Shown here piece after piece: positions 1 to 64,000 of a stretch of DNA of 64,000 nt (positions within the stretch are counted from its first letter, which is position 1; the number at the start of each line of letters is the position of its first letter). The notes beneath the pieces were generated by a model that was not told the DNA's origin, made no database searches, and worked only from the letters and a program-made list of their open reading frames with translations. A program made the position numbers and the translations under genes. Source of the DNA: Clostridiales bacterium (GTDB lineage: Bacteria; Bacillota; Clostridia; Oscillospirales; Acutalibacteraceae); the NCBI GenBank assembly GCA_012523185.1, contig JAAYIY010000037.1, positions 1 to 64,000 on the forward strand. Direction: 5' to 3'.

Positions 1-128
1 GTCAGATTGTCTAAAAAGCGCAGGCAATACTTTGTGTATTGCCGAGCATTTTTGGGCGATATGACGGAAAAGATGCAAGCAAGCATGCAACAAAGGCTTC
101 AGCCGCTCATTGCGCGGTGTTGCCTTAG
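1..128 (-). repeat. MITE-like repeat, copy cut by the window edge
   Basis: This stretch matches, in reverse complement, most of the complete element at 37009-37188, and ends at its terminal inverted repeat (reading TTGCGCGGTGTTGCCTTAG here). The shared body includes the segment containing tttgtgtattgccgagcatt. The other end lies beyond base 1. It has no coding capacity that I believe. It lies just downstream of the GH4 gene stop and is probably non-autonomous mobile DNA. Confidence 0.75.
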
Positions 129-141
129 CTGTCATCAAATG

Positions 142-1464
142 TTAATGATATTTGGGAAGCCAATCTCCGTGTGTGTCGATAAGCTCGTCACACATTGAAA
201 TGATATCGTCAATTGACAGCTCGCTTGAGCAGTGCGGGTCAAGCATGGCCGCCTGGTAGATATGCTCCTTTTTCCGCGTGACAGCCGCCTCGATTGTGAG
301 CAGATGTACATTTATTTCTGTCATATTCATCGCGGCAAGCTGAACGGGCAGCGGCTTTTGCATGCAGGGCTGAACGCCGTATTTGTTTACAAGACAGGCG
401 ACTTCAACGCAGGCTTCTTCCGGAAGGTTGGGGATTATATGACCTTTGTTCAGCACGTTGCCCCCGATTTTGTAAGGAACGTCCGTAACCATCGCCTCCA
501 TAATATAAGAGGCGTACTCCCTTGTCCTCGAATGTCTTATCTCTCCGTTGAGATATTTTTCCTTTGCCTTTTTCCAGCTTTCAATCTGATTGATACAGCG
601 CCGCGGATATTCGTCAAGAGGGATGTTGTAGCGCTTTATAAGCTCCGGATATTTTGATTTGATAAAAAAGCTGTTATATTCGGCGTTGTGCTCGCTTGAC
701 TCCGTGCAGTAATATCCAAACCGGCGGATGTATTCATACCTGACAAGGTCATGGTGAGTTGTGTCGCCGCTTTCAAGCACTTTTTTCGCCTCGGCGCGCA
801 CGGCGGGGTAAAGGTCTGTTCCGTCCGCGTCATAAAGCTCAACAAGCCAGCCCATGTGAGTGATGCCCGCGATACATTCTTTTATCGGCTCGCTGTATTC
901 GATTTCGAGGTCGTTTAGCAGCCCTCTCGCGCACATCTGCACGCTGTGGCAAAGCCCCACTGTGTTGACTCCCGTGTATCTCTGCATAAAGCCCGAAAGC
1001 ATCGCCATCGGATTTGTGTAGTTAAGAAACCATGCGTCGGGGCAAACCTCCTCCATGTCTGCCGCAAAATCGGCAAGCACAGGTATTGTTCTGAGCGCGC
1101 GGAATATCCCGCCGATTCCTGTCGTGTCAGCTATTGTCTGGCGCAGACCGTATTTTTTCGGCACTTCAAAATCAATTATTGTGCATGGGTCATAAAACCC
1201 GACTTGTATCGCGTCGACGACAAAGTCAGCACCTCTAAGAGCTTCCTTGCGATTTTCGACGCCTATGTATGACTTTATCTTCGCCCTGCTGTCATTGATG
1301 TTTTTGTTAAGCGTGTTAACCATAAGCTCCGACTGCTCAAGTCTTTCCTTGTCGATATCATAAAGAGATATCTCGCTGTCGCGCAGCGCTTCGGAACACA
1401 TTACATCACCGAGAACATTTTTTGCGAACACAGTGCTGCCTGCACCCATAAAAGCAATTTTCAT
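142..1464 (-). CDS. melA: GH4 family alpha-galactosidase (MelA-like)
   Basis: A 440-residue glycoside hydrolase of family 4, which uses NAD+ and a divalent metal to cleave alpha-galactosides such as melibiose in the cytoplasm. The start shows the nucleotide-binding motif (FMGAGSTVFAKNVLGD, residues 5-20). The family blocks QTIADTTGIGGI, FLNYTNPMAM and GLCHSVQ follow in MelA order, and the C-terminal HGDWLP ending also matches MelA. Length fits the family (about 450). It is the last gene of a leftward operon with a SIS protein, an SGNH esterase and a nitroreductase, which suggests use of a substituted oligosaccharide. GH4 members differ in substrate (alpha-galactose, alpha-glucose, galacturonate), so the sugar is inferred from overall similarity to MelA. 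The family assignment is very secure. Confidence 0.87.
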   Translation of the reverse strand: MKIAFMGAGSTVFAKNVLGDVMCSEALRDSEISLYDIDKERLEQSELMVNTLNKNINDSRAKIKSYIGVENRKEALRGADFVVDAIQVGFYDPCTIIDFEVPKKYGLRQTIADTTGIGGIFRALRTIPVLADFAADMEEVCPDAWFLNYTNPMAMLSGFMQRYTGVNTVGLCHSVQMCARGLLNDLEIEYSEPIKECIAGITHMGWLVELYDADGTDLYPAVRAEAKKVLESGDTTHHDLVRYEYIRRFGYYCTESSEHNAEYNSFFIKSKYPELIKRYNIPLDEYPRRCINQIESWKKAKEKYLNGEIRHSRTREYASYIMEAMVTDVPYKIGGNVLNKGHIIPNLPEEACVEVACLVNKYGVQPCMQKPLPVQLAAMNMTEINVHLLTIEAAVTRKKEHIYQAAMLDPHCSSELSIDDIISMCDELIDTHGDWLPKYH

Positions 1465-1479
1465 AGTTTTCCCCCATTT

Positions 1480-2004
1480 TTATAAAATAAATTCAATATT
1501 GTCCGTCTTTTTATCGACGGGCAGAATTTCCGCGTCAGGGTATCCCAAAGCAGCCATGCCGTAAACATCATGCGACGACGGTATTTTTAAATCGTCAAGT
1601 ATTTTTCTGATTGACGGCTCGCCGCAAATGCCGAACAGCTGATTTATCCAAACAGAACCTATTCCAAGGGAATGAGCGGCCAAAAAGGCATTTTCGAGCG
1701 CGCAGGCGCAATCTTCTCTGCTGTATTCATATTCCCTGTCGCAGGAGGCGATTAAAAGGGCGTTCGGTGAATAAAAGTCATAATCGTCGCCCCTGCTAAG
1801 GCAGACAGCAATCTCGCTTGAAAGCCTGTTCATCAGCTCCTTGCTTTGAAGAACCGTAAACTTCCACAGCTGGCTGTTTTTCGCGCTCGGAGCAAGCCTT
1901 GCGGCCTCGGCGATTAAGCCCAAATCCTCCCTGCTTATGCTCCTGTCTGAAAAGCTTCTTACACTCCTCCTTGATAAAATACACTTTATGGTTTCGTTTT
2001 TCAT
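1480..2004 (-). CDS. nitroreductase family protein
   Basis: A 174-residue FMN-dependent nitroreductase-fold protein. The N-terminus (ILSRRSVRSFSD, residues 9-20) carries the Arg-Arg/Ser phosphate-binding pattern for FMN. APSAKNSQLW (residues about 38-47) and GIGSVWINQL (residues about 115-124) are the other conserved blocks. It is a short version of the family, without an appended ferredoxin domain. The ATG overlaps the TGA of the upstream SGNH hydrolase gene (ATGA), so the two are probably translationally coupled. These proteins reduce nitro compounds, quinones or flavins with NAD(P)H; the real substrate cannot be read from sequence. Confidence 0.85.
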   Translation of the reverse strand: MKNETIKCILSRRSVRSFSDRSISREDLGLIAEAARLAPSAKNSQLWKFTVLQSKELMNRLSSEIAVCLSRGDDYDFYSPNALLIASCDREYEYSREDCACALENAFLAAHSLGIGSVWINQLFGICGEPSIRKILDDLKIPSSHDVYGMAALGYPDAEILPVDKKTDNIEFIL

Positions 2005-3077
2005 AACCTTTGCACCCCCTTAAGGCAACGCTCTATCTCCTTGCCGATTATATCCGCCATACGGACAAAGCCCGAGTCGTTCGGATGTGTGCCGTCAACG
2101 GTGCAGCAGTCCCTGTATTCGCCCATAAAAAGACTTTTCCCGTCGATATAAAAAACATTTTTGTCGCCGCTGTTCAGCGCGTTTAAATAAGTCTCATAAA
2201 TGACTTCGCGGCGCATTGAAGCGTCGTCAATATTTTTGTCAAAATCGGGTCTTGAAACAAATATGACAGGCAGTCCGGGATTTCTGCCCCTCATTTTTTT
2301 GTAAATTTTGTCGTGTGTGTTTTTCAGGTGTTCTATATTCGGCGAGTTGTGGTCATAGTCGCAGACAAACACGCTCATGTCAAGGTCGGCGATGTAGTTT
2401 ATTATGGCGTCCTCTCCTTTCGCGCTCCCCGAAAACCCGAAATTAATATAATTGCAGCCAAGCTTGCGGGAAATTATCGCTTGATATGAGTTGCCGGGGC
2501 GTGAAGCGCATCCGCCTTGAGTTATTGACGAGCCGTAATAAACCACGTGCTTTTTGTATTTGTATTGCGGCGCGTCGCCTACGGCGGAAAATGTTTCAAG
2601 CCCTATGAACAAGTCGTCAACGGGGTTGTAAAGAGGAAAGTTTATTTCAATATCCCTCATGCGTTTTGAGCCGAAATGATATATTTCCTCGTAGCCGTCC
2701 TTAATTTTTATCGGCGGTATAAATGCCTTGCAAAACTCGTCGCCGACATACATATCAAATCCCGACGAGCCCGACAGCGGCATATTCGGCATGTGGCAAA
2801 GAGATGACATCAAAACCTTTAGCGCAATAAATTCGGAATCGGTGGAAAAGCGAACGCGCCCTCCCGCCGTGTTAAGGTTAAGATTCTTAACGGACTCGCT
2901 CGTGGACTCCGCGACATTTTGCGGTACGCGCCTGAACGCCTGACCGTCCTTTGAGTTATAAAGTCCGAATATCTTGAAAGGCTTGTGTCTTGAGCTGTAA
3001 AACGCAATATTTTCTTCCTTGAGCTCTGTGTTTATCCTGAGATTGCCGTCATAATTTACAACATCATATCTTGGCAA
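2001..3077 (-). CDS. SGNH/GDSL-type esterase with N-terminal beta-sandwich
   Basis: A 358-residue protein with two parts. Residues about 1-160 look like the beta-rich N-terminal domain found in front of some bacterial SGNH hydrolases. From about 175 comes the SGNH hydrolase domain: the nucleophile block VVYYGSSITQGG (Ser in GSSITQG), the Gly/Asn blocks INFGFSGSA and CDYDHNSPN, and the C-terminal DGTHPNDSGF with the Asp-x-x-His pair. Such enzymes remove acetyl or other acyl groups from carbohydrates. No signal peptide is visible, so it probably acts inside the cell on imported, acylated sugars. It lies second in the operon that ends in the GH4 gene. Confidence 0.82.
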   Translation of the reverse strand: MPRYDVVNYDGNLRINTELKEENIAFYSSRHKPFKIFGLYNSKDGQAFRRVPQNVAESTSESVKNLNLNTAGGRVRFSTDSEFIALKVLMSSLCHMPNMPLSGSSGFDMYVGDEFCKAFIPPIKIKDGYEEIYHFGSKRMRDIEINFPLYNPVDDLFIGLETFSAVGDAPQYKYKKHVVYYGSSITQGGCASRPGNSYQAIISRKLGCNYINFGFSGSAKGEDAIINYIADLDMSVFVCDYDHNSPNIEHLKNTHDKIYKKMRGRNPGLPVIFVSRPDFDKNIDDASMRREVIYETYLNALNSGDKNVFYIDGKSLFMGEYRDCCTVDGTHPNDSGFVRMADIIGKEIERCLKGVQRL

Positions 3078-3098
3078 TCCGCCCGCCTCCTTTCACGG

Positions 3099-3836
3099 TC
3101 ACATATAAAATATATTGTCTGCGTATTCGTCAAAAATCTTTTTGTTATGCTCGTCGCCGCCGTCAAGGTTTGCGCTCATAAATATGGGTGGAACAATTCC
3201 GTCGGCAATGAGCTTTTCCACCGTTTCTATGACAATACTGTTAATCAGCGACACGCCGACGGCTGTCGATGTGGGTCCGATCATTTCCGCCAGACCCTCA
3301 AGCTTTATCGCGGCGTCTCCCGGCACTCCGCAGTTGTCAATGACTATGTCGCAGACATCACACAGATGCTTGCCCGACGGGTGCCTTGAGGTGACGGAGT
3401 TTGAGTGCTTAAGGCTTGTGAAGCCGACTGTAAAAACTCCCTTTTGGCGCGCCTCAACAGCCATCTCTATCGGGACGGTGTTTCTCCCCGAGTTGGAGTG
3501 AAGTATGAGCATATCACCGGATTTTAAATTGTTGCTCTCAAGTATAATCTTGCCAAGCCCCGGCAGACGCTCAAGCTCGCTCGTCATTGTGACAGGGCGC
3601 GTGTTGAGCAAAACACCTGAAAAAAAGATGGGGTTAATTATCGCCAGACCGCCCGTCCTGTAAAAGACTTCTTCGGCAAGCATACCTGCGTGTGAGCAGC
3701 CAAAAACAAAGACGCTGCTTTTTCGCTTTATTGTTTCCGCCATGACTTCGGACACGCGCAAAAGCTGCTCCTGCTGTGTCGACCACGCTTCGTTGATTGT
3801 CTCCGTAACCTTGTTTATGTATGTTTCACCGTGCAT
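3099..3836 (-). CDS. SIS domain protein (UPF0309-like)
   Basis: A 245-residue sugar isomerase (SIS) domain protein. VFVFGCSHAGMLAEE (about residues 42-56) is the first phosphosugar-binding loop and ILHSNSGRNTVPIEMA (about 110-125) the second. The overall pattern resembles the UPF0309 group. SIS proteins bind or isomerise phosphosugars; in this operon it may act on the hexose phosphate released after GH4 cleavage, which is inference. The ATG is preceded by a good GGGAGGTG ribosome binding site. A TATAAT hexamer on the minus strand (3866-3871) is the likely -10, without a clear -35. It is the first gene of the leftward operon. Confidence 0.8.
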   Translation of the reverse strand: MHGETYINKVTETINEAWSTQQEQLLRVSEVMAETIKRKSSVFVFGCSHAGMLAEEVFYRTGGLAIINPIFFSGVLLNTRPVTMTSELERLPGLGKIILESNNLKSGDMLILHSNSGRNTVPIEMAVEARQKGVFTVGFTSLKHSNSVTSRHPSGKHLCDVCDIVIDNCGVPGDAAIKLEGLAEMIGPTSTAVGVSLINSIVIETVEKLIADGIVPPIFMSANLDGGDEHNKKIFDEYADNIFYM

Positions 3837-4019
3837 AAACGCACCTCCCTTTTGATTCTTACAATATTATACACCACGCGCAAATAAAAATAAAGGCATT
3901 AATCAATTTGAGTTTGCGCATGGCGGAAAAACACACTGTAAAGTGAGGGCAGAACCTTTGATTTATGAGATCTTTAAGTCAGAAAAGTAAAATACGCTTA
4001 AACAAAAAAGAAATGTTCC

Positions 4020-4193
4020 ATGGCTGATTATACCACAAAAACATACCAAATGAAAAGAGAAATCTTAACTTTTTCTGAAAATGTTTCAAAGCTTCAAATA
4101 ACTTCCCGTGAGACACACAAAAATTCAGCATCGGATGATTTACAGGATTTTAAAGATCCGAAAGCTGCATTTTATCAGGCATATCAGGCATAG
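4020..4193 (+). pseudogene. truncated transposase N-terminus (IS4-like DDE family)
   Basis: An open frame of 57 codons starting MADYTTKTYQMKREILTFSE. It resembles the beginning of DDE transposases common in Firmicutes, which start in this way and continue for several hundred residues. Here similarity fades after about 25 residues and a TAG ends the frame. No DDE domain follows. It is a decayed fragment in the gene-poor stretch between the two divergent operons. Confidence 0.5.
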
Positions 4194-4313
4194 CGGACAT
4201 GGCGGCATACACGACAGCCTCCGCAAATGTTAAGAAACAAAATCGACGGGCTTTGATGCCGTCCTGCCAAGGGAACGCCCGGGCAATCAGCAAAGAAGCG
4301 CAAAAGTCTTATT

Positions 4314-4358
4314 TTAGGGCAACACCGCACAATGATTGTTGTGCGATTGCGACGTCAG
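4314..4358 (+). repeat. remnant of the TTAAGGCAACACC repeat (one end)
   Basis: About 45 bp matching one end of the element at 37009-37188: it reads TTAGGGCAACACCGCACAAT and continues into TTGTTGTGCGATTGCG with only a few changes. The inner CGCACAA/TTGTGCG arms can form a small hairpin. The rest of the element is absent. Together with the transposase fragment it shows that 3837-4537 has collected mobile DNA. I see no gene, riboswitch or other signal in that stretch apart from the promoter at its right end. Confidence 0.6.
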
Positions 4359-4537
4359 TATTTCAAATTGCCGAAACAGCGGAGACAGTAAAAAAGAAAT
4401 TCAATGAAAAGTTTTCAGCATTTTGCTGAAAGTCAAGAATAAATGTAGCAATTTGTAAAAAGATGATGTATAATGCCTTTAGTCTTAACAGGAAACCGTG
4501 ATATATAATTAAATTAACATATTTGGTTCAAAGTGCC

Positions 4538-4566
4538 TTGAGTATTGCGGTACCTTATGATACAAT
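4538..4566 (+). promoter_or_regulatory. sigma-A promoter of the ethanolamine operon
   Basis: TTGAGT (4538-4543), a 17 bp spacer, then TACAAT (4561-4566). Transcription would begin near 4573, 28 bases before the TTG start of eutA. A second TATAAT-like hexamer at 4469-4474 has no good -35. The short leader leaves no room for a riboswitch or a two-hairpin antiterminator. Confidence 0.65.
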
Positions 4567-4600
4567 GCCATTAACGTTTTTGATAATGGAGGGCTGTGTT

Positions 4601-6022
4601 TTGCAGAGCATAATTTCTGTCGGAATAGACATAGGCACCTCCACCACACAGGTTGTTTTCAGCCGGTTGTCGATGGAAAACACGGCGGGATATTTTTCAG
4701 TCCCTCAGATTTCCATCGTTGACAAAAAAGTTGTTTACAAAAGCGACGTTTACACAACCCCATTGAAATCAAGCTCACTGATTGACGGCGAGGCGGTTCG
4801 AGGCATTGTCGAAAATGTTTACAATGACGCAGGCTTTCGCCCCGCGGACATCGGCACGGGAGCTGTCATAATAACAGGCGAGTCGGCAAAAAAAGAAAAT
4901 TCAGAAATCGTTTTAAAGCAGCTTTCAAGCTTTGCTGGCGAGTTTGTTGTTTCTACGGCAGGCTCCGACCTTGAGGCGATAATCGCCGGCAAGGGGAGCG
5001 GCGCCGCCGCTTTTTCTAAGGACGGAGAAACAGTGGCGAATATTGACATCGGCGGAGGCACGGCGAATATCGCGATTTTTGATTGCGGGGACGCTGTTTC
5101 AAAAGGATGCGTTGATATCGGCGGCAGGCTTGTCACCGTCTCACCCGACATGACTGTCACATACATCAGCGAAAGCGCAAGGCTTATAGCTGAAAGCTGT
5201 CGGGCGGACATTGTCCCGGGCAAAAAAACTTCAATGAATGACCTCTCACTTTTGTGTGAGGGTATGGCGGCTCTTTTGGAGCGTTCGCTCGGAATCGGCG
5301 GCCGCACCGAGCTTCTTGATAAGATAAAAACAAGCGGCAGCTCCGATTTAGTCATAAATAAGCCTGTCAACGCCGTTTGCTTTTCCGGCGGCGTGGCAAA
5401 TTTCATTTATGACGACGAGCGGGACAAGCTGAAATTCGGCGATATCGGCGTTTTGCTCGGCGACGCTGTCAGAAACAGCAGGCTGGTGTCGGACTTCAAG
5501 CTCATAAAAGCATCGGAAACAATAAGCGCCACAGTTATCGGCGCGGGAACATACACGACTTCAATTTCAGGCAGCACGATAGACTATGCGAGGGATATTC
5601 TTCCGCTTAAAAACATTCCCGTGCTGCGAATTAGTGAAAGCGAGCAAAAATCCTGCTTTGACGGCGACAGCTCTGTTCTTGAGGAGCGCGCGAGGTGGTT
5701 TTTGTCACAATGCGGCGGCGCCGTCGTACTTGCCCTGCGCGGCGAGCCGGATCCCTCTTTTTTATCAATCAAAAGACTCGGCGAAGCAATTTCCTCTGCA
5801 ATGGACAGCGTCCTGCCCGCGGGAGAGCCGATAATTGTCGTCCTTGAATGCGACATCGCAAAGGCTCTCGGAATGCAGATAAAACAATTTTCAGGCGGCG
5901 CAAGAAGTGTGATTTCATTGGATTCCATCAAGGTTTCACAAGATGATTTTATAGACATAGGAAAGCCGCTGATGGACGGGATTGTAGTTCCCGTCGTCGT
6001 AAAAACACTTATTTTCGGCTAA
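4601..6022 (+). CDS. eutA: EutA, ethanolamine ammonia-lyase reactivase
   Basis: EutA releases damaged cobalamin from ethanolamine ammonia-lyase in an ATP-dependent manner so that fresh adenosylcobalamin can bind. The 473-residue protein has the actin-like ATPase pattern: VGIDIGTSTTQVVFSRL near the N-terminus (phosphate 1), ITGESAKKEN (a EutA hallmark), VANIDIGGGTANIAIFD (phosphate 2) and CFSGGVANFI (adenosine). I place the start at TTG 4601, since TGGAGGG lies at 4587-4593, homology begins at once, and the promoter lies just upstream. An in-frame ATG at 4586 is the alternative; longer versions would begin upstream of the promoter. It is the first gene of the microcompartment operon, 12 bp before eutB. 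Confidence 0.92.
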   Translation: MQSIISVGIDIGTSTTQVVFSRLSMENTAGYFSVPQISIVDKKVVYKSDVYTTPLKSSSLIDGEAVRGIVENVYNDAGFRPADIGTGAVIITGESAKKENSEIVLKQLSSFAGEFVVSTAGSDLEAIIAGKGSGAAAFSKDGETVANIDIGGGTANIAIFDCGDAVSKGCVDIGGRLVTVSPDMTVTYISESARLIAESCRADIVPGKKTSMNDLSLLCEGMAALLERSLGIGGRTELLDKIKTSGSSDLVINKPVNAVCFSGGVANFIYDDERDKLKFGDIGVLLGDAVRNSRLVSDFKLIKASETISATVIGAGTYTTSISGSTIDYARDILPLKNIPVLRISESEQKSCFDGDSSVLEERARWFLSQCGGAVVLALRGEPDPSFLSIKRLGEAISSAMDSVLPAGEPIIVVLECDIAKALGMQIKQFSGGARSVISLDSIKVSQDDFIDIGKPLMDGIVVPVVVKTLIFG

Positions 6023-6034
6023 GGGGGATGCGAA

Positions 6035-7414
6035 TTGTCATACAAAACCCTGCTTTCCGGGCAGTATTTCACCTTCGGCAGCGTCAAAGAGGTGCTGGCA
6101 AAGGCAAATGAAGAAAAATCCGGGGATATACTTGCCGGTATCGCCGCGCGTTCCGATATAGAGCGTGTCGCGGCAAAAGAGGTTTTGTCTGAAATGTGTC
6201 TTTCGGAGCTTCGCGAAAACCCCGTCGTCCCTTACGATAGCGACGACGTGACGAGACTTAATCAAGACGGCATAAACGAGCGTATTTATGACAAAATCAA
6301 GTCATGGACAGTCGCAAAGCTGCGCGAATGGATTTTATCAAACGAAACCTCGGAGGCGGATATTAAACGTGTTTCAAAGGCTTTGACGGCGGAAATGGTC
6401 GCCGCCGCGGCAAAATTGATGACAAACCTTGACCTTGTTTACGGCGCGGCAAAGATTCAGGTTCCGGCGCGCTGCAACACGACAATAGGGCTGCGCGGCA
6501 CACTGTCCACACGGCTTCAGCCAAACCACACAACGGACAATATCGAGGGGATTACAGCGTCGCTTTTCGAGGGTTTAAGCTATGGCTGCGGCGACGCCCT
6601 TTTAGGTTTAAATCCCGTAAACGACACAGTTTCAAGCCTTTCCGAAGTTTTAAAGACACTTGATGAGATAAAAAACAAATTTCAGATTCCGACTCAGATA
6701 TGTGTGCTGGGTCACATCACAACACAAATAGAGGCTGTCAGGCGCGGCGCGCCCTGCGATATGATTTTTCAGTCGATAGCGGGGAGCGAAAAAGGCAACA
6801 AGGCTTTTGGGTTCGGTACCGAAACAATTTCAGAAGCCGTTGACCTGATGAAAAAACAAGGCACGGCATCCGGCAATAATGTCATGTATTTTGAGACGGG
6901 GCAGGGCAGCGAGCTTTCATCCGACGCTCACTACGGCGCGGATCAGGTGACCATGGAGGCAAGGTGCTATGCTTATGCGCGAAACTTTGCGCCGTTCATG
7001 GTAAACACAGTCGTCGGATTTATAGGTCCCGAATACCTTTACGACAGCAGGCAGATAATCAGAGCGGGTCTTGAGGATCACTTTATGGGCAAGCTTTCGG
7101 GCGTTCCGATGGGCTGCGATTGCTGCTACACGAACCATATGCTTGCGGATCAAAACGATGTCGAAAATCTTGCGCTGCTGCTTGGCGCCGCAGGAGCAAA
7201 CTACATAATCGGCGTGCCGACGAGCGATGATATAATGCTAAACTATCAAACTAATTCATATCATGACGCGTGCGCTGTCAGAGAAGTTTTGGGCAAGCGG
7301 CCAATCCGCGAATTTGATATGTGGCTCGAAAAGATGGGCATCACCGAAAACGGCAGGCTGACAAAAAGGGCGGGCGATCCTACAATATTCACATCGGCCG
7401 CCGGGCTCGGTTAA
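6035..7414 (+). CDS. eutB: EutB, ethanolamine ammonia-lyase large subunit
   Basis: Catalytic large subunit of adenosylcobalamin-dependent ethanolamine ammonia-lyase, which turns ethanolamine into acetaldehyde and ammonia. The 459 residues cover the whole EutB TIM barrel. Recognisable blocks include CNTTIGLRGTLSTRLQPNHT, FETGQGSELSSDAHYGADQV (the substrate region around the conserved Glu), and the late CDCCYTNHMLADQND and NYIIGVPTSDDIMLNYQTN. The start is TTG 6035, seven bases after an AAGGGGG ribosome binding site; it gives the expected N-terminus. It acts with EutC in the microcompartment lumen. Confidence 0.95.
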   Translation: MSYKTLLSGQYFTFGSVKEVLAKANEEKSGDILAGIAARSDIERVAAKEVLSEMCLSELRENPVVPYDSDDVTRLNQDGINERIYDKIKSWTVAKLREWILSNETSEADIKRVSKALTAEMVAAAAKLMTNLDLVYGAAKIQVPARCNTTIGLRGTLSTRLQPNHTTDNIEGITASLFEGLSYGCGDALLGLNPVNDTVSSLSEVLKTLDEIKNKFQIPTQICVLGHITTQIEAVRRGAPCDMIFQSIAGSEKGNKAFGFGTETISEAVDLMKKQGTASGNNVMYFETGQGSELSSDAHYGADQVTMEARCYAYARNFAPFMVNTVVGFIGPEYLYDSRQIIRAGLEDHFMGKLSGVPMGCDCCYTNHMLADQNDVENLALLLGAAGANYIIGVPTSDDIMLNYQTNSYHDACAVREVLGKRPIREFDMWLEKMGITENGRLTKRAGDPTIFTSAAGLG

Positions 7415-7428
7415 GGGGGCGAAGCGCA

Positions 7429-8358
7429 ATGACTGACAAAAAGATGATTGAAGATATAGTAGCGCAGGTGCTTTCCGAAATCGGCTCTCTCCAAGCCGCG
7501 GCGGAGGGCGCAAAGGCGGAGCTTGACGGCTCTTTTGACGGCGGCATTTCCGAAGCCGATTCTTCCGGCGGCATTTCAGACAACGGCGGGGATGAGGCGA
7601 TTGAGGATATCACTTCAAGCGAATCAAGAGCCGTTTTGCTGCTGAAGGATCCCGAGGACTACGACGCGCTGATAAGGATGAAAAGCAAAACAACGGCGCG
7701 CATAGGTGTGGGCAGGGCAGGCGGCAGGCTGAACACCCGCACAATGATCACACTGCGCGCCGACCACGCGGCGGCAAAGGACGCCGTATTTTTAGATGTC
7801 GGCGAGGAGATAATCAAAAGGCTTGGGCTTTTTGAGATTCAGACAAAATGTGCGGACAAAAACACATTTTTAACGCGTCCCGACCTCGGCAGGAGCTTTT
7901 CAGACGACGCGATTAAAGAGATAAAGACAAGGTGCAGGCCGAATCCCGATGTTCAGATTTATCTAAGCGATGGACTTTCCTCCACCGCCATAAACGCGAA
8001 CGCGGAAAAAATTCTTCCCGCGATAACAGAGGGTTTGACATCGAGGGGGATTTCTGTCGGCACACCCTTTTTTGTGCGGTTCGGCAGGGTGGGCGCGCAG
8101 GAAGAAATTGCGGAGGCGCTGGGCGCGAAAGTCGTCTGTGTGCTTATAGGCGAACGCCCCGGGCTTGCGACATCCGAAAGCATGAGCGCTTATATAACAT
8201 ATGAGGCAAGGGTGGGAATGCCCGAATCGCGGCGGACAGTCGTGTCCAACATCCACAGCGGAGGCACAGCTGCCGTTGAAGCGGGCGCATATATTGCCGA
8301 GCTGATAGAAAAGATTCTTAACGCGAAAGCAAGCGGAGTTGATTTGGCAAACAGATAA
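7429..8358 (+). CDS. eutC: EutC, ethanolamine ammonia-lyase small subunit
   Basis: Small subunit of ethanolamine ammonia-lyase, helping form the cobalamin site with EutB. I start it at ATG 7429, which follows TAAGGGGGCG; upstream codons would run back into eutB. The 309-residue protein begins with an amphipathic helix (MTDKKMIEDIVAQVLSEIG), then a Gly/Ser/Asp-rich linker to about residue 65, then the EutC core with RIGVGRAGGRLNTRTM, DGLSSTAINANAEK and VCVLIGERPGLATSESMSAY. The N-terminal helix has the form of an encapsulation peptide that targets cargo into the shell, as known for EutC. The linker is longer than I would expect. Confidence 0.93.
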   Translation: MTDKKMIEDIVAQVLSEIGSLQAAAEGAKAELDGSFDGGISEADSSGGISDNGGDEAIEDITSSESRAVLLLKDPEDYDALIRMKSKTTARIGVGRAGGRLNTRTMITLRADHAAAKDAVFLDVGEEIIKRLGLFEIQTKCADKNTFLTRPDLGRSFSDDAIKEIKTRCRPNPDVQIYLSDGLSSTAINANAEKILPAITEGLTSRGISVGTPFFVRFGRVGAQEEIAEALGAKVVCVLIGERPGLATSESMSAYITYEARVGMPESRRTVVSNIHSGGTAAVEAGAYIAELIEKILNAKASGVDLANR

Positions 8359-8383
8359 TTTTTGCCGAAAGGAAAGATAAGCC

Positions 8384-9037
8384 ATGCGACACGATCCCAT
8401 TAAAACAAACATATTAAGCGTGAAAATAATTCCGAACGCCGACCCGATGATTTTAAGATCGCTCGGAGTGCTTGAGCATGAACGAAGCCTCGGCATCATA
8501 ACGACAGACTGCGACGATGTCTCCTACGCGGCGCTCGACGAAGCGACGAAAAAGGCGAGAGTAAGAGTTGTTTACGCGCGCAGCATGTACGCCGGATCCG
8601 GCAACGCGTCCACAAAGCTTGCGGGCGAGTTTGTCGGCGTAATTGCGGCAGACGAGCCGGAGGAAGTCAGGAGCGGGCTTCAGGCGGCAATCAGCTTTAT
8701 GGAAAACGACAGTTTTTTTTACAGCGCCGCGGACGACGATTCAATCATATATTTCGCGCACTGTATATCAAGGACAGGTTCATTTCTTTCATCGGAGGCG
8801 GATGTCACGGAGGGCATAGCCATGGCTTACCTGATAGCGCCGCCTATGGAGGCTTTACTGGGGCTTGACGCCGCGTTAAAAGCCGCTGATGTAGAGCTGA
8901 AGGTGTTTTACGGCCCGCCTACCGAAACAAACTTCGCAGGCGGTCTTCTCGTCGGCGACCAGGCGGCGTGCAAGGCGGCGTGCGAGGCTTTCGCGGACTC
9001 TGTCTGCGAAACGGCGGAAAATCCATTGGTATTTTAA
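8384..9037 (+). CDS. eutL: EutL, trimeric microcompartment shell protein
   Basis: A 217-residue tandem-BMC shell protein (BMC-T) that forms pseudohexameric trimers with a gated central pore in the ethanolamine microcompartment facet. It begins with the EutL signature (ILSVKIIPNADPMILRSLG), has a first permuted BMC fold to about residue 105 and a second after it. The C-terminal LKVFYGPPTETNFAGGLLVG block is also typical. Length equals that of known EutL (about 219). It lies 25 bp after eutC and 14 bp before eutE. Confidence 0.95.
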   Translation: MRHDPIKTNILSVKIIPNADPMILRSLGVLEHERSLGIITTDCDDVSYAALDEATKKARVRVVYARSMYAGSGNASTKLAGEFVGVIAADEPEEVRSGLQAAISFMENDSFFYSAADDDSIIYFAHCISRTGSFLSSEADVTEGIAMAYLIAPPMEALLGLDAALKAADVELKVFYGPPTETNFAGGLLVGDQAACKAACEAFADSVCETAENPLVF

Positions 9038-9051
9038 AGGAGGCGTTTAAG

Positions 9052-10563
9052 ATGGCGCTTGACAAAGACCTTCAGTCTATCCAAGAGGTGAGGGAGCTTG
9101 TCGCCGAGGCAAAAGCGGCGCAGGCGATACTTGCGACATTCAGCCAAGACAAGATTGACGATATATGCCGAAATATTGCCGCCGAATGCTCAAAGCACGC
9201 CGCGGAGCTTGCGGAAATGGCTGTCGAGGAAACGGGGTTTGGCAACAGCCGTGACAAAACTCTTAAAAATCTGCTCGGCAGCGTCATGACGTGGGATTAC
9301 GTTAAGGACATGAAAACAGTTGGGATAATCAGCGAAAGCAAGCGTGACAGGATTTTGGAGATTGGCGTCCCGATGGGTGTCGTCGCCGCGCTTATTCCGT
9401 CCACAAACCCGACCTCCACCACGATGAACAAAGCTATCATCTCCATAAAATCCGGAAATTCGATAGTGATAAGCCCGCATCCGGGCGCAAAAAAATGCAT
9501 TGTCGAAACGGCAAAGATAATCCAAAAAGCCGCGTCGGAGGCAGGCGCGCCGAAAGGCGCCGTAGGCTGCATTGAAATGACGTCGATGGAAGCGACAAAT
9601 GAGCTTTTGAAGCACCGCGACACAGGCATTGTGCTTGCGACAGGCGGCGAGGCGATGGTGAGAGCGGCATACAGCTCGGGAAACCCCGCGATTGGTGTCG
9701 GACCCGGCAACGGGCCGTCATATATTGAGCGCACGGCCGATGTCAAAATGGCTGTAAAGCGCATTTTTGACAGCAAAACATTCGACAACGGCACTGTTTG
9801 CGCGTCCGAGCAGTCCATTGTCACAGAGCGCTGCATAGAGGACGAAGTCGTCAATGAAATAAAGGCTCAAGGCGGCTTTTTCCTGTCGGATGAAAGCTCA
9901 AAAAAGCTTTCGGGCTTCATCCTCCGCTCAAACGGCACGATGAATCCGCAGATTGTCGGGAAAACCGCCGAGGTAATCGCCGAAATGGCGGGTATAGATA
10001 TTCCGCACGGCACACGGGTTTTGCTTTCGCGCCAAACGGAGGTTTCAAAAACAAACCCGTATTCAAGAGAAAAGCTTTGTCCGATATTAGCCTTTTATGT
10101 TGAGGATTCATGGGAGGCTGCTTGTGAGCGTTCGATACAGATACTCAATGTCGAGGGGCTTGGGCACACAATGACGATACACTCCGGCGACGACAAGATA
10201 ATTCGTGAGTTCGCGCTTAAAAAGCCTGTTTCCAGACTTCTTGTCAACACTCCGGGAGCGCTCGGCGGTGTCGGCGCGACCACAAATCTTGCGCCTGCCT
10301 TGACTCTCGGCTGCGGCTCTGTCGGCAAGGGAGCGACAAGCGACAACATAACGCCTCTGAATCTCATAAACATCCGCCGTGTGGCGTGGGGATGCTGTGA
10401 GCTTGAGGACTTGAACTCCAAGGGCGCGGGGGCTTCTGTTTCCCCGTCCGCCGCACCGCCCGTGGCGCGAAGATCTGCGCCGACATCACCTCCTTCGCTT
10501 TCGAGGGATGAGATTGAGCGCATTACGCGCGAGGTTATTTCACGCATGGGCGGAAGCTCATAG
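9052..10563 (+). CDS. eutE: EutE, CoA-acylating acetaldehyde dehydrogenase with C-terminal targeting helix
   Basis: Converts acetaldehyde, NAD+ and CoA to acetyl-CoA inside the microcompartment. I start it at ATG 9052, behind a strong AAAGGAGG. The 503-residue protein has the aldehyde dehydrogenase fold: PSTNPTSTTMNKA (N-terminal NAD site), VGPGNGPSYIERTAD, and FDNGTVCASEQS with catalytic Cys250. After the catalytic domain comes a Pro/Ala/Ser-rich linker (about residues 455-480) and a terminal amphipathic helix, DEIERITREVISRMG. This looks like an encapsulation peptide placed at the C-terminus, not the N-terminus as in Salmonella EutE. No separate alcohol dehydrogenase gene accompanies it. 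Confidence 0.94.
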   Translation: MALDKDLQSIQEVRELVAEAKAAQAILATFSQDKIDDICRNIAAECSKHAAELAEMAVEETGFGNSRDKTLKNLLGSVMTWDYVKDMKTVGIISESKRDRILEIGVPMGVVAALIPSTNPTSTTMNKAIISIKSGNSIVISPHPGAKKCIVETAKIIQKAASEAGAPKGAVGCIEMTSMEATNELLKHRDTGIVLATGGEAMVRAAYSSGNPAIGVGPGNGPSYIERTADVKMAVKRIFDSKTFDNGTVCASEQSIVTERCIEDEVVNEIKAQGGFFLSDESSKKLSGFILRSNGTMNPQIVGKTAEVIAEMAGIDIPHGTRVLLSRQTEVSKTNPYSREKLCPILAFYVEDSWEAACERSIQILNVEGLGHTMTIHSGDDKIIREFALKKPVSRLLVNTPGALGGVGATTNLAPALTLGCGSVGKGATSDNITPLNLINIRRVAWGCCELEDLNSKGAGASVSPSAAPPVARRSAPTSPPSLSRDEIERITREVISRMGGSS

Positions 10564-10573
10564 ACGATTAATT

Positions 10574-10589
10574 CGCGGCGATTGCCGCG
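10574..10589 (+). other. small hairpin between eutE and eutM
   Basis: CGCGGC-GATT-GCCGCG forms a perfect 6 bp stem with a tetraloop in the 65 bp gap before eutM. It is followed by GTTATAATTATAC, not a T-run, so it is probably not a terminator. It may protect or process the mRNA upstream of the abundant shell gene, or mark a secondary promoter (TATAAT at 10592-10597, with no good -35). The function is inference. Confidence 0.4.
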
Positions 10590-10628
10590 TGTTATAATTA
10601 TACAAACTATTTTCAGGAGGATTAAACA

Positions 10629-10925
10629 ATGGCAGAAGCATTACAAGCACTCGGAATGGTTGAAACAAAAGGACTTGTCGGCTCTATTGAGGCGGCAGAC
10701 GCGATGGTTAAGGCGGCAAATGTCAGCCTTATCGGCAAGGTTCACATAGGCGGCGGACTTGTGACGGTTATGGTAAGGGGCGATGTCGGAGCGGTCAAGG
10801 CGGCGACAGATGCCGGCGCGGCGGCCGCGTCAAAGGTCGGTGAGCTTTTGTCCGTCCATGTGATACCGCGCCCGCACGGGGATGTCGAGCAGATTCTTCC
10901 CGTTCTTAAGTCGTCCGACAAATAA
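10629..10925 (+). CDS. eutM: EutM, hexameric BMC shell protein
   Basis: A 98-residue single-BMC-domain protein that tiles as hexamers to form the main facet of the microcompartment shell. The N-terminus ([20 protein letters not shown]) and the central [24 protein letters not shown] region, with the pore loop, are classic for the EutM/PduA group. [11 protein letters not shown] closes the domain. A strong CAGGAGG precedes the start. It lies between eutE and eutT and is separated from eutE by a hairpin, fitting a need for more protein than its neighbours. Confidence 0.96.
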
Positions 10926-10930
10926 TCACA

Positions 10931-11665
10931 ATGAGGATATTGACGGAAGCGGACCTTAGGGCCTCGTTTCAGACTGACGGCATAAAGGAATACTCCGTGC
11001 CGCCGGATGTGTTTGTGACGCCCGCGGCAAAGGAGTACCTTGATGCAAGGGGCATAAAAATTGTCGTCACAGACGGCGAAAAAACCTGTTTCAATGAAAC
11101 GAAGCAGGCTAAGGCTTTCGCGCCGAAAAGTGCCTTTATCGGCACGGCTCCGGGCGAAAAATATGACATAAAGCCGGAAAACATGACACACCTGCGCGGA
11201 AATGTGATTGTGCCCAAAATTCACCCCGTTATCGAATTCAGAGGCAAAATGGACACGCTGCAAGCCGACATCATACTTGTCCAAACGGCGGCGTCAAGGC
11301 TTTGCATGGATTCTCTTGCGGAGGATTTGCAGGAAACACTGCTTTTTACGAGAGCTGTTCTTGGTGCGGAGGTGAACAATTCACCTTTGGAGGAGCCGCG
11401 CTTGCTTGGGTTTTCTTATCCTGAGCTGCGCCGCGTTTCACACGACATAAAATCGGAGCTGGGGCTTGAAAGCCATCCCGTCCCCGACTATACGATGGGC
11501 GAGCTGCCCGCCGCTGTCAACGCGCTTAGGGCAAAGGTTCGTGAAGCCGAGCTTGCGGCGGCCGCGGCGCTGCCTGACAGGATAGATATTCTGACGGCGC
11601 TAAACAGGCTTTCAAGCTGTATGCATATCATTTTTTGCCGCCTGCTCATGGGTTATTACAGCTGA
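10931..11665 (+). CDS. eutT: EutT-like corrinoid adenosyltransferase
   Basis: Makes adenosylcobalamin, the cofactor of EutBC, from ATP and reduced cobalamin. The 244-residue protein has the EutT layout: an N-terminal region with the VFVTPAAKEYLDARGI motif, a middle block KIHPVIEFRGKMDTLQADII, and a helical C-terminus (DILTALNRLSSCMHIIFCRL). It starts only 5 bp after eutM. I do not see the HX11CCXXC metal-binding motif known from Salmonella EutT, so it may handle cobalamin differently. PduS, further down the operon, could supply the reducing step. Confidence 0.87.
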   Translation: MRILTEADLRASFQTDGIKEYSVPPDVFVTPAAKEYLDARGIKIVVTDGEKTCFNETKQAKAFAPKSAFIGTAPGEKYDIKPENMTHLRGNVIVPKIHPVIEFRGKMDTLQADIILVQTAASRLCMDSLAEDLQETLLFTRAVLGAEVNNSPLEEPRLLGFSYPELRRVSHDIKSELGLESHPVPDYTMGELPAAVNALRAKVREAELAAAAALPDRIDILTALNRLSSCMHIIFCRLLMGYYS

Positions 11666-11681
11666 ATGAAGGTGTTTTAAA

Positions 11682-12338
11682 ATGAACGAAAATGAAATCA
11701 GAGAAATAGTCGAGCGTGTGTTTGAAAAGCGGCGCGCCGCGGACGGAGCGGCAAAAGACGAAGCCGCCGGCAGCAAAATTCTCATCGAGGCTTCCGCCCG
11801 CCATGTACATCTCACAAAAGAAGCCGTGGAAAACCTTTTCGGAAGCGGCGAAAAGCTTAATTGTGTTCGTGAGCTTTCACAGCCGGGGCAGTTTTTAAGC
11901 GACAAGCGTGTTAAAATTATTTCTCCGAAAGGAATCATCGAGAATGTGGCTGTTTTAGGACCCGAACGCCCGTCGGTGCAGGTCGAGCTGTCGTTGACAG
12001 ACTGCCGCGCGCTGGGCATTGACGCGCCTGTAAACATGTCGGGCGACATGAGCGGTGCGGCCGATGTTTTCATTTCGGGCGAAAAAGGCGTAATTTTTGC
12101 GCGTGAAAGCGCAATCGCGGCAAAAGCGCACATACATTTGCGCCCCCGCGATGCCGAAGCACACGGAGTTTCGAACAATCAGCACGTCAAGGTCAAAGTC
12201 GGGGGCAGGCGCCCGCTCACCTTCGATGATGTCGTCATAAGAGTCAGCGAAGATTACGCGCCAGCAATGCACATCGACTTTGACGAGGCAAACGCCTGTT
12301 GCCTTGAAAAAGGCATGGAAGGCACGATAATAAAATAA
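11682..12338 (+). CDS. pduL: PduL-type phosphotransacylase
   Basis: Converts acetyl-CoA and phosphate into acetyl phosphate and free CoA, recycling CoA in the lumen. The 218-residue protein has two PduL barrels with zinc-binding His clusters: ARHVHLTKEAV (His41, His43) and AHIHLRPRDAEAHGV (His150, His152, His161), plus a further His at 168. The first 17 residues (MNENEIREIVERVFEKR) form an amphipathic helix that looks like an encapsulation peptide, followed by an Ala/Asp linker. PduL here takes the place of EutD. A repeat remnant lies between this gene and the next. Confidence 0.94.
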   Translation: MNENEIREIVERVFEKRRAADGAAKDEAAGSKILIEASARHVHLTKEAVENLFGSGEKLNCVRELSQPGQFLSDKRVKIISPKGIIENVAVLGPERPSVQVELSLTDCRALGIDAPVNMSGDMSGAADVFISGEKGVIFARESAIAAKAHIHLRPRDAEAHGVSNNQHVKVKVGGRRPLTFDDVVIRVSEDYAPAMHIDFDEANACCLEKGMEGTIIK

Positions 12339-12381
12339 TCAAGCACCTTGCTTTGACGCGGGACGACTGTGTATACGCGTT

Positions 12382-12422
12382 CAACAAAGGTTTCAGCCGC
12401 TCATTGCGCGGTGTTGCCTTAA
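12382..12422 (-). repeat. remnant of the TTAAGGCAACACC repeat inside the eut operon
   Basis: About 41 bp matching the same end of the repeat as the copy at 1-128, and in the same orientation: CAACAAAGG, then TCAGCCGCTCATTGCGCGG, then TGTTGCCTTAA. It sits in the 121 bp gap between pduL and the next operon gene, without disrupting either. No T-run or other transcription stop goes with it. Confidence 0.65.
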
Positions 12423-12459
12423 GATTCAAAAGGCGATGAAAATAAATCGAGGTGATTAT

Positions 12460-13122
12460 ATGCCTGAAATTTCAAATGAACAGCTCATTGAAATTATCAC
12501 GCGCGAGGTTATGAAGATTATGAGCGAGGGCAAAAACGAGATCGACGACAAAAGTGACGACAAAAGCGGAATGTCCGCGGCTCTTGTCATAGGAAACGCC
12601 GACCTGCTTCCGCCGTCAATCAAAAGCAGGCACAATATCCTCGGCATCGAAAGCTACACCTGCGAGGAAGATATAGTCAAGTTTGAAAAGATTTTTTTAA
12701 CAGAATTGAGCTTGACGGAGCTTGCTGATATAGCTCTCGGCAGAAACACGCGCGCCGTCCAGTGCGCTGTGATATCGGGGCTTCAAAACGGCACTGAAAT
12801 CCTCCTTTTCGACAGCGCACTGACGTTCAGAAAGAAATCGCCGTCAATGTCAAGAGGGTTTTATCAGCTTCTTGAGGGATATGTCAGGACGCTTCAAGGC
12901 TTTGGGATTAAGCTTGTCAGCGGTCAGACTCCCATCGACAAATACACGGCTCGCTCCGCTCCGGGCGGCGAATTGCCTGAGGGCATAATCACGGAGGCTG
13001 TCGCAGTATCAATTGTGAAAAAGTCGTCAGAAACAACAGTGTTTCTTAAAAAAGGGACAGTTGTCACTCCGTCGGCAAGGGATGTTTTTCTTCATTCCGG
13101 CAAGGTTATCGAAATAGTTTAA
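12460..13122 (+). CDS. Firmicutes-type ethanolamine utilisation protein of unknown function
   Basis: A 220-residue protein resembling the conserved hypothetical family found in ethanolamine microcompartment operons of Firmicutes (the TIGR02536 type). I start it at ATG 12460, behind GAGGTGAT. It begins with an amphipathic helix (ISNEQLIEIITREVMKIMSE), then a Lys/Asp-rich linker (residues about 26-40), then a globular domain. That layout suggests a lumen cargo protein. The C-terminal part (VFLKKGTVVTPSARDVFLHS) looks like a beta-rich end. No catalytic motif is evident and the function is unknown. Confidence 0.8.
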   Translation: MPEISNEQLIEIITREVMKIMSEGKNEIDDKSDDKSGMSAALVIGNADLLPPSIKSRHNILGIESYTCEEDIVKFEKIFLTELSLTELADIALGRNTRAVQCAVISGLQNGTEILLFDSALTFRKKSPSMSRGFYQLLEGYVRTLQGFGIKLVSGQTPIDKYTARSAPGGELPEGIITEAVAVSIVKKSSETTVFLKKGTVVTPSARDVFLHSGKVIEIV

Positions 13123-13135
13123 GGGAGGCGCACCG

Positions 13136-13414
13136 ATGCTTATATGTGAGGTAATAGGCCACGTTTGGGCGACAAAAAAGCAGCCCGGGCTTGAAGGGCT
13201 CAAGCTGATGATCGTAAAGGAGACACGTGCAAATGAAAAATCGGCAAAAACCTTTGTCGCCGCCGACACTGTGGGCGCGGGAGTGGGCGAACAGGTTCTT
13301 GTTGTTGACGGCAGCACGGCGCGGCGCGCGCTCGGAGCCGACGATTTGCCCATAGATTGCGCTATTGTCGGCATAATAGACACGTTGGAAGTGCAGCGTG
13401 AAGCAAAAAAATAA
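13136..13414 (+). CDS. eutN: EutN, pentameric shell vertex protein
   Basis: A 92-residue protein of the EutN/CcmL (BMC-P) family, which forms pentamers that cap the corners of the microcompartment. The start EVIGHVWATKKQPGLEGLKL is diagnostic. VAADTVGAGVGEQVLVVDGS and the late DCAIVGIIDTL complete the small beta-barrel. It lies 13 bp after the eut hypothetical gene, behind a GGGAGGCG site. Confidence 0.95.
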   Translation: MLICEVIGHVWATKKQPGLEGLKLMIVKETRANEKSAKTFVAADTVGAGVGEQVLVVDGSTARRALGADDLPIDCAIVGIIDTLEVQREAKK

Positions 13415-13434
13415 TATCAATTCACTCCTGAAAT

Positions 13435-14799
13435 GTGGTGAAAGTGTTGTGCTTGAAAGATAAGATATTCGCCGCCGGTGTCGTCGGCTGCGGGGGCGCC
13501 GGTTTTCCGACGCACGTCAAGCTTGCGAAAAAGGTCGAATATTTGATTATTAACGGTGCGGAGTGCGAGCCGCTGCTTCGCACCGACAGATACATAATGA
13601 CAAACTTTGCTGACGAAATTGTCTCGGCCGCAGAGGCTGTCCGTAATGAGGTCGGGGCAAATCTTTGTGTGATAGCTCTGAAACAAAGCTACAAAGAAGA
13701 AATCTCCGCCTTGCAAAAATCCATTACAGCCGGCGGCTTTTCCAAAACAATAAACCTGCACTTTTTGGAAACCTTTTATCCGGCGGGCGACGAGCATATA
13801 ATTGTCCGCGAGGTCACAGGCAGGGTTATTCCGCCGTCAGGCATACCGCTTGATGTCGGATGTGTCGTTTTAAACGCAGCGACAATGCTTTGCGTACACG
13901 GCGCGATGAAAGACGAGCCGTTTACAGACAAGTTTCTGACGGTGACGGGAGAGGTGAACACCCCCGCGGTGCAAAAGGTGCCAATCGGCACTTTGTTTTC
14001 GGATTGCATCGAAAAGGCGGGCGGCGCAAAAACAGACGATTACATTATTATCTCCGGCGGTCCGATGATGGGCAAGGTAATAACGCGCGAACAATCCCAC
14101 AGCGAAGTCGTCACAAAAACGACGTCGGGAATAATTGTGCTGAAAAAAGGCGGCGTTATTGAGAAAACAAACGCGATGTCAATCCGACAGATGCTGAACC
14201 GCGCAAGATCGTCGTGCATACAGTGCAACTACTGCACACAGATGTGCCCGAGATATCTGCTCGGTCACCCTATTGAGCCACACATGATAATGAGAAAAAC
14301 AGGGCTGAACGGCAGTCTTGACGGGCTTTTGGCTGACCGCGACATTCAAAATGCCGTTCTTTGCTGTGAATGCGGCGTGTGTGAGGTCTATGCCTGTCCG
14401 ATGGGTTTGCAGCCGAGAAGAATTAATTCAGTGATAAAGGCCGCGCTCGCCGAGGCAGGCATAAAACGCGGCGGGGACGACGGGCAAAAGGCAGAAAGCA
14501 AAATGAGGGACTTAAGAAAAATCCCCACAAAAAGAGCGGCGGCACGAGCGGGCGTCGTCGATTATTATGACTTTGACATTAAGGAGCTTATAGTCTTTGA
14601 GCCGACAAAAGCGGAGCTGCTTTTGTCGCAGCACATCGGAGCGCCGTCGGTGCCTGTCGTCCGCGACGGCGACAAAGTGGCGAAGGGTCAAACAGTGGCA
14701 AAATGTCCTGACGGGAAGCTTGGCGCCAACCTTCACGCAAGCATCAGCGGGACAGTCAAAATAAAAGAACACAGTATCGTAATAGAATCAAGAGGGTAA
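13435..14799 (+). CDS. pduS: PduS-like cobalamin reductase / RnfC-like electron carrier
   Basis: A flavin and iron-sulfur protein related to PduS and RnfC. It has an N-terminal Gly-rich flavin region (GVVGCGGAGFPTHVKL), a SLBB-type domain in the middle, and two cysteine clusters for [4Fe-4S] centres: CIQCNYCTQMCP and a second around CCECGVCEVYACP. A lipoyl/biotinyl-like domain ends it. PduS reduces cobalamin for adenosylation in the Pdu organelle and may also move electrons from NADH. The exact start is uncertain: GTG 13435 opens the frame, but TTG 13447, 7 bases after GGTG, is equally reasonable. The pduT gene follows after 6 bp. Confidence 0.9.
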   Translation: MVKVLCLKDKIFAAGVVGCGGAGFPTHVKLAKKVEYLIINGAECEPLLRTDRYIMTNFADEIVSAAEAVRNEVGANLCVIALKQSYKEEISALQKSITAGGFSKTINLHFLETFYPAGDEHIIVREVTGRVIPPSGIPLDVGCVVLNAATMLCVHGAMKDEPFTDKFLTVTGEVNTPAVQKVPIGTLFSDCIEKAGGAKTDDYIIISGGPMMGKVITREQSHSEVVTKTTSGIIVLKKGGVIEKTNAMSIRQMLNRARSSCIQCNYCTQMCPRYLLGHPIEPHMIMRKTGLNGSLDGLLADRDIQNAVLCCECGVCEVYACPMGLQPRRINSVIKAALAEAGIKRGGDDGQKAESKMRDLRKIPTKRAAARAGVVDYYDFDIKELIVFEPTKAELLLSQHIGAPSVPVVRDGDKVAKGQTVAKCPDGKLGANLHASISGTVKIKEHSIVIESRG

Positions 14800-14805
14800 T
14801 GCTAT

Positions 14806-15354
14806 ATGATGGAAACAATCGGATTTCTTGAGCTTAACAGCATTGCAAGAGGGATAGAGTCCGCCGACGCGATGTTAAAGGCGGCGGATGTTCAGCTTAT
14901 TTTTTCAAAGGCTGTTTGTCCGGGAAAATATAATATCCTCATCACAGGTGAAGTGTCGGCTGTCACGGCTTCGCTTGAGGCAGGCGAAAGGACAGGCGGG
15001 GAGCACGTCGTAGACAGTGTTGTAATCCCGCGCGTCCACCCCTCTGTGATTGACGCCGTGAACCTTGCCTCGGAGCCGGGAGACGTCAACGCTGTCGGCG
15101 TGATGGAGTTTTACAGCATCACGGCGGCGGTTTACGCGGCTGACGCGGCAGTCAAAGCGGCTGAAGTGTCGCTTATGGATGTCCGTCTCGGCACAGGCAT
15201 CGGCGGCAAGTCGTTTGTTGTTTTGACGGGCGGCGTCGCGGCGGTAAACGAGGCTGTAAAATGCGGAGTTGCGGCGTGCGGCGCACAAAGCCAGCTTGTG
15301 TCTCATGTTGTAATACCTAATCCAAGGCGAGAAATATTCACATCGTTGATGTGA
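14806..15354 (+). CDS. pduT: PduT-like tandem BMC shell protein with an iron-sulfur pore
   Basis: A 182-residue protein with two BMC domains in tandem: residues about 1-85 (ETIGFLELNSIARGIESADA) and 95-182 (GVMEFYSITAAVYAADAAV). It forms trimers that act as pseudohexamers in the shell. SKAVCPGKYNILITG contains a Cys at the position where PduT trimers hold a [4Fe-4S] cluster in the central pore. Next to pduS, this suggests an electron path through the shell. It is the last gene of the operon. Confidence 0.9.
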   Translation: MMETIGFLELNSIARGIESADAMLKAADVQLIFSKAVCPGKYNILITGEVSAVTASLEAGERTGGEHVVDSVVIPRVHPSVIDAVNLASEPGDVNAVGVMEFYSITAAVYAADAAVKAAEVSLMDVRLGTGIGGKSFVVLTGGVAAVNEAVKCGVAACGAQSQLVSHVVIPNPRREIFTSLM

Positions 15355-15436
15355 CAATTCAGGATGTCGCGCCGCGTTTGTCAAACACCTTTTTGATTTT
15401 AAAACGCCGCGCTTGACGGATTGGCAGAAACAGCTT

Positions 15437-15480
15437 AAAAACCACAAGCCGTGTCGGCAAAAGACGCGGCTTGTGGTTTT
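15437..15480. terminator. terminator of the ethanolamine operon (bidirectional)
   Basis: Arms AAAACCACAAGCC (15437-15449) and GGCTTGTGGTTTT (15468-15480) make a long perfect stem flanked by A-run and T-run. It stops the operon on the plus strand and can equally stop the convergent thioredoxin gene on the minus strand. The 15355-15553 gap holds nothing else that I recognise. Confidence 0.85.
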
Positions 15481-15553
15481 GCACGTTATTTTATTTTTGC
15501 TTATCTTTGGCTTTGGAGCGTCCCTTTTGGATTATAACGCGCCTTTTTATTGA

Positions 15554-15874
15554 TTAAAGATACTTTTCAACAATTTTCAGAAGGTCTTCTTTGCTTCTGA
15601 ACCCAACAATCCTCTCTTTTTCGGTGCCGCCGACAAAGATTATTATTGTCGGGATGCTCATGACGCCATAAGCGGCGGCGACATCTCCCGCCTCGTCGAC
15701 GTCAAGCTTGTAAACACCGGCTTTGCCGTCAAGCTCATCGGATAAGTCCTCGATGACGGGCGCCAGCATTCGGCAGGGGTTGCACCAGCTTGCCCAAAAG
15801 TCAACGACCGCGGGCGTTTGAGACGAGGAAATCACCTTTTCAAAATTGTCCGAATAAAGATGCGTAGCAGACAT
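15554..15874 (-). CDS. trxA: thioredoxin
   Basis: A 106-residue cytoplasmic thioredoxin that reduces disulfides in partner proteins. VVDFWASWCNPCRMLAPVIE holds the redox pair as WCNPC, where the classic motif is WCGPC, so the residue between the cysteines differs (Asn for Gly) and the redox potential may shift. The conserved cis-Pro is in MSIPTIIIF. I start it at 15874 (MSATHLY), eight bases after AGGAG; a GTG three codons upstream is less likely. It faces the ethanolamine operon but has its own transcript. Confidence 0.92.
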   Translation of the reverse strand: MSATHLYSDNFEKVISSSQTPAVVDFWASWCNPCRMLAPVIEDLSDELDGKAGVYKLDVDEAGDVAAAYGVMSIPTIIIFVGGTEKERIVGFRSKEDLLKIVEKYL

Positions 15875-15945
15875 TTCAATCACTCCTGTTAAAAAATTGT
15901 TATGTTAAGATTCGCTTTAGGATATTGTTTTCAATTTGATATGCT

Positions 15946-16887
15946 TTATTCATCGTCAAAATTAATGCGCCTTTCCTCTATGACAAGAGGGCGGTTCATC
16001 ACCCTTGTGTTTATGTTTAAAATGTATTCGCCGAGAAACCCGATGAAGAAAAGCTGGACGGCGCCGAGGAAGCACATACCTATCAAAACGGGCGCCATAC
16101 CCATCGGAAACCTGTCCCAAAAAATCAGCTTGAGGATGAGATATATTAACCCCACGGCAAAGCTTGCAATGCCGACAAGAATACCTGCGAAGGTCGCTAT
16201 CCGAAGCCCGGCTTTTGTATATGATGTGAAGCTCAGCATTGCGGCGTCATACAGTGAGTAAAGGTTGTTGTGTGTTTTCCCCGCCCGCCTTTTTTGTTGC
16301 GTATATTCAATTTCCTTTCGATTAAACCCCAGCTCGGCGACAATGCCGCGCAGGAAAGGCAGAGGGTCGTGAAGAGAGCGCAGGACTTCTATAAAATCTC
16401 TGTCATAAAGCCCGAAACCGGTAAAATGCTCAATCTGCTTTGTGCTGCTCATTTTTTTGATTATCTTGTAGTAACAGGTGCGCAAAAGGCGCATGATTTT
16501 GTTTTCCTTGCTTGCCTTTTTTATGCCGCATACGATTTTGTACCCTTTTTCCCATTCCCTTACAAACACAGGCACAAGCTCGACAGGGTCTTGAAAATCG
16601 GCGCATATCACGATGACACAGTCCCCGGTCACTTGCAGCATGCCGTAATAAGGGGAATTAAACTGACCAAAGTTGCGGCAGTTGAATATCGCCTTGATTC
16701 TTTTATCTTTTTTGCAGACATCCTCAACAATTTCCCGCGTGCCGTCTGACGAGTGGTTGTCAATGAAAACGATTTCATAATCATAGCCGCAAAGCTCAGA
16801 CTCCGCCATGCGGGTCAAGGCGTCGCTCATCTGAATAATGTTTTCGCTTTCGTTGTAGCATGGAACAAGAATGCTGATCTTTTTCAA
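15946..16887 (-). CDS. polyprenyl-phosphate glycosyltransferase (GT2, CsbB/GtrB-like)
   Basis: A 313-residue GT2 enzyme that loads a sugar onto undecaprenyl phosphate at the inner face of the membrane. The N-terminal domain has ISILVPCYNESENI, IVFIDNHSSDGT and VICADFQDP (the Asp-x-x-Asp-like metal region). Two C-terminal membrane helices (about residues 230-255 and 265-295) are as in CsbB and GtrB. It follows the YfhO-like gene by 13 bp in the same transcript, which suggests a joint role in decorating wall or lipoteichoic polymers. Confidence 0.88.
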   Translation of the reverse strand: MKKISILVPCYNESENIIQMSDALTRMAESELCGYDYEIVFIDNHSSDGTREIVEDVCKKDKRIKAIFNCRNFGQFNSPYYGMLQVTGDCVIVICADFQDPVELVPVFVREWEKGYKIVCGIKKASKENKIMRLLRTCYYKIIKKMSSTKQIEHFTGFGLYDRDFIEVLRSLHDPLPFLRGIVAELGFNRKEIEYTQQKRRAGKTHNNLYSLYDAAMLSFTSYTKAGLRIATFAGILVGIASFAVGLIYLILKLIFWDRFPMGMAPVLIGMCFLGAVQLFFIGFLGEYILNINTRVMNRPLVIEERRINFDDE

Positions 16888-16900
16888 AACAATCCGCCCT

Positions 16901-19600
16901 TTAAAGCTTCGAGATAATGAAACTGCTGATTTTTACAATCATCGGCACTATATAAACGGCAGTATAAGCGGCAAAAACAGCAATAATAAAGCTCTTTTCA
17001 AGAACAGTGAGAAACCGTCCTTCAAGCCGCGCGCTGACTGTGTGTTTTCTATTATATATAATTATGGCGATTAATGCAAGAAGTGAAAGCACACTTATCA
17101 CAATTCCTGCTCTCATGCCGTGAGGCATAAAGCTTAGTGAAATGTTATTTACGCCCTTTTCAAGCTTAACAGCCATAAAAGCGCCGACGGCTGTTTCAAT
17201 TTTAACAGGATTGCCGTTAATCTTGCATTTCCAGCCCTCATCAAAAGCTATCGGCAAAAAGAGGAAGTCCCCGCCGTCTTTTGAAACTGCTTTTGCCGTG
17301 AGAGAGCGCGAGCTTGTTTGGACATCGTAAGCGCCGTTTGCCGACATACACAGTTCCGAAAGCTTTTTTGTGTCAAGGACGGCAAGGTTAATCTTAAGAT
17401 TTTCGGGAGAGATGACGCTCTCGTTGAAGAAATCAATTTCAATGGTGACGGATTCGTTATCAAAGCTTCCGAGGTTTAAAGCTCCGTTATTAAATCTTGT
17501 GCTGAATCTGTCGTTTGTCGGGTCGTCAAGCGACGGCACGGGAACAGACTCACCGTTGAACTTTATACGCAGGCATTTGCGCTTGCTCATGGCGGGGAAC
17601 GCGGCATAAAGGCACCCCTGTCCTTCCACCTTCAACGTGTATGTCGCCGTGCGATAAGAAGAATCGTTTTTTTCTGATATAAAACGGCTGTAATCCGGAA
17701 AATCAAACAGTCCCTCTCCAAAGATTGATTTTGCCGCATTATCATTTGTCGCAAAGACATTTGCACCGTTTATTGAGGATTTGATGATTTCCCCGTCCGC
17801 CACAACTCCGAAAGGCAGAGAAAAGTCACTTTCACAAACAAAATAATCTCCCGCCATGCCTTTAAAAGAATAAAACTCATCAGAAAGAGGGGAAGCGCTG
17901 ATTGTGTATTTGCAGCCTAAAAGGGCGTCGGAAAAATATGTCCCGCCGGTGTCAAGAATCCGCGTGTAAACAAACGAATATCCAAGGTTTATCATGTTCT
18001 TTTTAATTTCAAGCGGAATTATATGCGTAAAATTTGACATAGCGGGATAGCCGATAATAAGCGGATAATTAGAGTTCAGCGACGCGTCAATATTTTTTAT
18101 GCGCGTGATATTGTCGTCCGGCAAGTCCAGCTCATCATAAATCGTGTTGCTGTCAAAAATAAAGTCATGACTGTATTCCGCTTGGCGCGGCTTGCCGCTT
18201 GAAAAAGCCCGATTTGCGAAAAAACCGATTTCAAACAACACCATTACACAGACTGTTACAGCTGCCAACCTTTTTATTCCGAAACGGACAGTGATGACAT
18301 AAAAGAAGAATAAAAACAAAAAGGCGAGAATAATCACCGGCGCGGATACTTTGTCAATAATAGCGTAAGTGCTGTTTTCTGTATATATTTTGTTCAGCAT
18401 GAGCCACGCGGCGAACCCCGCCGCGCAGAGAGAAACTGCAATCGGAACAACCGCAAAAAAAGACTTGCCTTTAAAAAACAGACTGCTCCCGAAACGCTCG
18501 ACGGCAAAGCAGGAGCACGTCAAAAGCGTGAGGTGGAGCATGAAAGCAAAACGCATTGAAAACATAACATATGTGCCCATGTGCCACATGAGGTTAATGT
18601 TTTCAAAAAAAACGGGCACGGCGCACGTCAGCACGGCAAGAAGACAAAAGCCTATTTTCCTTTTTTCCTTCGGCATCTTAAACGCAAGCAAAAACACAAT
18701 CGCCGTCGGCAGCGCTGTTAAAATCAACAGCATCCCGAGCTTTGTCACAGGGTTTCCCGCGGCGCTTACAACAATATCGCGGTAGCTTCTTGCGCTTTGA
18801 AAGCGTGAGCTTGCAGTCATAGAAAAATATGATGTCGCTGAAGAAAACGCCGACAAAAGAATCGCCAAAACAGAACCGATTCCAAAATTAAGAATCGAAA
18901 CTTTCCTTATTTCCTTGGGAATCACCATGATAATGTAAAGCCCGACGACGAGAAAAAGATAGATGTATATCATGTATGAGATATACAGCTGTATCATGAG
19001 ACAATATGTTAAAACAAGCACATACGGAGCTATCTTGCGCCGTCTGAAAAGGTGGTCGAGCGCAAGCAGGACAAGAGGGAAAGCGGCGACAATCTCAAGC
19101 CATGAAATGTTGACAAAATATTGAAGGATGTAAGAATTAAAAGCATACATCAAGCTGAAAAGCATATGCCAAAACGGACTTATCTTGAACTTTTTGCTGA
19201 AAAAGAGCATAGATGTAAAGGCGCAAAGAGCAATTTTTAAGATCAAGAAAAAGGACATACATTCAAGTATCATCTCGCGCGGACATATCAGGAAAAAAAG
19301 CAAATTAAAAGGGCTTAGGGCAGTCGAAAAGACACCTTGGACAAAAATTCCGGAAGCCGTTTTCCAATTAAACAGCAGTCCTCCGTCGCCGTGAAGAGCA
19401 TCCCACACTGCATAAAAGGCGGGGACGTTGCATTGTGTCATATCGTCGTATACGATGCTGCCTTCTCCGAAAGGAAAGATCCCGTTTGCGAAAAATATTG
19501 CCAGCATAAAGAGAATCGCTAAGGCGGGCGGGACAAAAAGGAGAAGCTTTGAGCGGACGGATTGATTCTTTTTTAGGTCTTTACAACCTGATTCAGCCAA
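16901..19600 (-). CDS. YfhO-like multi-pass membrane glycosyltransferase (GT-C)
   Basis: A large membrane protein of about 899 residues in the YfhO family. The start is TTG 19600 behind AAGGTGAT, giving LAESGCKDLKKNQS before the first helix. At least twelve hydrophobic segments cover residues 25-470. The early motif YDDMTQCNVPAFY is the expected Asp-rich loop after the first helix in GT-C enzymes. A long extracellular domain (about 480-850) follows, then two more helices at the C-terminus. In Bacillus and Listeria, YfhO proteins transfer a lipid-linked sugar, made by a CsbB-type partner, onto lipoteichoic acid. That partner is the next gene here; no GtcA-type flippase is nearby. Confidence 0.82.
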   Translation of the reverse strand: MAESGCKDLKKNQSVRSKLLLFVPPALAILFMLAIFFANGIFPFGEGSIVYDDMTQCNVPAFYAVWDALHGDGGLLFNWKTASGIFVQGVFSTALSPFNLLFFLICPREMILECMSFFLILKIALCAFTSMLFFSKKFKISPFWHMLFSLMYAFNSYILQYFVNISWLEIVAAFPLVLLALDHLFRRRKIAPYVLVLTYCLMIQLYISYMIYIYLFLVVGLYIIMVIPKEIRKVSILNFGIGSVLAILLSAFSSATSYFSMTASSRFQSARSYRDIVVSAAGNPVTKLGMLLILTALPTAIVFLLAFKMPKEKRKIGFCLLAVLTCAVPVFFENINLMWHMGTYVMFSMRFAFMLHLTLLTCSCFAVERFGSSLFFKGKSFFAVVPIAVSLCAAGFAAWLMLNKIYTENSTYAIIDKVSAPVIILAFLFLFFFYVITVRFGIKRLAAVTVCVMVLFEIGFFANRAFSSGKPRQAEYSHDFIFDSNTIYDELDLPDDNITRIKNIDASLNSNYPLIIGYPAMSNFTHIIPLEIKKNMINLGYSFVYTRILDTGGTYFSDALLGCKYTISASPLSDEFYSFKGMAGDYFVCESDFSLPFGVVADGEIIKSSINGANVFATNDNAAKSIFGEGLFDFPDYSRFISEKNDSSYRTATYTLKVEGQGCLYAAFPAMSKRKCLRIKFNGESVPVPSLDDPTNDRFSTRFNNGALNLGSFDNESVTIEIDFFNESVISPENLKINLAVLDTKKLSELCMSANGAYDVQTSSRSLTAKAVSKDGGDFLFLPIAFDEGWKCKINGNPVKIETAVGAFMAVKLEKGVNNISLSFMPHGMRAGIVISVLSLLALIAIIIYNRKHTVSARLEGRFLTVLEKSFIIAVFAAYTAVYIVPMIVKISSFIISKL

Positions 19601-19631
19601 GTTTATCACCTTGAAATTAAAAAATATTATG

Positions 19632-19660
19632 TTGAAAACACGTAAAAAGTGTGATATAAT
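19632..19660 (+). promoter_or_regulatory. sigma-A promoter of the pyridoxamine kinase gene
   Basis: TTGAAA (19632-19637), 17 bp, TATAAT (19655-19660), close to consensus. The transcript would begin with a GC-rich leader of about 115 bases (19667-19784) with several possible stems (GGGGGCGC near the end against GCGCCC near the start). I do not recognise a known riboswitch class in it. Confidence 0.75.
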
Positions 19661-19784
19661 CAAGAAAACACAGCATTTTAAACGGTCGGCGCCCATGTTG
19701 CGCGTCTGTCGGCGTCAGGCGGTTTAATCGCCCGTCGCCGCTTGTGCGGGGGCGCTTTATATTTTTGAAAGGAGCCTTGCCGCC

Positions 19785-20636
19785 ATGCAAAAGCAAAAAA
19801 GAGTCGCCGCCATTCAAGATATTTCCGGGTTTGGAAAATGCTCGCTCACGGTGGCGCTCCCGATTTTGTCTGCGGCAGGCATCGAAACCGCCATAATGCC
19901 GACAGCGGTTCTTTCGACTCACACAGGCGGGTTTTCAGGATATACCTACCGGGATTTGACGGATGATATGCGCCCGTTTGCCGCTCACTGGAAGTCGGTC
20001 GGAATAAAGTTTGACGCCATTTACAGCGGCTTCCTCGGCTCCCGCAGGCAGATAGAAATTGTTAAGGAATTTATAAGCGATTTCCGCACTGACGGCTGCA
20101 TCGCCGTCGTGGATCCCGCCATGGCTGACAACGGCAAAATGTACGCTTTGTTTGACATGAAGTTTGCGACGGAAATGGCGTCGCTTTGCGCTGTCGCCGA
20201 CATCATTGTCCCAAACATCACCGAAGCTGTTTTCATGCTCGGCAGGGAATACAGCGAGGGGCCGTTCACAAAGAAATACATTGAAAGCCTGCTTTTTGAC
20301 CTTGCGGAAGCAGGGCCATCAAAGGTCGTGCTGACGGGCATAGGCTTGGATGAAGGCCGAATGGGCGCGGCGTCTTATGACAAAGAAACGGGCGAGGTTT
20401 TTTACGCGATGTCAAAAACCATCCCCGGAATGTATCACGGGACAGGCGATATTTACGCGAGCGCCCTTATCGCCGCTTATCTAAAGGGCAGAAACCTTGC
20501 GGATTCGGCAAGGATAGCCGTTGACTTTGTTTATGAAAGCATAAAAAGAACAAGCGAAGCGGGTACAGACGTAAGATTCGGAATTGACTTTGAGACAGGT
20601 CTTTTGAAGCTTGCCGGCGACATCAACAACGTTTGA
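19785..20636 (+). CDS. pyridoxamine/pyridoxal kinase (PfkB-like fold)
   Basis: A 283-residue kinase that phosphorylates pyridoxamine or pyridoxal to save vitamin B6. The N-terminus (AIQDISGFGKCSLTVALPIL) and STHTGGF match the PdxY/PdxK group. VVDPAMADNGKMY is the substrate/ATP region and MYHGTGDIYASAL near residue 220 carries the GTGD anion hole with the catalytic Asp. A clear AAAGGAG precedes the ATG. It is a single-gene transcript with its own promoter and terminator. Confidence 0.9.
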   Translation: MQKQKRVAAIQDISGFGKCSLTVALPILSAAGIETAIMPTAVLSTHTGGFSGYTYRDLTDDMRPFAAHWKSVGIKFDAIYSGFLGSRRQIEIVKEFISDFRTDGCIAVVDPAMADNGKMYALFDMKFATEMASLCAVADIIVPNITEAVFMLGREYSEGPFTKKYIESLLFDLAEAGPSKVVLTGIGLDEGRMGAASYDKETGEVFYAMSKTIPGMYHGTGDIYASALIAAYLKGRNLADSARIAVDFVYESIKRTSEAGTDVRFGIDFETGLLKLAGDINNV

Positions 20637-20656
20637 TATTTTATCCGCGGGCTTTC

Positions 20657-20690
20657 AGCGCTGCCTTTTTCAGGCGGCGCTTTAATTATT
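20657..20690 (+). terminator. terminator of the pyridoxamine kinase gene
   Basis: AGCGCTGCCT (20657-20666) pairs with AGGCGGCGCT (20672-20681) across a short loop, with one G-U pair, followed by TTTAATTATTTT. It lies between two convergent genes. Confidence 0.7.
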
Positions 20691-20696
20691 TTAAGG

Positions 20697-21596
20697 TTAT
20701 TTCATCAATCCGTTTGACTTTGCCCAGTCGTGGAACACCTTGAGCGCATTCATTCTTCCCTCGCCAAGTGTCGCGGCGCTTCTGTTTATCCAGTTCATTT
20801 TAACTCCCTGAAGTCCGACAAGATATTTTGCGGAGCAGTTAAAACCGCTGTCTATCGCGCAGTCAAGAAGTATGATGTGCTGAAAGGTTTTTTCTGAAGC
20901 TTCAAAATCGCCTGCCGTAAACTCATCCCACATCTTTTGAAAAAGCTGCGCTCCGCAGCTTGTCGTCGTCGCCATAACTCCGCGCGCTCCCGTCTTGTAA
21001 GACTCATATAAAAGCGGCACATTTGCCTGGAGGATGTTTGAGCCGCCCTGCACCGCAATCTTTTCCTTAATCATTTTCAAAGTGCATGTCGTGTCTTTTA
21101 TGCCGACAAACTTGCCTGTGTCTGCAAGTCTTTTGTAAACATCGGCTTCCATTATGTGCGGTTTGCAGCCCGGATATTCATAAAGCACGATGGGAAGCTC
21201 CGTAAAGCTCGCAAGCTCGCAAAGGTAAGTATATTGGCGTTCCTTATCGTCGCCCATTCCTTTTGTGATAAAAACAAGTCCCGAGGCGCCGGTCGCCGAT
21301 ATCCTTTTTACCTCCTCGACCTGCGCAAACCAGGACGGCTCAAGGTTTGCCGTCGCGAAAATCGGAACACCGTTTGCGTATTTAACGGCAGTCGCGGTAA
21401 GCAGCTCGCGCTCGTCAAGAGTCTGAAGGGACATCTCCGACGTGCCGCAGACAGGGACGAGGAATCCGGCCCCGGTGGACGCCTGGTATTCGGTGTAAGC
21501 CTTATAAGCCTCAATGTCGATTGTCCTGTCGTCCTTATACGGCGTCAGCATCAGCGCGTATACGCCGGACATTGGGTTGTTTGAGTTGTTTTTCAT
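20697..21596 (-). CDS. dihydrodipicolinate synthase/N-acetylneuraminate lyase family aldolase
   Basis: A protein of 299 residues with the DapA/NanA TIM barrel. VLYEYPG has the conserved Tyr and FVGIKDTTCTL the Schiff-base Lys. The usual GTTGE loop is replaced by PVCGTSEMSLQ, which argues against true dihydrodipicolinate synthase and for another keto-acid aldolase. I start it at ATG 21596, nine bases after GGGAG; a TTG two codons upstream is the alternative. No neighbour tells the substrate. Confidence 0.82.
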   Translation of the reverse strand: MKNNSNNPMSGVYALMLTPYKDDRTIDIEAYKAYTEYQASTGAGFLVPVCGTSEMSLQTLDERELLTATAVKYANGVPIFATANLEPSWFAQVEEVKRISATGASGLVFITKGMGDDKERQYTYLCELASFTELPIVLYEYPGCKPHIMEADVYKRLADTGKFVGIKDTTCTLKMIKEKIAVQGGSNILQANVPLLYESYKTGARGVMATTTSCGAQLFQKMWDEFTAGDFEASEKTFQHIILLDCAIDSGFNCSAKYLVGLQGVKMNWINRSAATLGEGRMNALKVFHDWAKSNGLMK

Positions 21597-21842
21597 TGGC
21601 AATCACTCCCTTTATTTTATAAAACAACAACTTAAAGTATAATCCATATATGCCTCGATTTCAAGGTTTTAACAAAATAATTGACGATTTCAACGATGTT
21701 TTAACACATGACCGCATATCAGCAGAACGTAAAATACTTCAAACAGCACACTTTGCGCGACAAACAGCGGCAGCGGATGTAATTTAATCACACTTGTCTG
21801 CATATTTATTATATAAGTATTAATATATGGGGGAGCAGAAAA

Positions 21843-23090
21843 ATGGATAAAAGTTTTTTAAAAAGCGCTTTGGTTCTGTTTTTGTCGTTATGCGTGGCGT
21901 TCGCCTGCGCTTTTTCTGTTTTAGGAGTCGGAGACGAGCCTGACGAGGTTTTTTATGAGGATGGCTATCTTCTTTCGGGCAACATCGGCGAAAGCGTGCC
22001 TGTCATTGCCGAGCAAGGAGCTATGCCTGTTTTTGTCAATGCAAAGGCGGCCCTGCTGATGGACGCGGGGACAGGTCAGGTGCTGATGGCGATGAACGAA
22101 AACAACAAGCTTTATCCGGCGTCCGTGACAAAGATTATGACCCTTTTGCTTGTCGCCGAAGCAATTGACAGCGGGAAGCTCAAGCTTAGCGACATGGTGA
22201 CGACAAGCACAAACGCGTCGTCAAAGGGAGGGTCGCAAATATGGCTTAAGGAAGGGGAAACAATGTCTGTTGACGACCTCCTGAAAGCCACTGCAATTTA
22301 CAGCGCGAACGACGCCTGCACAGCGCTTGGAGAGCAGATTGCGGGCAGCAGTGAAGCGTTTGTCGACATGATGAATGAAAGAGCTAAAGAGCTTGGAATG
22401 TCCGGCACATATTTTGAAAACTGCACAGGCCTTGACGACGCGGCGGCAGATCATTTGACGACGGCGCACGATATCGCTCTGATGTCGAGGGAGCTTTTGA
22501 AGCACGAAATCATACAGGAGTACACAACAGTTTGGATGGATTCGCTGCGCGGCGGTCAGACAGAGCTTGTGAACACAAACAGGCTTGTCAGATTTTATGA
22601 GGGAACGACAGGCTTGAAGACAGGCACGACAAGCAAAGCGGGCTGCTGTGTCGCGGCGACGGCGAAAAGGGGAGACACACATCTCATTGCGGTTGTAATG
22701 GGCAGCCCGAGCAGCGACGACAGATTTGAGGGCGCAAAGGCGATGCTTAACTGGGGCTTTTCAAATTATGAGACAGTGACGCCTGAAATTGACAAGTCGC
22801 TTATTACAGAGGTGGCGGTTATTAAGGGCATAGAGGAAAAAATCAAGCCGTCGCTCCCGGACACGACCTCAATCCTTATACCGAAAGGAAGAAAAGACGC
22901 TTTGACACAGGAGGTTACTCTTTCCATCGACGTTGAGGCGCCTGTTGAAAAAGGTCAAGTTCTCGGCAGGGTTGTTTTTCGGCTTGACGACGAAATTATA
23001 GGCGACTACAACCTCACGGCCCCCGCACAAGTCGGACGGCTTACGATGGGCATAATATATAAAAGGCTTTTGAATGTCTTTTCGAGCTGA
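21843..23090 (+). CDS. D-alanyl-D-alanine carboxypeptidase (low-mass PBP)
   Basis: A 415-residue secreted, membrane-associated enzyme that trims the terminal D-Ala from peptidoglycan stem peptides. A signal peptide covers about residues 1-25. The active-site motifs are all present: YPASVTKIMTLL (SxxK), IYSANDAC (SxN) and TTGLKTGTTSKAG (KTG). A C-terminal PBP5_C-like beta domain follows (residues about 310-400), and the hydrophobic end may touch the membrane. In spore formers such enzymes include DacA, DacF and DacB; I cannot tell which one this is. GGGGGAG lies before the ATG. Confidence 0.9.
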   Translation: MDKSFLKSALVLFLSLCVAFACAFSVLGVGDEPDEVFYEDGYLLSGNIGESVPVIAEQGAMPVFVNAKAALLMDAGTGQVLMAMNENNKLYPASVTKIMTLLLVAEAIDSGKLKLSDMVTTSTNASSKGGSQIWLKEGETMSVDDLLKATAIYSANDACTALGEQIAGSSEAFVDMMNERAKELGMSGTYFENCTGLDDAAADHLTTAHDIALMSRELLKHEIIQEYTTVWMDSLRGGQTELVNTNRLVRFYEGTTGLKTGTTSKAGCCVAATAKRGDTHLIAVVMGSPSSDDRFEGAKAMLNWGFSNYETVTPEIDKSLITEVAVIKGIEEKIKPSLPDTTSILIPKGRKDALTQEVTLSIDVEAPVEKGQVLGRVVFRLDDEIIGDYNLTAPAQVGRLTMGIIYKRLLNVFSS

Positions 23091-23175
23091 CAATTCCCAA
23101 TTAAACTTATGATTGAAAGAAACTTCCAAGCTTTGAGCCGTGATTTATATATTTTTTAATATTACCTGTTTTCTA

Positions 23176-23204
23176 TTGAAAAGCACGTTCAAATAGGTTA
23201 AAAT
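23176..23204 (+). promoter_or_regulatory. sigma-A promoter of pgi
   Basis: TTGAAA (23176-23181), 17 bp, TAAAAT (23199-23204). It gives a leader of about 36 bases to the ATG at 23247. Confidence 0.65.
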
Positions 23205-23246
23205 AATCTTGTAAAACTATTTGGAAGTGTAACCGGGGGTAATATT

Positions 23247-24587
23247 ATGTCGCTTTTTGTCAACTGTAAATATGCCGGAGCGGAGGTGACGCCTGAAGCG
23301 GTTGCGAAAATCCGTCCCGAAGTTGAAAAGGCGTTCAATCTCCTGCGCTCAGGCGGCGGCGCCGGCAGCGAATTTACAGGTTGGCTTGACTTGCCCATAA
23401 ACTATGACAGGGACGAGTTTGAGGCGATAAAGACCTGCGCGGAAAGGATCAAGTCTGATTCCGACGTCCTTGTGGTCATAGGCATCGGCGGGTCATACCT
23501 TGGCGCGCGAGCCGTTATCGAGCTGATAAAGTCAAACAACTACAACGCGCTAAAAAAGGACACGCCCGAAATTTATTTTGCGGGCAACACAATAAGCCCG
23601 TCCGCTGTTTCCGACATTATTTCAATTTGCGAGGGCAAAGATTTTTCAATAAACGTCATTTCAAAATCAGGCACGACGACAGAGCCTGCCGTGGCTTTCA
23701 GAATATTCAGGGAGCTGCTTATTAAAAAATACGGTCATGCCGAAGCCGCGCGCAGGATTTATGTCACGACAGACAAGTCAAAGGGCAAGCTGAAAGAGCT
23801 TGCAGATCGCGAGGGTTACGCTTCATTTATTGTTCCCGACGACATAGGCGGCAGATATTCTGTCCTCACAGCCGTCGGTCTTTTGCCTATTGCCGTCGCG
23901 GGGGTAGATATCGACAGCCTGATGGAAGGAGCGCGCGGCGCCCGTGAGGCGTACTTAAACTGTGATATCGACAAAAACGATTGCTGCAAATATGCCGCCG
24001 TCAGAAACATCCTTTACAGAAGCGGCAAAAAGATAGAGCTTTGCGTAGCATACGAGCCTGCGTTCACAATGATGTGCGAATGGTTCAAGCAGCTTTTCGG
24101 AGAAAGCGAAGGCAAGGACGGACTCGGCATATATCCCTCATCCGCGATTTTTTCGACAGATCTTCATTCTCTCGGTCAATATATACAGCAGGGCGAGCGC
24201 CATATTTTTGAGACAGTTGTTTTTTTCACAGAGCCGAAAGAAGACCTGACAATCAACGCCGATGTGGAGGACATTGACGGGCTTAACTTTCTTTGCGGGA
24301 AAAAGCTGTCTTATGTCAACAAAAAGGCGTTCGAGGGCACCGTCATTGCGCACGCCGACGGCGGAGCGCCAAGCATAATTATTGAGATAGACAAGGCGGA
24401 CGAATACAACACCGGATGGATGATTTATTTCTTTGAGCTTTCCTGTGCTATCTCCGGCTATATACTCGGCGTAAACCCGTTTGACCAGCCGGGAGTCGAA
24501 AGCTACAAAAAAAATATGTTTGCGCTTCTCGGGATGCCGGGATTTGAGAGTGAAAGGGAGCGGATTTTGCACAGACTGTCCGAATAG
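23247..24587 (+). CDS. pgi: glucose-6-phosphate isomerase
   Basis: Interconverts glucose 6-phosphate and fructose 6-phosphate in glycolysis. The 446 residues match the short Firmicutes form. [18 protein letters not shown] is the phosphosugar loop, [17 protein letters not shown] the SIS signature, and [22 protein letters not shown] the classic PGI block 1. The catalytic Glu is in GEREIF-like [16 protein letters not shown], and the C-terminal region carries [16 protein letters not shown] with the conserved Lys. It has its own promoter. Confidence 0.96.
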
Positions 24588-24636
24588 CTCCCGACTTATA
24601 AAATTGGATATGTAACAATGAAAGGATATGATAAAA

Positions 24637-25053
24637 ATGGTTTCTTTAATTATCGGTCACAAGGGCTCCGGCAAGACAAAGCACCTCATAGAGCTTGTGA
24701 ACTCAGCAGTCGAAAGCTCTGACGGCAATGTCGTGTGTGTTGAAAAAGAGCCAAAGCTGACATATGATGTCAATTACAGGGTTCGGCTGATAGACACCAT
24801 CTTTTACGGCATTCAGGGATACGACGCGTTTTATGGCTTCCTTTGCGGCGTATGCGCGGGCGACCACGACATCACAGACATTTTTATCGACACCACTCTT
24901 AAAATAAGCGGCGAGGATTACGAACAACTGGCCGATTTCCTTGCGGACATTGATAAGACGTGCAAAGCCTTTAATAAAAAGATTACCTTGACAATTTCAG
25001 CCGACAAAGACGATTTGCCGAAAAGAATTTTTGATTTTTGCACAGTTATATAA
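24637..25053 (+). CDS. small P-loop protein of unknown function
   Basis: A protein of about 138 residues that begins directly with a Walker A motif (SLIIGHKGSGKTKHLIELV), then has a beta/alpha pattern with FIDTTLKIS as a possible Walker B strand. It lacks the rest of a typical ATPase. Similar small P-loop proteins occur in Clostridia next to housekeeping genes. I prefer ATG 24637, ten bases after AAAGGA; ATG 24628 is only two bases from it. It follows pgi by 49 bp and may share its transcript. The function is unknown. Confidence 0.7.
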   Translation: MVSLIIGHKGSGKTKHLIELVNSAVESSDGNVVCVEKEPKLTYDVNYRVRLIDTIFYGIQGYDAFYGFLCGVCAGDHDITDIFIDTTLKISGEDYEQLADFLADIDKTCKAFNKKITLTISADKDDLPKRIFDFCTVI

Positions 25054-25166
25054 AAACTATATTGACAAACAATATTCAAAAAGCTATAATATCCCCTGCG
25101 TGGTTTTTTCAGCTTTAACGCCGCGCAGGGTAATTATGCTCCGATGATTTTAAAGAAAGAGTAGCC

Positions 25167-25661
25167 ATGATATTTGAGCTTGAGCCTGTTTTTAATAATG
25201 TCGGGTTTTCTGTCAAAATCGACTACGAGTTTATTTTGCCCGATGCCGGCGACGGCGGTGTCTGCCCTTTTACTTGTCCGTTTGCCGTAAAAGGCAGCTT
25301 TGTAAACAACGCGGGTGTTGTTTCAGTCGAGGCGACGGCTTCGACAGATTTGTCGCTTCAATGCGACAGATGCGCAGTCGAGCTGACAAGGCACATTGAG
25401 GTGCCTGTGCGGCACGTCCTTGTGACGGAACTTAATGACGACACAAACGACGAGCTGATTTTAATTGAAAGTTTTCAATTTGACTTAGACAAGCTTGTGA
25501 CGGACGATATTTTTCTTTGGCTTCCGTCAAAGTTTCTTTGCTCAAACGGCTGCAAGGGAGTTTGCCCGCAGTGCGGCCAAAATTTAAACGAAAGCCAATG
25601 CAGTTGCAAAAAGCCTGTTGACCCGCGTCTTGAGGCATTAAAGCAGCTTTTGGATAATTGA
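25167..25661 (+). CDS. YceD/DUF177 family protein
   Basis: A 164-residue protein of the YceD (DUF177) family, which nearly always lies directly upstream of rpmF and is linked to 23S rRNA or ribosome biogenesis. LSLQCDRCAVELTRHIEVPV is the family core with its Cys pair. The C-terminus adds a four-Cys zinc-ribbon-like segment (CKGVCPQCGQNLNESQCSC). It is followed 30 bp later by the L32 gene. Confidence 0.88.
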   Translation: MIFELEPVFNNVGFSVKIDYEFILPDAGDGGVCPFTCPFAVKGSFVNNAGVVSVEATASTDLSLQCDRCAVELTRHIEVPVRHVLVTELNDDTNDELILIESFQFDLDKLVTDDIFLWLPSKFLCSNGCKGVCPQCGQNLNESQCSCKKPVDPRLEALKQLLDN

Positions 25662-25691
25662 AGGTTGACAGCAATTTAAGGAGGTGCTCAT

Positions 25692-25874
25692 ATGGCAGTC
25701 CCAAAGAGGAGAGTATCAAAGACAAAGCGCGACAAAAGGCGCTCCAGCGTGTGGAAGCTTGACGCTCCGTCGCTTGCAAAGTGTTCACAGTGCGGCGCTT
25801 ACAGAAGATCGCACAGGGTATGCCCCGAGTGCGGCTATTACAACGGTCGTCTTGTTGTAAAAAAGGACGCTTAA
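25692..25874 (+). CDS. rpmF: 50S ribosomal protein L32
   Basis: A 60-residue ribosomal protein of the large subunit. It begins AVPKRRVSKTKRDKRRSS as bacterial L32 does. It keeps the zinc-binding Cys pairs CSQCGAYRRSHRVCPECGYY, so it is the C+ form. An AAGGAGGTG site gives strong translation. Confidence 0.97.
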   Translation: MAVPKRRVSKTKRDKRRSSVWKLDAPSLAKCSQCGAYRRSHRVCPECGYYNGRLVVKKDA

Positions 25875-26043
25875 AAGCACAGTTAGCTTACGCGTCGATT
25901 TCAGACAGAGGAGGATAATTGAACCTTCCTCTGTCTTGTGCTATTTAATCAGCTTTAACAGCTTAGGGGCAACACCGCCCCGGTTTGCCGCTCAAGAGCT
26001 GACGGCTGTTTTTTGTGTGCAGCCTTGATGAGAGGATGGTTTT

Positions 26044-27354
26044 ATGTCCGTCGTTGTTTTCGGAGTCGCCGAAAATTCGCCCTGCGCCGGAAAAGGCGTA
26101 AGGGCGGGGGATAAGCTTGTCGCGATTAACGGCAATGAAATAAACGACGTTCTTGATTATCAATTTCACATAAAAGAAGAAAAACTTGTCATAGAGCTGC
26201 ATTCGGCGCGCGGCAGGCGCAAGAAAGTCAAGATAAAAAAGAGCGAAAATGAAGACCTTGGGATTTTATTTGAAACATACCTTATGGACAAGCAGCGCAG
26301 ATGCGCTAACAAATGCATCTTTTGCTTTATCGATCAGCTTCCGAGCGGCCTGAGGGACAGCCTGTATTTTAAGGACGACGACTCACGGCTTTCGTTTTTG
26401 TTCGGCAACTATATAACACTCACGAATTTGACGCGGCGTGAGGCGGACAGGATTATTAAAATGCGATTAAGCCCCGTCAACGTGTCTGTTCACACAATGG
26501 ATCCATGTCTGCGTGTTAAGATGATGGGGAACAAAACGGCGGGGGACTGCTTATCATACTTAAGGGAGTTTGCCGACAGCGGAATAAAGATTAACGCGCA
26601 AATCGTGCTTTGCCCCGGCATAAACGACGGTGCCGCGCTTGAATACAGTCTTTCACAGCTGCTTGATTTGCATCCGGCGACACAAAGCGTTGCTGTCGTC
26701 CCTGTCGGGCTGACAAAGCATCGCGAGGGTTTACATAAATTAGAGGGTTACACGCCGAAGCAGGCGGGTGAAGTCATTGATATAATAGACAGGTTCAACA
26801 ATGAAAACGCCGCGTCAGGCTTTCCGAAGATGGCCTTTGCGGCAGATGAGTTTTTTATTAAATCAGGCAAGGATATGCCCGGCATGGATTATTATGGGGA
26901 TTTTCCGCAGCTTGAAAACGGCGTCGGTATGTGGACACTTTTAAAAGAAGAATTTCTCTCGGAGCTTGAAAGCTTCTCCGGCAATGTCCTCGGCGGCTCA
27001 AGAGAGGTTACAATTGCGACGGGCGAGGCGGCTTATCCGCTCATGCTTTTTTTATCAGAAAAAGCCGCCCAAGCCATTCAGGGGCTTCACGTCAAAGTCG
27101 TCAAAGTTACTAACAGCTTCTTTGGTGAGGACATAACAGTTTCGGGGCTTTTGACAGGCGGGGATATTTTTTGCCGGCTTTCAAACCAAAGCTTGGGCGA
27201 CGAGCTGCTCATTCCGCTGTCGTCGCTGCGCCACGAGGAGGATATATTCCTTGACGGAATGACAGTAGCCGAGTTGGGCGAAAAGCTTGATGTAAGCGTC
27301 CGGGCAGTCGCAAACAGCGGGTCGGAATTGCTGCTTGCTTTAATCGGCGGATGA
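26044..27354 (+). CDS. DUF512 family radical SAM protein with PDZ-like N-terminus
   Basis: A 436-residue protein of the DUF512 family common in Firmicutes. Residues about 1-65 form a PDZ-like domain (GVRAGDKLVAINGNEINDV). Then comes a radical SAM core with CANKCIFCFIDQLP, the three Cys that hold the [4Fe-4S] cluster, and later DUF512-specific sequence. The function of the family is not known. The gap before it (25875-26043) holds a possible terminator hairpin of rpmF (ACAGAGGAGG with CCTTCCTCTGT, 25904-25933). It ends 3 bp before a small convergent gene. Confidence 0.9.
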   Translation: MSVVVFGVAENSPCAGKGVRAGDKLVAINGNEINDVLDYQFHIKEEKLVIELHSARGRRKKVKIKKSENEDLGILFETYLMDKQRRCANKCIFCFIDQLPSGLRDSLYFKDDDSRLSFLFGNYITLTNLTRREADRIIKMRLSPVNVSVHTMDPCLRVKMMGNKTAGDCLSYLREFADSGIKINAQIVLCPGINDGAALEYSLSQLLDLHPATQSVAVVPVGLTKHREGLHKLEGYTPKQAGEVIDIIDRFNNENAASGFPKMAFAADEFFIKSGKDMPGMDYYGDFPQLENGVGMWTLLKEEFLSELESFSGNVLGGSREVTIATGEAAYPLMLFLSEKAAQAIQGLHVKVVKVTNSFFGEDITVSGLLTGGDIFCRLSNQSLGDELLIPLSSLRHEEDIFLDGMTVAELGEKLDVSVRAVANSGSELLLALIGG

Positions 27355-27357
27355 TTT

Positions 27358-27624
27358 TTATGTGTCCTCCGCGTACACATGGCAAGCGCATTCAAACAGG
27401 ATTATCCCAAGCCCGATTATGCCGATTGACGGGTTCACACATTTGAAAAGCTGCTGTGAAATGTCCATGGCGTAATAATAATCTGTCAGGCGGCCGGCGG
27501 CTATGTGAAAGGCCAGCGAAGCCGTCGCGAGCGCAATGACATAAAACGCCCCGAATTTTAAAATAAATTTTGAATATTTGCTCATGCATCCAAAGGTTTC
27601 GACAATATTTTTATATGTACGCAT
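27358..27624 (-). CDS. small membrane protein, unknown
   Basis: About 88 residues with two hydrophobic segments (around FGAFYVIALATASLAFHIAA and IGIIGLGIILFECACHVYA). A GGAG twelve bases before ATG 27624 supports that start; ATG 27648 has no visible ribosome binding site. It is convergent with the DUF512 gene and I do not recognise a family. It could be a spurious frame, but the hydrophobic pattern and the lack of any other gene here favour a real protein. Confidence 0.45.
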   Translation of the reverse strand: MRTYKNIVETFGCMSKYSKFILKFGAFYVIALATASLAFHIAAGRLTDYYYAMDISQQLFKCVNPSIGIIGLGIILFECACHVYAEDT

Positions 27625-27702
27625 TTTATAAATCAACTCCACACACATTTTAACACCGCTTACACATAGTTTTCAATGCATAAATAATGGGAGTGAAAGT
27701 CA

Positions 27703-28491
27703 ATGGGCGTCGGCATATCAACTGCCTGCCATTACCCGCTTGAGACGGAAAAGTCTTTATCAAAGCTTGGCAAAGCCGATGTAAAGATAGCTGAGATTTT
27801 TTTCAACTCAAGATCCGAGTTAGAACCTCCGCTTTTAAATGAAATAAACGCGGTCAAAGACTTTTACGGCATAAATATTAACTCTGTTCACCCTTACCTC
27901 ACTTTCGGCGAAAGCTACCTTGTTTTCAGCGAATATTACAGGCGTTTCCTTGACTCGGTTGAAGATTTTAAAAAGATATTTGAAGCCATGAACAAGCTTG
28001 ACAGCAAAATATGTGTAATCCATGGCGAAAAAACGCCTTTTAGGATAGAAGAAGATGAATATTTTGAGCGTTTTGCCTTGATATCTGAGGAGGCAAAAAA
28101 ATTCGGAGTCATTTTGACGCAGGAAAATGTCGTCAATTTTCGTTCATCGTCCGTTGATTTTCTTAAAAGAATGCGTTCGGCTCTTGGCGAGAAATTTAAG
28201 CTCACCTTCGATATAAAGCAGTCCGTCAGGTCAAAGATTGACCCTTTTGACTTTGCCGCCGCTTTCGGAAAGGATATTGTCAGCATTCACATCAGCGACC
28301 ACAACTCAAAAAGTGACTGCATTCCGCCGCTTTCGGGCATCTTTGATTTTGAGGAGTTTTTTAGGACGATGCGCGGCTTCGGATATGACAAAAACTACAT
28401 AATCGAGCTTTACAGGAGCGGCTTTGACAGCGAGGAAGAGCTTATTTCTTCATATAAAAAGGTCGCCCGTCTGCTCGGAGCAGTGTCTTAA
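27703..28491 (+). CDS. TIM-barrel sugar phosphate isomerase/epimerase-like protein
   Basis: A 262-residue protein of the xylose isomerase-like/endonuclease IV-like TIM barrel superfamily. VILTQENVVNF and LTFDIKQSVRS carry the conserved Glu and Asp positions, SIHISDHNSKSDCIPPLSG the His/Asp metal block and YIIELYRSG the final Glu. Such proteins isomerise or epimerise sugars or cyclitols; the substrate here is unknown. It has a GGGAGTG ribosome binding site and stands alone. Confidence 0.75.
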   Translation: MGVGISTACHYPLETEKSLSKLGKADVKIAEIFFNSRSELEPPLLNEINAVKDFYGININSVHPYLTFGESYLVFSEYYRRFLDSVEDFKKIFEAMNKLDSKICVIHGEKTPFRIEEDEYFERFALISEEAKKFGVILTQENVVNFRSSSVDFLKRMRSALGEKFKLTFDIKQSVRSKIDPFDFAAAFGKDIVSIHISDHNSKSDCIPPLSGIFDFEEFFRTMRGFGYDKNYIIELYRSGFDSEEELISSYKKVARLLGAVS

Positions 28492-28608
28492 CAGGCATCG
28501 GAACTTAGCATTTCCCCTAAAAACGCAAGAAAAAGCCGCGATAGCTAATATCACCGCGCCGCGCGGGAATTAATGTTTGTGTCACAGGGGAATTAAAGTG
28601 CGCCGCAC

Positions 28609-28636
28609 TTGCAATATTTAGAAAACATGGTATAAT
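28609..28636 (+). promoter_or_regulatory. sigma-A promoter of nrdR
   Basis: TTGCAA (28609-28614), 16 bp, TATAAT (28631-28636), about 30 bases before the nrdR start. Confidence 0.6.
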
Positions 28637-28665
28637 ATCAACATTAAATATAAGGGGTGACTTAC

Positions 28666-29124
28666 TTGAGATGTCCGTTTTGCGGCTATGAAGAAAGCAA
28701 GGTTATAGACTCCAGACCGACAGACGAGGGCGAACGTATCAGAAGGCGCAGGGAGTGCATAAGTTGCGGAAAAAGATTCACGACTTATGAAGTCATCGAA
28801 AGCGTTCCCATAATAGTTGTGAAAAAGGATAAATCAAGGGAGGTTTTTGACAGAGCCAAGCTTTTCAGCGGAATGCTCCGCGCTTGCGAAAAGCGCCCCG
28901 TTTCTCTCGAAACAGTTGAAAAAACTGTGGCTGAGATTGAGACAGTGCTGCAAAATTCGCTCGACAGGGAAGTCAGCTCCGAGCGCATCGGTCAGCTGGC
29001 AATGGACAAGCTCAAAGACATAGACGAGGTCGCCTATGTGCGGTTCGCGTCTGTTTACCGCCAGTTTAAAGATATCAACACATTCATGGACGAGCTTGCT
29101 AAGCTGCTAAGCGAAAAGAAATAA
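28666..29124 (+). CDS. nrdR: NrdR, ribonucleotide reductase repressor
   Basis: A 152-residue transcription factor that represses ribonucleotide reductase genes when dATP is high. The start is TTG 28666, ten bases after AAGGGG, giving the standard N-terminus [18 protein letters not shown]. Two Cys pairs (CPFC, CISC) make the zinc ribbon. An ATP-cone domain follows ([20 protein letters not shown]). It is the expected length. No target gene lies in the window. Confidence 0.96.
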
Positions 29125-29137
29125 ACCGCAAATGATG

Positions 29138-29177
29138 ACCGCGCGGCACGCCCAAAGGCTTGTCGCGCGGTTTTGTT
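29138..29177 (+). terminator. terminator of nrdR
   Basis: ACCGCGCG (29138-29145) pairs with CGCGCGGT (29164-29171), followed by TTTGTTTATTT. It lies between nrdR and the convergent hpf gene. Confidence 0.75.
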
Positions 29178-29209
29178 TATTTAAGTTAAGTCTTTGTCGG
29201 CGGTTTGGT

Positions 29210-29740
29210 TTATTCGTTAAATGGTGAAAGGACACCGTAACCGCCGTCGTTTCTTTTATAAACTACATTGACTTCATTTGTGTCCGCGTTTTTAAACATA
29301 TAAAACATGTGCCCGAGCAAGTTCATCTGAAGAATGGCTTCATCAATGCTCTGCGGCTTTACCGCGACTGATTTTGAACGGACAACGTCAAAACTGACTT
29401 CCTCATCAACATGGTTCTCCATTGAAATCAAGCTGTCAATACTGCCGCTGCGCAGCTTTTTTTCAACACGGGTCTTGTTTTTGCGTATCTGCCGTATAAG
29501 GGAATCGACGCATTTGTCGAGCGCCTCGTTCATGTTATAAGCGCGCTCCTCGGCACGGAAAATCATTCCGTTATAAACAACAGTGATTTCAACAACCTGG
29601 AAGCTTTTCTCAACAGTGACGGTTATTTTGACCTCGGTATCGGCGCCGAAAAAACGCTCAACTTTCGCAAGCTTTTTTTCCGCGTGATTTTTGAAGGACT
29701 CGCGGGGGTTACACTTTCTGCCCACAATACTAATTTTCAA
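29210..29740 (-). CDS. hpf: long-form ribosome hibernation promoting factor
   Basis: A 176-residue HPF. The N-terminal domain (residues 1-105; VEKSFQVVEITVVYNGMIFR and ERAYNMNEALDKCVDSLIRQ) sits in the decoding centre of idle 70S ribosomes. The C-terminal domain (about 120-176; KSVAVKPQSIDEAILQMNLL, then NEVNVVYKRNDGGYGVLSP) lets two ribosomes join as 100S dimers. Both domains are complete, as in other Firmicutes. Confidence 0.95.
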   Translation of the reverse strand: MKISIVGRKCNPRESFKNHAEKKLAKVERFFGADTEVKITVTVEKSFQVVEITVVYNGMIFRAEERAYNMNEALDKCVDSLIRQIRKNKTRVEKKLRSGSIDSLISMENHVDEEVSFDVVRSKSVAVKPQSIDEAILQMNLLGHMFYMFKNADTNEVNVVYKRNDGGYGVLSPFNE

Positions 29741-29874
29741 GCCATCATCCCCTTTTTACTTTATTCCCCTTTGGTATCTTTGGAGATGACATAATTATAG
29801 CACATATCGCACAAAAAGTAAAGGTGATGACCCTCAAGTTTTAAATATATTTCACAGTTTGTTAACACGTTTTG

Positions 29875-30717
29875 TCAGATTATCGCTTCGGCATGTCTTG
29901 TTACATGACAGCCGATGTTAACAGACACGGGCAGCCCCGCGATGTGTGTCGGCGCCGACTCGACCGCCACCGACAAGGCGGTTGTCTTGCCGCCGAAACC
30001 CTGTGGGCCGATTTGAAGCGCATTTATGCGGCTCAAAAGCTCATCCTCAAGCTCTCTGTAAAAGCTGTCCTTGTTTTTGACGCTCACAGGACGGCAAAGT
30101 GCCTTCTTTGCAAGATATGCGCAGTGTTCAAAGTCGCCGCCGATGCCGACGCCTATTACCATCGGCGGGCAGGCGTTGCTGCCGGCGTCGCTTACGGACG
30201 AAACAACAAACGCGACAATCTCGTCTCTTGAGGCGGACGGTGAAAGCATTTTGAGGGCGCTCATGTTTTCGCTCCCGAAGCCCTTTGGGGCGGCTGTGAT
30301 ATGCACCTTGTCGCCCTCGACTATCCGCGTGTGGATTATCGCGGGCGTGTTGTCGCCTGTGTTTGTGCGCCTGAGCGGGTCGCCGACAATCGAGGCGCGG
30401 AGATAGCCCTCGGTGTATGCCCTTGACACGCCTTTATTTACAGCCTTCTCGAAGCTTCCGCCGACAAGGCGCACGTATTGACCTATTTCAAAAAAAACAA
30501 CAGCCATGCCCGTATCCTGACAAACAGGTATATCAAGCAAAGCCGCTGAATCAAGGTTTGCCGCGATGTCTTTCATGATGCATTTGGGCAGCGACTCGGT
30601 TTCGTCGCCGCAAGCCTGACGGATGAGCGCCTCAAGGTCGCGCGGGAGAAATTTGTTTGCCTTTATGAACAAGCCGCGCACCGTATCTTCAATTGTCTTA
30701 ACATCAATTTCTCTCAT
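29875..30717 (-). CDS. class I fumarate hydratase/tartrate dehydratase, alpha subunit
   Basis: A 280-residue alpha subunit of the two-subunit, oxygen-sensitive [4Fe-4S] fumarases (or tartrate dehydratases). CQDTGMAVVFFEIGQ, SNACPPMVIGVGIGGDFEHC and CHVTRHAE carry the expected Cys and family residues. RRTNTGDNTPAIIHTRI and APKGFGSENMS are the other hallmarks. The beta subunit, which completes the active site, is not beside it: upstream is a lipoprotein gene and downstream is hpf. It must be encoded elsewhere if this enzyme works. Confidence 0.88.
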   Translation of the reverse strand: MREIDVKTIEDTVRGLFIKANKFLPRDLEALIRQACGDETESLPKCIMKDIAANLDSAALLDIPVCQDTGMAVVFFEIGQYVRLVGGSFEKAVNKGVSRAYTEGYLRASIVGDPLRRTNTGDNTPAIIHTRIVEGDKVHITAAPKGFGSENMSALKMLSPSASRDEIVAFVVSSVSDAGSNACPPMVIGVGIGGDFEHCAYLAKKALCRPVSVKNKDSFYRELEDELLSRINALQIGPQGFGGKTTALSVAVESAPTHIAGLPVSVNIGCHVTRHAEAII

Positions 30718-30771
30718 TTTGCTCCATCACAAACGTCCTGCGGCACATTTGGGCACAGTGCCGCAAAAAGT

Positions 30772-31440
30772 TTATCTGTAATAAGTGAATTTTGTAAACA
30801 CCCATTTTGAGGAGTCGCTTTTTGACGGCTCCAAAACAAAGTCAAATGTGTCCTCAACATCCGGCTTTCCGTCGCCGTCTTTGTCCTTGACAACTGTGAC
30901 AAGATATGACTTTTTGTCTTTTGACTGCTCCTTGATTGTGAAGCTTTCGCTCAAAACAGTCGCCCCGGTGCCCATATTTATGTCAAGCACATACAGCGAG
31001 CCGTCGTCAAAAGCCATATAGCGCTCGACATTCAGAAGCCGGGTGACGATTTCTTCAGAAAAATATCCGAGCATATAACTTCTTAACTTTTCGATTGTGT
31101 TGAGGCTCTTGTCAGACACCCTGTAATAAAGAAGCCCTTTTTCGTATTCGATGCTGTCCTCACGATCGATTTCAGGCACAGTGGAAATAAAAAGTGAGTA
31201 GGCGTCCAGGGCTTCTCCCACAAGAGAGTTTATGTAATTGTCCTGTGTTTTATCGGCATTTTCCGTAACATCCTGACTGCCTTCATCCTTATCGGCGGGC
31301 CGAAAAACCTCGGCCGAGCTCCATTCCGACGGCTGCAAGTCAGTCGTTTCACGCGAATCTTCGCCGCCGCATGAGGAAAAAAGCAACGCGGTGATCAAAA
31401 AAAATGTCACCGCGGCTGTCGTGGGTATTAACTTTCTCAA
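30772..31440 (-). CDS. predicted lipoprotein, unknown
   Basis: A 222-residue exported protein. Residues 1-23 form a lipoprotein signal peptide ending in a lipobox (LLFSSC). A Ser/Glu/Asp-rich stretch to about residue 70 follows, then a domain of about 140 residues with no known motif. It begins 27 bp downstream of the S1 protein gene and is followed by the fumarase gene, so it may be co-transcribed with the sporulation cluster. The function is unknown. Confidence 0.75.
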   Translation of the reverse strand: MRKLIPTTAAVTFFLITALLFSSCGGEDSRETTDLQPSEWSSAEVFRPADKDEGSQDVTENADKTQDNYINSLVGEALDAYSLFISTVPEIDREDSIEYEKGLLYYRVSDKSLNTIEKLRSYMLGYFSEEIVTRLLNVERYMAFDDGSLYVLDINMGTGATVLSESFTIKEQSKDKKSYLVTVVKDKDGDGKPDVEDTFDFVLEPSKSDSSKWVFTKFTYYR

Positions 31441-31466
31441 AAAACCACCCTCTAAAACACCTTGGC

Positions 31467-31949
31467 TTATTTTGCTCCGCGGCGAGAATATCCGCCGCCA
31501 TGTCTTGACTCGGATGAACGTTTGAGATCTGTGATTTTTTCGTCGCTTACTTGCTTGAAACGTGCCATCATTTCCTCGAAAGACTGATCAGACGAGGAGG
31601 GCTGAGGCTTGCTGCCCTGCCAAACATTCGCGGGAGAACGGCGGCCGGAATTTTGCCTTTGCGCAGGCCGCTGGCTGTCTGCCCGGCGAAACTGAACTTT
31701 TTCGCCGCCTTCGCTTTCATCGACCTTTTTAATGGAAAGATTGATGCGTCCATTTTCGTCGATGCTCAAGATTTTAACTTTTACCTGCTGGTTCAGCTCA
31801 AGGTGATCGCGTATGTTTTTGACATATGCCGATGCGACTTCCGATATGTGAACCATGCCCGTGCTGCCGTTTTCCAGCTCAATAAATGCGCCGAAATCAG
31901 TAAGACCTGTGACCTTACCCTCCAGAATTGCTCCAACCTCTGACTGCAT
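31467..31949 (-). CDS. S1 RNA-binding domain protein (YabR-like)
   Basis: A 160-residue protein. Residues 1-75 form an S1 domain (GAILEGKVTGLTDFGAFIEL, then GMVHISEVA and LSIDENGRINLSIKK). The rest is a basic, Gln/Ser/Arg-rich tail that probably has no fixed fold and ends in SRHGGGYSRRGAK. It matches YabR, which lies after divIC in Bacillus. It binds RNA; its target is not known. Confidence 0.88.
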   Translation of the reverse strand: MQSEVGAILEGKVTGLTDFGAFIELENGSTGMVHISEVASAYVKNIRDHLELNQQVKVKILSIDENGRINLSIKKVDESEGGEKVQFRRADSQRPAQRQNSGRRSPANVWQGSKPQPSSSDQSFEEMMARFKQVSDEKITDLKRSSESRHGGGYSRRGAK

Positions 31950-31996
31950 AAAACCGCGGTTTCCTCCATAAGATTATATTTTGAAGCCGGTAAACG

Positions 31997-32308
31997 TCAA
32001 TTTGAAACAGAAAGGTCATAATAGACACGTTCGTTTGGCTTGACGTAACCGAGATCCTCATCACGCGCTCTTTTTTCTACGTATTCTTCAATGTCCTTTT
32101 CGGCGAGCATACGCTCAAGCTCGTCGTTTTCGTCCTGAAGAATCCGGCATTTAAGAGAAATTTCCTCAATGCCTGACTTTCTTTCGGTTATTTGTGATTT
32201 CAGATTAAAGAAAGAAACAAAGAAATAAGCAACCATCACCAACATGGCAATAGCCAGCAGATAACTTCCCTTGAATTTTAAACGAGATTTTTGGGGCAAA
32301 TCAATCAA
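31997..32308 (-). CDS. DivIC/FtsB-like septum formation protein
   Basis: A 103-residue single-pass membrane protein of the cell division complex. The helix YLLAIAMLVMVAYFFVSFF (about residues 12-31) is followed by a coiled coil and a C-terminal end with VEKRARDEDLGYVKPNE, the typical FtsB/DivIC ending. Its ATG overlaps the stop of yabQ by 4 bp. The order yabP-yabQ-divIC-yabR is that of Bacillus and other spore formers. Confidence 0.88.
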   Translation of the reverse strand: MIDLPQKSRLKFKGSYLLAIAMLVMVAYFFVSFFNLKSQITERKSGIEEISLKCRILQDENDELERMLAEKDIEEYVEKRARDEDLGYVKPNERVYYDLSVSN

Positions 32309-32823
32309 TCCTGCCTATTTTTACCGAATGCTAATATACACTTTAGATTATATACCATTATCCTATTCAATTTCAAGTGAAATTTTGATTTTTTATGTAT
32401 TTTTTTAAAAATCTTTTTGACAAAGCATGATATTTTATAAAACAGTGAGTTTATAAGCCTAATTATGAAGATAACAGGCTTGGAAATTTGTTTGTACAGC
32501 CATTTTATGAACCGCGTTGTTGCTTTGCTGCATTTAATTGCCACTGTGCCGAGCGAAAAGTAATAAACAAACCATCCGAGCAGCTCCGCAATAAAAGCAT
32601 ATCCGCGCACTTTTCCGTTATTAATTGCCAAAAAAAACAAAAAGGTGAGAACGGCGCAAAGCGAAACATAAATGACATCATAAATAAAAACAAGCTTTTT
32701 ACCTGATGAAAAGGCAAGCCTGACGGCGCGAAATATGTCATATAATATTCCGAGGATAAAGCCGAATCCGAAGGACTGCAAAAAGACGCGCATTTGGTAT
32801 GACAACGACTGAAGATAAATCAT
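32305..32823 (-). CDS. yabQ: YabQ, spore cortex membrane protein
   Basis: A 172-residue multi-pass membrane protein needed for spore cortex formation in Bacillus. The start SLSYQMRVFLQSFGFGFILG then LYDIFRAVRLAF is typical for YabQ. Four hydrophobic segments can be seen in the first 120 residues, followed by a basic tail that is unusually Lys-rich. Genes on both sides (yabP, divIC) confirm the call. Confidence 0.88.
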   Translation of the reverse strand: MIYLQSLSYQMRVFLQSFGFGFILGILYDIFRAVRLAFSSGKKLVFIYDVIYVSLCAVLTFLFFLAINNGKVRGYAFIAELLGWFVYYFSLGTVAIKCSKATTRFIKWLYKQISKPVIFIIRLINSLFYKISCFVKKIFKKIHKKSKFHLKLNRIMVYNLKCILAFGKNRQD

Positions 32824-32874
32824 CTTTCGCTCAAGTCCTTTTCGGAGTTTTTCATCTTGTCAAAAGCTTTTGAA

Positions 32875-33162
32875 TCAGCGAAACACCTTGCTGAAAAAAC
32901 CGGAGCTTTTTGGCTGCTCGTCGGCGTAACTTAGTGATGATATGTTTCCTTCAAGCTGCAGCTCTCCCGTCTCCACGCTCAGCTTGTTTATGTGCAAATC
33001 ATTGCCTCTGACTGTCAGCTCGCCCAGCTCTGTAAAAACAATAATAACTCTGTCGTCAAAGCTGTCAACATCTGAAACGCCTGACATATTGAGGATCCGT
33101 CTGTCCTCAAGGATAAGGTTTTGCGGAACTTTAACCAGCCTTTTTTCGTCTGTCACGTTCAT
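32875..33162 (-). CDS. yabP: YabP, sporulation protein
   Basis: A 95-residue protein of the YabP family, needed for cortex assembly in Bacillus. I start it at ATG 33162 (MNVTDEKR), behind TAGGAGGAG; a longer frame would run into ylmC. The core LILEDRRILNMSGVSDVDSF then IIVFTELGELTVRGNDLHI is the family signature. Confidence 0.9.
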   Translation of the reverse strand: MNVTDEKRLVKVPQNLILEDRRILNMSGVSDVDSFDDRVIIVFTELGELTVRGNDLHINKLSVETGELQLEGNISSLSYADEQPKSSGFFSKVFR

Positions 33163-33173
33163 TTTTGCTCCTC

Positions 33174-33467
33174 CTATCTTATGAATGAATCCCAAAAGGC
33201 TTTCTTTTTCTTCCTGCCGGGCGGCCTTTCCGGGCGGCGGTTGACAAGGATTGTGTCGTCGCCTATAACGTCAATCTCATCCCAGCATATCCTTGTATCG
33301 TCGTCGCGCCCGAGCAGTCCGAAGCATCGGCTTTTGCCGTGTATAATAAGTGCGACGACATGACCGGTGCATGTGTCGACATCAACATCACAAACGTGCC
33401 CGAGACGGCGCCCGTCGACTTTGCATATTACTTCCTTGCAGGTCAAATCTGTTACGCAGCATTTCAC
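33174..33467 (-). CDS. ylmC: YlmC/YmxH family PRC-barrel sporulation protein
   Basis: A protein of about 97 residues with a PRC-barrel fold (KEVICKVDGRRLGHVCDVDV, then the Arg/Asp-rich CFGLLGRDDDTRICWDEIDV). I start it at GTG 33467, eight bases after AAGGGG. It is the first gene of the leftward sporulation cluster. Members of this family are sporulation-associated in Firmicutes; the exact role is unknown. Confidence 0.85.
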   Translation of the reverse strand: MKCCVTDLTCKEVICKVDGRRLGHVCDVDVDTCTGHVVALIIHGKSRCFGLLGRDDDTRICWDEIDVIGDDTILVNRRPERPPGRKKKKAFWDSFIR

Positions 33468-33554
33468 AGGATGCACCCCTTGGATATATATATGCGGGGC
33501 GCTGTTTGCATATTACATCGTCATGCACCCGTGAAATGAAATTTCACAAAGGGC

Positions 33555-33587
33555 AAAATAAAAGCGCGGGTTGAAGAAAACCCGCGC
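33555..33587 (-). terminator. terminator of the glycerophosphodiesterase gene
   Basis: On the minus strand, GCGCGGG and CCCGCGC (33564-33587) form a perfect 7 bp stem with a 10-base loop, followed by TTTTATTTT. It lies directly after the stop at 33596. Confidence 0.8.
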
Positions 33588-33595
33588 GGTCTGTC

Positions 33596-34351
33596 TTATC
33601 CGACAACTGTTCTTATTTCAAACGGACAGTCTGTTATTATCCCGTCGGCGCCCATCTTAACAAGCTCCGCCGCCTGTTTCATGCTGTTCACCGTCCAAAC
33701 ATTAACTAAAAGCCCCAGTCTGTGCGCGCGGGCAATCAGCTGTCTGTCAACAAATCTTGCCATCGGGTGAATTGTGTCAGCCTTTATCTTGTGCGCGTAG
33801 TGGAGGGGAGGGGACATCCAGTCGGAAAAAAACTTGGTGATTCTGGGGTAAAGCAAGCCGGTTTTGCATTCGCTGTCGATTTCCTTGGCAAAGACAAGCG
33901 TGCCGCCGTCGAAGCTTGAAATCAAAAGCCTGTCAAATAAATTATATTTTTTTGCAGCTTCGATTGTCTTTCGCGCTATTTCTTTATTTTTTAGCTTGTC
34001 TCTGTCAGCCTTAATTTCGATGTTAATAAGCTTAATCGGCTTGCTTTTTAAAAAGATAAAAAAGTCGTCAATAGTCGGAATCCTGACATTTTTAAATTCT
34101 GATAAAAAGTATGAGCCGAAATCAAGGTTTAGGAGCTGGCTTAACATATAATCTGAAATTTGACCCTTGCCGTCGGAGGTTTTGTCGACAGTGTAATTAT
34201 GGCAGAGGACAATATGCCCGTCTTTTGTCATGTGGACGTCGGTTTCCACTCCGTCGGCGTACAGCTCACACGCCTTTGAAAAGGCGGGCATGGTGTTTTG
34301 CGGGGCGTCACGGTTTGCGCCCCTGTGAGCAATTATCATAACTTTTCTCAT
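33596..34351 (-). CDS. glycerophosphodiester phosphodiesterase
   Basis: A 251-residue enzyme that splits glycerophosphodiesters into glycerol 3-phosphate and an alcohol. The catalytic set is complete: IAHRGANRDAPQNT (His-Arg), GVETDVHMTKDGHIVLCHN (Glu, Asp and second His). NIEIKADRDK and WTVNSMKQAAELVKMGADG follow as in the family. No signal peptide is present, so it works in the cytoplasm. Compare the inactive-looking relative at 38715. Confidence 0.92.
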   Translation of the reverse strand: MRKVMIIAHRGANRDAPQNTMPAFSKACELYADGVETDVHMTKDGHIVLCHNYTVDKTSDGKGQISDYMLSQLLNLDFGSYFLSEFKNVRIPTIDDFFIFLKSKPIKLINIEIKADRDKLKNKEIARKTIEAAKKYNLFDRLLISSFDGGTLVFAKEIDSECKTGLLYPRITKFFSDWMSPPLHYAHKIKADTIHPMARFVDRQLIARAHRLGLLVNVWTVNSMKQAAELVKMGADGIITDCPFEIRTVVG

Positions 34352-34419
34352 ATGCAGTCCTCCGAGAGAGCTTCACCCGTGCCCTGACAGGCTATAAATA
34401 TAATATCGGCTGCGGGCGC

Positions 34420-34449
34420 AATAAAAAGCCCCGCGCTATGCGGCAAGGC
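34420..34449 (-). terminator. terminator of the amino-acid ABC operon
   Basis: On the minus strand GCC-TT-GCCGC, loop, GCGGGGC (34428-34449) forms a bulged stem followed by TTTTTATT. It overlaps the last base of the ATPase stop codon region. Confidence 0.6.
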
Positions 34450-35234
34450 TAACCTTCAAAATAGCGTTCAAGAAACCGCCTTGTGCGCTCCTCGTCGGGC
34501 GCGCAAAAGACACTTTCGGGGCTGCCCTGCTCAACGACGATACCGTCGTCCATAAACATGACAATATCGGAAACCTCGCGTGCGAATTGCATCTCGTGAG
34601 TGACAATTATCATGGTCGTATCCCTTTCGGCAAGGGATTTTATGACCTTTAAAACTTCTCCTGTCAGCTCCGGGTCAAGCGCGCTCGTAGGCTCGTCGAA
34701 GCACAGTATGTCGGGGCGGAGCGCCAAAGCGCGCGCTATCGCAACCCTCTGCTGCTGACCGCCGGAAAGCTGATGAGGATATGAAAAAAGCTTGTCGGAC
34801 AAGCCGACGCTGTCCAGCAGCTCATGAGCCCTTTTGTCGATCTCAGCCAAAATCTCTTTTTTGTTTTGCTTGTAATCTTTTTGATCCTTTGCGAGCAGCT
34901 CACAAGCGAGCGTGATGTTTTTTAAAACATTGTGCTGGGGAAACAGATTGAACGACTGAAAGACAAGACCGAAATGCAGACGTTTCTTTCGCTTTTCGGA
35001 CTCTTTTTGAGTTGACTTATCGTCCGCGTCAAAAAGCTTTTCGTTGTTGACATAAATACTTCCGCTGTCGGGCGTTTCAAGAAAATTCAGACAGCGCAGC
35101 AAGGTGGTTTTCCCGCTGCCCGAAGCGCCGATTATGGACAGCGTGCTGCCCTTTTCAAGCGTGAAGCTTATATCATCTAAGACCTTTGTGTCGCCGAAAT
35201 GCTTTTTTAAGTTTTTTACCTCTAATACCGGCAC
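34449..35234 (-). CDS. polar amino-acid ABC importer, ATPase (GlnQ-like)
   Basis: A 261-residue ABC ATPase that powers amino-acid import. It has Walker A ([19 protein letters not shown]), signature ([15 protein letters not shown]), Walker B ([14 protein letters not shown]) and the switch His ([13 protein letters not shown]). It is of the polar amino-acid type and contains a Lys-rich insertion (about residues 65-120). It is last in the operon, after the binding protein and permease. Confidence 0.94.
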
Positions 35235-35250
35235 CGTTCACACCCCCGAA

Positions 35251-35910
35251 TTAAACTGAGAAAAAGCGCAGTTTACGCTCCAGCGCCCGAAACAGTATTG
35301 TAAGCACGCCGCAGAATAAAAGATAAAACACGCCTGAATAAAACAGCGGCCAAATCAAAGCGCTTGAGGTTATGTATCTTTGCGCCACAAAGATGATGTC
35401 GACCACAGCTATGATGCGGGCAAGCGACGTGTCTTTTACAAGCGTCATAATCTCGTTTGTCATCGGCGGCACAATTCGCTTTACAACCTGAAGAAGTGTT
35501 ATGTGGTAAAAAATCTGAGGCTTTGTCATCCCCAAAACATGACCCGCCTCATTTTGACCTTTCGGGACACCCTCAATGCCGCTTCTGTATATCTCTGAAA
35601 AGTAGCAGGAATAGTTTATAACAAAAGCGACGACAGCCGCAACCTCGCGGTTTGAAAATATTGTGGTTCCCCAAAGGATTCCCGGGCCGTAAAAGACCAC
35701 GAAAAGCTGAAGCATGAGGGGAGTTCCTCTTATCATCCACACAAATATACGCACAAGCCAGCGCACCGGGAAAAAACTGCTCATGGAGCCGAATGAGACA
35801 ATCAGCCCGAGCGGAAGAGAAAAGATGAGGGTCAGCAAAAACAGCTTGAAGGTGGCGGCAAAGCCGACAAGCAGGTGAAGCGTTACATCAAGAAATAATT
35901 CCATAAGCAT
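35251..35910 (-). CDS. polar amino-acid ABC importer, permease
   Basis: A 219-residue membrane permease of the HisM/GlnP type with about five hydrophobic segments. The Gly-Thr-Pro block (WMIRGTPLMLQLFVVFYGPG) and the EAA loop (SGIEGVPKGQNEAGHVLGM), which touches the ATPase, are clear. It lies between the binding protein and ATPase genes; only one permease gene is present, so it probably works as a homodimer. Confidence 0.93.
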   Translation of the reverse strand: MLMELFLDVTLHLLVGFAATFKLFLLTLIFSLPLGLIVSFGSMSSFFPVRWLVRIFVWMIRGTPLMLQLFVVFYGPGILWGTTIFSNREVAAVVAFVINYSCYFSEIYRSGIEGVPKGQNEAGHVLGMTKPQIFYHITLLQVVKRIVPPMTNEIMTLVKDTSLARIIAVVDIIFVAQRYITSSALIWPLFYSGVFYLLFCGVLTILFRALERKLRFFSV

Positions 35911-35925
35911 TCCTTAATTCAAAAT

Positions 35926-35948
35926 CCGGCAGGGAAAACCCCTGCCGG
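35926..35948 (-). promoter_or_regulatory. hairpin between binding protein and permease genes
   Basis: CCGGCAGGG-AAAA-CCCCTGCCGG forms a strong stem (35926-35948) in the 57 bp gap. Such hairpins protect the binding-protein mRNA or partly stop transcription, so that the binding protein is made in excess. That role is inference. Confidence 0.6.
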
Positions 35949-35967
35949 AAACAAGTGGTTTGATTTG

Positions 35968-36774
35968 TCAGTCGGTTATAAGGTTTACCTGATATTTTTC
36001 GGCAAGCGCCTGGAGCGTTCCGTCGGCAAGAAACTCGTCTGTAACAGCATTGACTTTTTCTACGAGGTTGCTTCCGGTGCGGAAACCAATCGCAAGGGTT
36101 TCATCCGCAAGAATAAGGCCGTCGATTATCATAAGGTCGGCATAAGCGCCGTGTCCGACAAGGTCGTCCGCCATTGTGGAATCCACCGCGGCGGCATCAG
36201 CTGTGCCTGCTGAAACCTCCATCAGCGAAGAAACAAGCGATTCGGAGGGCGTAAAGTCGGCCATGGAGAGGTTTTCATCGTCGGAAATCGCATCTTCTGA
36301 TGTTGAGCCGCCCTCTGCAACAAGCCTTGCGGAGACAAGCGATGCCGTGTCAGTGTATTTTGCGGCGTCAGCGCTGCGGATGACCACAACGACTGAATTG
36401 TGAATATAGCTCTTTGTGAAATCCATGTTTTCAGCGCGCGCCGGAGTGTATGTGACGCCGTTCCAAAGGCAGTCGACATTAAAAGCGTCAAGCTCTGTTT
36501 CCTTGTTGTCCCAGTCAATTTCGATAAACTTGGGCGTTATTCCAAGCTTTTTGCAGACGGCCTCGGCATATTCTGTGTCGAAGCCTATGAGGGTGCCGCT
36601 GTCGTCATAATAGTTCATGGGTTTATAGTTGGTGATGCCGATTACAAGATTGCCGTTTTCCTTGACATATTCCCAGTCGGACGCGGCCGATCTTTTGTCT
36701 CCGCAGCCGGAAAATGTGCAAAGGCAAAACAAAGCGGCAAAAGCAATGCAAAGAATCTTTTTTGTTTTTTTCAT
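35968..36774 (-). CDS. polar amino-acid ABC importer, substrate-binding lipoprotein
   Basis: A 268-residue solute-binding protein of family 3. Residues 1-23 form a lipoprotein signal with lipobox TFSGC. NGNLVIGITNYKPMNYYDDSG and IGFDTEYAEAVCKKLG are the family start. DCLWNGVTYTPARAENMDFTKSY is the ligand-loop region, and the mature chain ends FLADGTLQALAEKYQ. It catches polar amino acids outside the cell and passes them to the permease. It is the first gene of the operon; upstream I see a spaced repeat region but no clear promoter. Confidence 0.93.
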   Translation of the reverse strand: MKKTKKILCIAFAALFCLCTFSGCGDKRSAASDWEYVKENGNLVIGITNYKPMNYYDDSGTLIGFDTEYAEAVCKKLGITPKFIEIDWDNKETELDAFNVDCLWNGVTYTPARAENMDFTKSYIHNSVVVVIRSADAAKYTDTASLVSARLVAEGGSTSEDAISDDENLSMADFTPSESLVSSLMEVSAGTADAAAVDSTMADDLVGHGAYADLMIIDGLILADETLAIGFRTGSNLVEKVNAVTDEFLADGTLQALAEKYQVNLITD

Positions 36775-36842
36775 TTAAAAACCATCCTTTTCTGCGAAGG
36801 ACACGGGCAAAGCATGAAGCCTTGCGGTCCGACGCTGTGATT

Positions 36843-37008
36843 TTAAGTTACCGTCCGCATCTGCCGAAACAATGCCCTGTGGGACGGTGTGCCGCAGGGC
36901 AAGCGAAGGTAAGGGGTGAAGCTGTTTGGCTGCTGTCCGCCCCGCCGTGCTCGATTTTGGACAGAGCTGAAACGGCAAGCCAAAGGCAAAAACCATACCT
37001 CCCGCAAT
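36843..37008. other. GC-rich non-coding segment beside the repeat element
   Basis: This part of the 740 bp gap differs from its AT-rich flank. It holds a possible stem (GCCCTG at about 36871 with CAGGGC at about 36896). Several short open frames cross it, on both strands, but none has a start context that I trust. It directly abuts the repeat at 37009 and might be part of a larger mobile unit. I cannot identify it. Confidence 0.3.
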
Positions 37009-37188
37009 TTAAGGCAACACCGCGCAATGAGCGGCTGAAGCCTTTGTTGCACGCTTGCTTGCATCTTTTCCGCCATATCGCCCAAAAATGCTCGGCAATA
37101 CACAAAGTATTGCCAGCGCTTTTTAGACAACCTGACGAAAAATCTGACGGCGCAATCGCACAACAATTATTGTGCGGTGTTGCCTTAA
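37009..37188 (+). repeat. complete 180 bp MITE-like element
   Basis: The element begins TTAAGGCAACACCGCGCAAT and ends with ATTGTGCGGTGTTGCCTTAA, so its 20 bp ends are inverted repeats with one mismatch. The inside has no believable gene but holds smaller palindromes (CAATACAC with its mate TTGCC nearby, and the CACAA/TTGTG arms near the right end). Parts of it recur at 1-128, 4314-4358 and 12382-12422. Size, ends and lack of coding capacity are those of a non-autonomous DNA transposon. Confidence 0.75.
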
Positions 37189-37273
37189 CACGCTGCCAGT
37201 TTATCATGCTAAAGCAACGCTGAAATGAGTTTACCACACTTGCTTTTAAATTTCAAGTGCGAAACGGCAAAAC

Positions 37274-37316
37274 GGCATATATAAGTTTTAGCTGTGAATG
37301 GCATATATAAGTTTTA
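37274..37316 (+). repeat. 17 bp direct repeat, two copies 26 bp apart
   Basis: GGCATATATAAGTTTTA occurs at 37274-37290 and again at 37300-37316. It lies about 130 bp upstream of the promoter of the NahK-like gene. It may be a tandem operator or simply a small duplication. The remaining AT-rich stretch to 37447 shows nothing else. Confidence 0.5.
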
Positions 37317-37447
37317 ATTGAAAAGAAGAACGACACATGATATTATTAAACTTGATTGCAGAAAGCTTTTGAGATTACTTTTGCGGCGCCATGTTTTCAG
37401 CGCCAATATTCCAAATCTTAAATTACTTTTATTATTAAATTTTGAGA

Positions 37448-37476
37448 TTGACTGTTTTAACCAAAAAAGCTATAAT
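37448..37476 (+). promoter_or_regulatory. sigma-A promoter of the NahK-like gene
   Basis: TTGACT (37448-37453), 17 bp, TATAAT (37471-37476). A leader of about 35 bases leads to AAGGGTGG and the ATG at 37519. Confidence 0.75.
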
Positions 37477-37518
37477 ATTTTTGATATTTGACACTAATAT
37501 TTTTAAGGGTGGTTTTTA

Positions 37519-38628
37519 ATGCAAGACAAATACTTTGACGAGGACGAGATTTGTTCAAACTTTTGCTTTGACGGCGAATTTTTAGATTTACACCAGTCTA
37601 ACCATGGCCACATTAACAACACTTATGTAATTGACTTCCAAAAAGACGGCGCCATTAAACGCTATATTTTGCAGGAAATTAACACAAACGTTTTCAAAAA
37701 CCCCGACCAACTGATGGAAAATATCGAAAATGTAACGAAATATTTGGAGGGCATTATTGCCGCCGACGGCGGTGATGTCCTTCGCGAAACGCTCCGAGTT
37801 CACCGCACAGTCGACGGCAAGCCATACTATATCGACAGCAACGGCAGATATTGGAGAGTCTACAATTTCATAACCGACTCTTACACATGCCAATGCATTG
37901 ACTGCCCAAAAACATTTTATAACGCCGCAAAGGCCTTTGGCAAATTCCAGCGTATGCTTGCCGATTATCCATGCTCGACGCTCCACGAAACAATACCTAA
38001 TTTTCACAACACCGTCTCAAGGTTCAAGGACTTGAAGGAGGCGGTCAAAAACGATTTGTCGGGCAGGGCAAGCCTTGTCCGAGATGAGATTGAGTTTGCT
38101 TTTGCCCGCGAAAATGAAGTCGGAGTGCTTGTGGACTTGCTGCAAAAGGGCGAGCTTCCGCTGCGTGTGACGCACAACGACACAAAGCTCAACAACGTGA
38201 TGTTCGACAACAAAACAGGCAAAGGAATATGCGTAATCGACCTTGACACTGTCATGCCCGGTCTGTCGCTTTACGATTTTGGCGACAGCATCCGTTTCGG
38301 CGCAAACGTCGCGGCCGAGGATGAAAAAGACTTGTCGAAGGTTAAGCTGAGCCTTGAGCTTTATGAGCAGTACACGAAAGGATATCTTTGCGCCGCGGGC
38401 GAAAGCCTGACACAGCTTGAGATTGAGCTGCTTCCTTTTTCGGCAAAGCTGATGACATATGAGTGCGGGATAAGATTCCTCGGCGACTATTTGAACGGCG
38501 ATGTCTATTTTCGGACAGATTATCCGGAACACAACCTTGTCAGGTGCCGCACGCAATTTAAGCTTGTCGAGGAAATCGAGAAAAAGTTTGACAAGATGAT
38601 TGATATAACGAAAGAGTGCGTACAATAG
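37519..38628 (+). CDS. N-acetylhexosamine 1-kinase-like phosphotransferase
   Basis: A 369-residue kinase of the aminoglycoside/choline kinase fold. GHINNTYVIDF is the nucleotide loop, YILQEINTNVFKNPDQLMEN resembles the NahK group, VTHNDTKLNNVMFD is the catalytic loop (His-x-Asp...Asn), and CVIDLDTVMPG carries the metal-binding Asp. NahK enzymes phosphorylate N-acetylgalactosamine or N-acetylglucosamine at C1 in mucin and milk-sugar use. nagA, a phosphohexomutase and manA in the same window make that role plausible but do not prove it. Confidence 0.82.
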   Translation: MQDKYFDEDEICSNFCFDGEFLDLHQSNHGHINNTYVIDFQKDGAIKRYILQEINTNVFKNPDQLMENIENVTKYLEGIIAADGGDVLRETLRVHRTVDGKPYYIDSNGRYWRVYNFITDSYTCQCIDCPKTFYNAAKAFGKFQRMLADYPCSTLHETIPNFHNTVSRFKDLKEAVKNDLSGRASLVRDEIEFAFARENEVGVLVDLLQKGELPLRVTHNDTKLNNVMFDNKTGKGICVIDLDTVMPGLSLYDFGDSIRFGANVAAEDEKDLSKVKLSLELYEQYTKGYLCAAGESLTQLEIELLPFSAKLMTYECGIRFLGDYLNGDVYFRTDYPEHNLVRCRTQFKLVEEIEKKFDKMIDITKECVQ

Positions 38629-38714
38629 GCTTAAGAGGAGCCGCGCGCAAATAACGATGGCGAGGGTCATTGTGATTTCAGCATAAAAATCGATTGAAGG
38701 GAGAGAAAACCGCT

Positions 38715-39539
38715 TTGAAGAAAAAGCTGAACATAAAGTTAAAACCAGATAAAATCGCTGTTTTTTTAATAATGGCGGCGATTGTCGTCGGAGCTGTTTT
38801 TACTGCCGTATCCGGTTACAAAGCGACGCATATTTCAGATGAAAAGCTGGCGGAGTTTCGCGAAGCGTTTGATTTGCCGCGGCATTTTATGAATATCGCG
38901 AGCGCCGGCTGCTGCGGAAAGACGGCGAATACATTTGAGTCATTTTACGCGGCATACAAAAGCGGCGCGACCTGCATTGAGGTTAATGTCGCGTTTAGGG
39001 ACGGCGAAACACCCGTTCTTGCCCGCGGCAACGAATTTGTCACGGAACGCTCGGACACGCTTGAAAAGGTCTTGGATTTCGTCAAGGAGCATGACTTTAT
39101 AAGGCTTCTGTTAAACCTAAAGGAGTTTACAAACACCGACGCCGTTTTCTCGATGATAAACAAATACGGTCTGGCGGAATATGTTTATATTTCCGACGTC
39201 GACGCCGACAGCGCGGGCTTTTTGGCGGAGCGTTATCAAAACATTCATCTGCTGCTTACAGTCCCCGACAAAGCCGACTTAAGCGACGAGGACGTTTGCG
39301 CGTCACTTGTTGACAGCGCTCTTAAATATGGCGCGGCAGGTTTTAAATGCGACATGAGCAGGTTTTCTGATGAGTTCGGAGAAATGTTAAGGCAAAAGCT
39401 GCTTGCCTTTATTATTACCGGGGTTCAAAGCAAATATCAAATGTACGAAGCGCTTTCCCTGAATCCCGACGGCATCTTGACGCCCCATCCCAAAGTGCTT
39501 TATGATTTGATGCAATCAGAGGAACTGTTCAAAATGTGA
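38715..39539 (+). CDS. membrane-anchored glycerophosphodiesterase-like pseudoenzyme
   Basis: A protein of about 274 residues, started at TTG 38715 behind GGGAG. One helix (about residues 14-34) anchors it, with the domain outside the cell. The rest has the GDPD TIM-barrel pattern (NTFESFYAAYKSGATCIEVN, then LLLNLKEF and DGILTPHPKVLYDLM). The catalytic residues are changed: the His-Arg of the HRG motif reads Ser63-Ala64, the Asp of ExD is Asn91, and the second His position is Arg104. It is therefore probably not a phosphodiesterase and may bind a phospholipid head group or polymer. Confidence 0.7.
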   Translation: MKKKLNIKLKPDKIAVFLIMAAIVVGAVFTAVSGYKATHISDEKLAEFREAFDLPRHFMNIASAGCCGKTANTFESFYAAYKSGATCIEVNVAFRDGETPVLARGNEFVTERSDTLEKVLDFVKEHDFIRLLLNLKEFTNTDAVFSMINKYGLAEYVYISDVDADSAGFLAERYQNIHLLLTVPDKADLSDEDVCASLVDSALKYGAAGFKCDMSRFSDEFGEMLRQKLLAFIITGVQSKYQMYEALSLNPDGILTPHPKVLYDLMQSEELFKM

Positions 39540-39563
39540 CGGGAGAGCAACAAACGGGAAGAT

Positions 39564-39905
39564 ATGGCAATTGATGTTGTAAGCGAAGAAGAGCTGCGCT
39601 CCGCTCTTGCAAAATGGATGCTGAAAAACAGCCGAAGCTGCTCTTTTTATAAGGGCGGCTCGGCTGATGATTTTATTAAGGCGTTTAAGCTTCCCGACGC
39701 GGACTATAAGCTTGTCAGCGCACGGACGGAATATGACGGTGAACCGACTGCCGTGTTTAAGGCGCAAATAAAGCTTGCCGACTGGCAGACACGCGGTGCG
39801 TGTGAAAAGGTGTTTGAGTTTTATAAGTTGGCAAGGGTCGTCCCCGACAGTGGCGGAGGATTCCCGAACCTGGAAACGATAGGGTTTATTATCACGGCGC
39901 TTTAA
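39564..39905 (+). CDS. conserved-looking small protein, unknown
   Basis: A 113-residue acidic-to-neutral protein with a regular helix/strand pattern and no signal peptide or membrane segment. It begins VVSEEELRSALAKWMLKNS and ends with GFPNLETIGFIITAL. It starts 24 bp after the GDPD-like gene and may be in the same transcript as the NahK-like gene. I do not recognise a family. Confidence 0.55.
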   Translation: MAIDVVSEEELRSALAKWMLKNSRSCSFYKGGSADDFIKAFKLPDADYKLVSARTEYDGEPTAVFKAQIKLADWQTRGACEKVFEFYKLARVVPDSGGGFPNLETIGFIITAL

Positions 39906-39935
39906 TCAGACTTATGACAAAGACACAAAATTGCA

Positions 39936-39958
39936 GACGTCGGATTTTATTCGACGTC
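39936..39958 (-). terminator. terminator at the end of the phosphohexomutase gene
   Basis: GACGTCG (39936-39942) and CGACGTC (39952-39958) form a perfect 7 bp stem with the stop codon in the loop. On the minus strand it is followed by TGCAATTTTTG. It could serve both convergent transcripts. Confidence 0.55.
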
Positions 39959-41371
39959 GTTGTCCCACTTTGTCGAAATCTCCGGATATTCCGAAAGGAT
40001 TTCTCTGAATATCGCGCGGATTTTTTTCAGCTCGTCAAGCGTCACAGCCTCAAATATAAGGACAAGCTCCGGCAGGTTGGACGATGCTCTCACAAGCCCC
40101 CAACCGTTTTCAAACTGCACCCTTGCGCCGTTAATGTCGGAAACCTTCCCCGGATATCTCGCTTTAAAGATGTCGACTATCTTGTCAACCACTCCGTATT
40201 TGAGGTTGTCGGCGCAATGCGCCTTTATTTCCGGCGACGTGACATACTGCGGAAAACGCGCCGTCGCCTCCGCGATGCTGTCCTCGTCATGCGATAGCGC
40301 CTCGGCAAGCTTTGCCGCCACAAAAACGGCGTCGTCAAAGCCGAACCAGTCGTCCCCACCGACAAAGATGTGACCGCTGCGCTCACCGGCAAGGTCGGCG
40401 TTTAGCTCGCGCATCTTTGCTTTTATGTGCGAATGTCCTGTTTTCCACATGACCGGGACACCGCCGTTTTGCTCTATGACTTCGGTAAGCGCGCGCGAGC
40501 ATTTCACGTCATAAACAACAGTCGCGCCCTTTTTGCGCTTCAGGAGATTTTTGGCGAGATATGCAAGTATGATATCGCTCCATATGTTGTTCCCGCCGCC
40601 GTCGATAACGCCGAGCCTGTCGCCGTCGCCGTCAAACGACAGACCGAGATCCGCCTTGATGTAAGGGTGTGTGACCATCTCGCGCAGCTTTTCTCTGCCC
40701 TTTAAGTCGGATGGGTTCGGAAAATAGCGCGGATAAGTGATGTCCGGATCGCAGTTTAGCTGAAAAGTCATGCAGCCGAGCCGCTGAAACACTTCGTAAA
40801 TAAAAAGCCCCGCTCCGCCGTTGCCCGCGTCAAGCACGACTTTCGGCTTCTTGCCGCCCATATTTATGCGTGACACAATCTCGTCAATATAATCGCCGCG
40901 GACGTCGATTTCCTCATATGCTCCCTCTTGCGTTATGAGATATGGCTCGTCGCCGCTGTCGACAAGTCCGTAAACAGCTTTTATGTCGTCCGGCTCAAGG
41001 GTCTGCGAATAGCCCTTTGCAAGCTTGAACCCGGACCAGCCGTCGGGGTTGTGGCTTGCCGTTATCATCACTGCTCCCTCGCATTTCAGGAGATATTGCG
41101 CATAATAAACGACTGGACTTAAAGACAGGCCGACAAAAAAGACATCAATCCCCATTTCGCGGAGAGCTTTGACTGTCGCCTCGGCGAACGAGGGTGAGCA
41201 GGCGCGGTTGTCGTATCCGACGACGGCGCTTTTAATATTGCGCGTGATAAGATATTTTGAATATGCTTTTATGATGCGGTACACATTTTCGGGGCACAGC
41301 TCGTCTTTGCTGACTCTGCCTCTGATGTCATACTCACGAAACATACTGTCAAATTCCTGCGAAAAAGCCAT
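39947..41371 (-). CDS. phosphomannomutase/phosphoglucomutase
   Basis: A 474-residue alpha-D-phosphohexomutase. FDSMFREYDIRGRV starts domain 1; MITASHNPDGWSGFKL has the phosphoserine; SFDGDGDRLGVID is the Mg2+ loop; ERSGHIF, in AGERSGHIFVGG, is the sugar loop; and the C-terminal RASSNLPELVLIFEA binds the phosphate. The pattern is of the bifunctional phosphomannomutase/phosphoglucomutase type. It precedes no partner closely on its strand; cyclophilin and nagA lie upstream in the same direction and may form one operon (gap 14 bp). Confidence 0.92.
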   Translation of the reverse strand: MAFSQEFDSMFREYDIRGRVSKDELCPENVYRIIKAYSKYLITRNIKSAVVGYDNRACSPSFAEATVKALREMGIDVFFVGLSLSPVVYYAQYLLKCEGAVMITASHNPDGWSGFKLAKGYSQTLEPDDIKAVYGLVDSGDEPYLITQEGAYEEIDVRGDYIDEIVSRINMGGKKPKVVLDAGNGGAGLFIYEVFQRLGCMTFQLNCDPDITYPRYFPNPSDLKGREKLREMVTHPYIKADLGLSFDGDGDRLGVIDGGGNNIWSDIILAYLAKNLLKRKKGATVVYDVKCSRALTEVIEQNGGVPVMWKTGHSHIKAKMRELNADLAGERSGHIFVGGDDWFGFDDAVFVAAKLAEALSHDEDSIAEATARFPQYVTSPEIKAHCADNLKYGVVDKIVDIFKARYPGKVSDINGARVQFENGWGLVRASSNLPELVLIFEAVTLDELKKIRAIFREILSEYPEISTKWDNDVE

Positions 41372-41385
41372 CTGAACCAGCCTTT

Positions 41386-41859
41386 CTACTTGATTATTGT
41401 TATCGTTTTAATCTTTTGCTCCTCAAGAGGCATATCCATGGCGTTTGTGGCGGCACAGGCTATCTCGTCAACAACTTCGATTCCGTCTGTCACCTTTCCG
41501 AAAGCGGCATACTGTCCGTCAAGAAACTCGCCGTCCTGATGCATAATAAAAAACTGTGAGCTTGCCGAATTCGGATCCTGCGTCCTTGCCATGGAAACAA
41601 CCCCGCGCTTGTGCGAAATCGGGTTGTCGTGACCGTTGGCGTTAAATTCGCCCTTGATGCAGTCCTTGCTGCCGCCCATGCCGCTGCCCGTAGGGTCGCC
41701 GCCCTGTATCATAAACCCCGAAATTACGCGGTGAAAAATAAGCCCGTCATAAAATCCCTCACCGACAAGCTTTAAAAAGTTCGCGACAGTTGCAGGAGCC
41801 GATTCCGGATAAAGCTCAAGCTTGATTTTTTTACCGTTTTCCATTTCAATCTGAATCAT
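41386..41859 (-). CDS. cyclophilin-type peptidyl-prolyl isomerase
   Basis: A 157-residue cytoplasmic cyclophilin that speeds cis-trans turns at proline. The core LIFHRVISGFMIQGGDPTGSG and SKDCIKGEFNANG are characteristic, followed by GVVSMARTQDPNSASSQFFI and the final FGKVTDGIEVVDEI. The ATG directly follows the nagA stop, so the ribosome binding site AAGGAG lies within the last codons of nagA; the two are translationally coupled. Confidence 0.95.
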   Translation of the reverse strand: MIQIEMENGKKIKLELYPESAPATVANFLKLVGEGFYDGLIFHRVISGFMIQGGDPTGSGMGGSKDCIKGEFNANGHDNPISHKRGVVSMARTQDPNSASSQFFIMHQDGEFLDGQYAAFGKVTDGIEVVDEIACAATNAMDMPLEEQKIKTITIIK

Positions 41860-43047
41860 TTAATTCTCCTTATAAATAATATTTCCCATAACCATGGTCA
41901 TCTTTATGTTTATCCCGCTGTCAAAAAGGAGCAAATCAGCATCCGCGCCGGGAGCAATTACACCCTTTTTGCCGCTTAAGCCCAGCAGCTTCGCGGGGTT
42001 GTATGTTATCATCTTGACAGCTTCGGGAAGCGGCACGCCCGCGGATTCTGTCATGGTGCGCACAAGCCTGTCGGCAGTGCATACGCTGCCCGCAAACACT
42101 GTGCGGTCGGGCATGAACGCAACGCCTTTTTCGATGATTACACGCTGCCCCTTTTCAAGGCTTCCGAGGATGCTTTCTCGCTGTGACGTCCCGGCGGCAC
42201 GCATTGAGTCGGTGACAAGTATAAGCCGGTCGGCGCCCTTGCATTTATAAGCAAGACGCAAAAGCGGCGGCGGAAGGTGGCAGCCGTCGGCTATCAGCTC
42301 GGCGCTCATACCGTCAATAATATAAGCGCTTTCGACGACACCCGGAATGCGAAATCCGCCGCGGCGGGAGATTGTGGACATACCGCTGTAAAGGTGCGTT
42401 ATAAGCTTAAATCCGTTTTCATAGGCACACAGAACGTCGTCATAAGTCGCCGAGGAATGTGCGACAGAGGCGATAATTTTGTTGTCCGACAAGAAACGGG
42501 CAAATTCTTCGGAGCCGTCAAGCTCCGGCGCGGCGCTCCAGCGGACGATGCTTCCCTCTGACTTTTCAAAAATCCGCCTGTATTGCTCGGGGTTTGGGTT
42601 TGTGATATATTTTTCGTCCTGTGCGCCCTTGAATTCTTTTGAGAAGTATGGACCTTCAAGGTGCAGACCGAGCATTGCCGCCCCGTTATGACTGACGGAC
42701 TGTGCCGCCTTGTAAGCCTCGAAAACCTTATAAAGCTCGTTTTCGTCCCCGGCAAGCGTCGTCGGGAGAATGGAGGTTGTGCCGTGCGCCGCGTGTGTTT
42801 CGCAAGCGCGCAAAAAGGCTTCGGGAGCGGCGTCCATAAAGTCGCCGCCGCCTCCGCCGTGGCAGTGGATATCAATAAAACCCGGTGAGAGATAAGCTCC
42901 CTCACCGTCTATAATCTTTCCGCAAAAGCCTTCCGGCTCCGCCCCTATGTGCGCGATTTTGCGGCCGTCGACGACTGCGCACAAGCCTTTAAGAATCTCG
43001 CCGCCTGTTATCACGGCGGCATTTTTGATAAGAATCAACCGAGACAT
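41860..43047 (-). CDS. nagA: N-acetylglucosamine-6-phosphate deacetylase
   Basis: A 395-residue amidohydrolase that removes acetate from N-acetylglucosamine 6-phosphate. FIDIHCHGGGGGDFMDAAP has the HxH metal pair, LHLEGPYFSKEFKGAQ the Glu ligand, VAHSSATYDDV and THLYSGMS further His residues, and ILVTDSMRAAG the catalytic Asp. NagB is not in the window. It is the first gene of an operon with cyclophilin and the phosphohexomutase. Confidence 0.95.
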   Translation of the reverse strand: MSRLILIKNAAVITGGEILKGLCAVVDGRKIAHIGAEPEGFCGKIIDGEGAYLSPGFIDIHCHGGGGGDFMDAAPEAFLRACETHAAHGTTSILPTTLAGDENELYKVFEAYKAAQSVSHNGAAMLGLHLEGPYFSKEFKGAQDEKYITNPNPEQYRRIFEKSEGSIVRWSAAPELDGSEEFARFLSDNKIIASVAHSSATYDDVLCAYENGFKLITHLYSGMSTISRRGGFRIPGVVESAYIIDGMSAELIADGCHLPPPLLRLAYKCKGADRLILVTDSMRAAGTSQRESILGSLEKGQRVIIEKGVAFMPDRTVFAGSVCTADRLVRTMTESAGVPLPEAVKMITYNPAKLLGLSGKKGVIAPGADADLLLFDSGINIKMTMVMGNIIYKEN

Positions 43048-43058
43048 ATTTCCTCCCG

Positions 43059-44840
43059 TCAGCCAAAGTCGTCAAAAAGCATGACAAATGAATTTTCGCT
43101 GCCATACCAAAGGTCAAAGGTGCCCGAAACGGTGCTGTGATCGGAGCGATAATACAGTTTGTCAGAACAGTCCATTATGACACTGCTCACATTGTCGGCT
43201 CCGCTGACAGCGGTTTTTTCCGTTCCGCTTTTTGAGTAATAAAGCTTTCCGCTGCCGTATGTGAAGTTTTCAAGGAAATAAACAGTGCCGTCAAGCGAAA
43301 TTCGGATATCGCTTACATCGCTGCCGATAAGGGCTGTGTTTTCGTCTGTGCAGCAGTAAAGCGCATCATCGCCGTCCATATAAAAGCATCTGGCACCGTC
43401 GGGCGATATTTCAAATTTGCCGACGTGTGAGGCGAGCTTTTTTTTGTCAGAGGGGCTTTTAACGGTATAGCTGTAAAGGAAATCGTTGTCGTCAATATAA
43501 AACAACAAATCGCCTTTAGATGAAACACGCGCGTTGCTTACGCCGCCGCTGACCTCGATAGAGTTGAATGAGGAATCAATATAAACAAGAGTTTCGGACG
43601 CGTCGGTGAAAGGAATTCCGGCAAACGTGTCGACAGGGCATAGGCTCACCGCGCTGCCTGTGACAGAAAACGACAAAGCTTGTTTCCCATAAGGCAAAAC
43701 AGGCTTAAATCCTGTTGACACGCGTTTTTTTTCATCACAGCCGACAGAAACAAAGTAATTTCCGCCGAAACCGTTCAAGCTGAATATGACTTCCGAAGCT
43801 TTTTTGTTCAAAAAAAGCGAAAGACCGCTTGCGTCACCCAACTCGCCAAGCTTGATTTCTTTTTCGCTGCTTTTTGCAAAGAATTTTATTGTTTCGCTGT
43901 CGATGCCGCTTTCATATTTAAGATAATATACATAATCGGCATTATCGGAAAGCGCGGCGATGCAGACGCCCTTGCCGGCGGAGGAATAAATTCCTTTGCT
44001 GCATATATATCCCTCAAAGCTTTTAGAGTCCGAGGACGCTATTGTATATGAAACGGAATTGCCGTCAGGTGAAATCGCCACGGAATTGCTGTTTACGTTA
44101 TTTGCTATCAAAGTGGATGTTTTGTCGGCACAGTCATAAAGGAAAAGCGAAAGCTCGCTCTTGTCGTAAAGTGACGCGGCGTTTGTCTCCTCGCCGCCGT
44201 CGTTTTCTGTTTCGCTCTCCTGTGTCTCGCTTGCCGGTTCGCCGTTGTCAATGTCAACAAGATAAGGTATCGCGGCGCCGTTCGCGGAAATGGAGCAAAA
44301 GACGACGTTTGAAGAAACTTCTTCCTTGCCTGACGGCGATATATGGCAGAGCTTGCCGCTGTCTGTCAAAACGGCTCTTGCGCTGTCGTCGAGCGACGAG
44401 GCGGACAAGACGACGGAACCGTCTGTTTTTGCAAGCGCTTCGCCATCAAAGACAAATTGAGTATAGCCGTCTGACGCGGAGTAAAAGGATTGGAGCTTTC
44501 CAATGTGCAAGTCGTCTTTCCTGTGTGTTAAAAAGAGCAGCACAGAAAGAGAAACGGCTGAAATTAAAACAAAAATCACAACCGCGGCGACAAACTTCGG
44601 GTTTAGGCGGCGCTTTTTTTTGCGCGCGTGGGCGGCCGCCTTTGGCGTCCTTGCTTCGCGGGGAACGGCAAGAGCCGATCCGCATTTTGAGCATATTTTA
44701 ATGCCTTTAAAGTTGCTTTCACCGCAGCATGGGCACATGACTGTGTCGCTGTCGGAAGTCGTGGTGATGACAGGCTTTTTACATATATTACATATGGCGA
44801 GACCGTCGGGGACTGTGCTGCCGCAATTACCGCATTTCAT
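43059..44840 (-). CDS. zinc-ribbon membrane protein with beta-propeller-like extracellular domain
   Basis: A protein of about 593 residues, started at ATG 44840 behind GGAGG. The N-terminus has two zinc ribbons in the cytoplasm (MKCGNCGSTVPDGLAICNIC and CPCCGESNFKGIKICSKCGS). A basic stretch and one helix (VAAVVIFVLISAVSLSVLLF) follow near residue 95. The remaining 480 residues are an extracellular domain rich in repeated Ser/Asp/Tyr beta motifs, with recurrent Y-x-D-x(2-4)-Y-type blades such as VYYLKYESG and LFYIDDNDFLYSY, as in beta-propellers that sense or display. Function unknown. Confidence 0.7.
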   Translation of the reverse strand: MKCGNCGSTVPDGLAICNICKKPVITTTSDSDTVMCPCCGESNFKGIKICSKCGSALAVPREARTPKAAAHARKKKRRLNPKFVAAVVIFVLISAVSLSVLLFLTHRKDDLHIGKLQSFYSASDGYTQFVFDGEALAKTDGSVVLSASSLDDSARAVLTDSGKLCHISPSGKEEVSSNVVFCSISANGAAIPYLVDIDNGEPASETQESETENDGGEETNAASLYDKSELSLFLYDCADKTSTLIANNVNSNSVAISPDGNSVSYTIASSDSKSFEGYICSKGIYSSAGKGVCIAALSDNADYVYYLKYESGIDSETIKFFAKSSEKEIKLGELGDASGLSLFLNKKASEVIFSLNGFGGNYFVSVGCDEKKRVSTGFKPVLPYGKQALSFSVTGSAVSLCPVDTFAGIPFTDASETLVYIDSSFNSIEVSGGVSNARVSSKGDLLFYIDDNDFLYSYTVKSPSDKKKLASHVGKFEISPDGARCFYMDGDDALYCCTDENTALIGSDVSDIRISLDGTVYFLENFTYGSGKLYYSKSGTEKTAVSGADNVSSVIMDCSDKLYYRSDHSTVSGTFDLWYGSENSFVMLFDDFG

Positions 44841-45127
44841 TTTACAAAAACCTCCGAAAAATTGATTGCACGATATGTTTATATTAAAACGATTCGCAAG
44901 ACCCGGCACGTTCGGCGGCAAGCCGTTATGCTCGCAGCTTTCCGCGCTTTGGCTTCATTCTTGACATATCACAGCCGAGGGACGGGCACGGCTGACAGGT
45001 TTCACACAAACAAAGACTATACATTTTACATTCTATAATTTCATATGACTCAAGTCAAGCAAAAACGACTCGAATTGACAATTTATTTAAAATTGTATGC
45101 GCATAAAATTTGAACGGCATTTCAGGA

Positions 45128-45161
45128 TACGACAAAAAACACAATCGAACGGTAATATAAT
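45128..45161 (+). promoter_or_regulatory. likely Spo0A-controlled promoter of spoIIGA
   Basis: A TATAAT (45156-45161) has no -35 at normal spacing, which fits Spo0A-activated promoters. Upstream, TACGACAAA (45129-45137) is the complement of a near-consensus Spo0A box (TTTGTCGTA against TTTGTCGAA), and GACTCGAA at about 45067 is a weaker second candidate. The 44841-45177 gap holds nothing else clear. Confidence 0.4.
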
Positions 45162-45198
45162 ATATACATGAAAAGAGGTGCTTGAACTGAGCCGTGCG

Positions 45199-46248
45199 GT
45201 GTATGCTGATGAGCTGATATTCATTAACCTCATAGTAAATTATTTTTTGATTCTTGCGGCGGCTTTTGTGTCGGGAACCGATTTCAAAAGAAAGCGGGTG
45301 TTTCTTGGGGCGGTCGTCGGCGGGATTTCCTCATTGATAATCTTCATACCCGCCGCACATATAGCTTTGTCAGTTATAACAAAGCTTATTCTTTCGGCCG
45401 TCATAGTCATGTGTTCGTTCAGTAACAAAAGCGTTTCGCAATTTATAAGGAGATATTCGGCGTTTTTTCTCGTCAATTTTATTTTTGCCGGGGTAATGCT
45501 GGCGGTCTGGTTCACATTTAAGCCCGACGGCATGGTTTATAATAACGGCACGCTTTATTTTGACATAAACGCTGTGATGCTTGTGGCATTGACAGTTTTG
45601 TGCTATTTAGTCGTGACGGCTGTGTCAAAGATTTTTTGGAGGAAGGCGCCGAAAGCACATTGCGGAAAAGCGGAAATAACAGTCGGGGGGGAAAAAATCA
45701 AAACAAACGCCCTTCTTGACACAGGCAACGGTCTGTTTGACGCGTTTACAGGCAAGCCTGTTGTAATAGCGCAGTATGCGGCGGTAAAGGAGCTTCTCCC
45801 GTCGGCGCTCGGCGGCTTTTTCGGCAGCGGAAGCCTTTCAGACTGCAATGTGCCGGACGGATGGAGCGGGAAGATAAGGCTCATACCATTTAATACAGTC
45901 GGCTGCAAGGGGCTTCTTCCGTCGTTTAGGTGCGACGAGATAAAAGCGGTCTGCGGCAAGGAGGCGGCGGCGGGAAAAGGCGTTTTTATAGGCGTGACAA
46001 AGCAGAAGATTTTCAACGGTGAATACGGGGTGATTTTAAACGGAAACTTTTTCTCTTTTTTTGAAAATTGTAAAGACGGAGGAAGCTGTGATGAAGCTGC
46101 TGGAGAAAATCAAGGCGGCGGTAATAAGTCTGAAGTTAAGGTTTTTTTCGGACGACGTCTATTACATAAACGGACCGCAGACGCTGCCGCCGCCGCTGAG
46201 CAAGGCGGAGGAAGCGGAGATTATGGAAAGGCTGATGCGCGGCGATGA
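45199..46248 (+). CDS. spoIIGA: SpoIIGA, pro-sigma-E processing protease
   Basis: Membrane aspartic protease that cuts the pro-sequence from sigma-E in the mother cell. Five helices in the first 150 residues are followed by the protease domain with [18 protein letters not shown] (DTG motif). GTG 45199 gives the usual N-terminus, but its ribosome binding site GAGGTG (45175-45180) is 18 bases away. CTG 45187 would have ideal spacing, and GTG 45178 lies inside the ribosome binding site. The C-terminus runs 158 bp into sigE in another frame, adding about 55 residues of unusual Gly/Ala/Arg composition after the normal end near [13 protein letters not shown]. Confidence 0.88.
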
Positions 46249-46798
46249 AAGCGTTCGCGAAAAATTGATTGTCCACAACCTGCGCCTTGTGGTTTATATC
46301 GCCAGAAAATTTGAAAATTCGGGAATTGATGTTGAGGACCTTGTGTCAATCGGCACGATAGGACTTATAAAGGCTGTCAACACTTTTTGCCCGGAACGCA
46401 ACATAAAGCTTGCCACTTATGCCTCAAGGTGTATAGAAAATGAAATCCTCATGCACCTTCGCAAAACAAGCGTTTCACGCACGGAAATGTCAATTGACGA
46501 GCCGCTGAACATTGACTGGGACGGCAACGCTCTGCTGCTTTCCGACGTGCTGGGAAGTGACGCCGACATTGTGAACAAAGTTATTGAGGACGAGGACGAA
46601 AAAAGCTGCCTGATAAAAACCATAAACACGCTTGACGACAGGGAAAAGCTTATCATGCATATGCGTTTCGGTGTCGGCGGCGGAAAGGAGCATACGCAGA
46701 AGGAGATAGCCACGCTTCTCGGCATTTCGCAAAGCTACATATCAAGGCTCGAAAAGCGCATCATTTCAAGGCTGAAGCATGAAATGGACACAATGTAA
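46091..46798 (+). CDS. sigE: sporulation sigma factor E (pro-sigma-E)
   Basis: Sigma factor of the early mother cell. The 235-residue protein starts at ATG 46091 behind GGAGG. Residues 1-28 are the pro-sequence that SpoIIGA removes ([18 protein letters not shown]). [20 protein letters not shown] follows; then region 2 ([20 protein letters not shown], then [12 protein letters not shown]) and region 4 ([20 protein letters not shown]). It is very similar to the Bacillus protein. The sigG gene, usually next, is not present. Confidence 0.96.
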
Positions 46799-46874
46799 AT
46801 GCATGTGTGAGCGCCTCAAGCAGAAGCCCGCGGCGGCGCAAAAACAGCGTTGCAAGCCAAATTTAAAACGGCGA

Positions 46875-46929
46875 TTTAAGCTTTAAGCCGACGGGCATCA
46901 GACTGTAGTCCGTCGGTTTAAAGCTTTTA
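46875..46929 (+). terminator. long inverted repeat after sigE
   Basis: TTTAAGCTTTAAGCCGACGG (46875-46894) pairs with the 20 bases at 46910-46929 with three changes, one of which is G-U. Loop of 15 bases. It is a very stable hairpin 76 bp after sigE. A T-run is only present within the stem's far end, so it may be a terminator or an independent palindromic repeat. Confidence 0.6.
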
Positions 46930-47060
46930 AAACAAGGCAAAAAAGGCTGCCCTAAAGCCGAAAGCACACGATTTGCAGACAGCGCATTTCAGGAAAGCCC
47001 TCAAGAAACAAAAGGTCGGCAAAATATACATAAAAATATTAATATATTTCTTATTTTATA

Positions 47061-47089
47061 TTGTATGCACAAATTAGCTGTGATACAAT
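47061..47089 (+). promoter_or_regulatory. sigma-A promoter of the PHP-dockerin gene
   Basis: TTGTAT (47061-47066), 17 bp, TACAAT (47084-47089); a leader of about 55 bases leads to AAGGGGTGG and the ATG. Confidence 0.65.
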
Positions 47090-47151
47090 ACACTGTGAAT
47101 TGGTAACAATATCAATCACTGTCTTTTGCCATACGCTAAGGGGTGGATTTT

Positions 47152-49092
47152 ATGAAAAAACGAATCAAGCAGGTTCTCAAAGCGCTTTGTGTAGCGGCTT
47201 GCGCCGCCGTGCTTGCAGTCGGTTTGCCGCCGTTCGGCGGTCCGGCGTCAGTCGATGCCACAGAGTTTCCGGATGTAAAAGGCACAAAACGTTATATCAT
47301 CGACAACCCATACGAAACTGTTAATTGGGACACTTGGCAAGCCTACAAGGCGAACACTCACACCCACTCCGACATGAGTGACGGTAAAGTAAGATTTGCC
47401 GAGATGATTGAATACTACTATGCCGCGGGATATGACTGCCTGTCCATGACAGACCACGGCACCGTAAACTACGGATGGACAAAGAGCAAATCAAGGCACA
47501 CCATCTTTGGATATCAGTTTTTTGTGTTCGGCAGTCCAAAGGCATTGTCGTCGTCACGCAATCAGGCCATAACGACAGGCTCCGACAGAAACGGTCAAAA
47601 AATGATTGATGTCCCGCTCGGGATCGAGCTTAACGGCGCCTCCACCGACAAGGTTCACATAAACGGCTACTATGCCGACGCGGGCGACGGCGACATGGAA
47701 ATGGGCGCGTCGGGTGTCAGCGGTGTCATAACGGCAGTTCAAAAGAACCACAACAAGGGCGGAATCACTCATGTAAACCACGTCGGAGAGTGGTCGGGCA
47801 AAAACTATGACACAAAATTTGTCAACGACTTTACAAACGTCTTCAGAACATATTCGTCATGCATCGGATTCGAGCTTGTCAACACCTCCGACGGCAGGAC
47901 AAACAAAGACCGCGAGCTTTATGACAAATGCCTCAAGGTCTTGGCGCCGCTGGGCAGACATATATGGGGCTTCTGCGAGGACGACGCTCATGAGTTTGGA
48001 GATGTTGACAGAAACGCGCAATACTTCTGGATGCCCTCCAACACAGCGGCGAATGTCAGGACCTGCATGGAAACCGGCGCGTTCTTCGCCTCGTCTAAAA
48101 GCGCAAAGGGAGAACAAGAGCTGAACGGAGCCACAGGCACAGGCGATTATCCTTCTGTTTCAAGGATAACCATTGACGACATCCACAGCCAGATTACATT
48201 TAACATCAAAAAGGCGACAAAGGCACGCATTGTCGCGGACGGCGTCTTGATTGACACAATCAACTGCAACGCAAACAGCGACACAGTGACGTTTGATTTA
48301 AACAATTACGAGTCACAGATAAACAGCTATGTGCGCGTTTATTTCACCGGCGCCGGCGGCATCACATTTGTACAGCCGTTTTATTTGACAAGCGTCCCAT
48401 ATTCAGAGTCCACAGTGGTGCTTAACATAGACGCGACAGACGCGGAAATAAAGGTGTTCGACTCAAACAATGTTCTCCAAACTCCATACTCAAGCACCAG
48501 GATTTCGGCGACATACGTTTTTGATATGGAAGGCACATATACATACACAGTCTCCAAGGACGGCTATTACCCGGTGTCAGGTTCGTTTGACATAACAACA
48601 GCGGATCTCTCGATGTCGGCTGTCAAGCAAATTGACGTCAATATTCAGGAAATGCCGCAGATTGTCTTTAATAACGAAGTCGGGCACACACCGCACGAAG
48701 ACAAAAAGATAATAGACGGCATCCGCCAGGGCATCACAGCCGCGGAAGTCGCCGATATTGCAAGCTCGTCCAACGCCGGCGGTCACATAATAGTCAATCC
48801 GACACACAACGGATACGGCACCGGCACCACGATTGAGTTAAGGTCAGTCGGCGGAGAGCTGATTGACAAATACACGATAGTCATTTACGGCGACCTTGAC
48901 GGGAACGGCATTGTCGATGCCTGCGACTCCAACATACTTAGCCTCAACTTTTACAACTTGCCGCTCACTCCCGCATTAACCGCGGCGAGCGATGTCAACA
49001 ACGACGGCGTGATTGACGCCCGTGACGTTCAAATGCTTGTAGGATTTGGTATGTCGCTTGATTCTTCCTTGAATGTCGAGCAAAACAGATAA
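47152..49092 (+). CDS. secreted PHP-domain protein with C-terminal type I dockerin
   Basis: A 646-residue secreted protein, started at ATG 47152 behind AAGGGGTGG. A signal peptide covers about residues 1-37. Residues about 60-320 form a PHP-type metal hydrolase domain: ANTHTHSDMSDG (His-x-His and Asp) and CLSMTDHGTVNYGW (Asp-His). Two beta-rich modules follow (about 340-520). Residues 581-640 form a dockerin with two Ca2+ loops (DLDGNGIVDACDSNI and DVNNDGVIDARDVQML). PHP domains hydrolyse phosphoesters; dockerins attach proteins to cohesin scaffolds on the cell surface. The substrate is unknown. Confidence 0.85.
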   Translation: MKKRIKQVLKALCVAACAAVLAVGLPPFGGPASVDATEFPDVKGTKRYIIDNPYETVNWDTWQAYKANTHTHSDMSDGKVRFAEMIEYYYAAGYDCLSMTDHGTVNYGWTKSKSRHTIFGYQFFVFGSPKALSSSRNQAITTGSDRNGQKMIDVPLGIELNGASTDKVHINGYYADAGDGDMEMGASGVSGVITAVQKNHNKGGITHVNHVGEWSGKNYDTKFVNDFTNVFRTYSSCIGFELVNTSDGRTNKDRELYDKCLKVLAPLGRHIWGFCEDDAHEFGDVDRNAQYFWMPSNTAANVRTCMETGAFFASSKSAKGEQELNGATGTGDYPSVSRITIDDIHSQITFNIKKATKARIVADGVLIDTINCNANSDTVTFDLNNYESQINSYVRVYFTGAGGITFVQPFYLTSVPYSESTVVLNIDATDAEIKVFDSNNVLQTPYSSTRISATYVFDMEGTYTYTVSKDGYYPVSGSFDITTADLSMSAVKQIDVNIQEMPQIVFNNEVGHTPHEDKKIIDGIRQGITAAEVADIASSSNAGGHIIVNPTHNGYGTGTTIELRSVGGELIDKYTIVIYGDLDGNGIVDACDSNILSLNFYNLPLTPALTAASDVNNDGVIDARDVQMLVGFGMSLDSSLNVEQNR

Positions 49093-49115
49093 AATATAAA
49101 ACAAAAGCTGTGTCG

Positions 49116-49154
49116 GAAAGGGTGCCTTGCGCACCCTTTCAGGCGCGTTTTTTT
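49116..49154 (+). terminator. terminator of the PHP-dockerin gene
   Basis: GAAAGGGTGC and GCACCCTTTC (49116-49140) form a perfect 10 bp stem with a 5-base loop, followed by AGGCGCG and a run of seven T. Confidence 0.85.
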
Positions 49155-49165
49155 GGGAGATATAA

Positions 49166-50230
49166 ATGAAATATGCTTTAGTCGGCTGCGGGCGCGTTTC
49201 ACCGAACCACATTTCCGCGGCGGTTGAGAACGGTCTTGAAATCACAGCGCTTTGTGATATTGACATTGACAAAGCAAAGTCGGTCGCCGCAGAATTGCCG
49301 AGAGGAAATGACGTTCGTTTTTATGACGATCACCGCCAAATGCTGGAGGTTGAGAAACCGGAGCTGACGGCAATAGCGACATTCAGCGGCACGCATGCCG
49401 ACATAGCGGTTGACTGTATCAACGCCGGCAGCAATGTGATAATCGAAAAGCCGATAGCTCTTTCAATTGCTGATGCCGACAGAATCATAAAGGCGGAGGA
49501 GGACAGCGGCTTAATTGTCTGCGCCAACCACCAAAACCGCTTTAACGGTCCCGTTCAGCACATGCGGAAGGCGCTTCTTGCGGGCAAGTTCGGCAAGCTT
49601 TTCTACGGAACGGCAAGCGTTCGCTGGTCGCGCGGTGAAGAATATTACAAAAGCGCCGATTGGAGAGGCACATGGGAGCAGGACGGCGGCACTCTCATGA
49701 ATCAGTGCATTCACGCCATAGACCTGCTAAGGTGGATGATGGGCGGCGAGATAACGGAAGTTGTCGGGTTCACGGAAAACATGATGCACCCGTATATCGA
49801 ATGTGAGGATTTCGGAACGGCGATTTTGCGTTTCAAAAACGGGAGCTACGGCATAATCGACGGCACTGTCAACACTTACGGCGGCGATTATGAGGAAACC
49901 TTGTCTGTTTTCGGCGAAAAAGGTTTTGCGAAATTAGGCGGCACGTGCATAAACAAAGTTGACGACTGGGTTTTTGAGGACGAAAGCGAACGGGAACCGG
50001 CGGCAGATGTCGACGAACACCCGCCGAGTGTCTACGGATTTGGTCACAAATCACTTTATACCGATGTGATAAAGTCGATAGTCACGGGCAAAAAGCCTTA
50101 TGTCGACTCACAAGCGGGCAAAAAAGCGCTTGAAGCGGTGCTTGCGATTTACAAATCAGCAGCCGACAAAAAGCCTGTAAAGCTTCCGTTGGAAAGCTGC
50201 TCGACACTCGACTTCAAAGACCGTCGGTAA
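49166..50230 (+). CDS. wbpB: Gfo/Idh/MocA oxidoreductase (WbpB/WlbA-like)
   Basis: A 354-residue NAD-dependent sugar dehydrogenase. YALVGCGRVSPNHISAAVEN is the nucleotide fold and VIIEKPIALSIADAD the conserved EKP. ANHQNRFNGPVQHMRKAL, RWSRGEEYYKSADWRGTW and GGTLMNQCIHAIDLLRWM closely match WbpB/WlbA, which oxidise UDP-N-acetylglucosaminuronic acid at C3 in making diacetamido-uronic acid sugars for the cell surface. The next gene is the acetyltransferase of the same route. The aminotransferase (WbpE) and the 6-dehydrogenase (WbpA) are not here. Confidence 0.85.
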   Translation: MKYALVGCGRVSPNHISAAVENGLEITALCDIDIDKAKSVAAELPRGNDVRFYDDHRQMLEVEKPELTAIATFSGTHADIAVDCINAGSNVIIEKPIALSIADADRIIKAEEDSGLIVCANHQNRFNGPVQHMRKALLAGKFGKLFYGTASVRWSRGEEYYKSADWRGTWEQDGGTLMNQCIHAIDLLRWMMGGEITEVVGFTENMMHPYIECEDFGTAILRFKNGSYGIIDGTVNTYGGDYEETLSVFGEKGFAKLGGTCINKVDDWVFEDESEREPAADVDEHPPSVYGFGHKSLYTDVIKSIVTGKKPYVDSQAGKKALEAVLAIYKSAADKKPVKLPLESCSTLDFKDRR

Positions 50231-50243
50231 ATAAAAAGAAAGG

Positions 50244-50277
50244 GCGCGTAAAAGGCACAAAACGCGCACACGTTTTT
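50244..50277 (+). terminator. possible attenuator between wbpB-like and wbpD-like genes
   Basis: GCGCGT (50244-50249) and ACGCGC (50262-50267) form a short stem, followed by ACACGTTTTTG. The stem is modest and the next gene is in the same direction, so partial read-through is likely. Confidence 0.45.
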
Positions 50278-50307
50278 GCCACGGACAATTCACGCGCGGC
50301 GTTTTAA

Positions 50308-50868
50308 ATGGCTGATTACTTTGTTCATGAAAGCAGTGTCATAGACGACTGCGTCAAGATAGGAGACGACACAAAGATATGGCATTTTTGCCATGTCCAA
50401 AGCCATGCCGTCATAGGCGAAAGATGCACGCTCGGTCAAAATGTATATGTTGCGGGCGACGTTAAGATCGGAAACGACGTAAAAATTCAAAACAATGTCT
50501 CTGTTTATGAGGGCGTGACAATCGAAGACAGCGTGTTTTGCGGTCCGTCGATGGTTTTTACAAACGACCTGAACCCAAGGAGCGCGCGCACAGTCAAGAG
50601 CTACGAAAAGACGCTTGTGAAGTTCGGCGCCAGCATCGGGGCAAACGCCACAGTCGTCTGCGGCAACACTGTCGGCAAGTTCGCGTTTGTCGCCGCCGGA
50701 GCCGTCGTCGTCAGAGACGTCCCCGACTATGCGCTTGTCGCAGGTGTCCCGGCAAGGCAGATAGGCTGGGTATGTGCTTGCGGTCAAAAGCTAAACGCCT
50801 CTTACAGTTGCGGTCTGTGCGGCAAACGATACGAAATTCACGACGAAGGAATGTGTGAGACGCGATAA
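50308..50868 (+). CDS. wbpD: hexapeptide N-acetyltransferase (WbpD-like) with C-terminal zinc ribbon
   Basis: A 186-residue left-handed beta-helix acetyltransferase. Repeated hexapeptides such as VIDDCVKIGDDTKIWHFCHV and NVYVAGDVKIGNDVKIQNNV continue to about residue 150, with the catalytic loop VFTNDLNPRS. In the Wbp route it N-acetylates the 3-amino sugar. The end (CACGQKLNASYSCGLCGKRY) is a four-Cys zinc ribbon, as in several relatives. The ribosome binding site is weak. Confidence 0.82.
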   Translation: MADYFVHESSVIDDCVKIGDDTKIWHFCHVQSHAVIGERCTLGQNVYVAGDVKIGNDVKIQNNVSVYEGVTIEDSVFCGPSMVFTNDLNPRSARTVKSYEKTLVKFGASIGANATVVCGNTVGKFAFVAAGAVVVRDVPDYALVAGVPARQIGWVCACGQKLNASYSCGLCGKRYEIHDEGMCETR

Positions 50869-50880
50869 AGGCAGATTGAT

Positions 50881-50920
50881 ACGGGGGTTGTGCCGTTCAC
50901 GGCGCGGCCCGTGTTTTTTA
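50881..50920 (+). terminator. terminator of the wbpD-like gene
   Basis: CACGG-CGCGGC-CCGTG (50898-50913), or the longer ACGGG/CCCGT pairing, followed by TTTTTTA. Confidence 0.55.
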
Positions 50921-50982
50921 TTGGGAACATTGCCTTCAAACGTTTTATATGATAAAATGATTGTAGCGAAAGGAGGCGCCGC

Positions 50983-53298
50983 ATGGACGGCTGTTTAATT
51001 ATTGAGGGCGGCGCGCTGCGCGGGATACACACCTCGGGCGTGCTTGATGTCCTGATGAAAAATGAAATATATATGTCGAGCGTCATAGGCGTTTCCGCCG
51101 GGGCGCTCAACGGTTTTAATTACATCTCAAGGCAGCCGGGGCGCTCTGCACGGGCAAACCTTGAATTTATAAAGGATGAAAGATATTTTAACCTCCTGAA
51201 CATCGCCAGGAGAAAAAGCGTGTTTGGATTTGACTTTATGTTCGGGGGGATGAGCGAGATAATGCCCTTTGATTCTGACACGTTTGAAAACTCCGCGCAA
51301 AAGTTTTTTATTGTTGCGACAAACGTCGACACAGGCAAGCCTGTATATTTTGAAAAGGGTGTCTGCTCCGATATTTTTGCCGCCGGAGCCGCGTCGGCAA
51401 GTCTCCCTTTTTTGTCGCCGCCTGTGACGATTGAGGGACGCGAATATATCGACGGCGGCATTTCCGACCCTGTCCCGATAGAAAAAGCGCTGGCAGACGG
51501 TTACGGTAAAATTGTGGTTGTGCTTACGCGCCACAAGGGTTTCCGCAAGCCTACGATGCCGATACCTGAGCGGGAGACGGCAAAGATGCTTTATAAAGAC
51601 AAGCCGGAGCTGCTGGAGGTAATCCTTAACACAAACAAAGCATACAACGAAACGCTTGACCTCATCGACAGGCTTGAGGAGGAGGGCAGGATATTCGCTT
51701 TGAGACCGTCCTCGGAAATTGGCATCAACTTTTTTGACACAGATTCCGACAGGCTCGGGTTTTTGTATCAAACGGGGATAACGGATGCCGGAAACAGTCT
51801 TGACGCGCTGCGCAAATATCTCGGGATTAAGACAAAGCCAAAAAGCTGCCGCGCGGGCGGAGTGAGGAAGTATGATATTTCAGATTACGCAAGCGAAAAC
51901 CTTCTTTACAGCCGCGTCCAAACAATGAACGGCTTCGGCAGCAGGCTGACGGGCAGCGAGGGGCAGCGCAAATTCATAAGGTACCTAAAAAATGAGATAC
52001 GCAAAATGAATTTGGAGATATATTCCGATCCCCACTTCTTTGACCGATGGGAGGAAAAAGACAGGTCGCTCGTCATACACAGCCCTGGCGGCGCCGAAAA
52101 TATCTCTGTTTCATCCGTTTTTCCATACTCCGGCGAAACAGATGAAAAAGGCGTGACGGCGGAGCTTGTTTATGCGGGCGGCCCCATAGAGTTTATTAAC
52201 GCAAGGGATAAGATTCTTGTCACAAAGGTCAACAAGCCGGATTTTTTGCCGTCGTCGCTTTCCTTTGACAGGCGGAGGGCAAAACCGAAGGACGTCGATT
52301 TGCCGAAGAACTACACGGGACCAATAGCGGCATCTTTTTATCATCTGTCCCTTTTAAAGGCCGCAAAGCTTGCGGGGGCAAGGGCGGCTGTCTGCGTCTG
52401 GGACGGCATGAGCGATGAGAGCATCAAGGGGCAGTATCTGCCGTTTGTGCTTGACTATCAGGGCATACCGGCAGTGTGGGTAAACGCGGCGGAAGGCAAA
52501 AAGGTGATTGACGCGGCGGAGGCGCACAGAAACGCCTCTTTCACGCTGACCGCGGAAAAAGAGAGCTGCGCGCGCACCGAAACCTTTTACTGCATGATTG
52601 AGGGCGAAAACAAAGAAGAAGCCGTAATCATCAACAGCCACACTGACGGAACAAACTGTATCGAGGAAAACGGCGCGATTGCGATGCTTTCGCTCATAGA
52701 TTGCCTGCGCGGTAAAAAGCTTAACAGGACGCATATATTCGTTTTTGTGACAGGTCATTTTCGCCTTCCGATGTTCAAAAGTCCGTTGGGCGGAGGTGTT
52801 CAAGCGACATCAAAGTGGCTTGGCGCACATCCCGATTTATGGGACGGAAAAGGCGGGCATCTGAAGGCTGTCGCCGGTTTGTCAATCGAGCATCTCGGCT
52901 GCATGGAATGGAAGGATGTCGACGGAGTTTATGCCAAAACGGGAAATATCGAGACAGAAATAGTTTATACCGGAAACAAAATAATGGACGAAATTTATTA
53001 CAGAGCGCTCGAGGGCAGAAGCCGTGTGCGCACTCTGACATTGCGCGGTCACAACCTTTTTCATTTTGGCGAGGGTCAGCCGCTGTTTAATGCCAAGATA
53101 CCTGAAATAGCTTTCGTGGCGTCTCCGGACAGTCTTTGTGTTGTGAGTGAAAGCCATGAGATGGAGAAATTTGACGCGGCATTAATGATGCAGCAGACGC
53201 AGACATTCCTCAACTGCCTTACAATGATAGACGACATGCCGAAATCCGCCATTGGGAGCTGCGAGCAGAACTCCCTCATCAGGGTGCGGAGAAAATGA
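50983..53298 (+). CDS. fusion of patatin-like phospholipase and M28-type peptidase-like domain
   Basis: A 771-residue protein with two hydrolase folds. Residues 1-285 are a RssA-type patatin: IIEGGALRGIHTSG (oxyanion loop), IGVSAGALNGF with Ser38, and YIDGGISDPV with Asp157. From about 305 on there is an aminopeptidase-like part (DYASENLLYSRVQTMNGFGS, then GSRLTGSEGQRKFI) with a PA-like insert and the metal core around VIINSHTDGTNCIEENGAIA (His553, Glu561/562). The usual Glu-Glu of M28 reads as Gly-His in FVFVTGHF (residues 587-593), so the metal site may be altered. No signal peptide: a cytoplasmic protein. I know of no standard family with this order of domains. Confidence 0.75.
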   Translation: MDGCLIIEGGALRGIHTSGVLDVLMKNEIYMSSVIGVSAGALNGFNYISRQPGRSARANLEFIKDERYFNLLNIARRKSVFGFDFMFGGMSEIMPFDSDTFENSAQKFFIVATNVDTGKPVYFEKGVCSDIFAAGAASASLPFLSPPVTIEGREYIDGGISDPVPIEKALADGYGKIVVVLTRHKGFRKPTMPIPERETAKMLYKDKPELLEVILNTNKAYNETLDLIDRLEEEGRIFALRPSSEIGINFFDTDSDRLGFLYQTGITDAGNSLDALRKYLGIKTKPKSCRAGGVRKYDISDYASENLLYSRVQTMNGFGSRLTGSEGQRKFIRYLKNEIRKMNLEIYSDPHFFDRWEEKDRSLVIHSPGGAENISVSSVFPYSGETDEKGVTAELVYAGGPIEFINARDKILVTKVNKPDFLPSSLSFDRRRAKPKDVDLPKNYTGPIAASFYHLSLLKAAKLAGARAAVCVWDGMSDESIKGQYLPFVLDYQGIPAVWVNAAEGKKVIDAAEAHRNASFTLTAEKESCARTETFYCMIEGENKEEAVIINSHTDGTNCIEENGAIAMLSLIDCLRGKKLNRTHIFVFVTGHFRLPMFKSPLGGGVQATSKWLGAHPDLWDGKGGHLKAVAGLSIEHLGCMEWKDVDGVYAKTGNIETEIVYTGNKIMDEIYYRALEGRSRVRTLTLRGHNLFHFGEGQPLFNAKIPEIAFVASPDSLCVVSESHEMEKFDAALMMQQTQTFLNCLTMIDDMPKSAIGSCEQNSLIRVRRK

Positions 53299-53551
53299 CG
53301 TCAAGCAGCAGCAAAGACACAATGCCGGGCGTTCCCAAAACGGCGCCGGTGCCGAGAGTGTACCAGTTGACGGCGACAGTGACACCTGTGAGGAGCCCCA
53401 CCGCGTTGACGGCGAACAGCGACGCCACACCCTGAAGGCAGGTTAGGAAAGCCGCTTTGGCAAAACGTCCCGTTTTAAGCATGGAGATTAGGACTGTAAG
53501 CGCGGCGCATGAAAGTATTGTAATTACAAGCACTGTTGACAAAACGCTCAT
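53279..53551 (-). CDS. bofA: BofA-like pro-sigma-K processing regulator
   Basis: A 90-residue membrane protein with two or three hydrophobic segments. The C-terminal part (VNWYTLGTGAVLGTPGIVSL) resembles the BofA family, which holds the sigma-K protease SpoIVFB inactive in the outer forespore membrane. It overlaps the end of the patatin fusion gene by 20 bp, tail to tail. BofA similarity is short, so the call is moderate. Confidence 0.68.
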   Translation of the reverse strand: MSVLSTVLVITILSCAALTVLISMLKTGRFAKAAFLTCLQGVASLFAVNAVGLLTGVTVAVNWYTLGTGAVLGTPGIVSLLLLDVIFSAP

Positions 53552-53752
53552 TAAAGCTTATCCTTTCCCGGATTTATGTCACGTCGGGCATATATCCGCT
53601 TTTAAAATTTAATTTATCCGCTTGACGGGAGCGGCGCGCGGATGAACACCCTGCCGACTGCAAACTGCTCCGTCTCCCTTTTAATATTTATATTAAAAGT
53701 GGGACAAATATGATTAAACACGCAAATTTTATAAAATAAACACGGGAGATGT

Positions 53753-54718
53753 ATGACAATGTATCCGATGATATTAAAGCCCGCCGTCTCAAGCGCAATT
53801 TGGGGAGGCAGGAGGCTTATAAATGAATACGGCGTCGAAACAGAAAAGGAAAACGCAGCCGAGGCGTGGGTTCTTTCATGCCACCCGAACGGAAGCGCGA
53901 CTGTCGTCAACGGCAAGCACGCGGGGCGCACGCTTAAATCCGTTTATGAAGAAAACAAGGAGATATGCGGCAAAAACTGTGAAAGGTTTGAGGATTTTCC
54001 GATTCTTATAAAGTTTATCGACGCGATGGACAACCTTTCAATCCAAGTTCACCCCGACGACGAATACGCGCGCGGCAAAGAAAACAGCGCCGGGAAAACA
54101 GAGTGCTGGTATATTCTTGACTGTGATGAAAACGCGTGCCTGATTCTCGGGTTTAATGAAAATATAGATGCCGCAACATTCAAAAAGGCGATAGAAAATG
54201 ACACACTGCTTGAATATGTCAACAAAGTTAAGATAAAAAAGGGCGACTTCTTTTTCATCGAATCAGGAACACTTCACGCAATCTGTAAAGGTGTTTTGCT
54301 TGTCGAAGTGCAGCAAAACTCCGACATAACATACAGGGTATATGATTACAACAGGACGACAGCCGACGGAAAACAAAGAGAACTGCACATTCCAAAGGCT
54401 GTTGATGTCACAAACACAATTCCTTACTCTTTTAAAAGGGGTGGGAGGATATGTAAAGCACATGAGGTTTACAGCGGAAAAGAGAAGCTTATAAGCAGCG
54501 AACTTTTCACAGTGTCAAAAGTTAAGGTTGCAGACTTTTATGAGACGACCGCGGACGAAAGCAGCTTTGTGTCCCTGCTTGCGATTGACGGTGAAGGCTC
54601 GCTTGAATGCCTCGGTGAAACAATCCTTCTGAAAAAAGGCGGCAGTGTATTTATACCGGCAGGAGCGGGAAAGGTCAAGGTTTACGGTGATATTGAATTA
54701 ATCGAAACAAGGATTTAA
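53753..54718 (+). CDS. manA: mannose-6-phosphate isomerase (class I, Firmicutes form)
   Basis: A 321-residue cupin-type zinc enzyme that interconverts mannose 6-phosphate and fructose 6-phosphate. KPAVSSAIWGGRRL, FIDAMDNLSIQVHPDDEYA, GKTECWYIL and LVEVQQNSDITYRVYDYNR are the family blocks; the Gln/His/Glu zinc ligands lie in these. GGGAG lies 4 bases before ATG 53753 and 10 before ATG 53759, so either is possible. Confidence 0.94.
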   Translation: MTMYPMILKPAVSSAIWGGRRLINEYGVETEKENAAEAWVLSCHPNGSATVVNGKHAGRTLKSVYEENKEICGKNCERFEDFPILIKFIDAMDNLSIQVHPDDEYARGKENSAGKTECWYILDCDENACLILGFNENIDAATFKKAIENDTLLEYVNKVKIKKGDFFFIESGTLHAICKGVLLVEVQQNSDITYRVYDYNRTTADGKQRELHIPKAVDVTNTIPYSFKRGGRICKAHEVYSGKEKLISSELFTVSKVKVADFYETTADESSFVSLLAIDGEGSLECLGETILLKKGGSVFIPAGAGKVKVYGDIELIETRI

Positions 54719-54750
54719 TTTTTTGAATATATGGCACATGGAGAAAAAAG

Positions 54751-56220
54751 ATGAAAAATATTTCAGAATCTGTTAAAAAGACTTATGGAAGCCTTCCCGA
54801 AAAGGCACTTCAAATAGGTGAGGGCAATTTTTTAAGAGCCTTTTTCGGTACCATAGTCGAGCAAATGAACAGCCGTGGTTTGTTTAACGGCAGCATTGTG
54901 ATGACACCGCCGCGCAGGTGGGAAAACTGTGCGAAGCTTAAGACGCAAGACAACATATACACGGTGCTGAACAGGGGCGTTTTAAACGGGCGTGTGATCG
55001 AGCAGCCGCAAATTGTGACATCTGTGTCGCGGTGTGTTGATTCCGTTCTTGATTGGGAGGAAACAAAGCGCGTTGTTTGTCTTGAAGATTTAAAGGTTAT
55101 CGTGTCAAACACCACCGAGGCGGGAATAAGATACTGTAAAGCTGATTCACTTGACAATATTGCCGCCGCTTCTTATCCGGCAAAGCTTGCGGCACTTCTC
55201 TACACACGCTTCAAACACTTTAAAGGCGCTGACAAAAAGCTACTCATACTGCCCACAGAGCTTATAGAGCAAAATGGAACAGAGCTTCAAGAATGTGTGC
55301 TGAAATATGCCGACGATTGGAGATTTGGTGTCGACTTTGCGAGCTGGGTTGACAGGAGCTGCTGCTTTGCAAACACTCTTGTGGACAAGATTGTTTCAGG
55401 CTTTCCTTTTGAGGATTACGCCAAAACAGCAGAAAAGTTAGGATATGACGATCCGATGCTTGTGGCTTGTGAACCGTTTCTGTTTTGGGCAATAGAATGC
55501 CCCAAGCCTTACAGGAACTTGTTCCCGGCGGACAAGTGCGGGCTTGATATTGTTTTTTGTGACGATATTAAGCCGTACAAAAAAAGAAAGGTAAGGATAT
55601 TAAACGGCGCCCACACAGCGACTGTCCTTGCGGCGTTCCTTTGCGGCTATGACACTGTGGGCGAGATGATGTCTGACAAGCTTTTTGTAAAGTATATTGA
55701 CAGGCTTGTATACGAGGAAATTATTCCTGCCGCAAATATGGATAATAGTTTTTTAAAAAGCTTTGCGGCGTCTGTTTTTGACAGGTTCGGCAACCCATAT
55801 ATAAAACACAAGCTTTTGGATATATCACTTAATTCTGTTTCAAAGTTTAACGCAAGATGTAAAGGCACATTACTTGACGCGATAAGGCTTAAAATTGATT
55901 GCGAAATTACAATCTTTTCTCTTGCCGCGCTCATATGCTTTTATGACGGGACATTTCAAAACGGAGTATATTTCGGGACAAGAGGCGGCGAATCAGAAAA
56001 ATATGAGATAAGGGACAGCGCGGAGGTTTTACGCTTTATGTCGGATGCGTGGACAGGCTCCAATCCCGTCCAAAAGATTCTTTCAAACAAGGAGTTTTGG
56101 GAAATTGATTTGTCGGAGATTGACGGGCTTGAGCAAAAAGTGTCGGACAGAATTTTAAATATAAAAGAAAAAGGCATGAGGCGAGCCATTGAGATTTTGC
56201 TTGACGAAAGGAATGATTGA
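54751..56220 (+). CDS. uxaB: tagaturonate reductase
   Basis: A 489-residue enzyme of the polyol dehydrogenase family that reduces D-tagaturonate to D-altronate in galacturonate breakdown. ALQIGEGNFLRAFFGTIVEQ is the NAD loop, VSNTTEAGIRY the second conserved part, VRILNGAHTATVLAAFLCG carries the Lys/Asn/His active site. It is 32 bp after manA and overlaps the next gene by 8 bp. Other galacturonate genes (uxaA, uxaC) are not in the window. Confidence 0.88.
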   Translation: MKNISESVKKTYGSLPEKALQIGEGNFLRAFFGTIVEQMNSRGLFNGSIVMTPPRRWENCAKLKTQDNIYTVLNRGVLNGRVIEQPQIVTSVSRCVDSVLDWEETKRVVCLEDLKVIVSNTTEAGIRYCKADSLDNIAAASYPAKLAALLYTRFKHFKGADKKLLILPTELIEQNGTELQECVLKYADDWRFGVDFASWVDRSCCFANTLVDKIVSGFPFEDYAKTAEKLGYDDPMLVACEPFLFWAIECPKPYRNLFPADKCGLDIVFCDDIKPYKKRKVRILNGAHTATVLAAFLCGYDTVGEMMSDKLFVKYIDRLVYEEIIPAANMDNSFLKSFAASVFDRFGNPYIKHKLLDISLNSVSKFNARCKGTLLDAIRLKIDCEITIFSLAALICFYDGTFQNGVYFGTRGGESEKYEIRDSAEVLRFMSDAWTGSNPVQKILSNKEFWEIDLSEIDGLEQKVSDRILNIKEKGMRRAIEILLDERND

Positions 56221-56797
56221 AATAAGTGTTTTTATAAGGCCGTATGAGGCGAGGGATTACGACAGGGTCAGGCTCATTTGCATAGCGACCTCCGACACAA
56301 AAATCAGGAGCGAGTCAAAAAGGACATTTATTTTAAAAATGTACTGCGACTATTACATCGAGTCGGAGCCGAAAAACTGCTTTGTTGCTGTTGACGGCGG
56401 CGCCGACGGTGCCGAGGAGCAGGTTGTGGGCTATATCCTTTGCGCGGCGGACTGTGAAAGCTATGCGAAAAACTTTTTAAAAAACTATGTTCCGAAAATA
56501 AAAGCGACCGGAAGGCTTAACGGCTTTACCGCGCGTTCCGAAGTTTTTCTTTATTCAAGATATGCCGCGTTTTTCCCCGCCCACTTGCACATTGATGTTT
56601 TGCCTGCGTATCAGCGGCTGGGGATTGGCAAAATGCTCACGGATACGCTGCTTGAGCATCTTCGTGAAATGAAGATAAAAGGAGTTATGCTCGTCGTGGG
56701 GAAAAAGAATGTCAAGGGACGCTCGTTTTACTACAAATACGGGTTTTCAGAAGTGGGCAAGGCAGGCCCCGGAGTTGTTTTTGGAATTGATTTATAA
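56213..56797 (+). CDS. GNAT family acetyltransferase
   Basis: A 194-residue N-acetyltransferase. I start it at ATG 56213, just behind GAAAGGA, overlapping uxaB by 8 bp. HIDVLPAYQRLGIGKMLTDT is the acetyl-CoA loop (Q-x-x-G-x-G) and MLVVGKKNVKGRSFYYKYGF the typical end of the fold. Similar proteins lie next to glycosidase and sugar genes in gut bacteria. The substrate is unknown. Confidence 0.85.
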   Translation: MIEISVFIRPYEARDYDRVRLICIATSDTKIRSESKRTFILKMYCDYYIESEPKNCFVAVDGGADGAEEQVVGYILCAADCESYAKNFLKNYVPKIKATGRLNGFTARSEVFLYSRYAAFFPAHLHIDVLPAYQRLGIGKMLTDTLLEHLREMKIKGVMLVVGKKNVKGRSFYYKYGFSEVGKAGPGVVFGIDL

Positions 56798-56951
56798 TTT
56801 TTACGAAACAAACAAGCTGTTAATATGTTTAAACGTCAAATAATTTTGCACAAAGATATTTTAAAACGCATTGAAATGACACATTTTAGTAGATTTGGAT
56901 GAATCATTATACTTTTATGTCACTTTTTTTCTAAATTTTTATGTAATTATG

Positions 56952-56980
56952 TTGACTTCTTATTAACGGAATGTTAATAT
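56952..56980 (+). promoter_or_regulatory. sigma-A promoter of the EAL/TasA/SipW locus
   Basis: TTGACT (56952-56957), 17 bp, TAATAT (56975-56980). The leader runs about 120 bases to 57109. I looked for a cyclic-di-GMP riboswitch and did not find its signature. The rest of the 310 bp gap is AT-rich and holds no gene. Confidence 0.6.
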
Positions 56981-57108
56981 TAGTACAACTAAAGTTATGA
57001 CATCGTATCATATTATGTGCTAATGGCTATATTTCACGGCATATATTTTGTTACAGCCTTGTTTTTTCATTGACATTTGTACTATTTTTTTGACGGGAGT
57101 GCCGCTAA

Positions 57109-57939
57109 ATGGGAGAAAAGAAGCCGGATGAAGCTAAGAATACAGCTGCCCCAAAGACAGACGCAGCCAAAGACACCGCCGCGAAGAAAAAGCCCGCGGC
57201 AAAGAAAAAGACTTCCGGCCGCTCAAGGCTGAGGGCGCTGGAGCTTACATACCAGCCTGTTTTTGACGTTCACTTAAACATGGCGATAGACTATGAAACA
57301 ACCTTTAGGATAAACGACAGGCATATGGGCGTTCTCCTGCACGATGCAATCATCCCCGTCGCGATGAAGTCTCCTCAGATCTGCGACTTGAACATATGGA
57401 ATATTGAGGAGGTCTGCGACGCCATCATCCGCTGCGACAAGCGGGAGGCCGACATAAACAGGGTCATAATCCCGATGTCAGTCAGATACCTTTCCAGGAA
57501 AACCATGTTCCGCCAAATTGTTAAAATTGTCGAGACAAAAGGTGTGAACCCCGATAAATTCTGTTTCAACATCAGCGAAAACATTCTTGAGTCTGAAAAA
57601 CTGCAAGTCAAGGAAAACATCAAATCTTTACGCGAATACGGCTTCCTCGTCTCAATAGACGATTTTGGAGTCGAGTACACCGCGTTGTCACATTTAGGTC
57701 AGTATGAAGTCGATTATATAGGTCTTAACTCAAGCCTTGTCGAGGACATAATGACAAACGAACGGACACAGAACATGGTTCAGGGGATAATGGATTTTGT
57801 AAAGAAACTCGATTCTCAGGTCAAAGTGGACGGTGTGGATTCTAAGGAAAAGGCCGAACTCCTGCGCAGCATGGGCGCTGACCAGATGAAGGGCGGATTT
57901 TATGGGAAGCCGATAAGCGAAAGGCAAATCAGAACCTGA
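57109..57939 (+). CDS. degenerate EAL-domain protein
   Basis: A 276-residue cytoplasmic protein. Residues 1-38 are a Lys/Ala-rich tail without fixed fold. Residues about 43-276 follow the EAL phosphodiesterase fold (LTYQPVFDVHLNMAIDYETT, SIDDFGVEYTALSHLGQYEV, MGADQMKGGFYGKPIS). Several catalytic positions of cyclic-di-GMP phosphodiesterases are changed: EAL reads E63-T-T, the Asn before the Ser is Met123, the Lys of the DYIK block is Gly205, and the late Glu is Asp241. DDFG (184-187) and Glu157 remain. It is probably not a phosphodiesterase; it may bind a nucleotide or a partner. It lies first in the filament-like locus. Confidence 0.8.
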   Translation: MGEKKPDEAKNTAAPKTDAAKDTAAKKKPAAKKKTSGRSRLRALELTYQPVFDVHLNMAIDYETTFRINDRHMGVLLHDAIIPVAMKSPQICDLNIWNIEEVCDAIIRCDKREADINRVIIPMSVRYLSRKTMFRQIVKIVETKGVNPDKFCFNISENILESEKLQVKENIKSLREYGFLVSIDDFGVEYTALSHLGQYEVDYIGLNSSLVEDIMTNERTQNMVQGIMDFVKKLDSQVKVDGVDSKEKAELLRSMGADQMKGGFYGKPISERQIRT

Positions 57940-57975
57940 CTTTGGCGGGTAACATTCAGGTAGGAGTTGATAAGT

Positions 57976-58851
57976 TTGGGCAAAAAGAAAAAGGCGGATA
58001 AAAACATCAATCAGTCCCCGCTGTCCGTCTCGGCGCAGGGAGACAAGGGTCCTTACATACCGGCGCTTTCAATGGCTGACGCGAGCAAAAGATACGACGT
58101 CAACACGACGGCAGAGAAGGTTCGTCGCAGGGATTTCCTCATACGCCTTGTGGCGATAATCCTTTTGGCGCTGTTAATAATCCTCGGCATCGGATATTGC
58201 AGCATGGAGATTCTCAACAAAGCGGGGAGGTTTACTGTCAGCCTGACGCCCAACGAATACGGCATCTCTCTTTCGGACAATCCGGATTTTGAAAACCCCA
58301 CATTAAATCTTTACGCGGATCCGATTGAAGAAATGGACAACATCACAAAGAAATGGATTCAAAACCTTAACGGCGAGTTGGGGGATGATCCCGTTTATGA
58401 AGATTTCAACGATATTGATAAGATATGGGGTCAGCACAACGGCAAAAACTACATAGCTTACACCTTCGGCGTCAAAAACGCGAGCGCGGGTGAAGACGAC
58501 GTCGTTTCATATAGAGTGACGCTTGACACCAACTATGCATATAAAGGCGCGGACGAGGCTGTTCGCGTGGCTGTTTTTAAAAACGGTGTCCCAACAATTT
58601 ACGCAAAGCCGAAAAAGGGGACGCCGGATGGTCTTGAGGACTTTGAGGCGGATAAAAACTTTGTGTCTGACGACATTGTCATGGACGAGATAAGGTCGGA
58701 CTTCAAAGTAGGCGAAATGGACAGATACACTGTTGTAATCTGGCTCGAGGGCGAGGATCCTGAATGTGTAAACGATATTATGGGAGGGGAGGCCAAGTTT
58801 TCGATGAACTTTACTGTCATCGGCGGCAAGAGCTCTGATAACGCCGGATGA
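57976..58851 (+). CDS. membrane-anchored TasA-like protein
   Basis: A 291-residue protein, started at TTG 57976 nine bases after AGGAG. A basic cytoplasmic N-terminus ends in KVRRRDFLIR, then one helix (about residues 54-75) and an extracellular domain. It has no SipW-type cleavage motif, so it stays attached. The domain ends VIWLEGEDPECVNDIMGGEA (Trp256), the same W-x-E-G-x-D-x-x-C motif as in the two secreted proteins downstream. It could be the anchor or base on which a fibre of these proteins is built (inference). Confidence 0.7.
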   Translation: MGKKKKADKNINQSPLSVSAQGDKGPYIPALSMADASKRYDVNTTAEKVRRRDFLIRLVAIILLALLIILGIGYCSMEILNKAGRFTVSLTPNEYGISLSDNPDFENPTLNLYADPIEEMDNITKKWIQNLNGELGDDPVYEDFNDIDKIWGQHNGKNYIAYTFGVKNASAGEDDVVSYRVTLDTNYAYKGADEAVRVAVFKNGVPTIYAKPKKGTPDGLEDFEADKNFVSDDIVMDEIRSDFKVGEMDRYTVVIWLEGEDPECVNDIMGGEAKFSMNFTVIGGKSSDNAG

Positions 58852-58961
58852 GTTGGGGGAGACTCGCCCGTCACATCACGCTCCGGTCAAAGCTTGGCGG
58901 CCTTCCAAAATGTCTTTGACACTTTGGATAAATATTACAAATCTAAATTGGAGGAAAATTT

Positions 58962-59762
58962 ATGAAAAAGCGTTCAATTCTTTCAGCAGTCGCTATGCTT
59001 TTAGTGTCTGCGCTTGTTCTGACTTCAGCAACATACGCTTGGTTCGCCAGCGGTTCCGCCGCGAGCGCCAGCGCGATTACTGCTACTGTAGCTAACAGCG
59101 ACGGAACTCTCCTTATTTCCGCCGATGGCGGCACAACATGGAAGACCGCAGTCGCGATGGGATTAGACCCCACTGACGAGGACGACGCTTACGGTGATTT
59201 TGTCGAGTCGACACTCGTATTTCCGAACATCGGCTCATCGGCAGCGGGCCGCCTTATCCCTGTTTCCGGAACACCGTCTTCAGGTTCCATAACATTTATG
59301 GACGGCAGTCTTGAGGGAACCGCGTTCACATCAAAGACTGCAACGGCAGGCTGGGTAAAGGTTTTATTGAAGGTCAAGTCGACAGTCGCCACCACAATCA
59401 CAGTAGCTCCGGCGTTTTCGACAGCAGCCGATTTCGGTTACTGCTACTTTGTAGTGAACAGCACGGGCTATCTCTACGGTGTTGGAGCTTCCAGGGAGTA
59501 TTTCCCGATAGCCACATCCGGGGGCACAGTCACAGGTGTTGACAGCAACGGCAACGCAATAATGGACATCGGCGACTCATCCCACCCCGTGCTTGCGGCA
59601 CAGCAGACGACAGTTTCGCAGGGCTCTTATGACATAACGGCTGCGGCCGACACATCATATGATGTTGTTTTCTACATGTGGGCAGAAGGCAATGACGCCG
59701 CTTGCACAGGCGCGGTTGCTTCCTCGGCACTCAGCTGCTCAGTGGCTTTCACAAAAGCCTAA
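58962..59762 (+). CDS. secreted TasA/camelysin-like protein 1 with SipW-class signal peptide
   Basis: A 266-residue exported protein. The signal peptide has the SipW-dependent form: basic start, hydrophobic core, then TSATYAWFASG with the TYAWF motif at residues 24-28. The mature part is rich in Ser, Thr, Ala and Gly with alternating beta-strand pattern, typical of TasA/camelysin fibre proteins. The end holds MWAEGNDAACTGAV (Trp240). GGAGG lies before the ATG. TasA proteins form matrix fibres in Bacillus biofilms; here the same role is likely but not proven. Confidence 0.8.
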   Translation: MKKRSILSAVAMLLVSALVLTSATYAWFASGSAASASAITATVANSDGTLLISADGGTTWKTAVAMGLDPTDEDDAYGDFVESTLVFPNIGSSAAGRLIPVSGTPSSGSITFMDGSLEGTAFTSKTATAGWVKVLLKVKSTVATTITVAPAFSTAADFGYCYFVVNSTGYLYGVGASREYFPIATSGGTVTGVDSNGNAIMDIGDSSHPVLAAQQTTVSQGSYDITAAADTSYDVVFYMWAEGNDAACTGAVASSALSCSVAFTKA

Positions 59763-59777
59763 TTAACAGCACGTTTT

Positions 59778-59805
59778 GTGCCGGGCGGTTTTGCCCGTCC
59801 GGCAC
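59778..59805 (+). terminator. hairpin after the first TasA-like gene
   Basis: GTGCCGG (59778-59784) pairs with CCGGCAC (59799-59805), with further inner pairing. No T-run follows, so it may slow but not stop transcription, or protect the mRNA of the fibre protein. Confidence 0.45.
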
Positions 59806-59825
59806 ACCCCTTTAAATCTCCCCCG

Positions 59826-59906
59826 GTAGGGTCGGTTTCAAACCGCCCTAAAATATAATAGTGATTAGCTAAACACTAAATTAGGGCTGCTTGAAGCAGT
59901 CCCTAC
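59826..59906. repeat. 81 bp palindromic repeat element
   Basis: Two 25 bp arms (59826-59850 and 59882-59906) are inverted repeats with five mismatches; both begin GTAGGG when read inward. Each arm alone also forms a hairpin: CGGTTTCAAACCG in the left, CTGCTTGAAGCAG in the right. The differences between the arms are mostly pairs that keep each hairpin. The centre is AT-rich. It resembles dispersed REP-like units of Clostridia; no second copy is in the window. Confidence 0.6.
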
Positions 59907-59916
59907 AAGAGAGTTA

Positions 59917-59950
59917 CGCCGCGGTCCGCGCGGCCGCGGTGTAATTTTTT
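59917..59950 (+). terminator. terminator before the first SipW gene
   Basis: CGCCGCGG and CCGCGGTG (59917-59941) form an 8 bp stem with one G-U pair, followed by TAATTTTTT. It probably ends the transcript of the EAL/TasA part, so the SipW gene may need read-through or its own promoter. Confidence 0.6.
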
Positions 59951-60047
59951 GCTGATTGTTGTAAAAGTGCGATTTATGCGTTGCGTAATCATACAGTGCA
60001 TAAATCACCCTTTTACTGATTTATCAAAAATCGGAGGAATAAAAACA

Positions 60048-61031
60048 ATGAAAAGAATCCTTAACGCGATTGGCAACATTATTGTTACGTTAGTGTTAGT
60101 ATTCGCTATTCTTGTCACAGTTTTAGTAATCACTTCAACAAAAAGTGAAATCGGGGTTCCAAGCCTTTTCGGCTATGCAATCATGAACGTTGAAACAGAC
60201 TCGATGGAAAGCGAAGAGGGTTTTTTCACCGGGGATTTGATCCTGTTAAGGATGATTGAAAAGGAAGAAGCAAACGACCTCAAGGTCGGAGATGTCATCA
60301 CCTTTTGGCGCTATTTAGCAAATGAAAGATACATAGAGACGCACAGAATAATTGAAAACATATATGAAAATCAATATGCCTATGAGGTGGTTGACGGAAT
60401 CAGGATTCACAACGGCAAAAAATGCTATGTGACAAAAGGCGACAACACGCCGGGCGCCGACTTCCTTGCCGGAGGAGAGCTTGATTATGCCACGGATAAC
60501 ACAATAATCGGCGTTTGGGAGGGCAAAAGCATTCCGAAGCTGGGCGCCGCGATAAAGTTCCTGCGTTCGCAGATGGGATTCATGGTCTGCATTGTCGCAC
60601 CCCTTGCGCTTTTATTCTTCTATGAGCTTTACAGATTTATTGTCACAATGAATGAAAAGAAAAAAGAGACGGCTCTTGCCGAGGTAGCCGCTTCCGAAGA
60701 AGAAATAAGACAAAAAGCAATAGCCGAATACCTTGAAAAGCAGCAGGCGGAGCAGGCTTCAGCCGACGGCGCGTCCGCCAACAGGGAAGCCGAGCCTGCC
60801 GTCAGTGACGACGGCAAGGCAGCCAAGGAGCCGCAAAACCCACAGAACGCGGCCGATGAAAAGACGCCGGACGCACCGGACGCACCCAACACGCCGGACG
60901 CACCGGACGCACCCAACACGCCGGACACGCCGGACGCACCCAACACGCCGGACACGCCGGACGCGGCTGACGAGGAAGCACCGGCAGCCGAAGTTCCGGA
61001 GGACAAGACCCCGACGGCGGAGACGAAATAA
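60048..61031 (+). CDS. sipW: SipW-type signal peptidase 1 with long cytoplasmic tail
   Basis: A 327-residue signal peptidase I of the ER/SipW type, which uses a Ser-His pair instead of Ser-Lys. I start it at ATG 60048, behind CGGAGGAAT. Helix 1 is residues about 10-30, Ser52 lies in ETDSMES, His99 in IETHRII, and the KGDN box at 130-133. Helix 2 is about 178-200. The tail is cytoplasmic: one helical motif (AIAEYLEKQ, 224-232) and a Pro/Asp/Ala-rich repeat end. SipW normally processes TasA-class proteins; the two flanking TasA-like genes are the natural substrates. Confidence 0.88.
   Translation: MKRILNAIGNIIVTLVLVFAILVTVLVITSTKSEIGVPSLFGYAIMNVETDSMESEEGFFTGDLILLRMIEKEEANDLKVGDVITFWRYLANERYIETHRIIENIYENQYAYEVVDGIRIHNGKKCYVTKGDNTPGADFLAGGELDYATDNTIIGVWEGKSIPKLGAAIKFLRSQMGFMVCIVAPLALLFFYELYRFIVTMNEKKKETALAEVAASEEEIRQKAIAEYLEKQQAEQASADGASANREAEPAVSDDGKAAKEPQNPQNAADEKTPDAPDAPNTPDAPDAPNTPDTPDAPNTPDTPDAADEEAPAAEVPEDKTPTAETK
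60864..60962 (+). repeat. 27 bp coding tandem repeat in sipW1
   Basis: About 3.7 units starting ACGCCGGACGCACCGGACGC encode PDAPDAPNT-type units. Units 1 and 2 are identical; later ones have a small change (GACACGCCG). Near-identity at the DNA level suggests recent slippage, so the tail length may vary between strains. Confidence 0.85.
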
Positions 61032-61039
61032 ATATCGCG

Positions 61040-61073
61040 CGGGGCGGGTTTAATCCGCCCGCCCCGTTTTGGT
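61040..61073 (+). terminator. terminator after the first SipW gene
   Basis: GGGGCGGG (61041-61048) pairs with CCCGCCCC (61058-61065), followed by GTTTTGGTTT. Confidence 0.7.
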
Positions 61074-61178
61074 TTATCTCTTTTGCCGCAAACCGGATAA
61101 AACCGTGATTTACAAGCTGCCGGGGGCAGCTCATAAATGACGGCTTTGTCAAAATTTTAAAAATGCGAGGTAATAATT

Positions 61179-62018
61179 ATGGTGAGGCGCAAGTTTTATG
61201 CATCGTTATTAATGCTTATTGTGGCATCTATGACGCTGGTATCAGGCACATATGCGTGGTTCTTAGTGGGAGGTTTCGGTTCGCTCTTTGACATCGGTTT
61301 TGATGTTATAGAGGCGGGCGCGGGCATTGAATTAAAAGGTTCGGCGTCATCAAGCACATGGAAATCGCATCTTGAGCGCGATGATTTTGCAGAGGGCAGT
61401 TTCCTTGACGCTGACACAGGCGCTTATTCACCAATTTCATCAAGTGACGCATCCAATGACAGCTTTATCAAGCTGAGTCTTGAGGACAACAACTATATTT
61501 CATCCTCAAACGTAGCCGCCGGTGTGGATTACAACAATTTCACAATGTATGCAAGATCCACAACAGAAGCGCCTGTTAATATCGGGATGAAGATAGCCAT
61601 AAGCAGTGATGAAAATGAGGCGGCCTGCGACGCGGCGCGCGTTTCCGTAACATTCGGAGGCTCCACAAAGATTTACGCTCTAAAAGGGCAGGCGGCGACT
61701 AACGCCGTCACATCAACATTTGCGGACGGAGCTGTCGTCGACACAATCGAGGACAGAATCATCACAAGCGGGGACAGCGGATACTCTGCCGCCAATCTTG
61801 TTTCGCAGAGCTTCACCGAGCTTGACCCCACAGGAGTAATCGACAGCTCGGGCGAACCGATACTTCTTGAGAACATTGTCGCCAACTCAAATGCCACAGG
61901 CTCTCAGATTGATGTGAAGATTTGGCTTGAGGGCAACGACGCCGACTGCGTGGATCTTCCGTCCAACTCGATTGCGGGGCAGTCATTAACAGTCAAGATA
62001 ACATTTACGACACTTTGA
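61179..62018 (+). CDS. secreted TasA/camelysin-like protein 2 with SipW-class signal peptide
   Basis: A 279-residue exported protein. VSGTYAWFLVGG contains the TYAWF motif at residues 24-28, at the same place as in protein 1, though the two mature parts differ strongly in sequence. The mature part is beta-rich (NNFTMYARSTTEAPVNIGMK is a recognisable camelysin/TasA-like strand). It ends with IWLEGNDADCVDLPSN (Trp249). GAGGTAATAATT lies before the ATG. A second, divergent subunit next to its own peptidase gene suggests a two-component fibre or a tip subunit. Confidence 0.78.
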   Translation: MVRRKFYASLLMLIVASMTLVSGTYAWFLVGGFGSLFDIGFDVIEAGAGIELKGSASSSTWKSHLERDDFAEGSFLDADTGAYSPISSSDASNDSFIKLSLEDNNYISSSNVAAGVDYNNFTMYARSTTEAPVNIGMKIAISSDENEAACDAARVSVTFGGSTKIYALKGQAATNAVTSTFADGAVVDTIEDRIITSGDSGYSAANLVSQSFTELDPTGVIDSSGEPILLENIVANSNATGSQIDVKIWLEGNDADCVDLPSNSIAGQSLTVKITFTTL

Positions 62019-62169
62019 TTTTCATTACCGAAGTTTTAAAGATTTTCAAAGCAACAGTCGTTTAGTTGCGTAAAGCCATATTAAACGGCAAGGCGCGCTA
62101 AACGGCAAAGATATCTTGGCATCAAAGCCGAAGGCATCCGAAACCATCAATTTTCAAAGGAAACAAGTG

Positions 62170-63216
62170 ATGAAAATTAATCTTATGGAAAATAAGGTGT
62201 TCGCAAAGATAGCTAATGCTGTCGCGACAATCGTTCTTGTGTTTGCGATATTGATATGTGTTTTGGTAATTGCCTCGATGAAGTCGTCAACAGGCATGGC
62301 GCAGTTGTTCGGTTATTCCCTTTTGTCTGTGCAAAGCGAATCAATGGAGCCCGTTTTTTATAAGGGCGACCTTATTGTTATAAAATGCACCGACGAAAAC
62401 ATGGTTTTCAATGAGGGCGAGATAATCACCTTCACCGCTTACAACGACTACGGGAAAAAGTTTCTTAACACACACCGTATAATAAAAAAGCACACGAGCA
62501 GTGTCAGAAACAGCTATGTTACAAAGGGCGACAACGCGGACAGCGCCGACAGCAGAAAGGTTTATCAAAACTTTGTGCTGGGCAAATACACGGGGCATAA
62601 GCTTTCCGGATTCGGGACTGTCCTTGACTATGTAAGCTCAGGCGCCGGAGTCCTCATTTTCGTTGTGTTTCCGTCTCTCGTAATAATTATTTGGCAGATA
62701 TATATATACATTAAAGAATCCTCAAAGCGCAAACGGGAGTTTCTTGAGGCTGTGGCATTGCAAGCGCAGTCAAACAGCGGCAAATATGTTGAGGAATATA
62801 TAGCGTCGCAAGGGCTTAACGCCGTGAAACCGGCGGCTGACCCGCAGAATCTTCCGGAGCATGAAAAACAGCAGGTGATACAAGATTATCTGCGCGCTCA
62901 GCAAGAGGAGGAGGCAAAAAAGAAGGCAATAATCAACGAATATATAGAAAAGCAAAAAGAAGCTGAGAAAAAGGCCGATGCGGATGTTGAGGCGGCAAAG
63001 ATAAAAGCCATCATAAGTGAATTCCTTGCCCAGCAGCGTGACGCCGAAAGGGAAAAGTCCGGCACGAATAGCAACGAGGAGCAAGAGGGGCAAGAGGGGC
63101 AAGAGGGGCAAGAGGGGCAAGAGGAACAGGAGGGGCAAGAGGAGCAAAAAGAGCATGAGGGGCAAAGCGAAGAAGCTGCCGGAGATATAGGCGAACCGGA
63201 CAGCAAAGGCAAATAG
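62170..63216 (+). CDS. sipW: SipW-type signal peptidase 2 with long cytoplasmic tail
   Basis: A 348-residue signal peptidase of SipW type, started at ATG 62170 behind AAAGGAA. Helix 1 is residues about 14-37, Ser58 is in QSESMEP, His102 in NTHRII, and KGDN at 119-122. Helix 2 is about 160-182. The tail carries four copies of a short helical motif (YVEEYIASQ 206-214, VIQDYLRAQ 236-244, IINEYIEKQ 254-262, IISEFLAQQ 281-289), then a Glu/Gly/Gln repeat. The tail is much longer than in Bacillus SipW and must have a cytoplasmic role, perhaps binding the ATPase or the EAL protein. Confidence 0.87.
   Translation: MKINLMENKVFAKIANAVATIVLVFAILICVLVIASMKSSTGMAQLFGYSLLSVQSESMEPVFYKGDLIVIKCTDENMVFNEGEIITFTAYNDYGKKFLNTHRIIKKHTSSVRNSYVTKGDNADSADSRKVYQNFVLGKYTGHKLSGFGTVLDYVSSGAGVLIFVVFPSLVIIIWQIYIYIKESSKRKREFLEAVALQAQSNSGKYVEEYIASQGLNAVKPAADPQNLPEHEKQQVIQDYLRAQQEEEAKKKAIINEYIEKQKEAEKKADADVEAAKIKAIISEFLAQQRDAEREKSGTNSNEEQEGQEGQEGQEGQEEQEGQEEQKEHEGQSEEAAGDIGEPDSKGK
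63076..63147 (+). repeat. 9 bp coding tandem repeat in sipW2
   Basis: Eight units of GAGGGGCAA or one-base variants encode Glu-Gly-Gln or Glu-Glu-Gln. Like the repeat in sipW1 it lies at the cytoplasmic end of the peptidase, but its sequence is unrelated. Confidence 0.85.
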
Positions 63217-63295
63217 CTTTACACATAAATTGATTGTTAAATCAGGCAAAGCTTTAACATATAAACGGCAAAATTTTTAAAAAGGTGGACTAAGT

Positions 63296-64000
63296 ATGGG
63301 AGCTATCACAAAATTCATGGGCGACTTTTTAGAGCAGTTTTTTGTCAAAGGCGTCTGGGGCATTCTTAAAGGAATAGCGCTCGGTATTGCCAACATATTT
63401 AATATCCCGAAATACATCACAATATTCAAAGGCTATGCTTCAGAGCTCGGCGGCGGCGGAATTGCGCTTGCGGTGCTGGCGATTATACTCGTCCTTGCCG
63501 TGCTGGCGGGCATAGCGTTTCTTCTTGTGCTGCTTTTCAGGAAATATATCCGTTTTCGCAAGACTGTTGTTGACCAGGAAGAGCTGCTCAACGAGGTTGC
63601 GTCGCTTAATCGCGAAGTCATAAAACTGACGCTCGAAAAGGAAAAGATTCTGGCCATGAAGGTTTCGCAGCTTGGTCTGCGTCCCGGCGAAAGCCCATAC
63701 CTTGAGGCTCCCGACGGAAGCGACGGAGAGTCCGACGAGGGCAAGGGTGAGGATTCTGACAAGCATGATGAGGATTACAGCCGTTTCTACAAGCTGACAC
63801 AGGTTGATATTGAGCTTGAAGACTATCAGCCGCCCGAATACGACAACGAAATAACGCTTCCGGGCATCATTGATATGTTCAGAAACTTTGCGGCGTCCAG
63901 GATGGGGCTTTATTACGAGCCCGGCATCATACGTCTTTTTATAGCGGCGTTCTCAACGACAAGGCTCATCATCCTTCAAGGTATTTCCGGAACGGGTAAA
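63296..64000 (+). CDS. membrane-anchored AAA-like P-loop ATPase, cut by the window edge
   Basis: An open frame from ATG 63296 (behind AAAGGTGG) to the last base, 235 codons so far. Residues about 56-81 form a membrane helix. Residues 88-122 can make a coiled coil, 139-160 are very acidic, and a globular domain starts near 165. The last visible residues are LIILQGISGTGK (224-235), a Walker A motif preceded by a strand, as in AAA+ ATPases such as the McrB type. The catalytic domain would lie in the cytoplasm or outside depending on topology; cytoplasm is expected for an ATPase. It is the last visible gene of the TasA/SipW locus. Confidence 0.75.
   Translation, partial: MGAITKFMGDFLEQFFVKGVWGILKGIALGIANIFNIPKYITIFKGYASELGGGGIALAVLAIILVLAVLAGIAFLLVLLFRKYIRFRKTVVDQEELLNEVASLNREVIKLTLEKEKILAMKVSQLGLRPGESPYLEAPDGSDGESDEGKGEDSDKHDEDYSRFYKLTQVDIELEDYQPPEYDNEITLPGIIDMFRNFAASRMGLYYEPGIIRLFIAAFSTTRLIILQGISGTGK

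Follow-up and report, generated by a model that had tools for sequence, protein, structure and literature searches.

A candidate CoCoPALM-type surface-fibre operon of Clostridia joining SipW-type signal peptidases to a membrane-tethered McrB-like NTPase

Signal peptidases are usually considered unregulated housekeeping enzymes, and TasA-type fibres are considered to self-assemble after the cut. What, then, would an EAL-like protein and a membrane NTPase do in a gene run made of TasA-like subunits and SipW peptidases, and do these genes represent one system at all? We considered this question for a stretch of 64,000 nt from the genome of a gut Clostridium (Clostridiales; hereafter, the window), corresponding to bases 1-64000 of contig G000:C5, which is 99,744 bp long. 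In its last part (57109-64000) we verified seven ORFs on one strand, with the positions and the order reported by a first-pass annotation that saw 7 of the 18 genes of the unit. They are the following:

57109..57939, + strand: EAL-fold protein with a Lys/Ala-rich N-tail (PF00563, E 4e-44; degenerate catalytic positions)
57967..58851, + strand: ANC, membrane-anchored TasA-like subunit (one TM; alignment with T1/T2)
58962..59762, + strand: T1, exported TasA-like subunit (signal end TYAWF, signal conserved in relatives; alignment with ANC/T2)
60048..61031, + strand: SipW1, archaeal/ER-type signal peptidase, ATG start (TIGR02228, 62.5 bits; two TMs; tail motif)
61179..62018, + strand: T2, exported TasA-like subunit (signal end TYAWF; beta-sandwich model)
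62170..63216, + strand: SipW2, archaeal/ER-type signal peptidase, ATG start (TIGR02228, 81.2 bits; four tail motifs)
63296..64000, + strand: N-terminal part of a membrane-tethered NxD McrB-like AAA+ NTPase (the gene ends at 64855, beyond the window edge)

Extent and conservation of the operon

To the right of position 64000, where the first-pass annotation had expected the rest of the seventh gene and possibly others, we found the end of the NTPase gene and 11 further genes on the same strand, up to 91016. The full unit consists of 18 genes on one strand, covers 34 kb and reaches ~91.0 kb of the same contig. The order of all 18 genes is identical in three congeneric genomes and the gene order was found again in other genomes, at dozens of loci, hence the same-strand run is not due to chance. 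In an order-wide sample, the NTPase, a DUF2357 protein (gene 8) and a SipW were found together in 23 of the 23 near-full-length loci. A scattered arrangement of the genes in relatives was rejected, as the order is kept across loci, and the possibility that the seventh gene belongs to an unrelated unit was ruled out, since the NTPase is part of the conserved one. We consider it well supported that the 18 genes form a single conserved operon.

The phylum-wide search returned, besides the genome of origin, only weak McrB-type matches (E ~1e-31 to 1e-36) with no SipW within flanks of ~1.5 kb; these matches represent a useful contrast to the operon loci. An Rfam scan of 56700-63300 for a c-di-GMP riboswitch or any other element gave no match at E <= 1, and simple promoter/terminator scans gave counts near the shuffled expectation (16 vs 9.1, sd 3.5, and 13 vs 10.2, sd 3.1) and were set aside.

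Signal peptidases and their putative substrates

Both peptidases of the window exceed the TIGR02228 cut-off (51.85 bits) and carry the Ser, His and Asp motifs; above this cut-off, the model found 5 of the 5 SipWs of the operon and nothing else in the genome. The best score against NF046067, the Bacillus SipW equivalog, was 116 bits with a cut-off of 190 bits, and on their sequences the operon SipWs are relatives of Bacillus SipW that fall outside the equivalog.

The two peptidases upstream of the NTPase gene have long cytoplasmic tails. SipW1 has two TMs, and its tail contains one IAEYLEKQ and a low-complexity PDAPNTPD stretch, and that of SipW2 contains four YxxxQ-type motifs (VEEYIASQ, IQDYLRAQ, INEYIEKQ and ISEFLAQQ). 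[IV]xE[YF]LxxQ is a conserved motif of the cytoplasmic tails of the SipWs encoded upstream of the NTPase: with the strict pattern, 55 of 68 upstream SipWs carry it, vs 3 of 30 encoded downstream, and the 331,091 residues of other ORFs contain 3 occurrences. SipWs 3-5 of the operon are tail-less. Four related loci (L121-L124) have a SipW tail of another kind and one (L046) has neither the EAL protein nor the tail motif, hence neither feature is universal.

This motif bears on whether the NTPase, DUF2357 and EAL proteins are mere passengers, carried by linkage in a SipW/TasA fibre operon with no role in the fibre. Bacillus and C. perfringens have SipW operons that yield functional fibres in the absence of these genes, so that a platform built from them is not needed in principle; on the other hand, the motif is dedicated to the SipW tails, and the linkage is tight over several families and in other orders, even where the DUF2357 proteins fall to ~30% identity, and we consider a passenger role very improbable.

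As regards the substrates, the signals of both T1 and T2 end in TYAWF, and most of their relatives have TYAWF or TFAWF, corresponding to a SipW-type signal (T-x-A-aromatic/A-F). The predicted model of T2 is a beta-sandwich (pLDDT 86); among its structural neighbours the TasA fibre 8aur ranks first (Z 6.8 over 133 residues, rmsd 3.5), an unrelated chain being at 6.4, and thus the model suggests a moderate resemblance to TasA. A Foldseek search with T2 gave nothing significant, and the subunit profile had no match among PDB sequences. ANC aligns with T1 and T2, with which it has WxEGxDxxC in common, and adjoins the EAL gene in a neighbourhood that is conserved in relatives; it has a basic cytoplasmic N-tail, a single TM near residues 57-75 and no SipW cleavage motif. 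Its start codon is uncertain (TTG at 57967 or 57975).

The suggestion that each subunit has its own peptidase did not prove general, since in three loci (L030, L031 and L120) a single SipW gene accompanies at least two TasA-like genes ahead of the NTPase, and the five SipWs of the full operon stand beside at least 8 exported or anchored proteins. One of the operon products is a GLUG-repeat protein (GLUG/CBM) of 5,805 residues, the first half of which had no match among PDB sequences.

The B. subtilis locus tapA-sipW-tasA likewise encodes a SipW-type peptidase and fibre-type beta-sandwich subunits, TasA being the protein whose fibre the T2 model moderately resembles. However, it has three genes, without NTPase, DUF2357, EAL or giant protein, whereas the operon has several SipWs, two with long motif-bearing tails, and no match to PF12389 (Peptidase_M73) was found in its genome of origin with a model that matches the B. 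subtilis control. In sipW-bsaABCRSD of C. perfringens (PMC7395162), also a clostridial SipW operon, the exported subunit forms filaments; it is under two-component control and no NTPase or EAL gene is reported for it.

The NTPase, its DUF2357 partner and the EAL protein

The view that the unit combines SipW-type subunits with cytoplasmic EAL-like and ATPase parts was supported, except that the label "ATPase" may be too specific: gene 7 falls in the McrB family, and the member of that family that has been characterised is a GTPase. Its product, a McrB-like AAA+ NTPase tethered to the membrane, matches E. coli McrB by profile; it has a shortened NxD signature and one TM at ~63-81, after which comes a charged, helix-like stretch. 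N-x-D-D was found in 37 of 37 sequences, and since Walker A, Walker B and NxDD are invariant the NTPase is predicted to be, probably, an active enzyme. Gene 8, outside the window, encodes a McrC-like partner with a DUF2357 domain (PF09823 above cut-off in 6 of the 6 members scanned), a long charged coiled coil and a tail rich in K/R/E. The fold search with the model of its N-terminal part (pTM 0.46) gave only coiled-coil and unrelated matches, and the lack of McrC among them is no evidence of absence.

The EAL fold was found in 32 of the 33 loci having enough upstream sequence. In the window protein the replacements N to P, K to L and E to D (the general base), with further losses in relatives, predict a catalytically dead enzyme, and we propose it as a receptor or scaffold. 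In some relatives the gene run also encodes a GGDEF-EAL protein, whose EAL motifs are intact in two loci (L113 and L119).

The first-pass annotation knew of no described system with this content. The core of the operon, however, fits a class named CoCoPALM (Bell et al., eLife 2024, PMC11090510), hence the system is not wholly undescribed. In the main text of that work, one paragraph names the class, defers its description, and mentions an NxD McrB-like GTPase that carries, as a fusion, an FtsB-like TM and a coiled coil, together with a coiled-coil McrC homologue and linked signal-peptidase genes. The operon has in common with it the NxD McrB-like NTPase, the coiled-coil DUF2357 McrC homologue and the signal-peptidase genes, and the TM and charged stretch of its NTPase may correspond to the fused part; TasA-like substrates, SipW, EAL, a giant adhesin-like protein and a SipW-tail motif are not mentioned in that main text. 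As far as could be found, the class is named once in the literature and we found no characterisation of it. Relative to the main-text paragraph, the TasA-like subunits with SipW-type signals, the GLUG giant, the dead EAL protein (plus GGDEF-EAL in some relatives) and the SipW-tail motif are new here.

McrBC and CoCoNuT systems also pair a McrB-type NTPase with a DUF2357 partner, and NxD is common to the CoCoNuTs. The pair of the operon could be an anti-phage module, either of Type IV restriction or CoCoNuT-like, which detects infection at the surface (e.g. a phage bound to the fibre) and targets nucleic acid or the membrane, the fibre genes being its sensor or mere neighbours; its McrBC family origin and a hit to the PADLOC candidate model PDC-M26A (E 4e-40) agree with this. 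However, in the operon proteins covered by the Pfam scans we detected neither a nuclease or HEPN domain nor one that binds nucleic acid, and hence none of the linked HEPN or other nucleases expected of a CoCoNuT when the McrC nuclease is missing. Moreover, the NTPase is membrane-anchored within a surface-protein operon and the same fibre genes are linked to it even in distant relatives, without the neighbour turnover typical of defence islands. We regard a defence function as improbable. A nuclease-bearing defence island was also considered, and rejected.

An AAA+ ring with a TM anchor and intact Walker motifs could alternatively work as a motor of the exported machine, or as its remodeller (FtsH- or ring-remodeller-like), handling stuck precursors or SipWs in the membrane by extraction, clustering or recycling and not gating the peptidases. 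The loss of the EAL catalytic residues would suit the purely structural adaptor that the EAL protein would then be. The Pfam scan gave no protease or unfoldase domain, and the known activity of McrB-type rings (PMC11090510) is DNA translocation powered by GTP, which McrC stimulates, and not protein unfolding; we consider such a motor unlikely.

A proposed gate on fibre maturation

On balance we lean towards a CoCoPALM-type surface-fibre system in which an NTPase/EAL platform docks SipWs and gates the release and assembly of the fibres, the gating mechanism being what we infer from the parts. TasA-like precursors would be exported via Sec, and their signal helix, as long as it is uncleaved, would retain them in the membrane. 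The SipWs encoded upstream of the NTPase would use their cytoplasmic tails to dock onto a platform at the membrane. This platform would comprise the McrB-like NTPase, anchored through its TM and its putative coiled coil, together with the EAL protein and the coiled-coil DUF2357 protein. Its NTP turnover would fix the time and place of the SipW cut at the TxAWF site, and would itself be under the control of the EAL protein, acting as receptor or scaffold and having an ancestral link to c-di-GMP. Cleavage would free a new N-terminus that may serve as donor strand for a TasA-like polymerisation, donor-strand assembly being established for TasA (PMC9674648). ANC, with no cleavage motif, would keep the fibre base at the membrane, and the giant GLUG/CBM protein and the late subunits with the tail-less SipWs 3-5 may provide adhesive or accessory parts.

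If this is true, the cytoplasm can gate fibre maturation through dedicated SipWs tied by a tail motif to a McrBC-family NTPase and a dead EAL protein. For the CoCoPALM class, the operon provides a concrete list of parts, with likely substrates and a candidate docking motif that can be tested, in Clostridia of the rumen and gut. It is possible, and we say so only tentatively, that a restriction-type McrB/McrC-N machine was recruited as an NTP-driven, second-messenger-linked hub of signal peptidases, held together by the tail motif, that switches fibre assembly on and off and represents a new class of Gram-positive surface organelle.

In the LapD/LapG/LapA system of Pseudomonas, too, a catalytically dead EAL protein is coupled with a protease and with a giant adhesin made of repeats; the protease, the envelope and the logic are different there, and the EAL fold is the sole homologous part, so the likeness is one of analogy only.

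Gene content of the run and its exported subunits

Contig C5, whose bases 1-64000 form the window, is 99,744 bp long (genome, 2.15 Mb) and was also read to the right of 64000; contig and window coordinates coincide. By open reading frame (ORF) reading we obtained a single same-strand run of 18 genes, from 57109 to 91016, whose next large right neighbour is a murD-like gene on the opposite strand (91123-92481). All seven genes that the first-pass annotation had proposed as a surface-fibre system, from the EAL-like gene to the membrane P-loop gene, were found again as real genes; the last of them is completed at 64855, and 11 further same-strand genes follow. From strand, spacing and conserved order, we infer that the run is one transcript.

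Genes of the run on contig C5
57109-57939, +, EAL protein
57967-58851, +, anchored TasA-like subunit (ANC)
58962-59762, +, exported TasA-like subunit T1
60048-61031, +, signal peptidase SipW1
61179-62018, +, exported TasA-like subunit T2
62170-63216, +, signal peptidase SipW2
63296-64855, +, McrB-like NTPase, 519 aa (gene 7)
64906-66999, +, DUF2357 coiled-coil protein, 697 aa (gene 8)
67129-84546, +, giant secreted protein, 5,805 aa
84592-85293, +, subunit T3
85320-85910, +, signal peptidase SipW3
85876-86412, +, signal peptidase SipW4
86409-87050, +, subunit T4
87057-87548, +, signal peptidase SipW5
87558-88598, +, exported protein, 346 aa
88595-89326, +, anchored protein, 243 aa
89438-90460, +, anchored protein with basic tail, 340 aa
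90435-91016, +, anchored protein, 193 aa

In T1 and T2, and in the majority of their relatives, the N-terminal helix closes with T[YF]AWF, a signal of the type cleaved by SipW in TasA (PMC10269814). ANC can be aligned with T1 and T2; its cytoplasmic N-tail is basic, a single transmembrane (TM) helix is present, and the SipW cleavage motif is absent. In a structural comparison the model of T2 (pLDDT 86) lies nearest to 8aur, the TasA fibre (Z 6.8), which is moderate evidence of likeness since an unrelated chain scores 6.4; the next neighbours are other chains with a beta-sandwich, pilus subunits in many cases. The giant protein contains GLUG repeats, two of them placed above cut-off, and CBM5/12 matches, and is therefore probably an adhesin-like beta-solenoid. 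GLUG repeats over cut-off also occur in other large ORFs of the same genome (contigs C6, C66 and C70).

GC-rich, terminator-like inverted repeats are present in the gaps T1/SipW1 (59762-60047) and SipW1/T2 (61039-61067). They may reduce expression downstream of T1; in C. perfringens, a readthrough terminator lies 3′ of bsaA.

The NTPase, its DUF2357 partner and the SipW tails

The profile of gene 7 matches E. coli McrB structures (E 2e-8), and its Walker A (QGISGTGKTSL), Walker B (DE) and N-x-D-D-S-T-F motifs are invariant in 37/37 sequences. N-x-D-D is the NxD variant of Bell et al., after which E or D usually comes next (PMC11090510). A single TM helix (~63-81) is followed by a charged, helix-like stretch. 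Gene 8 carries the McrC N-terminal domain DUF2357 (PF09823 at E 8e-11, over cut-off, and as low as 3e-15 in relatives) and, C-terminal to it, a variable helix-like tail rich in K/R/E, in which a Pfam scan detected no nuclease. We consider a defence function of the system improbable.

In a single paragraph, Bell et al. define the CoCoPALM class by a McrB GTPase with FtsB-like TM/coiled coil, a coiled-coil McrC and association with signal peptidases, and defer the details to a later publication (PMC11090510); the core of gene 7, gene 8 and SipW fits this class. Our literature search, which covered few subscription journals, found no such later paper. Because the core class is already named, the system is not categorically new. 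The full part list appears undescribed in the literature searched (for the naming paper, its main text), and so do the SipW tail motif, the fibre-type substrates and the tie to a dead EAL protein; neither TasA nor SipW is mentioned in the main text of PMC11090510 or its preprint.

SipW1 and SipW2 have long cytoplasmic tails past the second TM. These tails carry 1-4 copies of the motif [IV]xE[YF][LIVM]xxQ, frequently EEYLAxQ. We settled on the pattern with the window's SipW1 and SipW2 in view, so these two do not count as independent evidence for it. The other loci do, close relatives among them not fully. The strict pattern was found in 55/68 SipWs upstream of the NTPase versus 3/30 downstream SipWs, with 3 matches in 331,091 residues of other ORFs as background; a slightly looser one occurs 73 times in the tails of the listed SipWs versus 0.26 expected when each tail is shuffled. 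One locus (L046) lacks an upstream EAL gene; its SipW is short and motif-less, its DUF2357 protein is short as well, and this single case suggests that the EAL protein, the motif tail and the long DUF2357 protein act together. In L121-L124 the SipW tail is of another charged type (LRAELxE-like).

Conservation of the unit

The NTPase protein occurs in 42 loci of public genomes, every one a metagenome-assembled genome, labelled Clostridia, Oscillospiraceae, Ruminococcaceae, Christensenella and, once, Bacillales; many come from guts of ruminants or other herbivores. The upstream order EAL-ANC-T-SipW-(T-SipW)-NTPase-DUF2357, sought in other Clostridia as the first-pass annotation had advised, recurs among the relatives, and three congeners (G009, G006 and G002; loci L019, L020 and L021) have all 18 genes in identical order, including the nine downstream of the giant. 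In an order-wide sample the NTPase matched in 30/295 genomes, and both SipW and DUF2357 adjoin it in 23/23 near-full-length loci (L077-L099). In wider flanks, some relatives have a second SipW or a giant-type protein on the opposite side, with the core still together. That the NTPase, DUF2357 and EAL genes are passengers of the fibre operon is, next to such recurrence, very improbable. When 398 genomes were sampled across the phylum, only weak matches (E about 1e-31 to 1e-36) came from genomes other than this one, and no SipW was present in their ~1.5 kb flanks, hence the SipW association is a property of this NTPase subfamily and not of McrB in general.

A second subfamily (L125, G557:C29:1-18000; also L103/L104) has NTPases of the NxD type that lack the TM part at the N-terminus; in L125 a single DUF2357 gene is flanked by two copies, and no SipW was found within the 18 kb examined. 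In L032 (11562-13790) the DUF2357 gene is interrupted, leaving open frames of 150 and 593 aa, through either gene damage or misassembly.

The EAL protein and a proposed gated platform for fibre assembly

By our own count, the EAL fold is kept in 32/33 loci with sufficient upstream sequence. In the EAL protein of the window the Asn, Lys and general-base Glu of the catalytic set are all substituted, and many relatives have also lost the Glu of the EAL motif. In two loci (L037:4764-6092 and L040:6022-7365) the degenerate EAL domain is preceded by an HD-domain segment, matched by HD_5 in L037; both look inactive. Loci L113-L119 have, next to the downstream SipW and co-oriented with it, a gene for a large EAL protein (e.g. 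L113:13695-16007); the two examined, those of L113 and L119, are membrane GGDEF-EAL proteins with intact EAL motifs (EALVRW, VNVSR, SIDDFG, KLDR, QEGVE), and this gene context ties the system to c-di-GMP.

The most likely explanation, built on parts, a gene order, a tail motif and domain identities that the sequences show, is a gated platform for fibre assembly. A membrane-tethered NTPase ring would form the platform together with the DUF2357 protein, proposed to stimulate it as McrC stimulates McrB. The SipW tails would dock on this platform, whose state the EAL protein would determine; once the platform is on, SipW would cleave the retained precursors, whose newly exposed N-termini would begin donor-strand polymerisation. 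ANC would anchor the fibre base, while the giant and the late subunits would finish the structure and might mediate adhesion. An NTPase acting instead as a motor or remodeller is unlikely, though the least so of the alternatives to a gated platform.

Elsewhere in the window, by eye, 4523-13122 is an ethanolamine-utilisation microcompartment-like gene run (EutA-, EutB-, EutC-, EutL- and EutE-like) with an RnfC-like gene next to it at 13435, and 50983-53298 encodes a 771-aa protein with a patatin-like N-terminal half and an aminopeptidase-like half, an unusual fusion.
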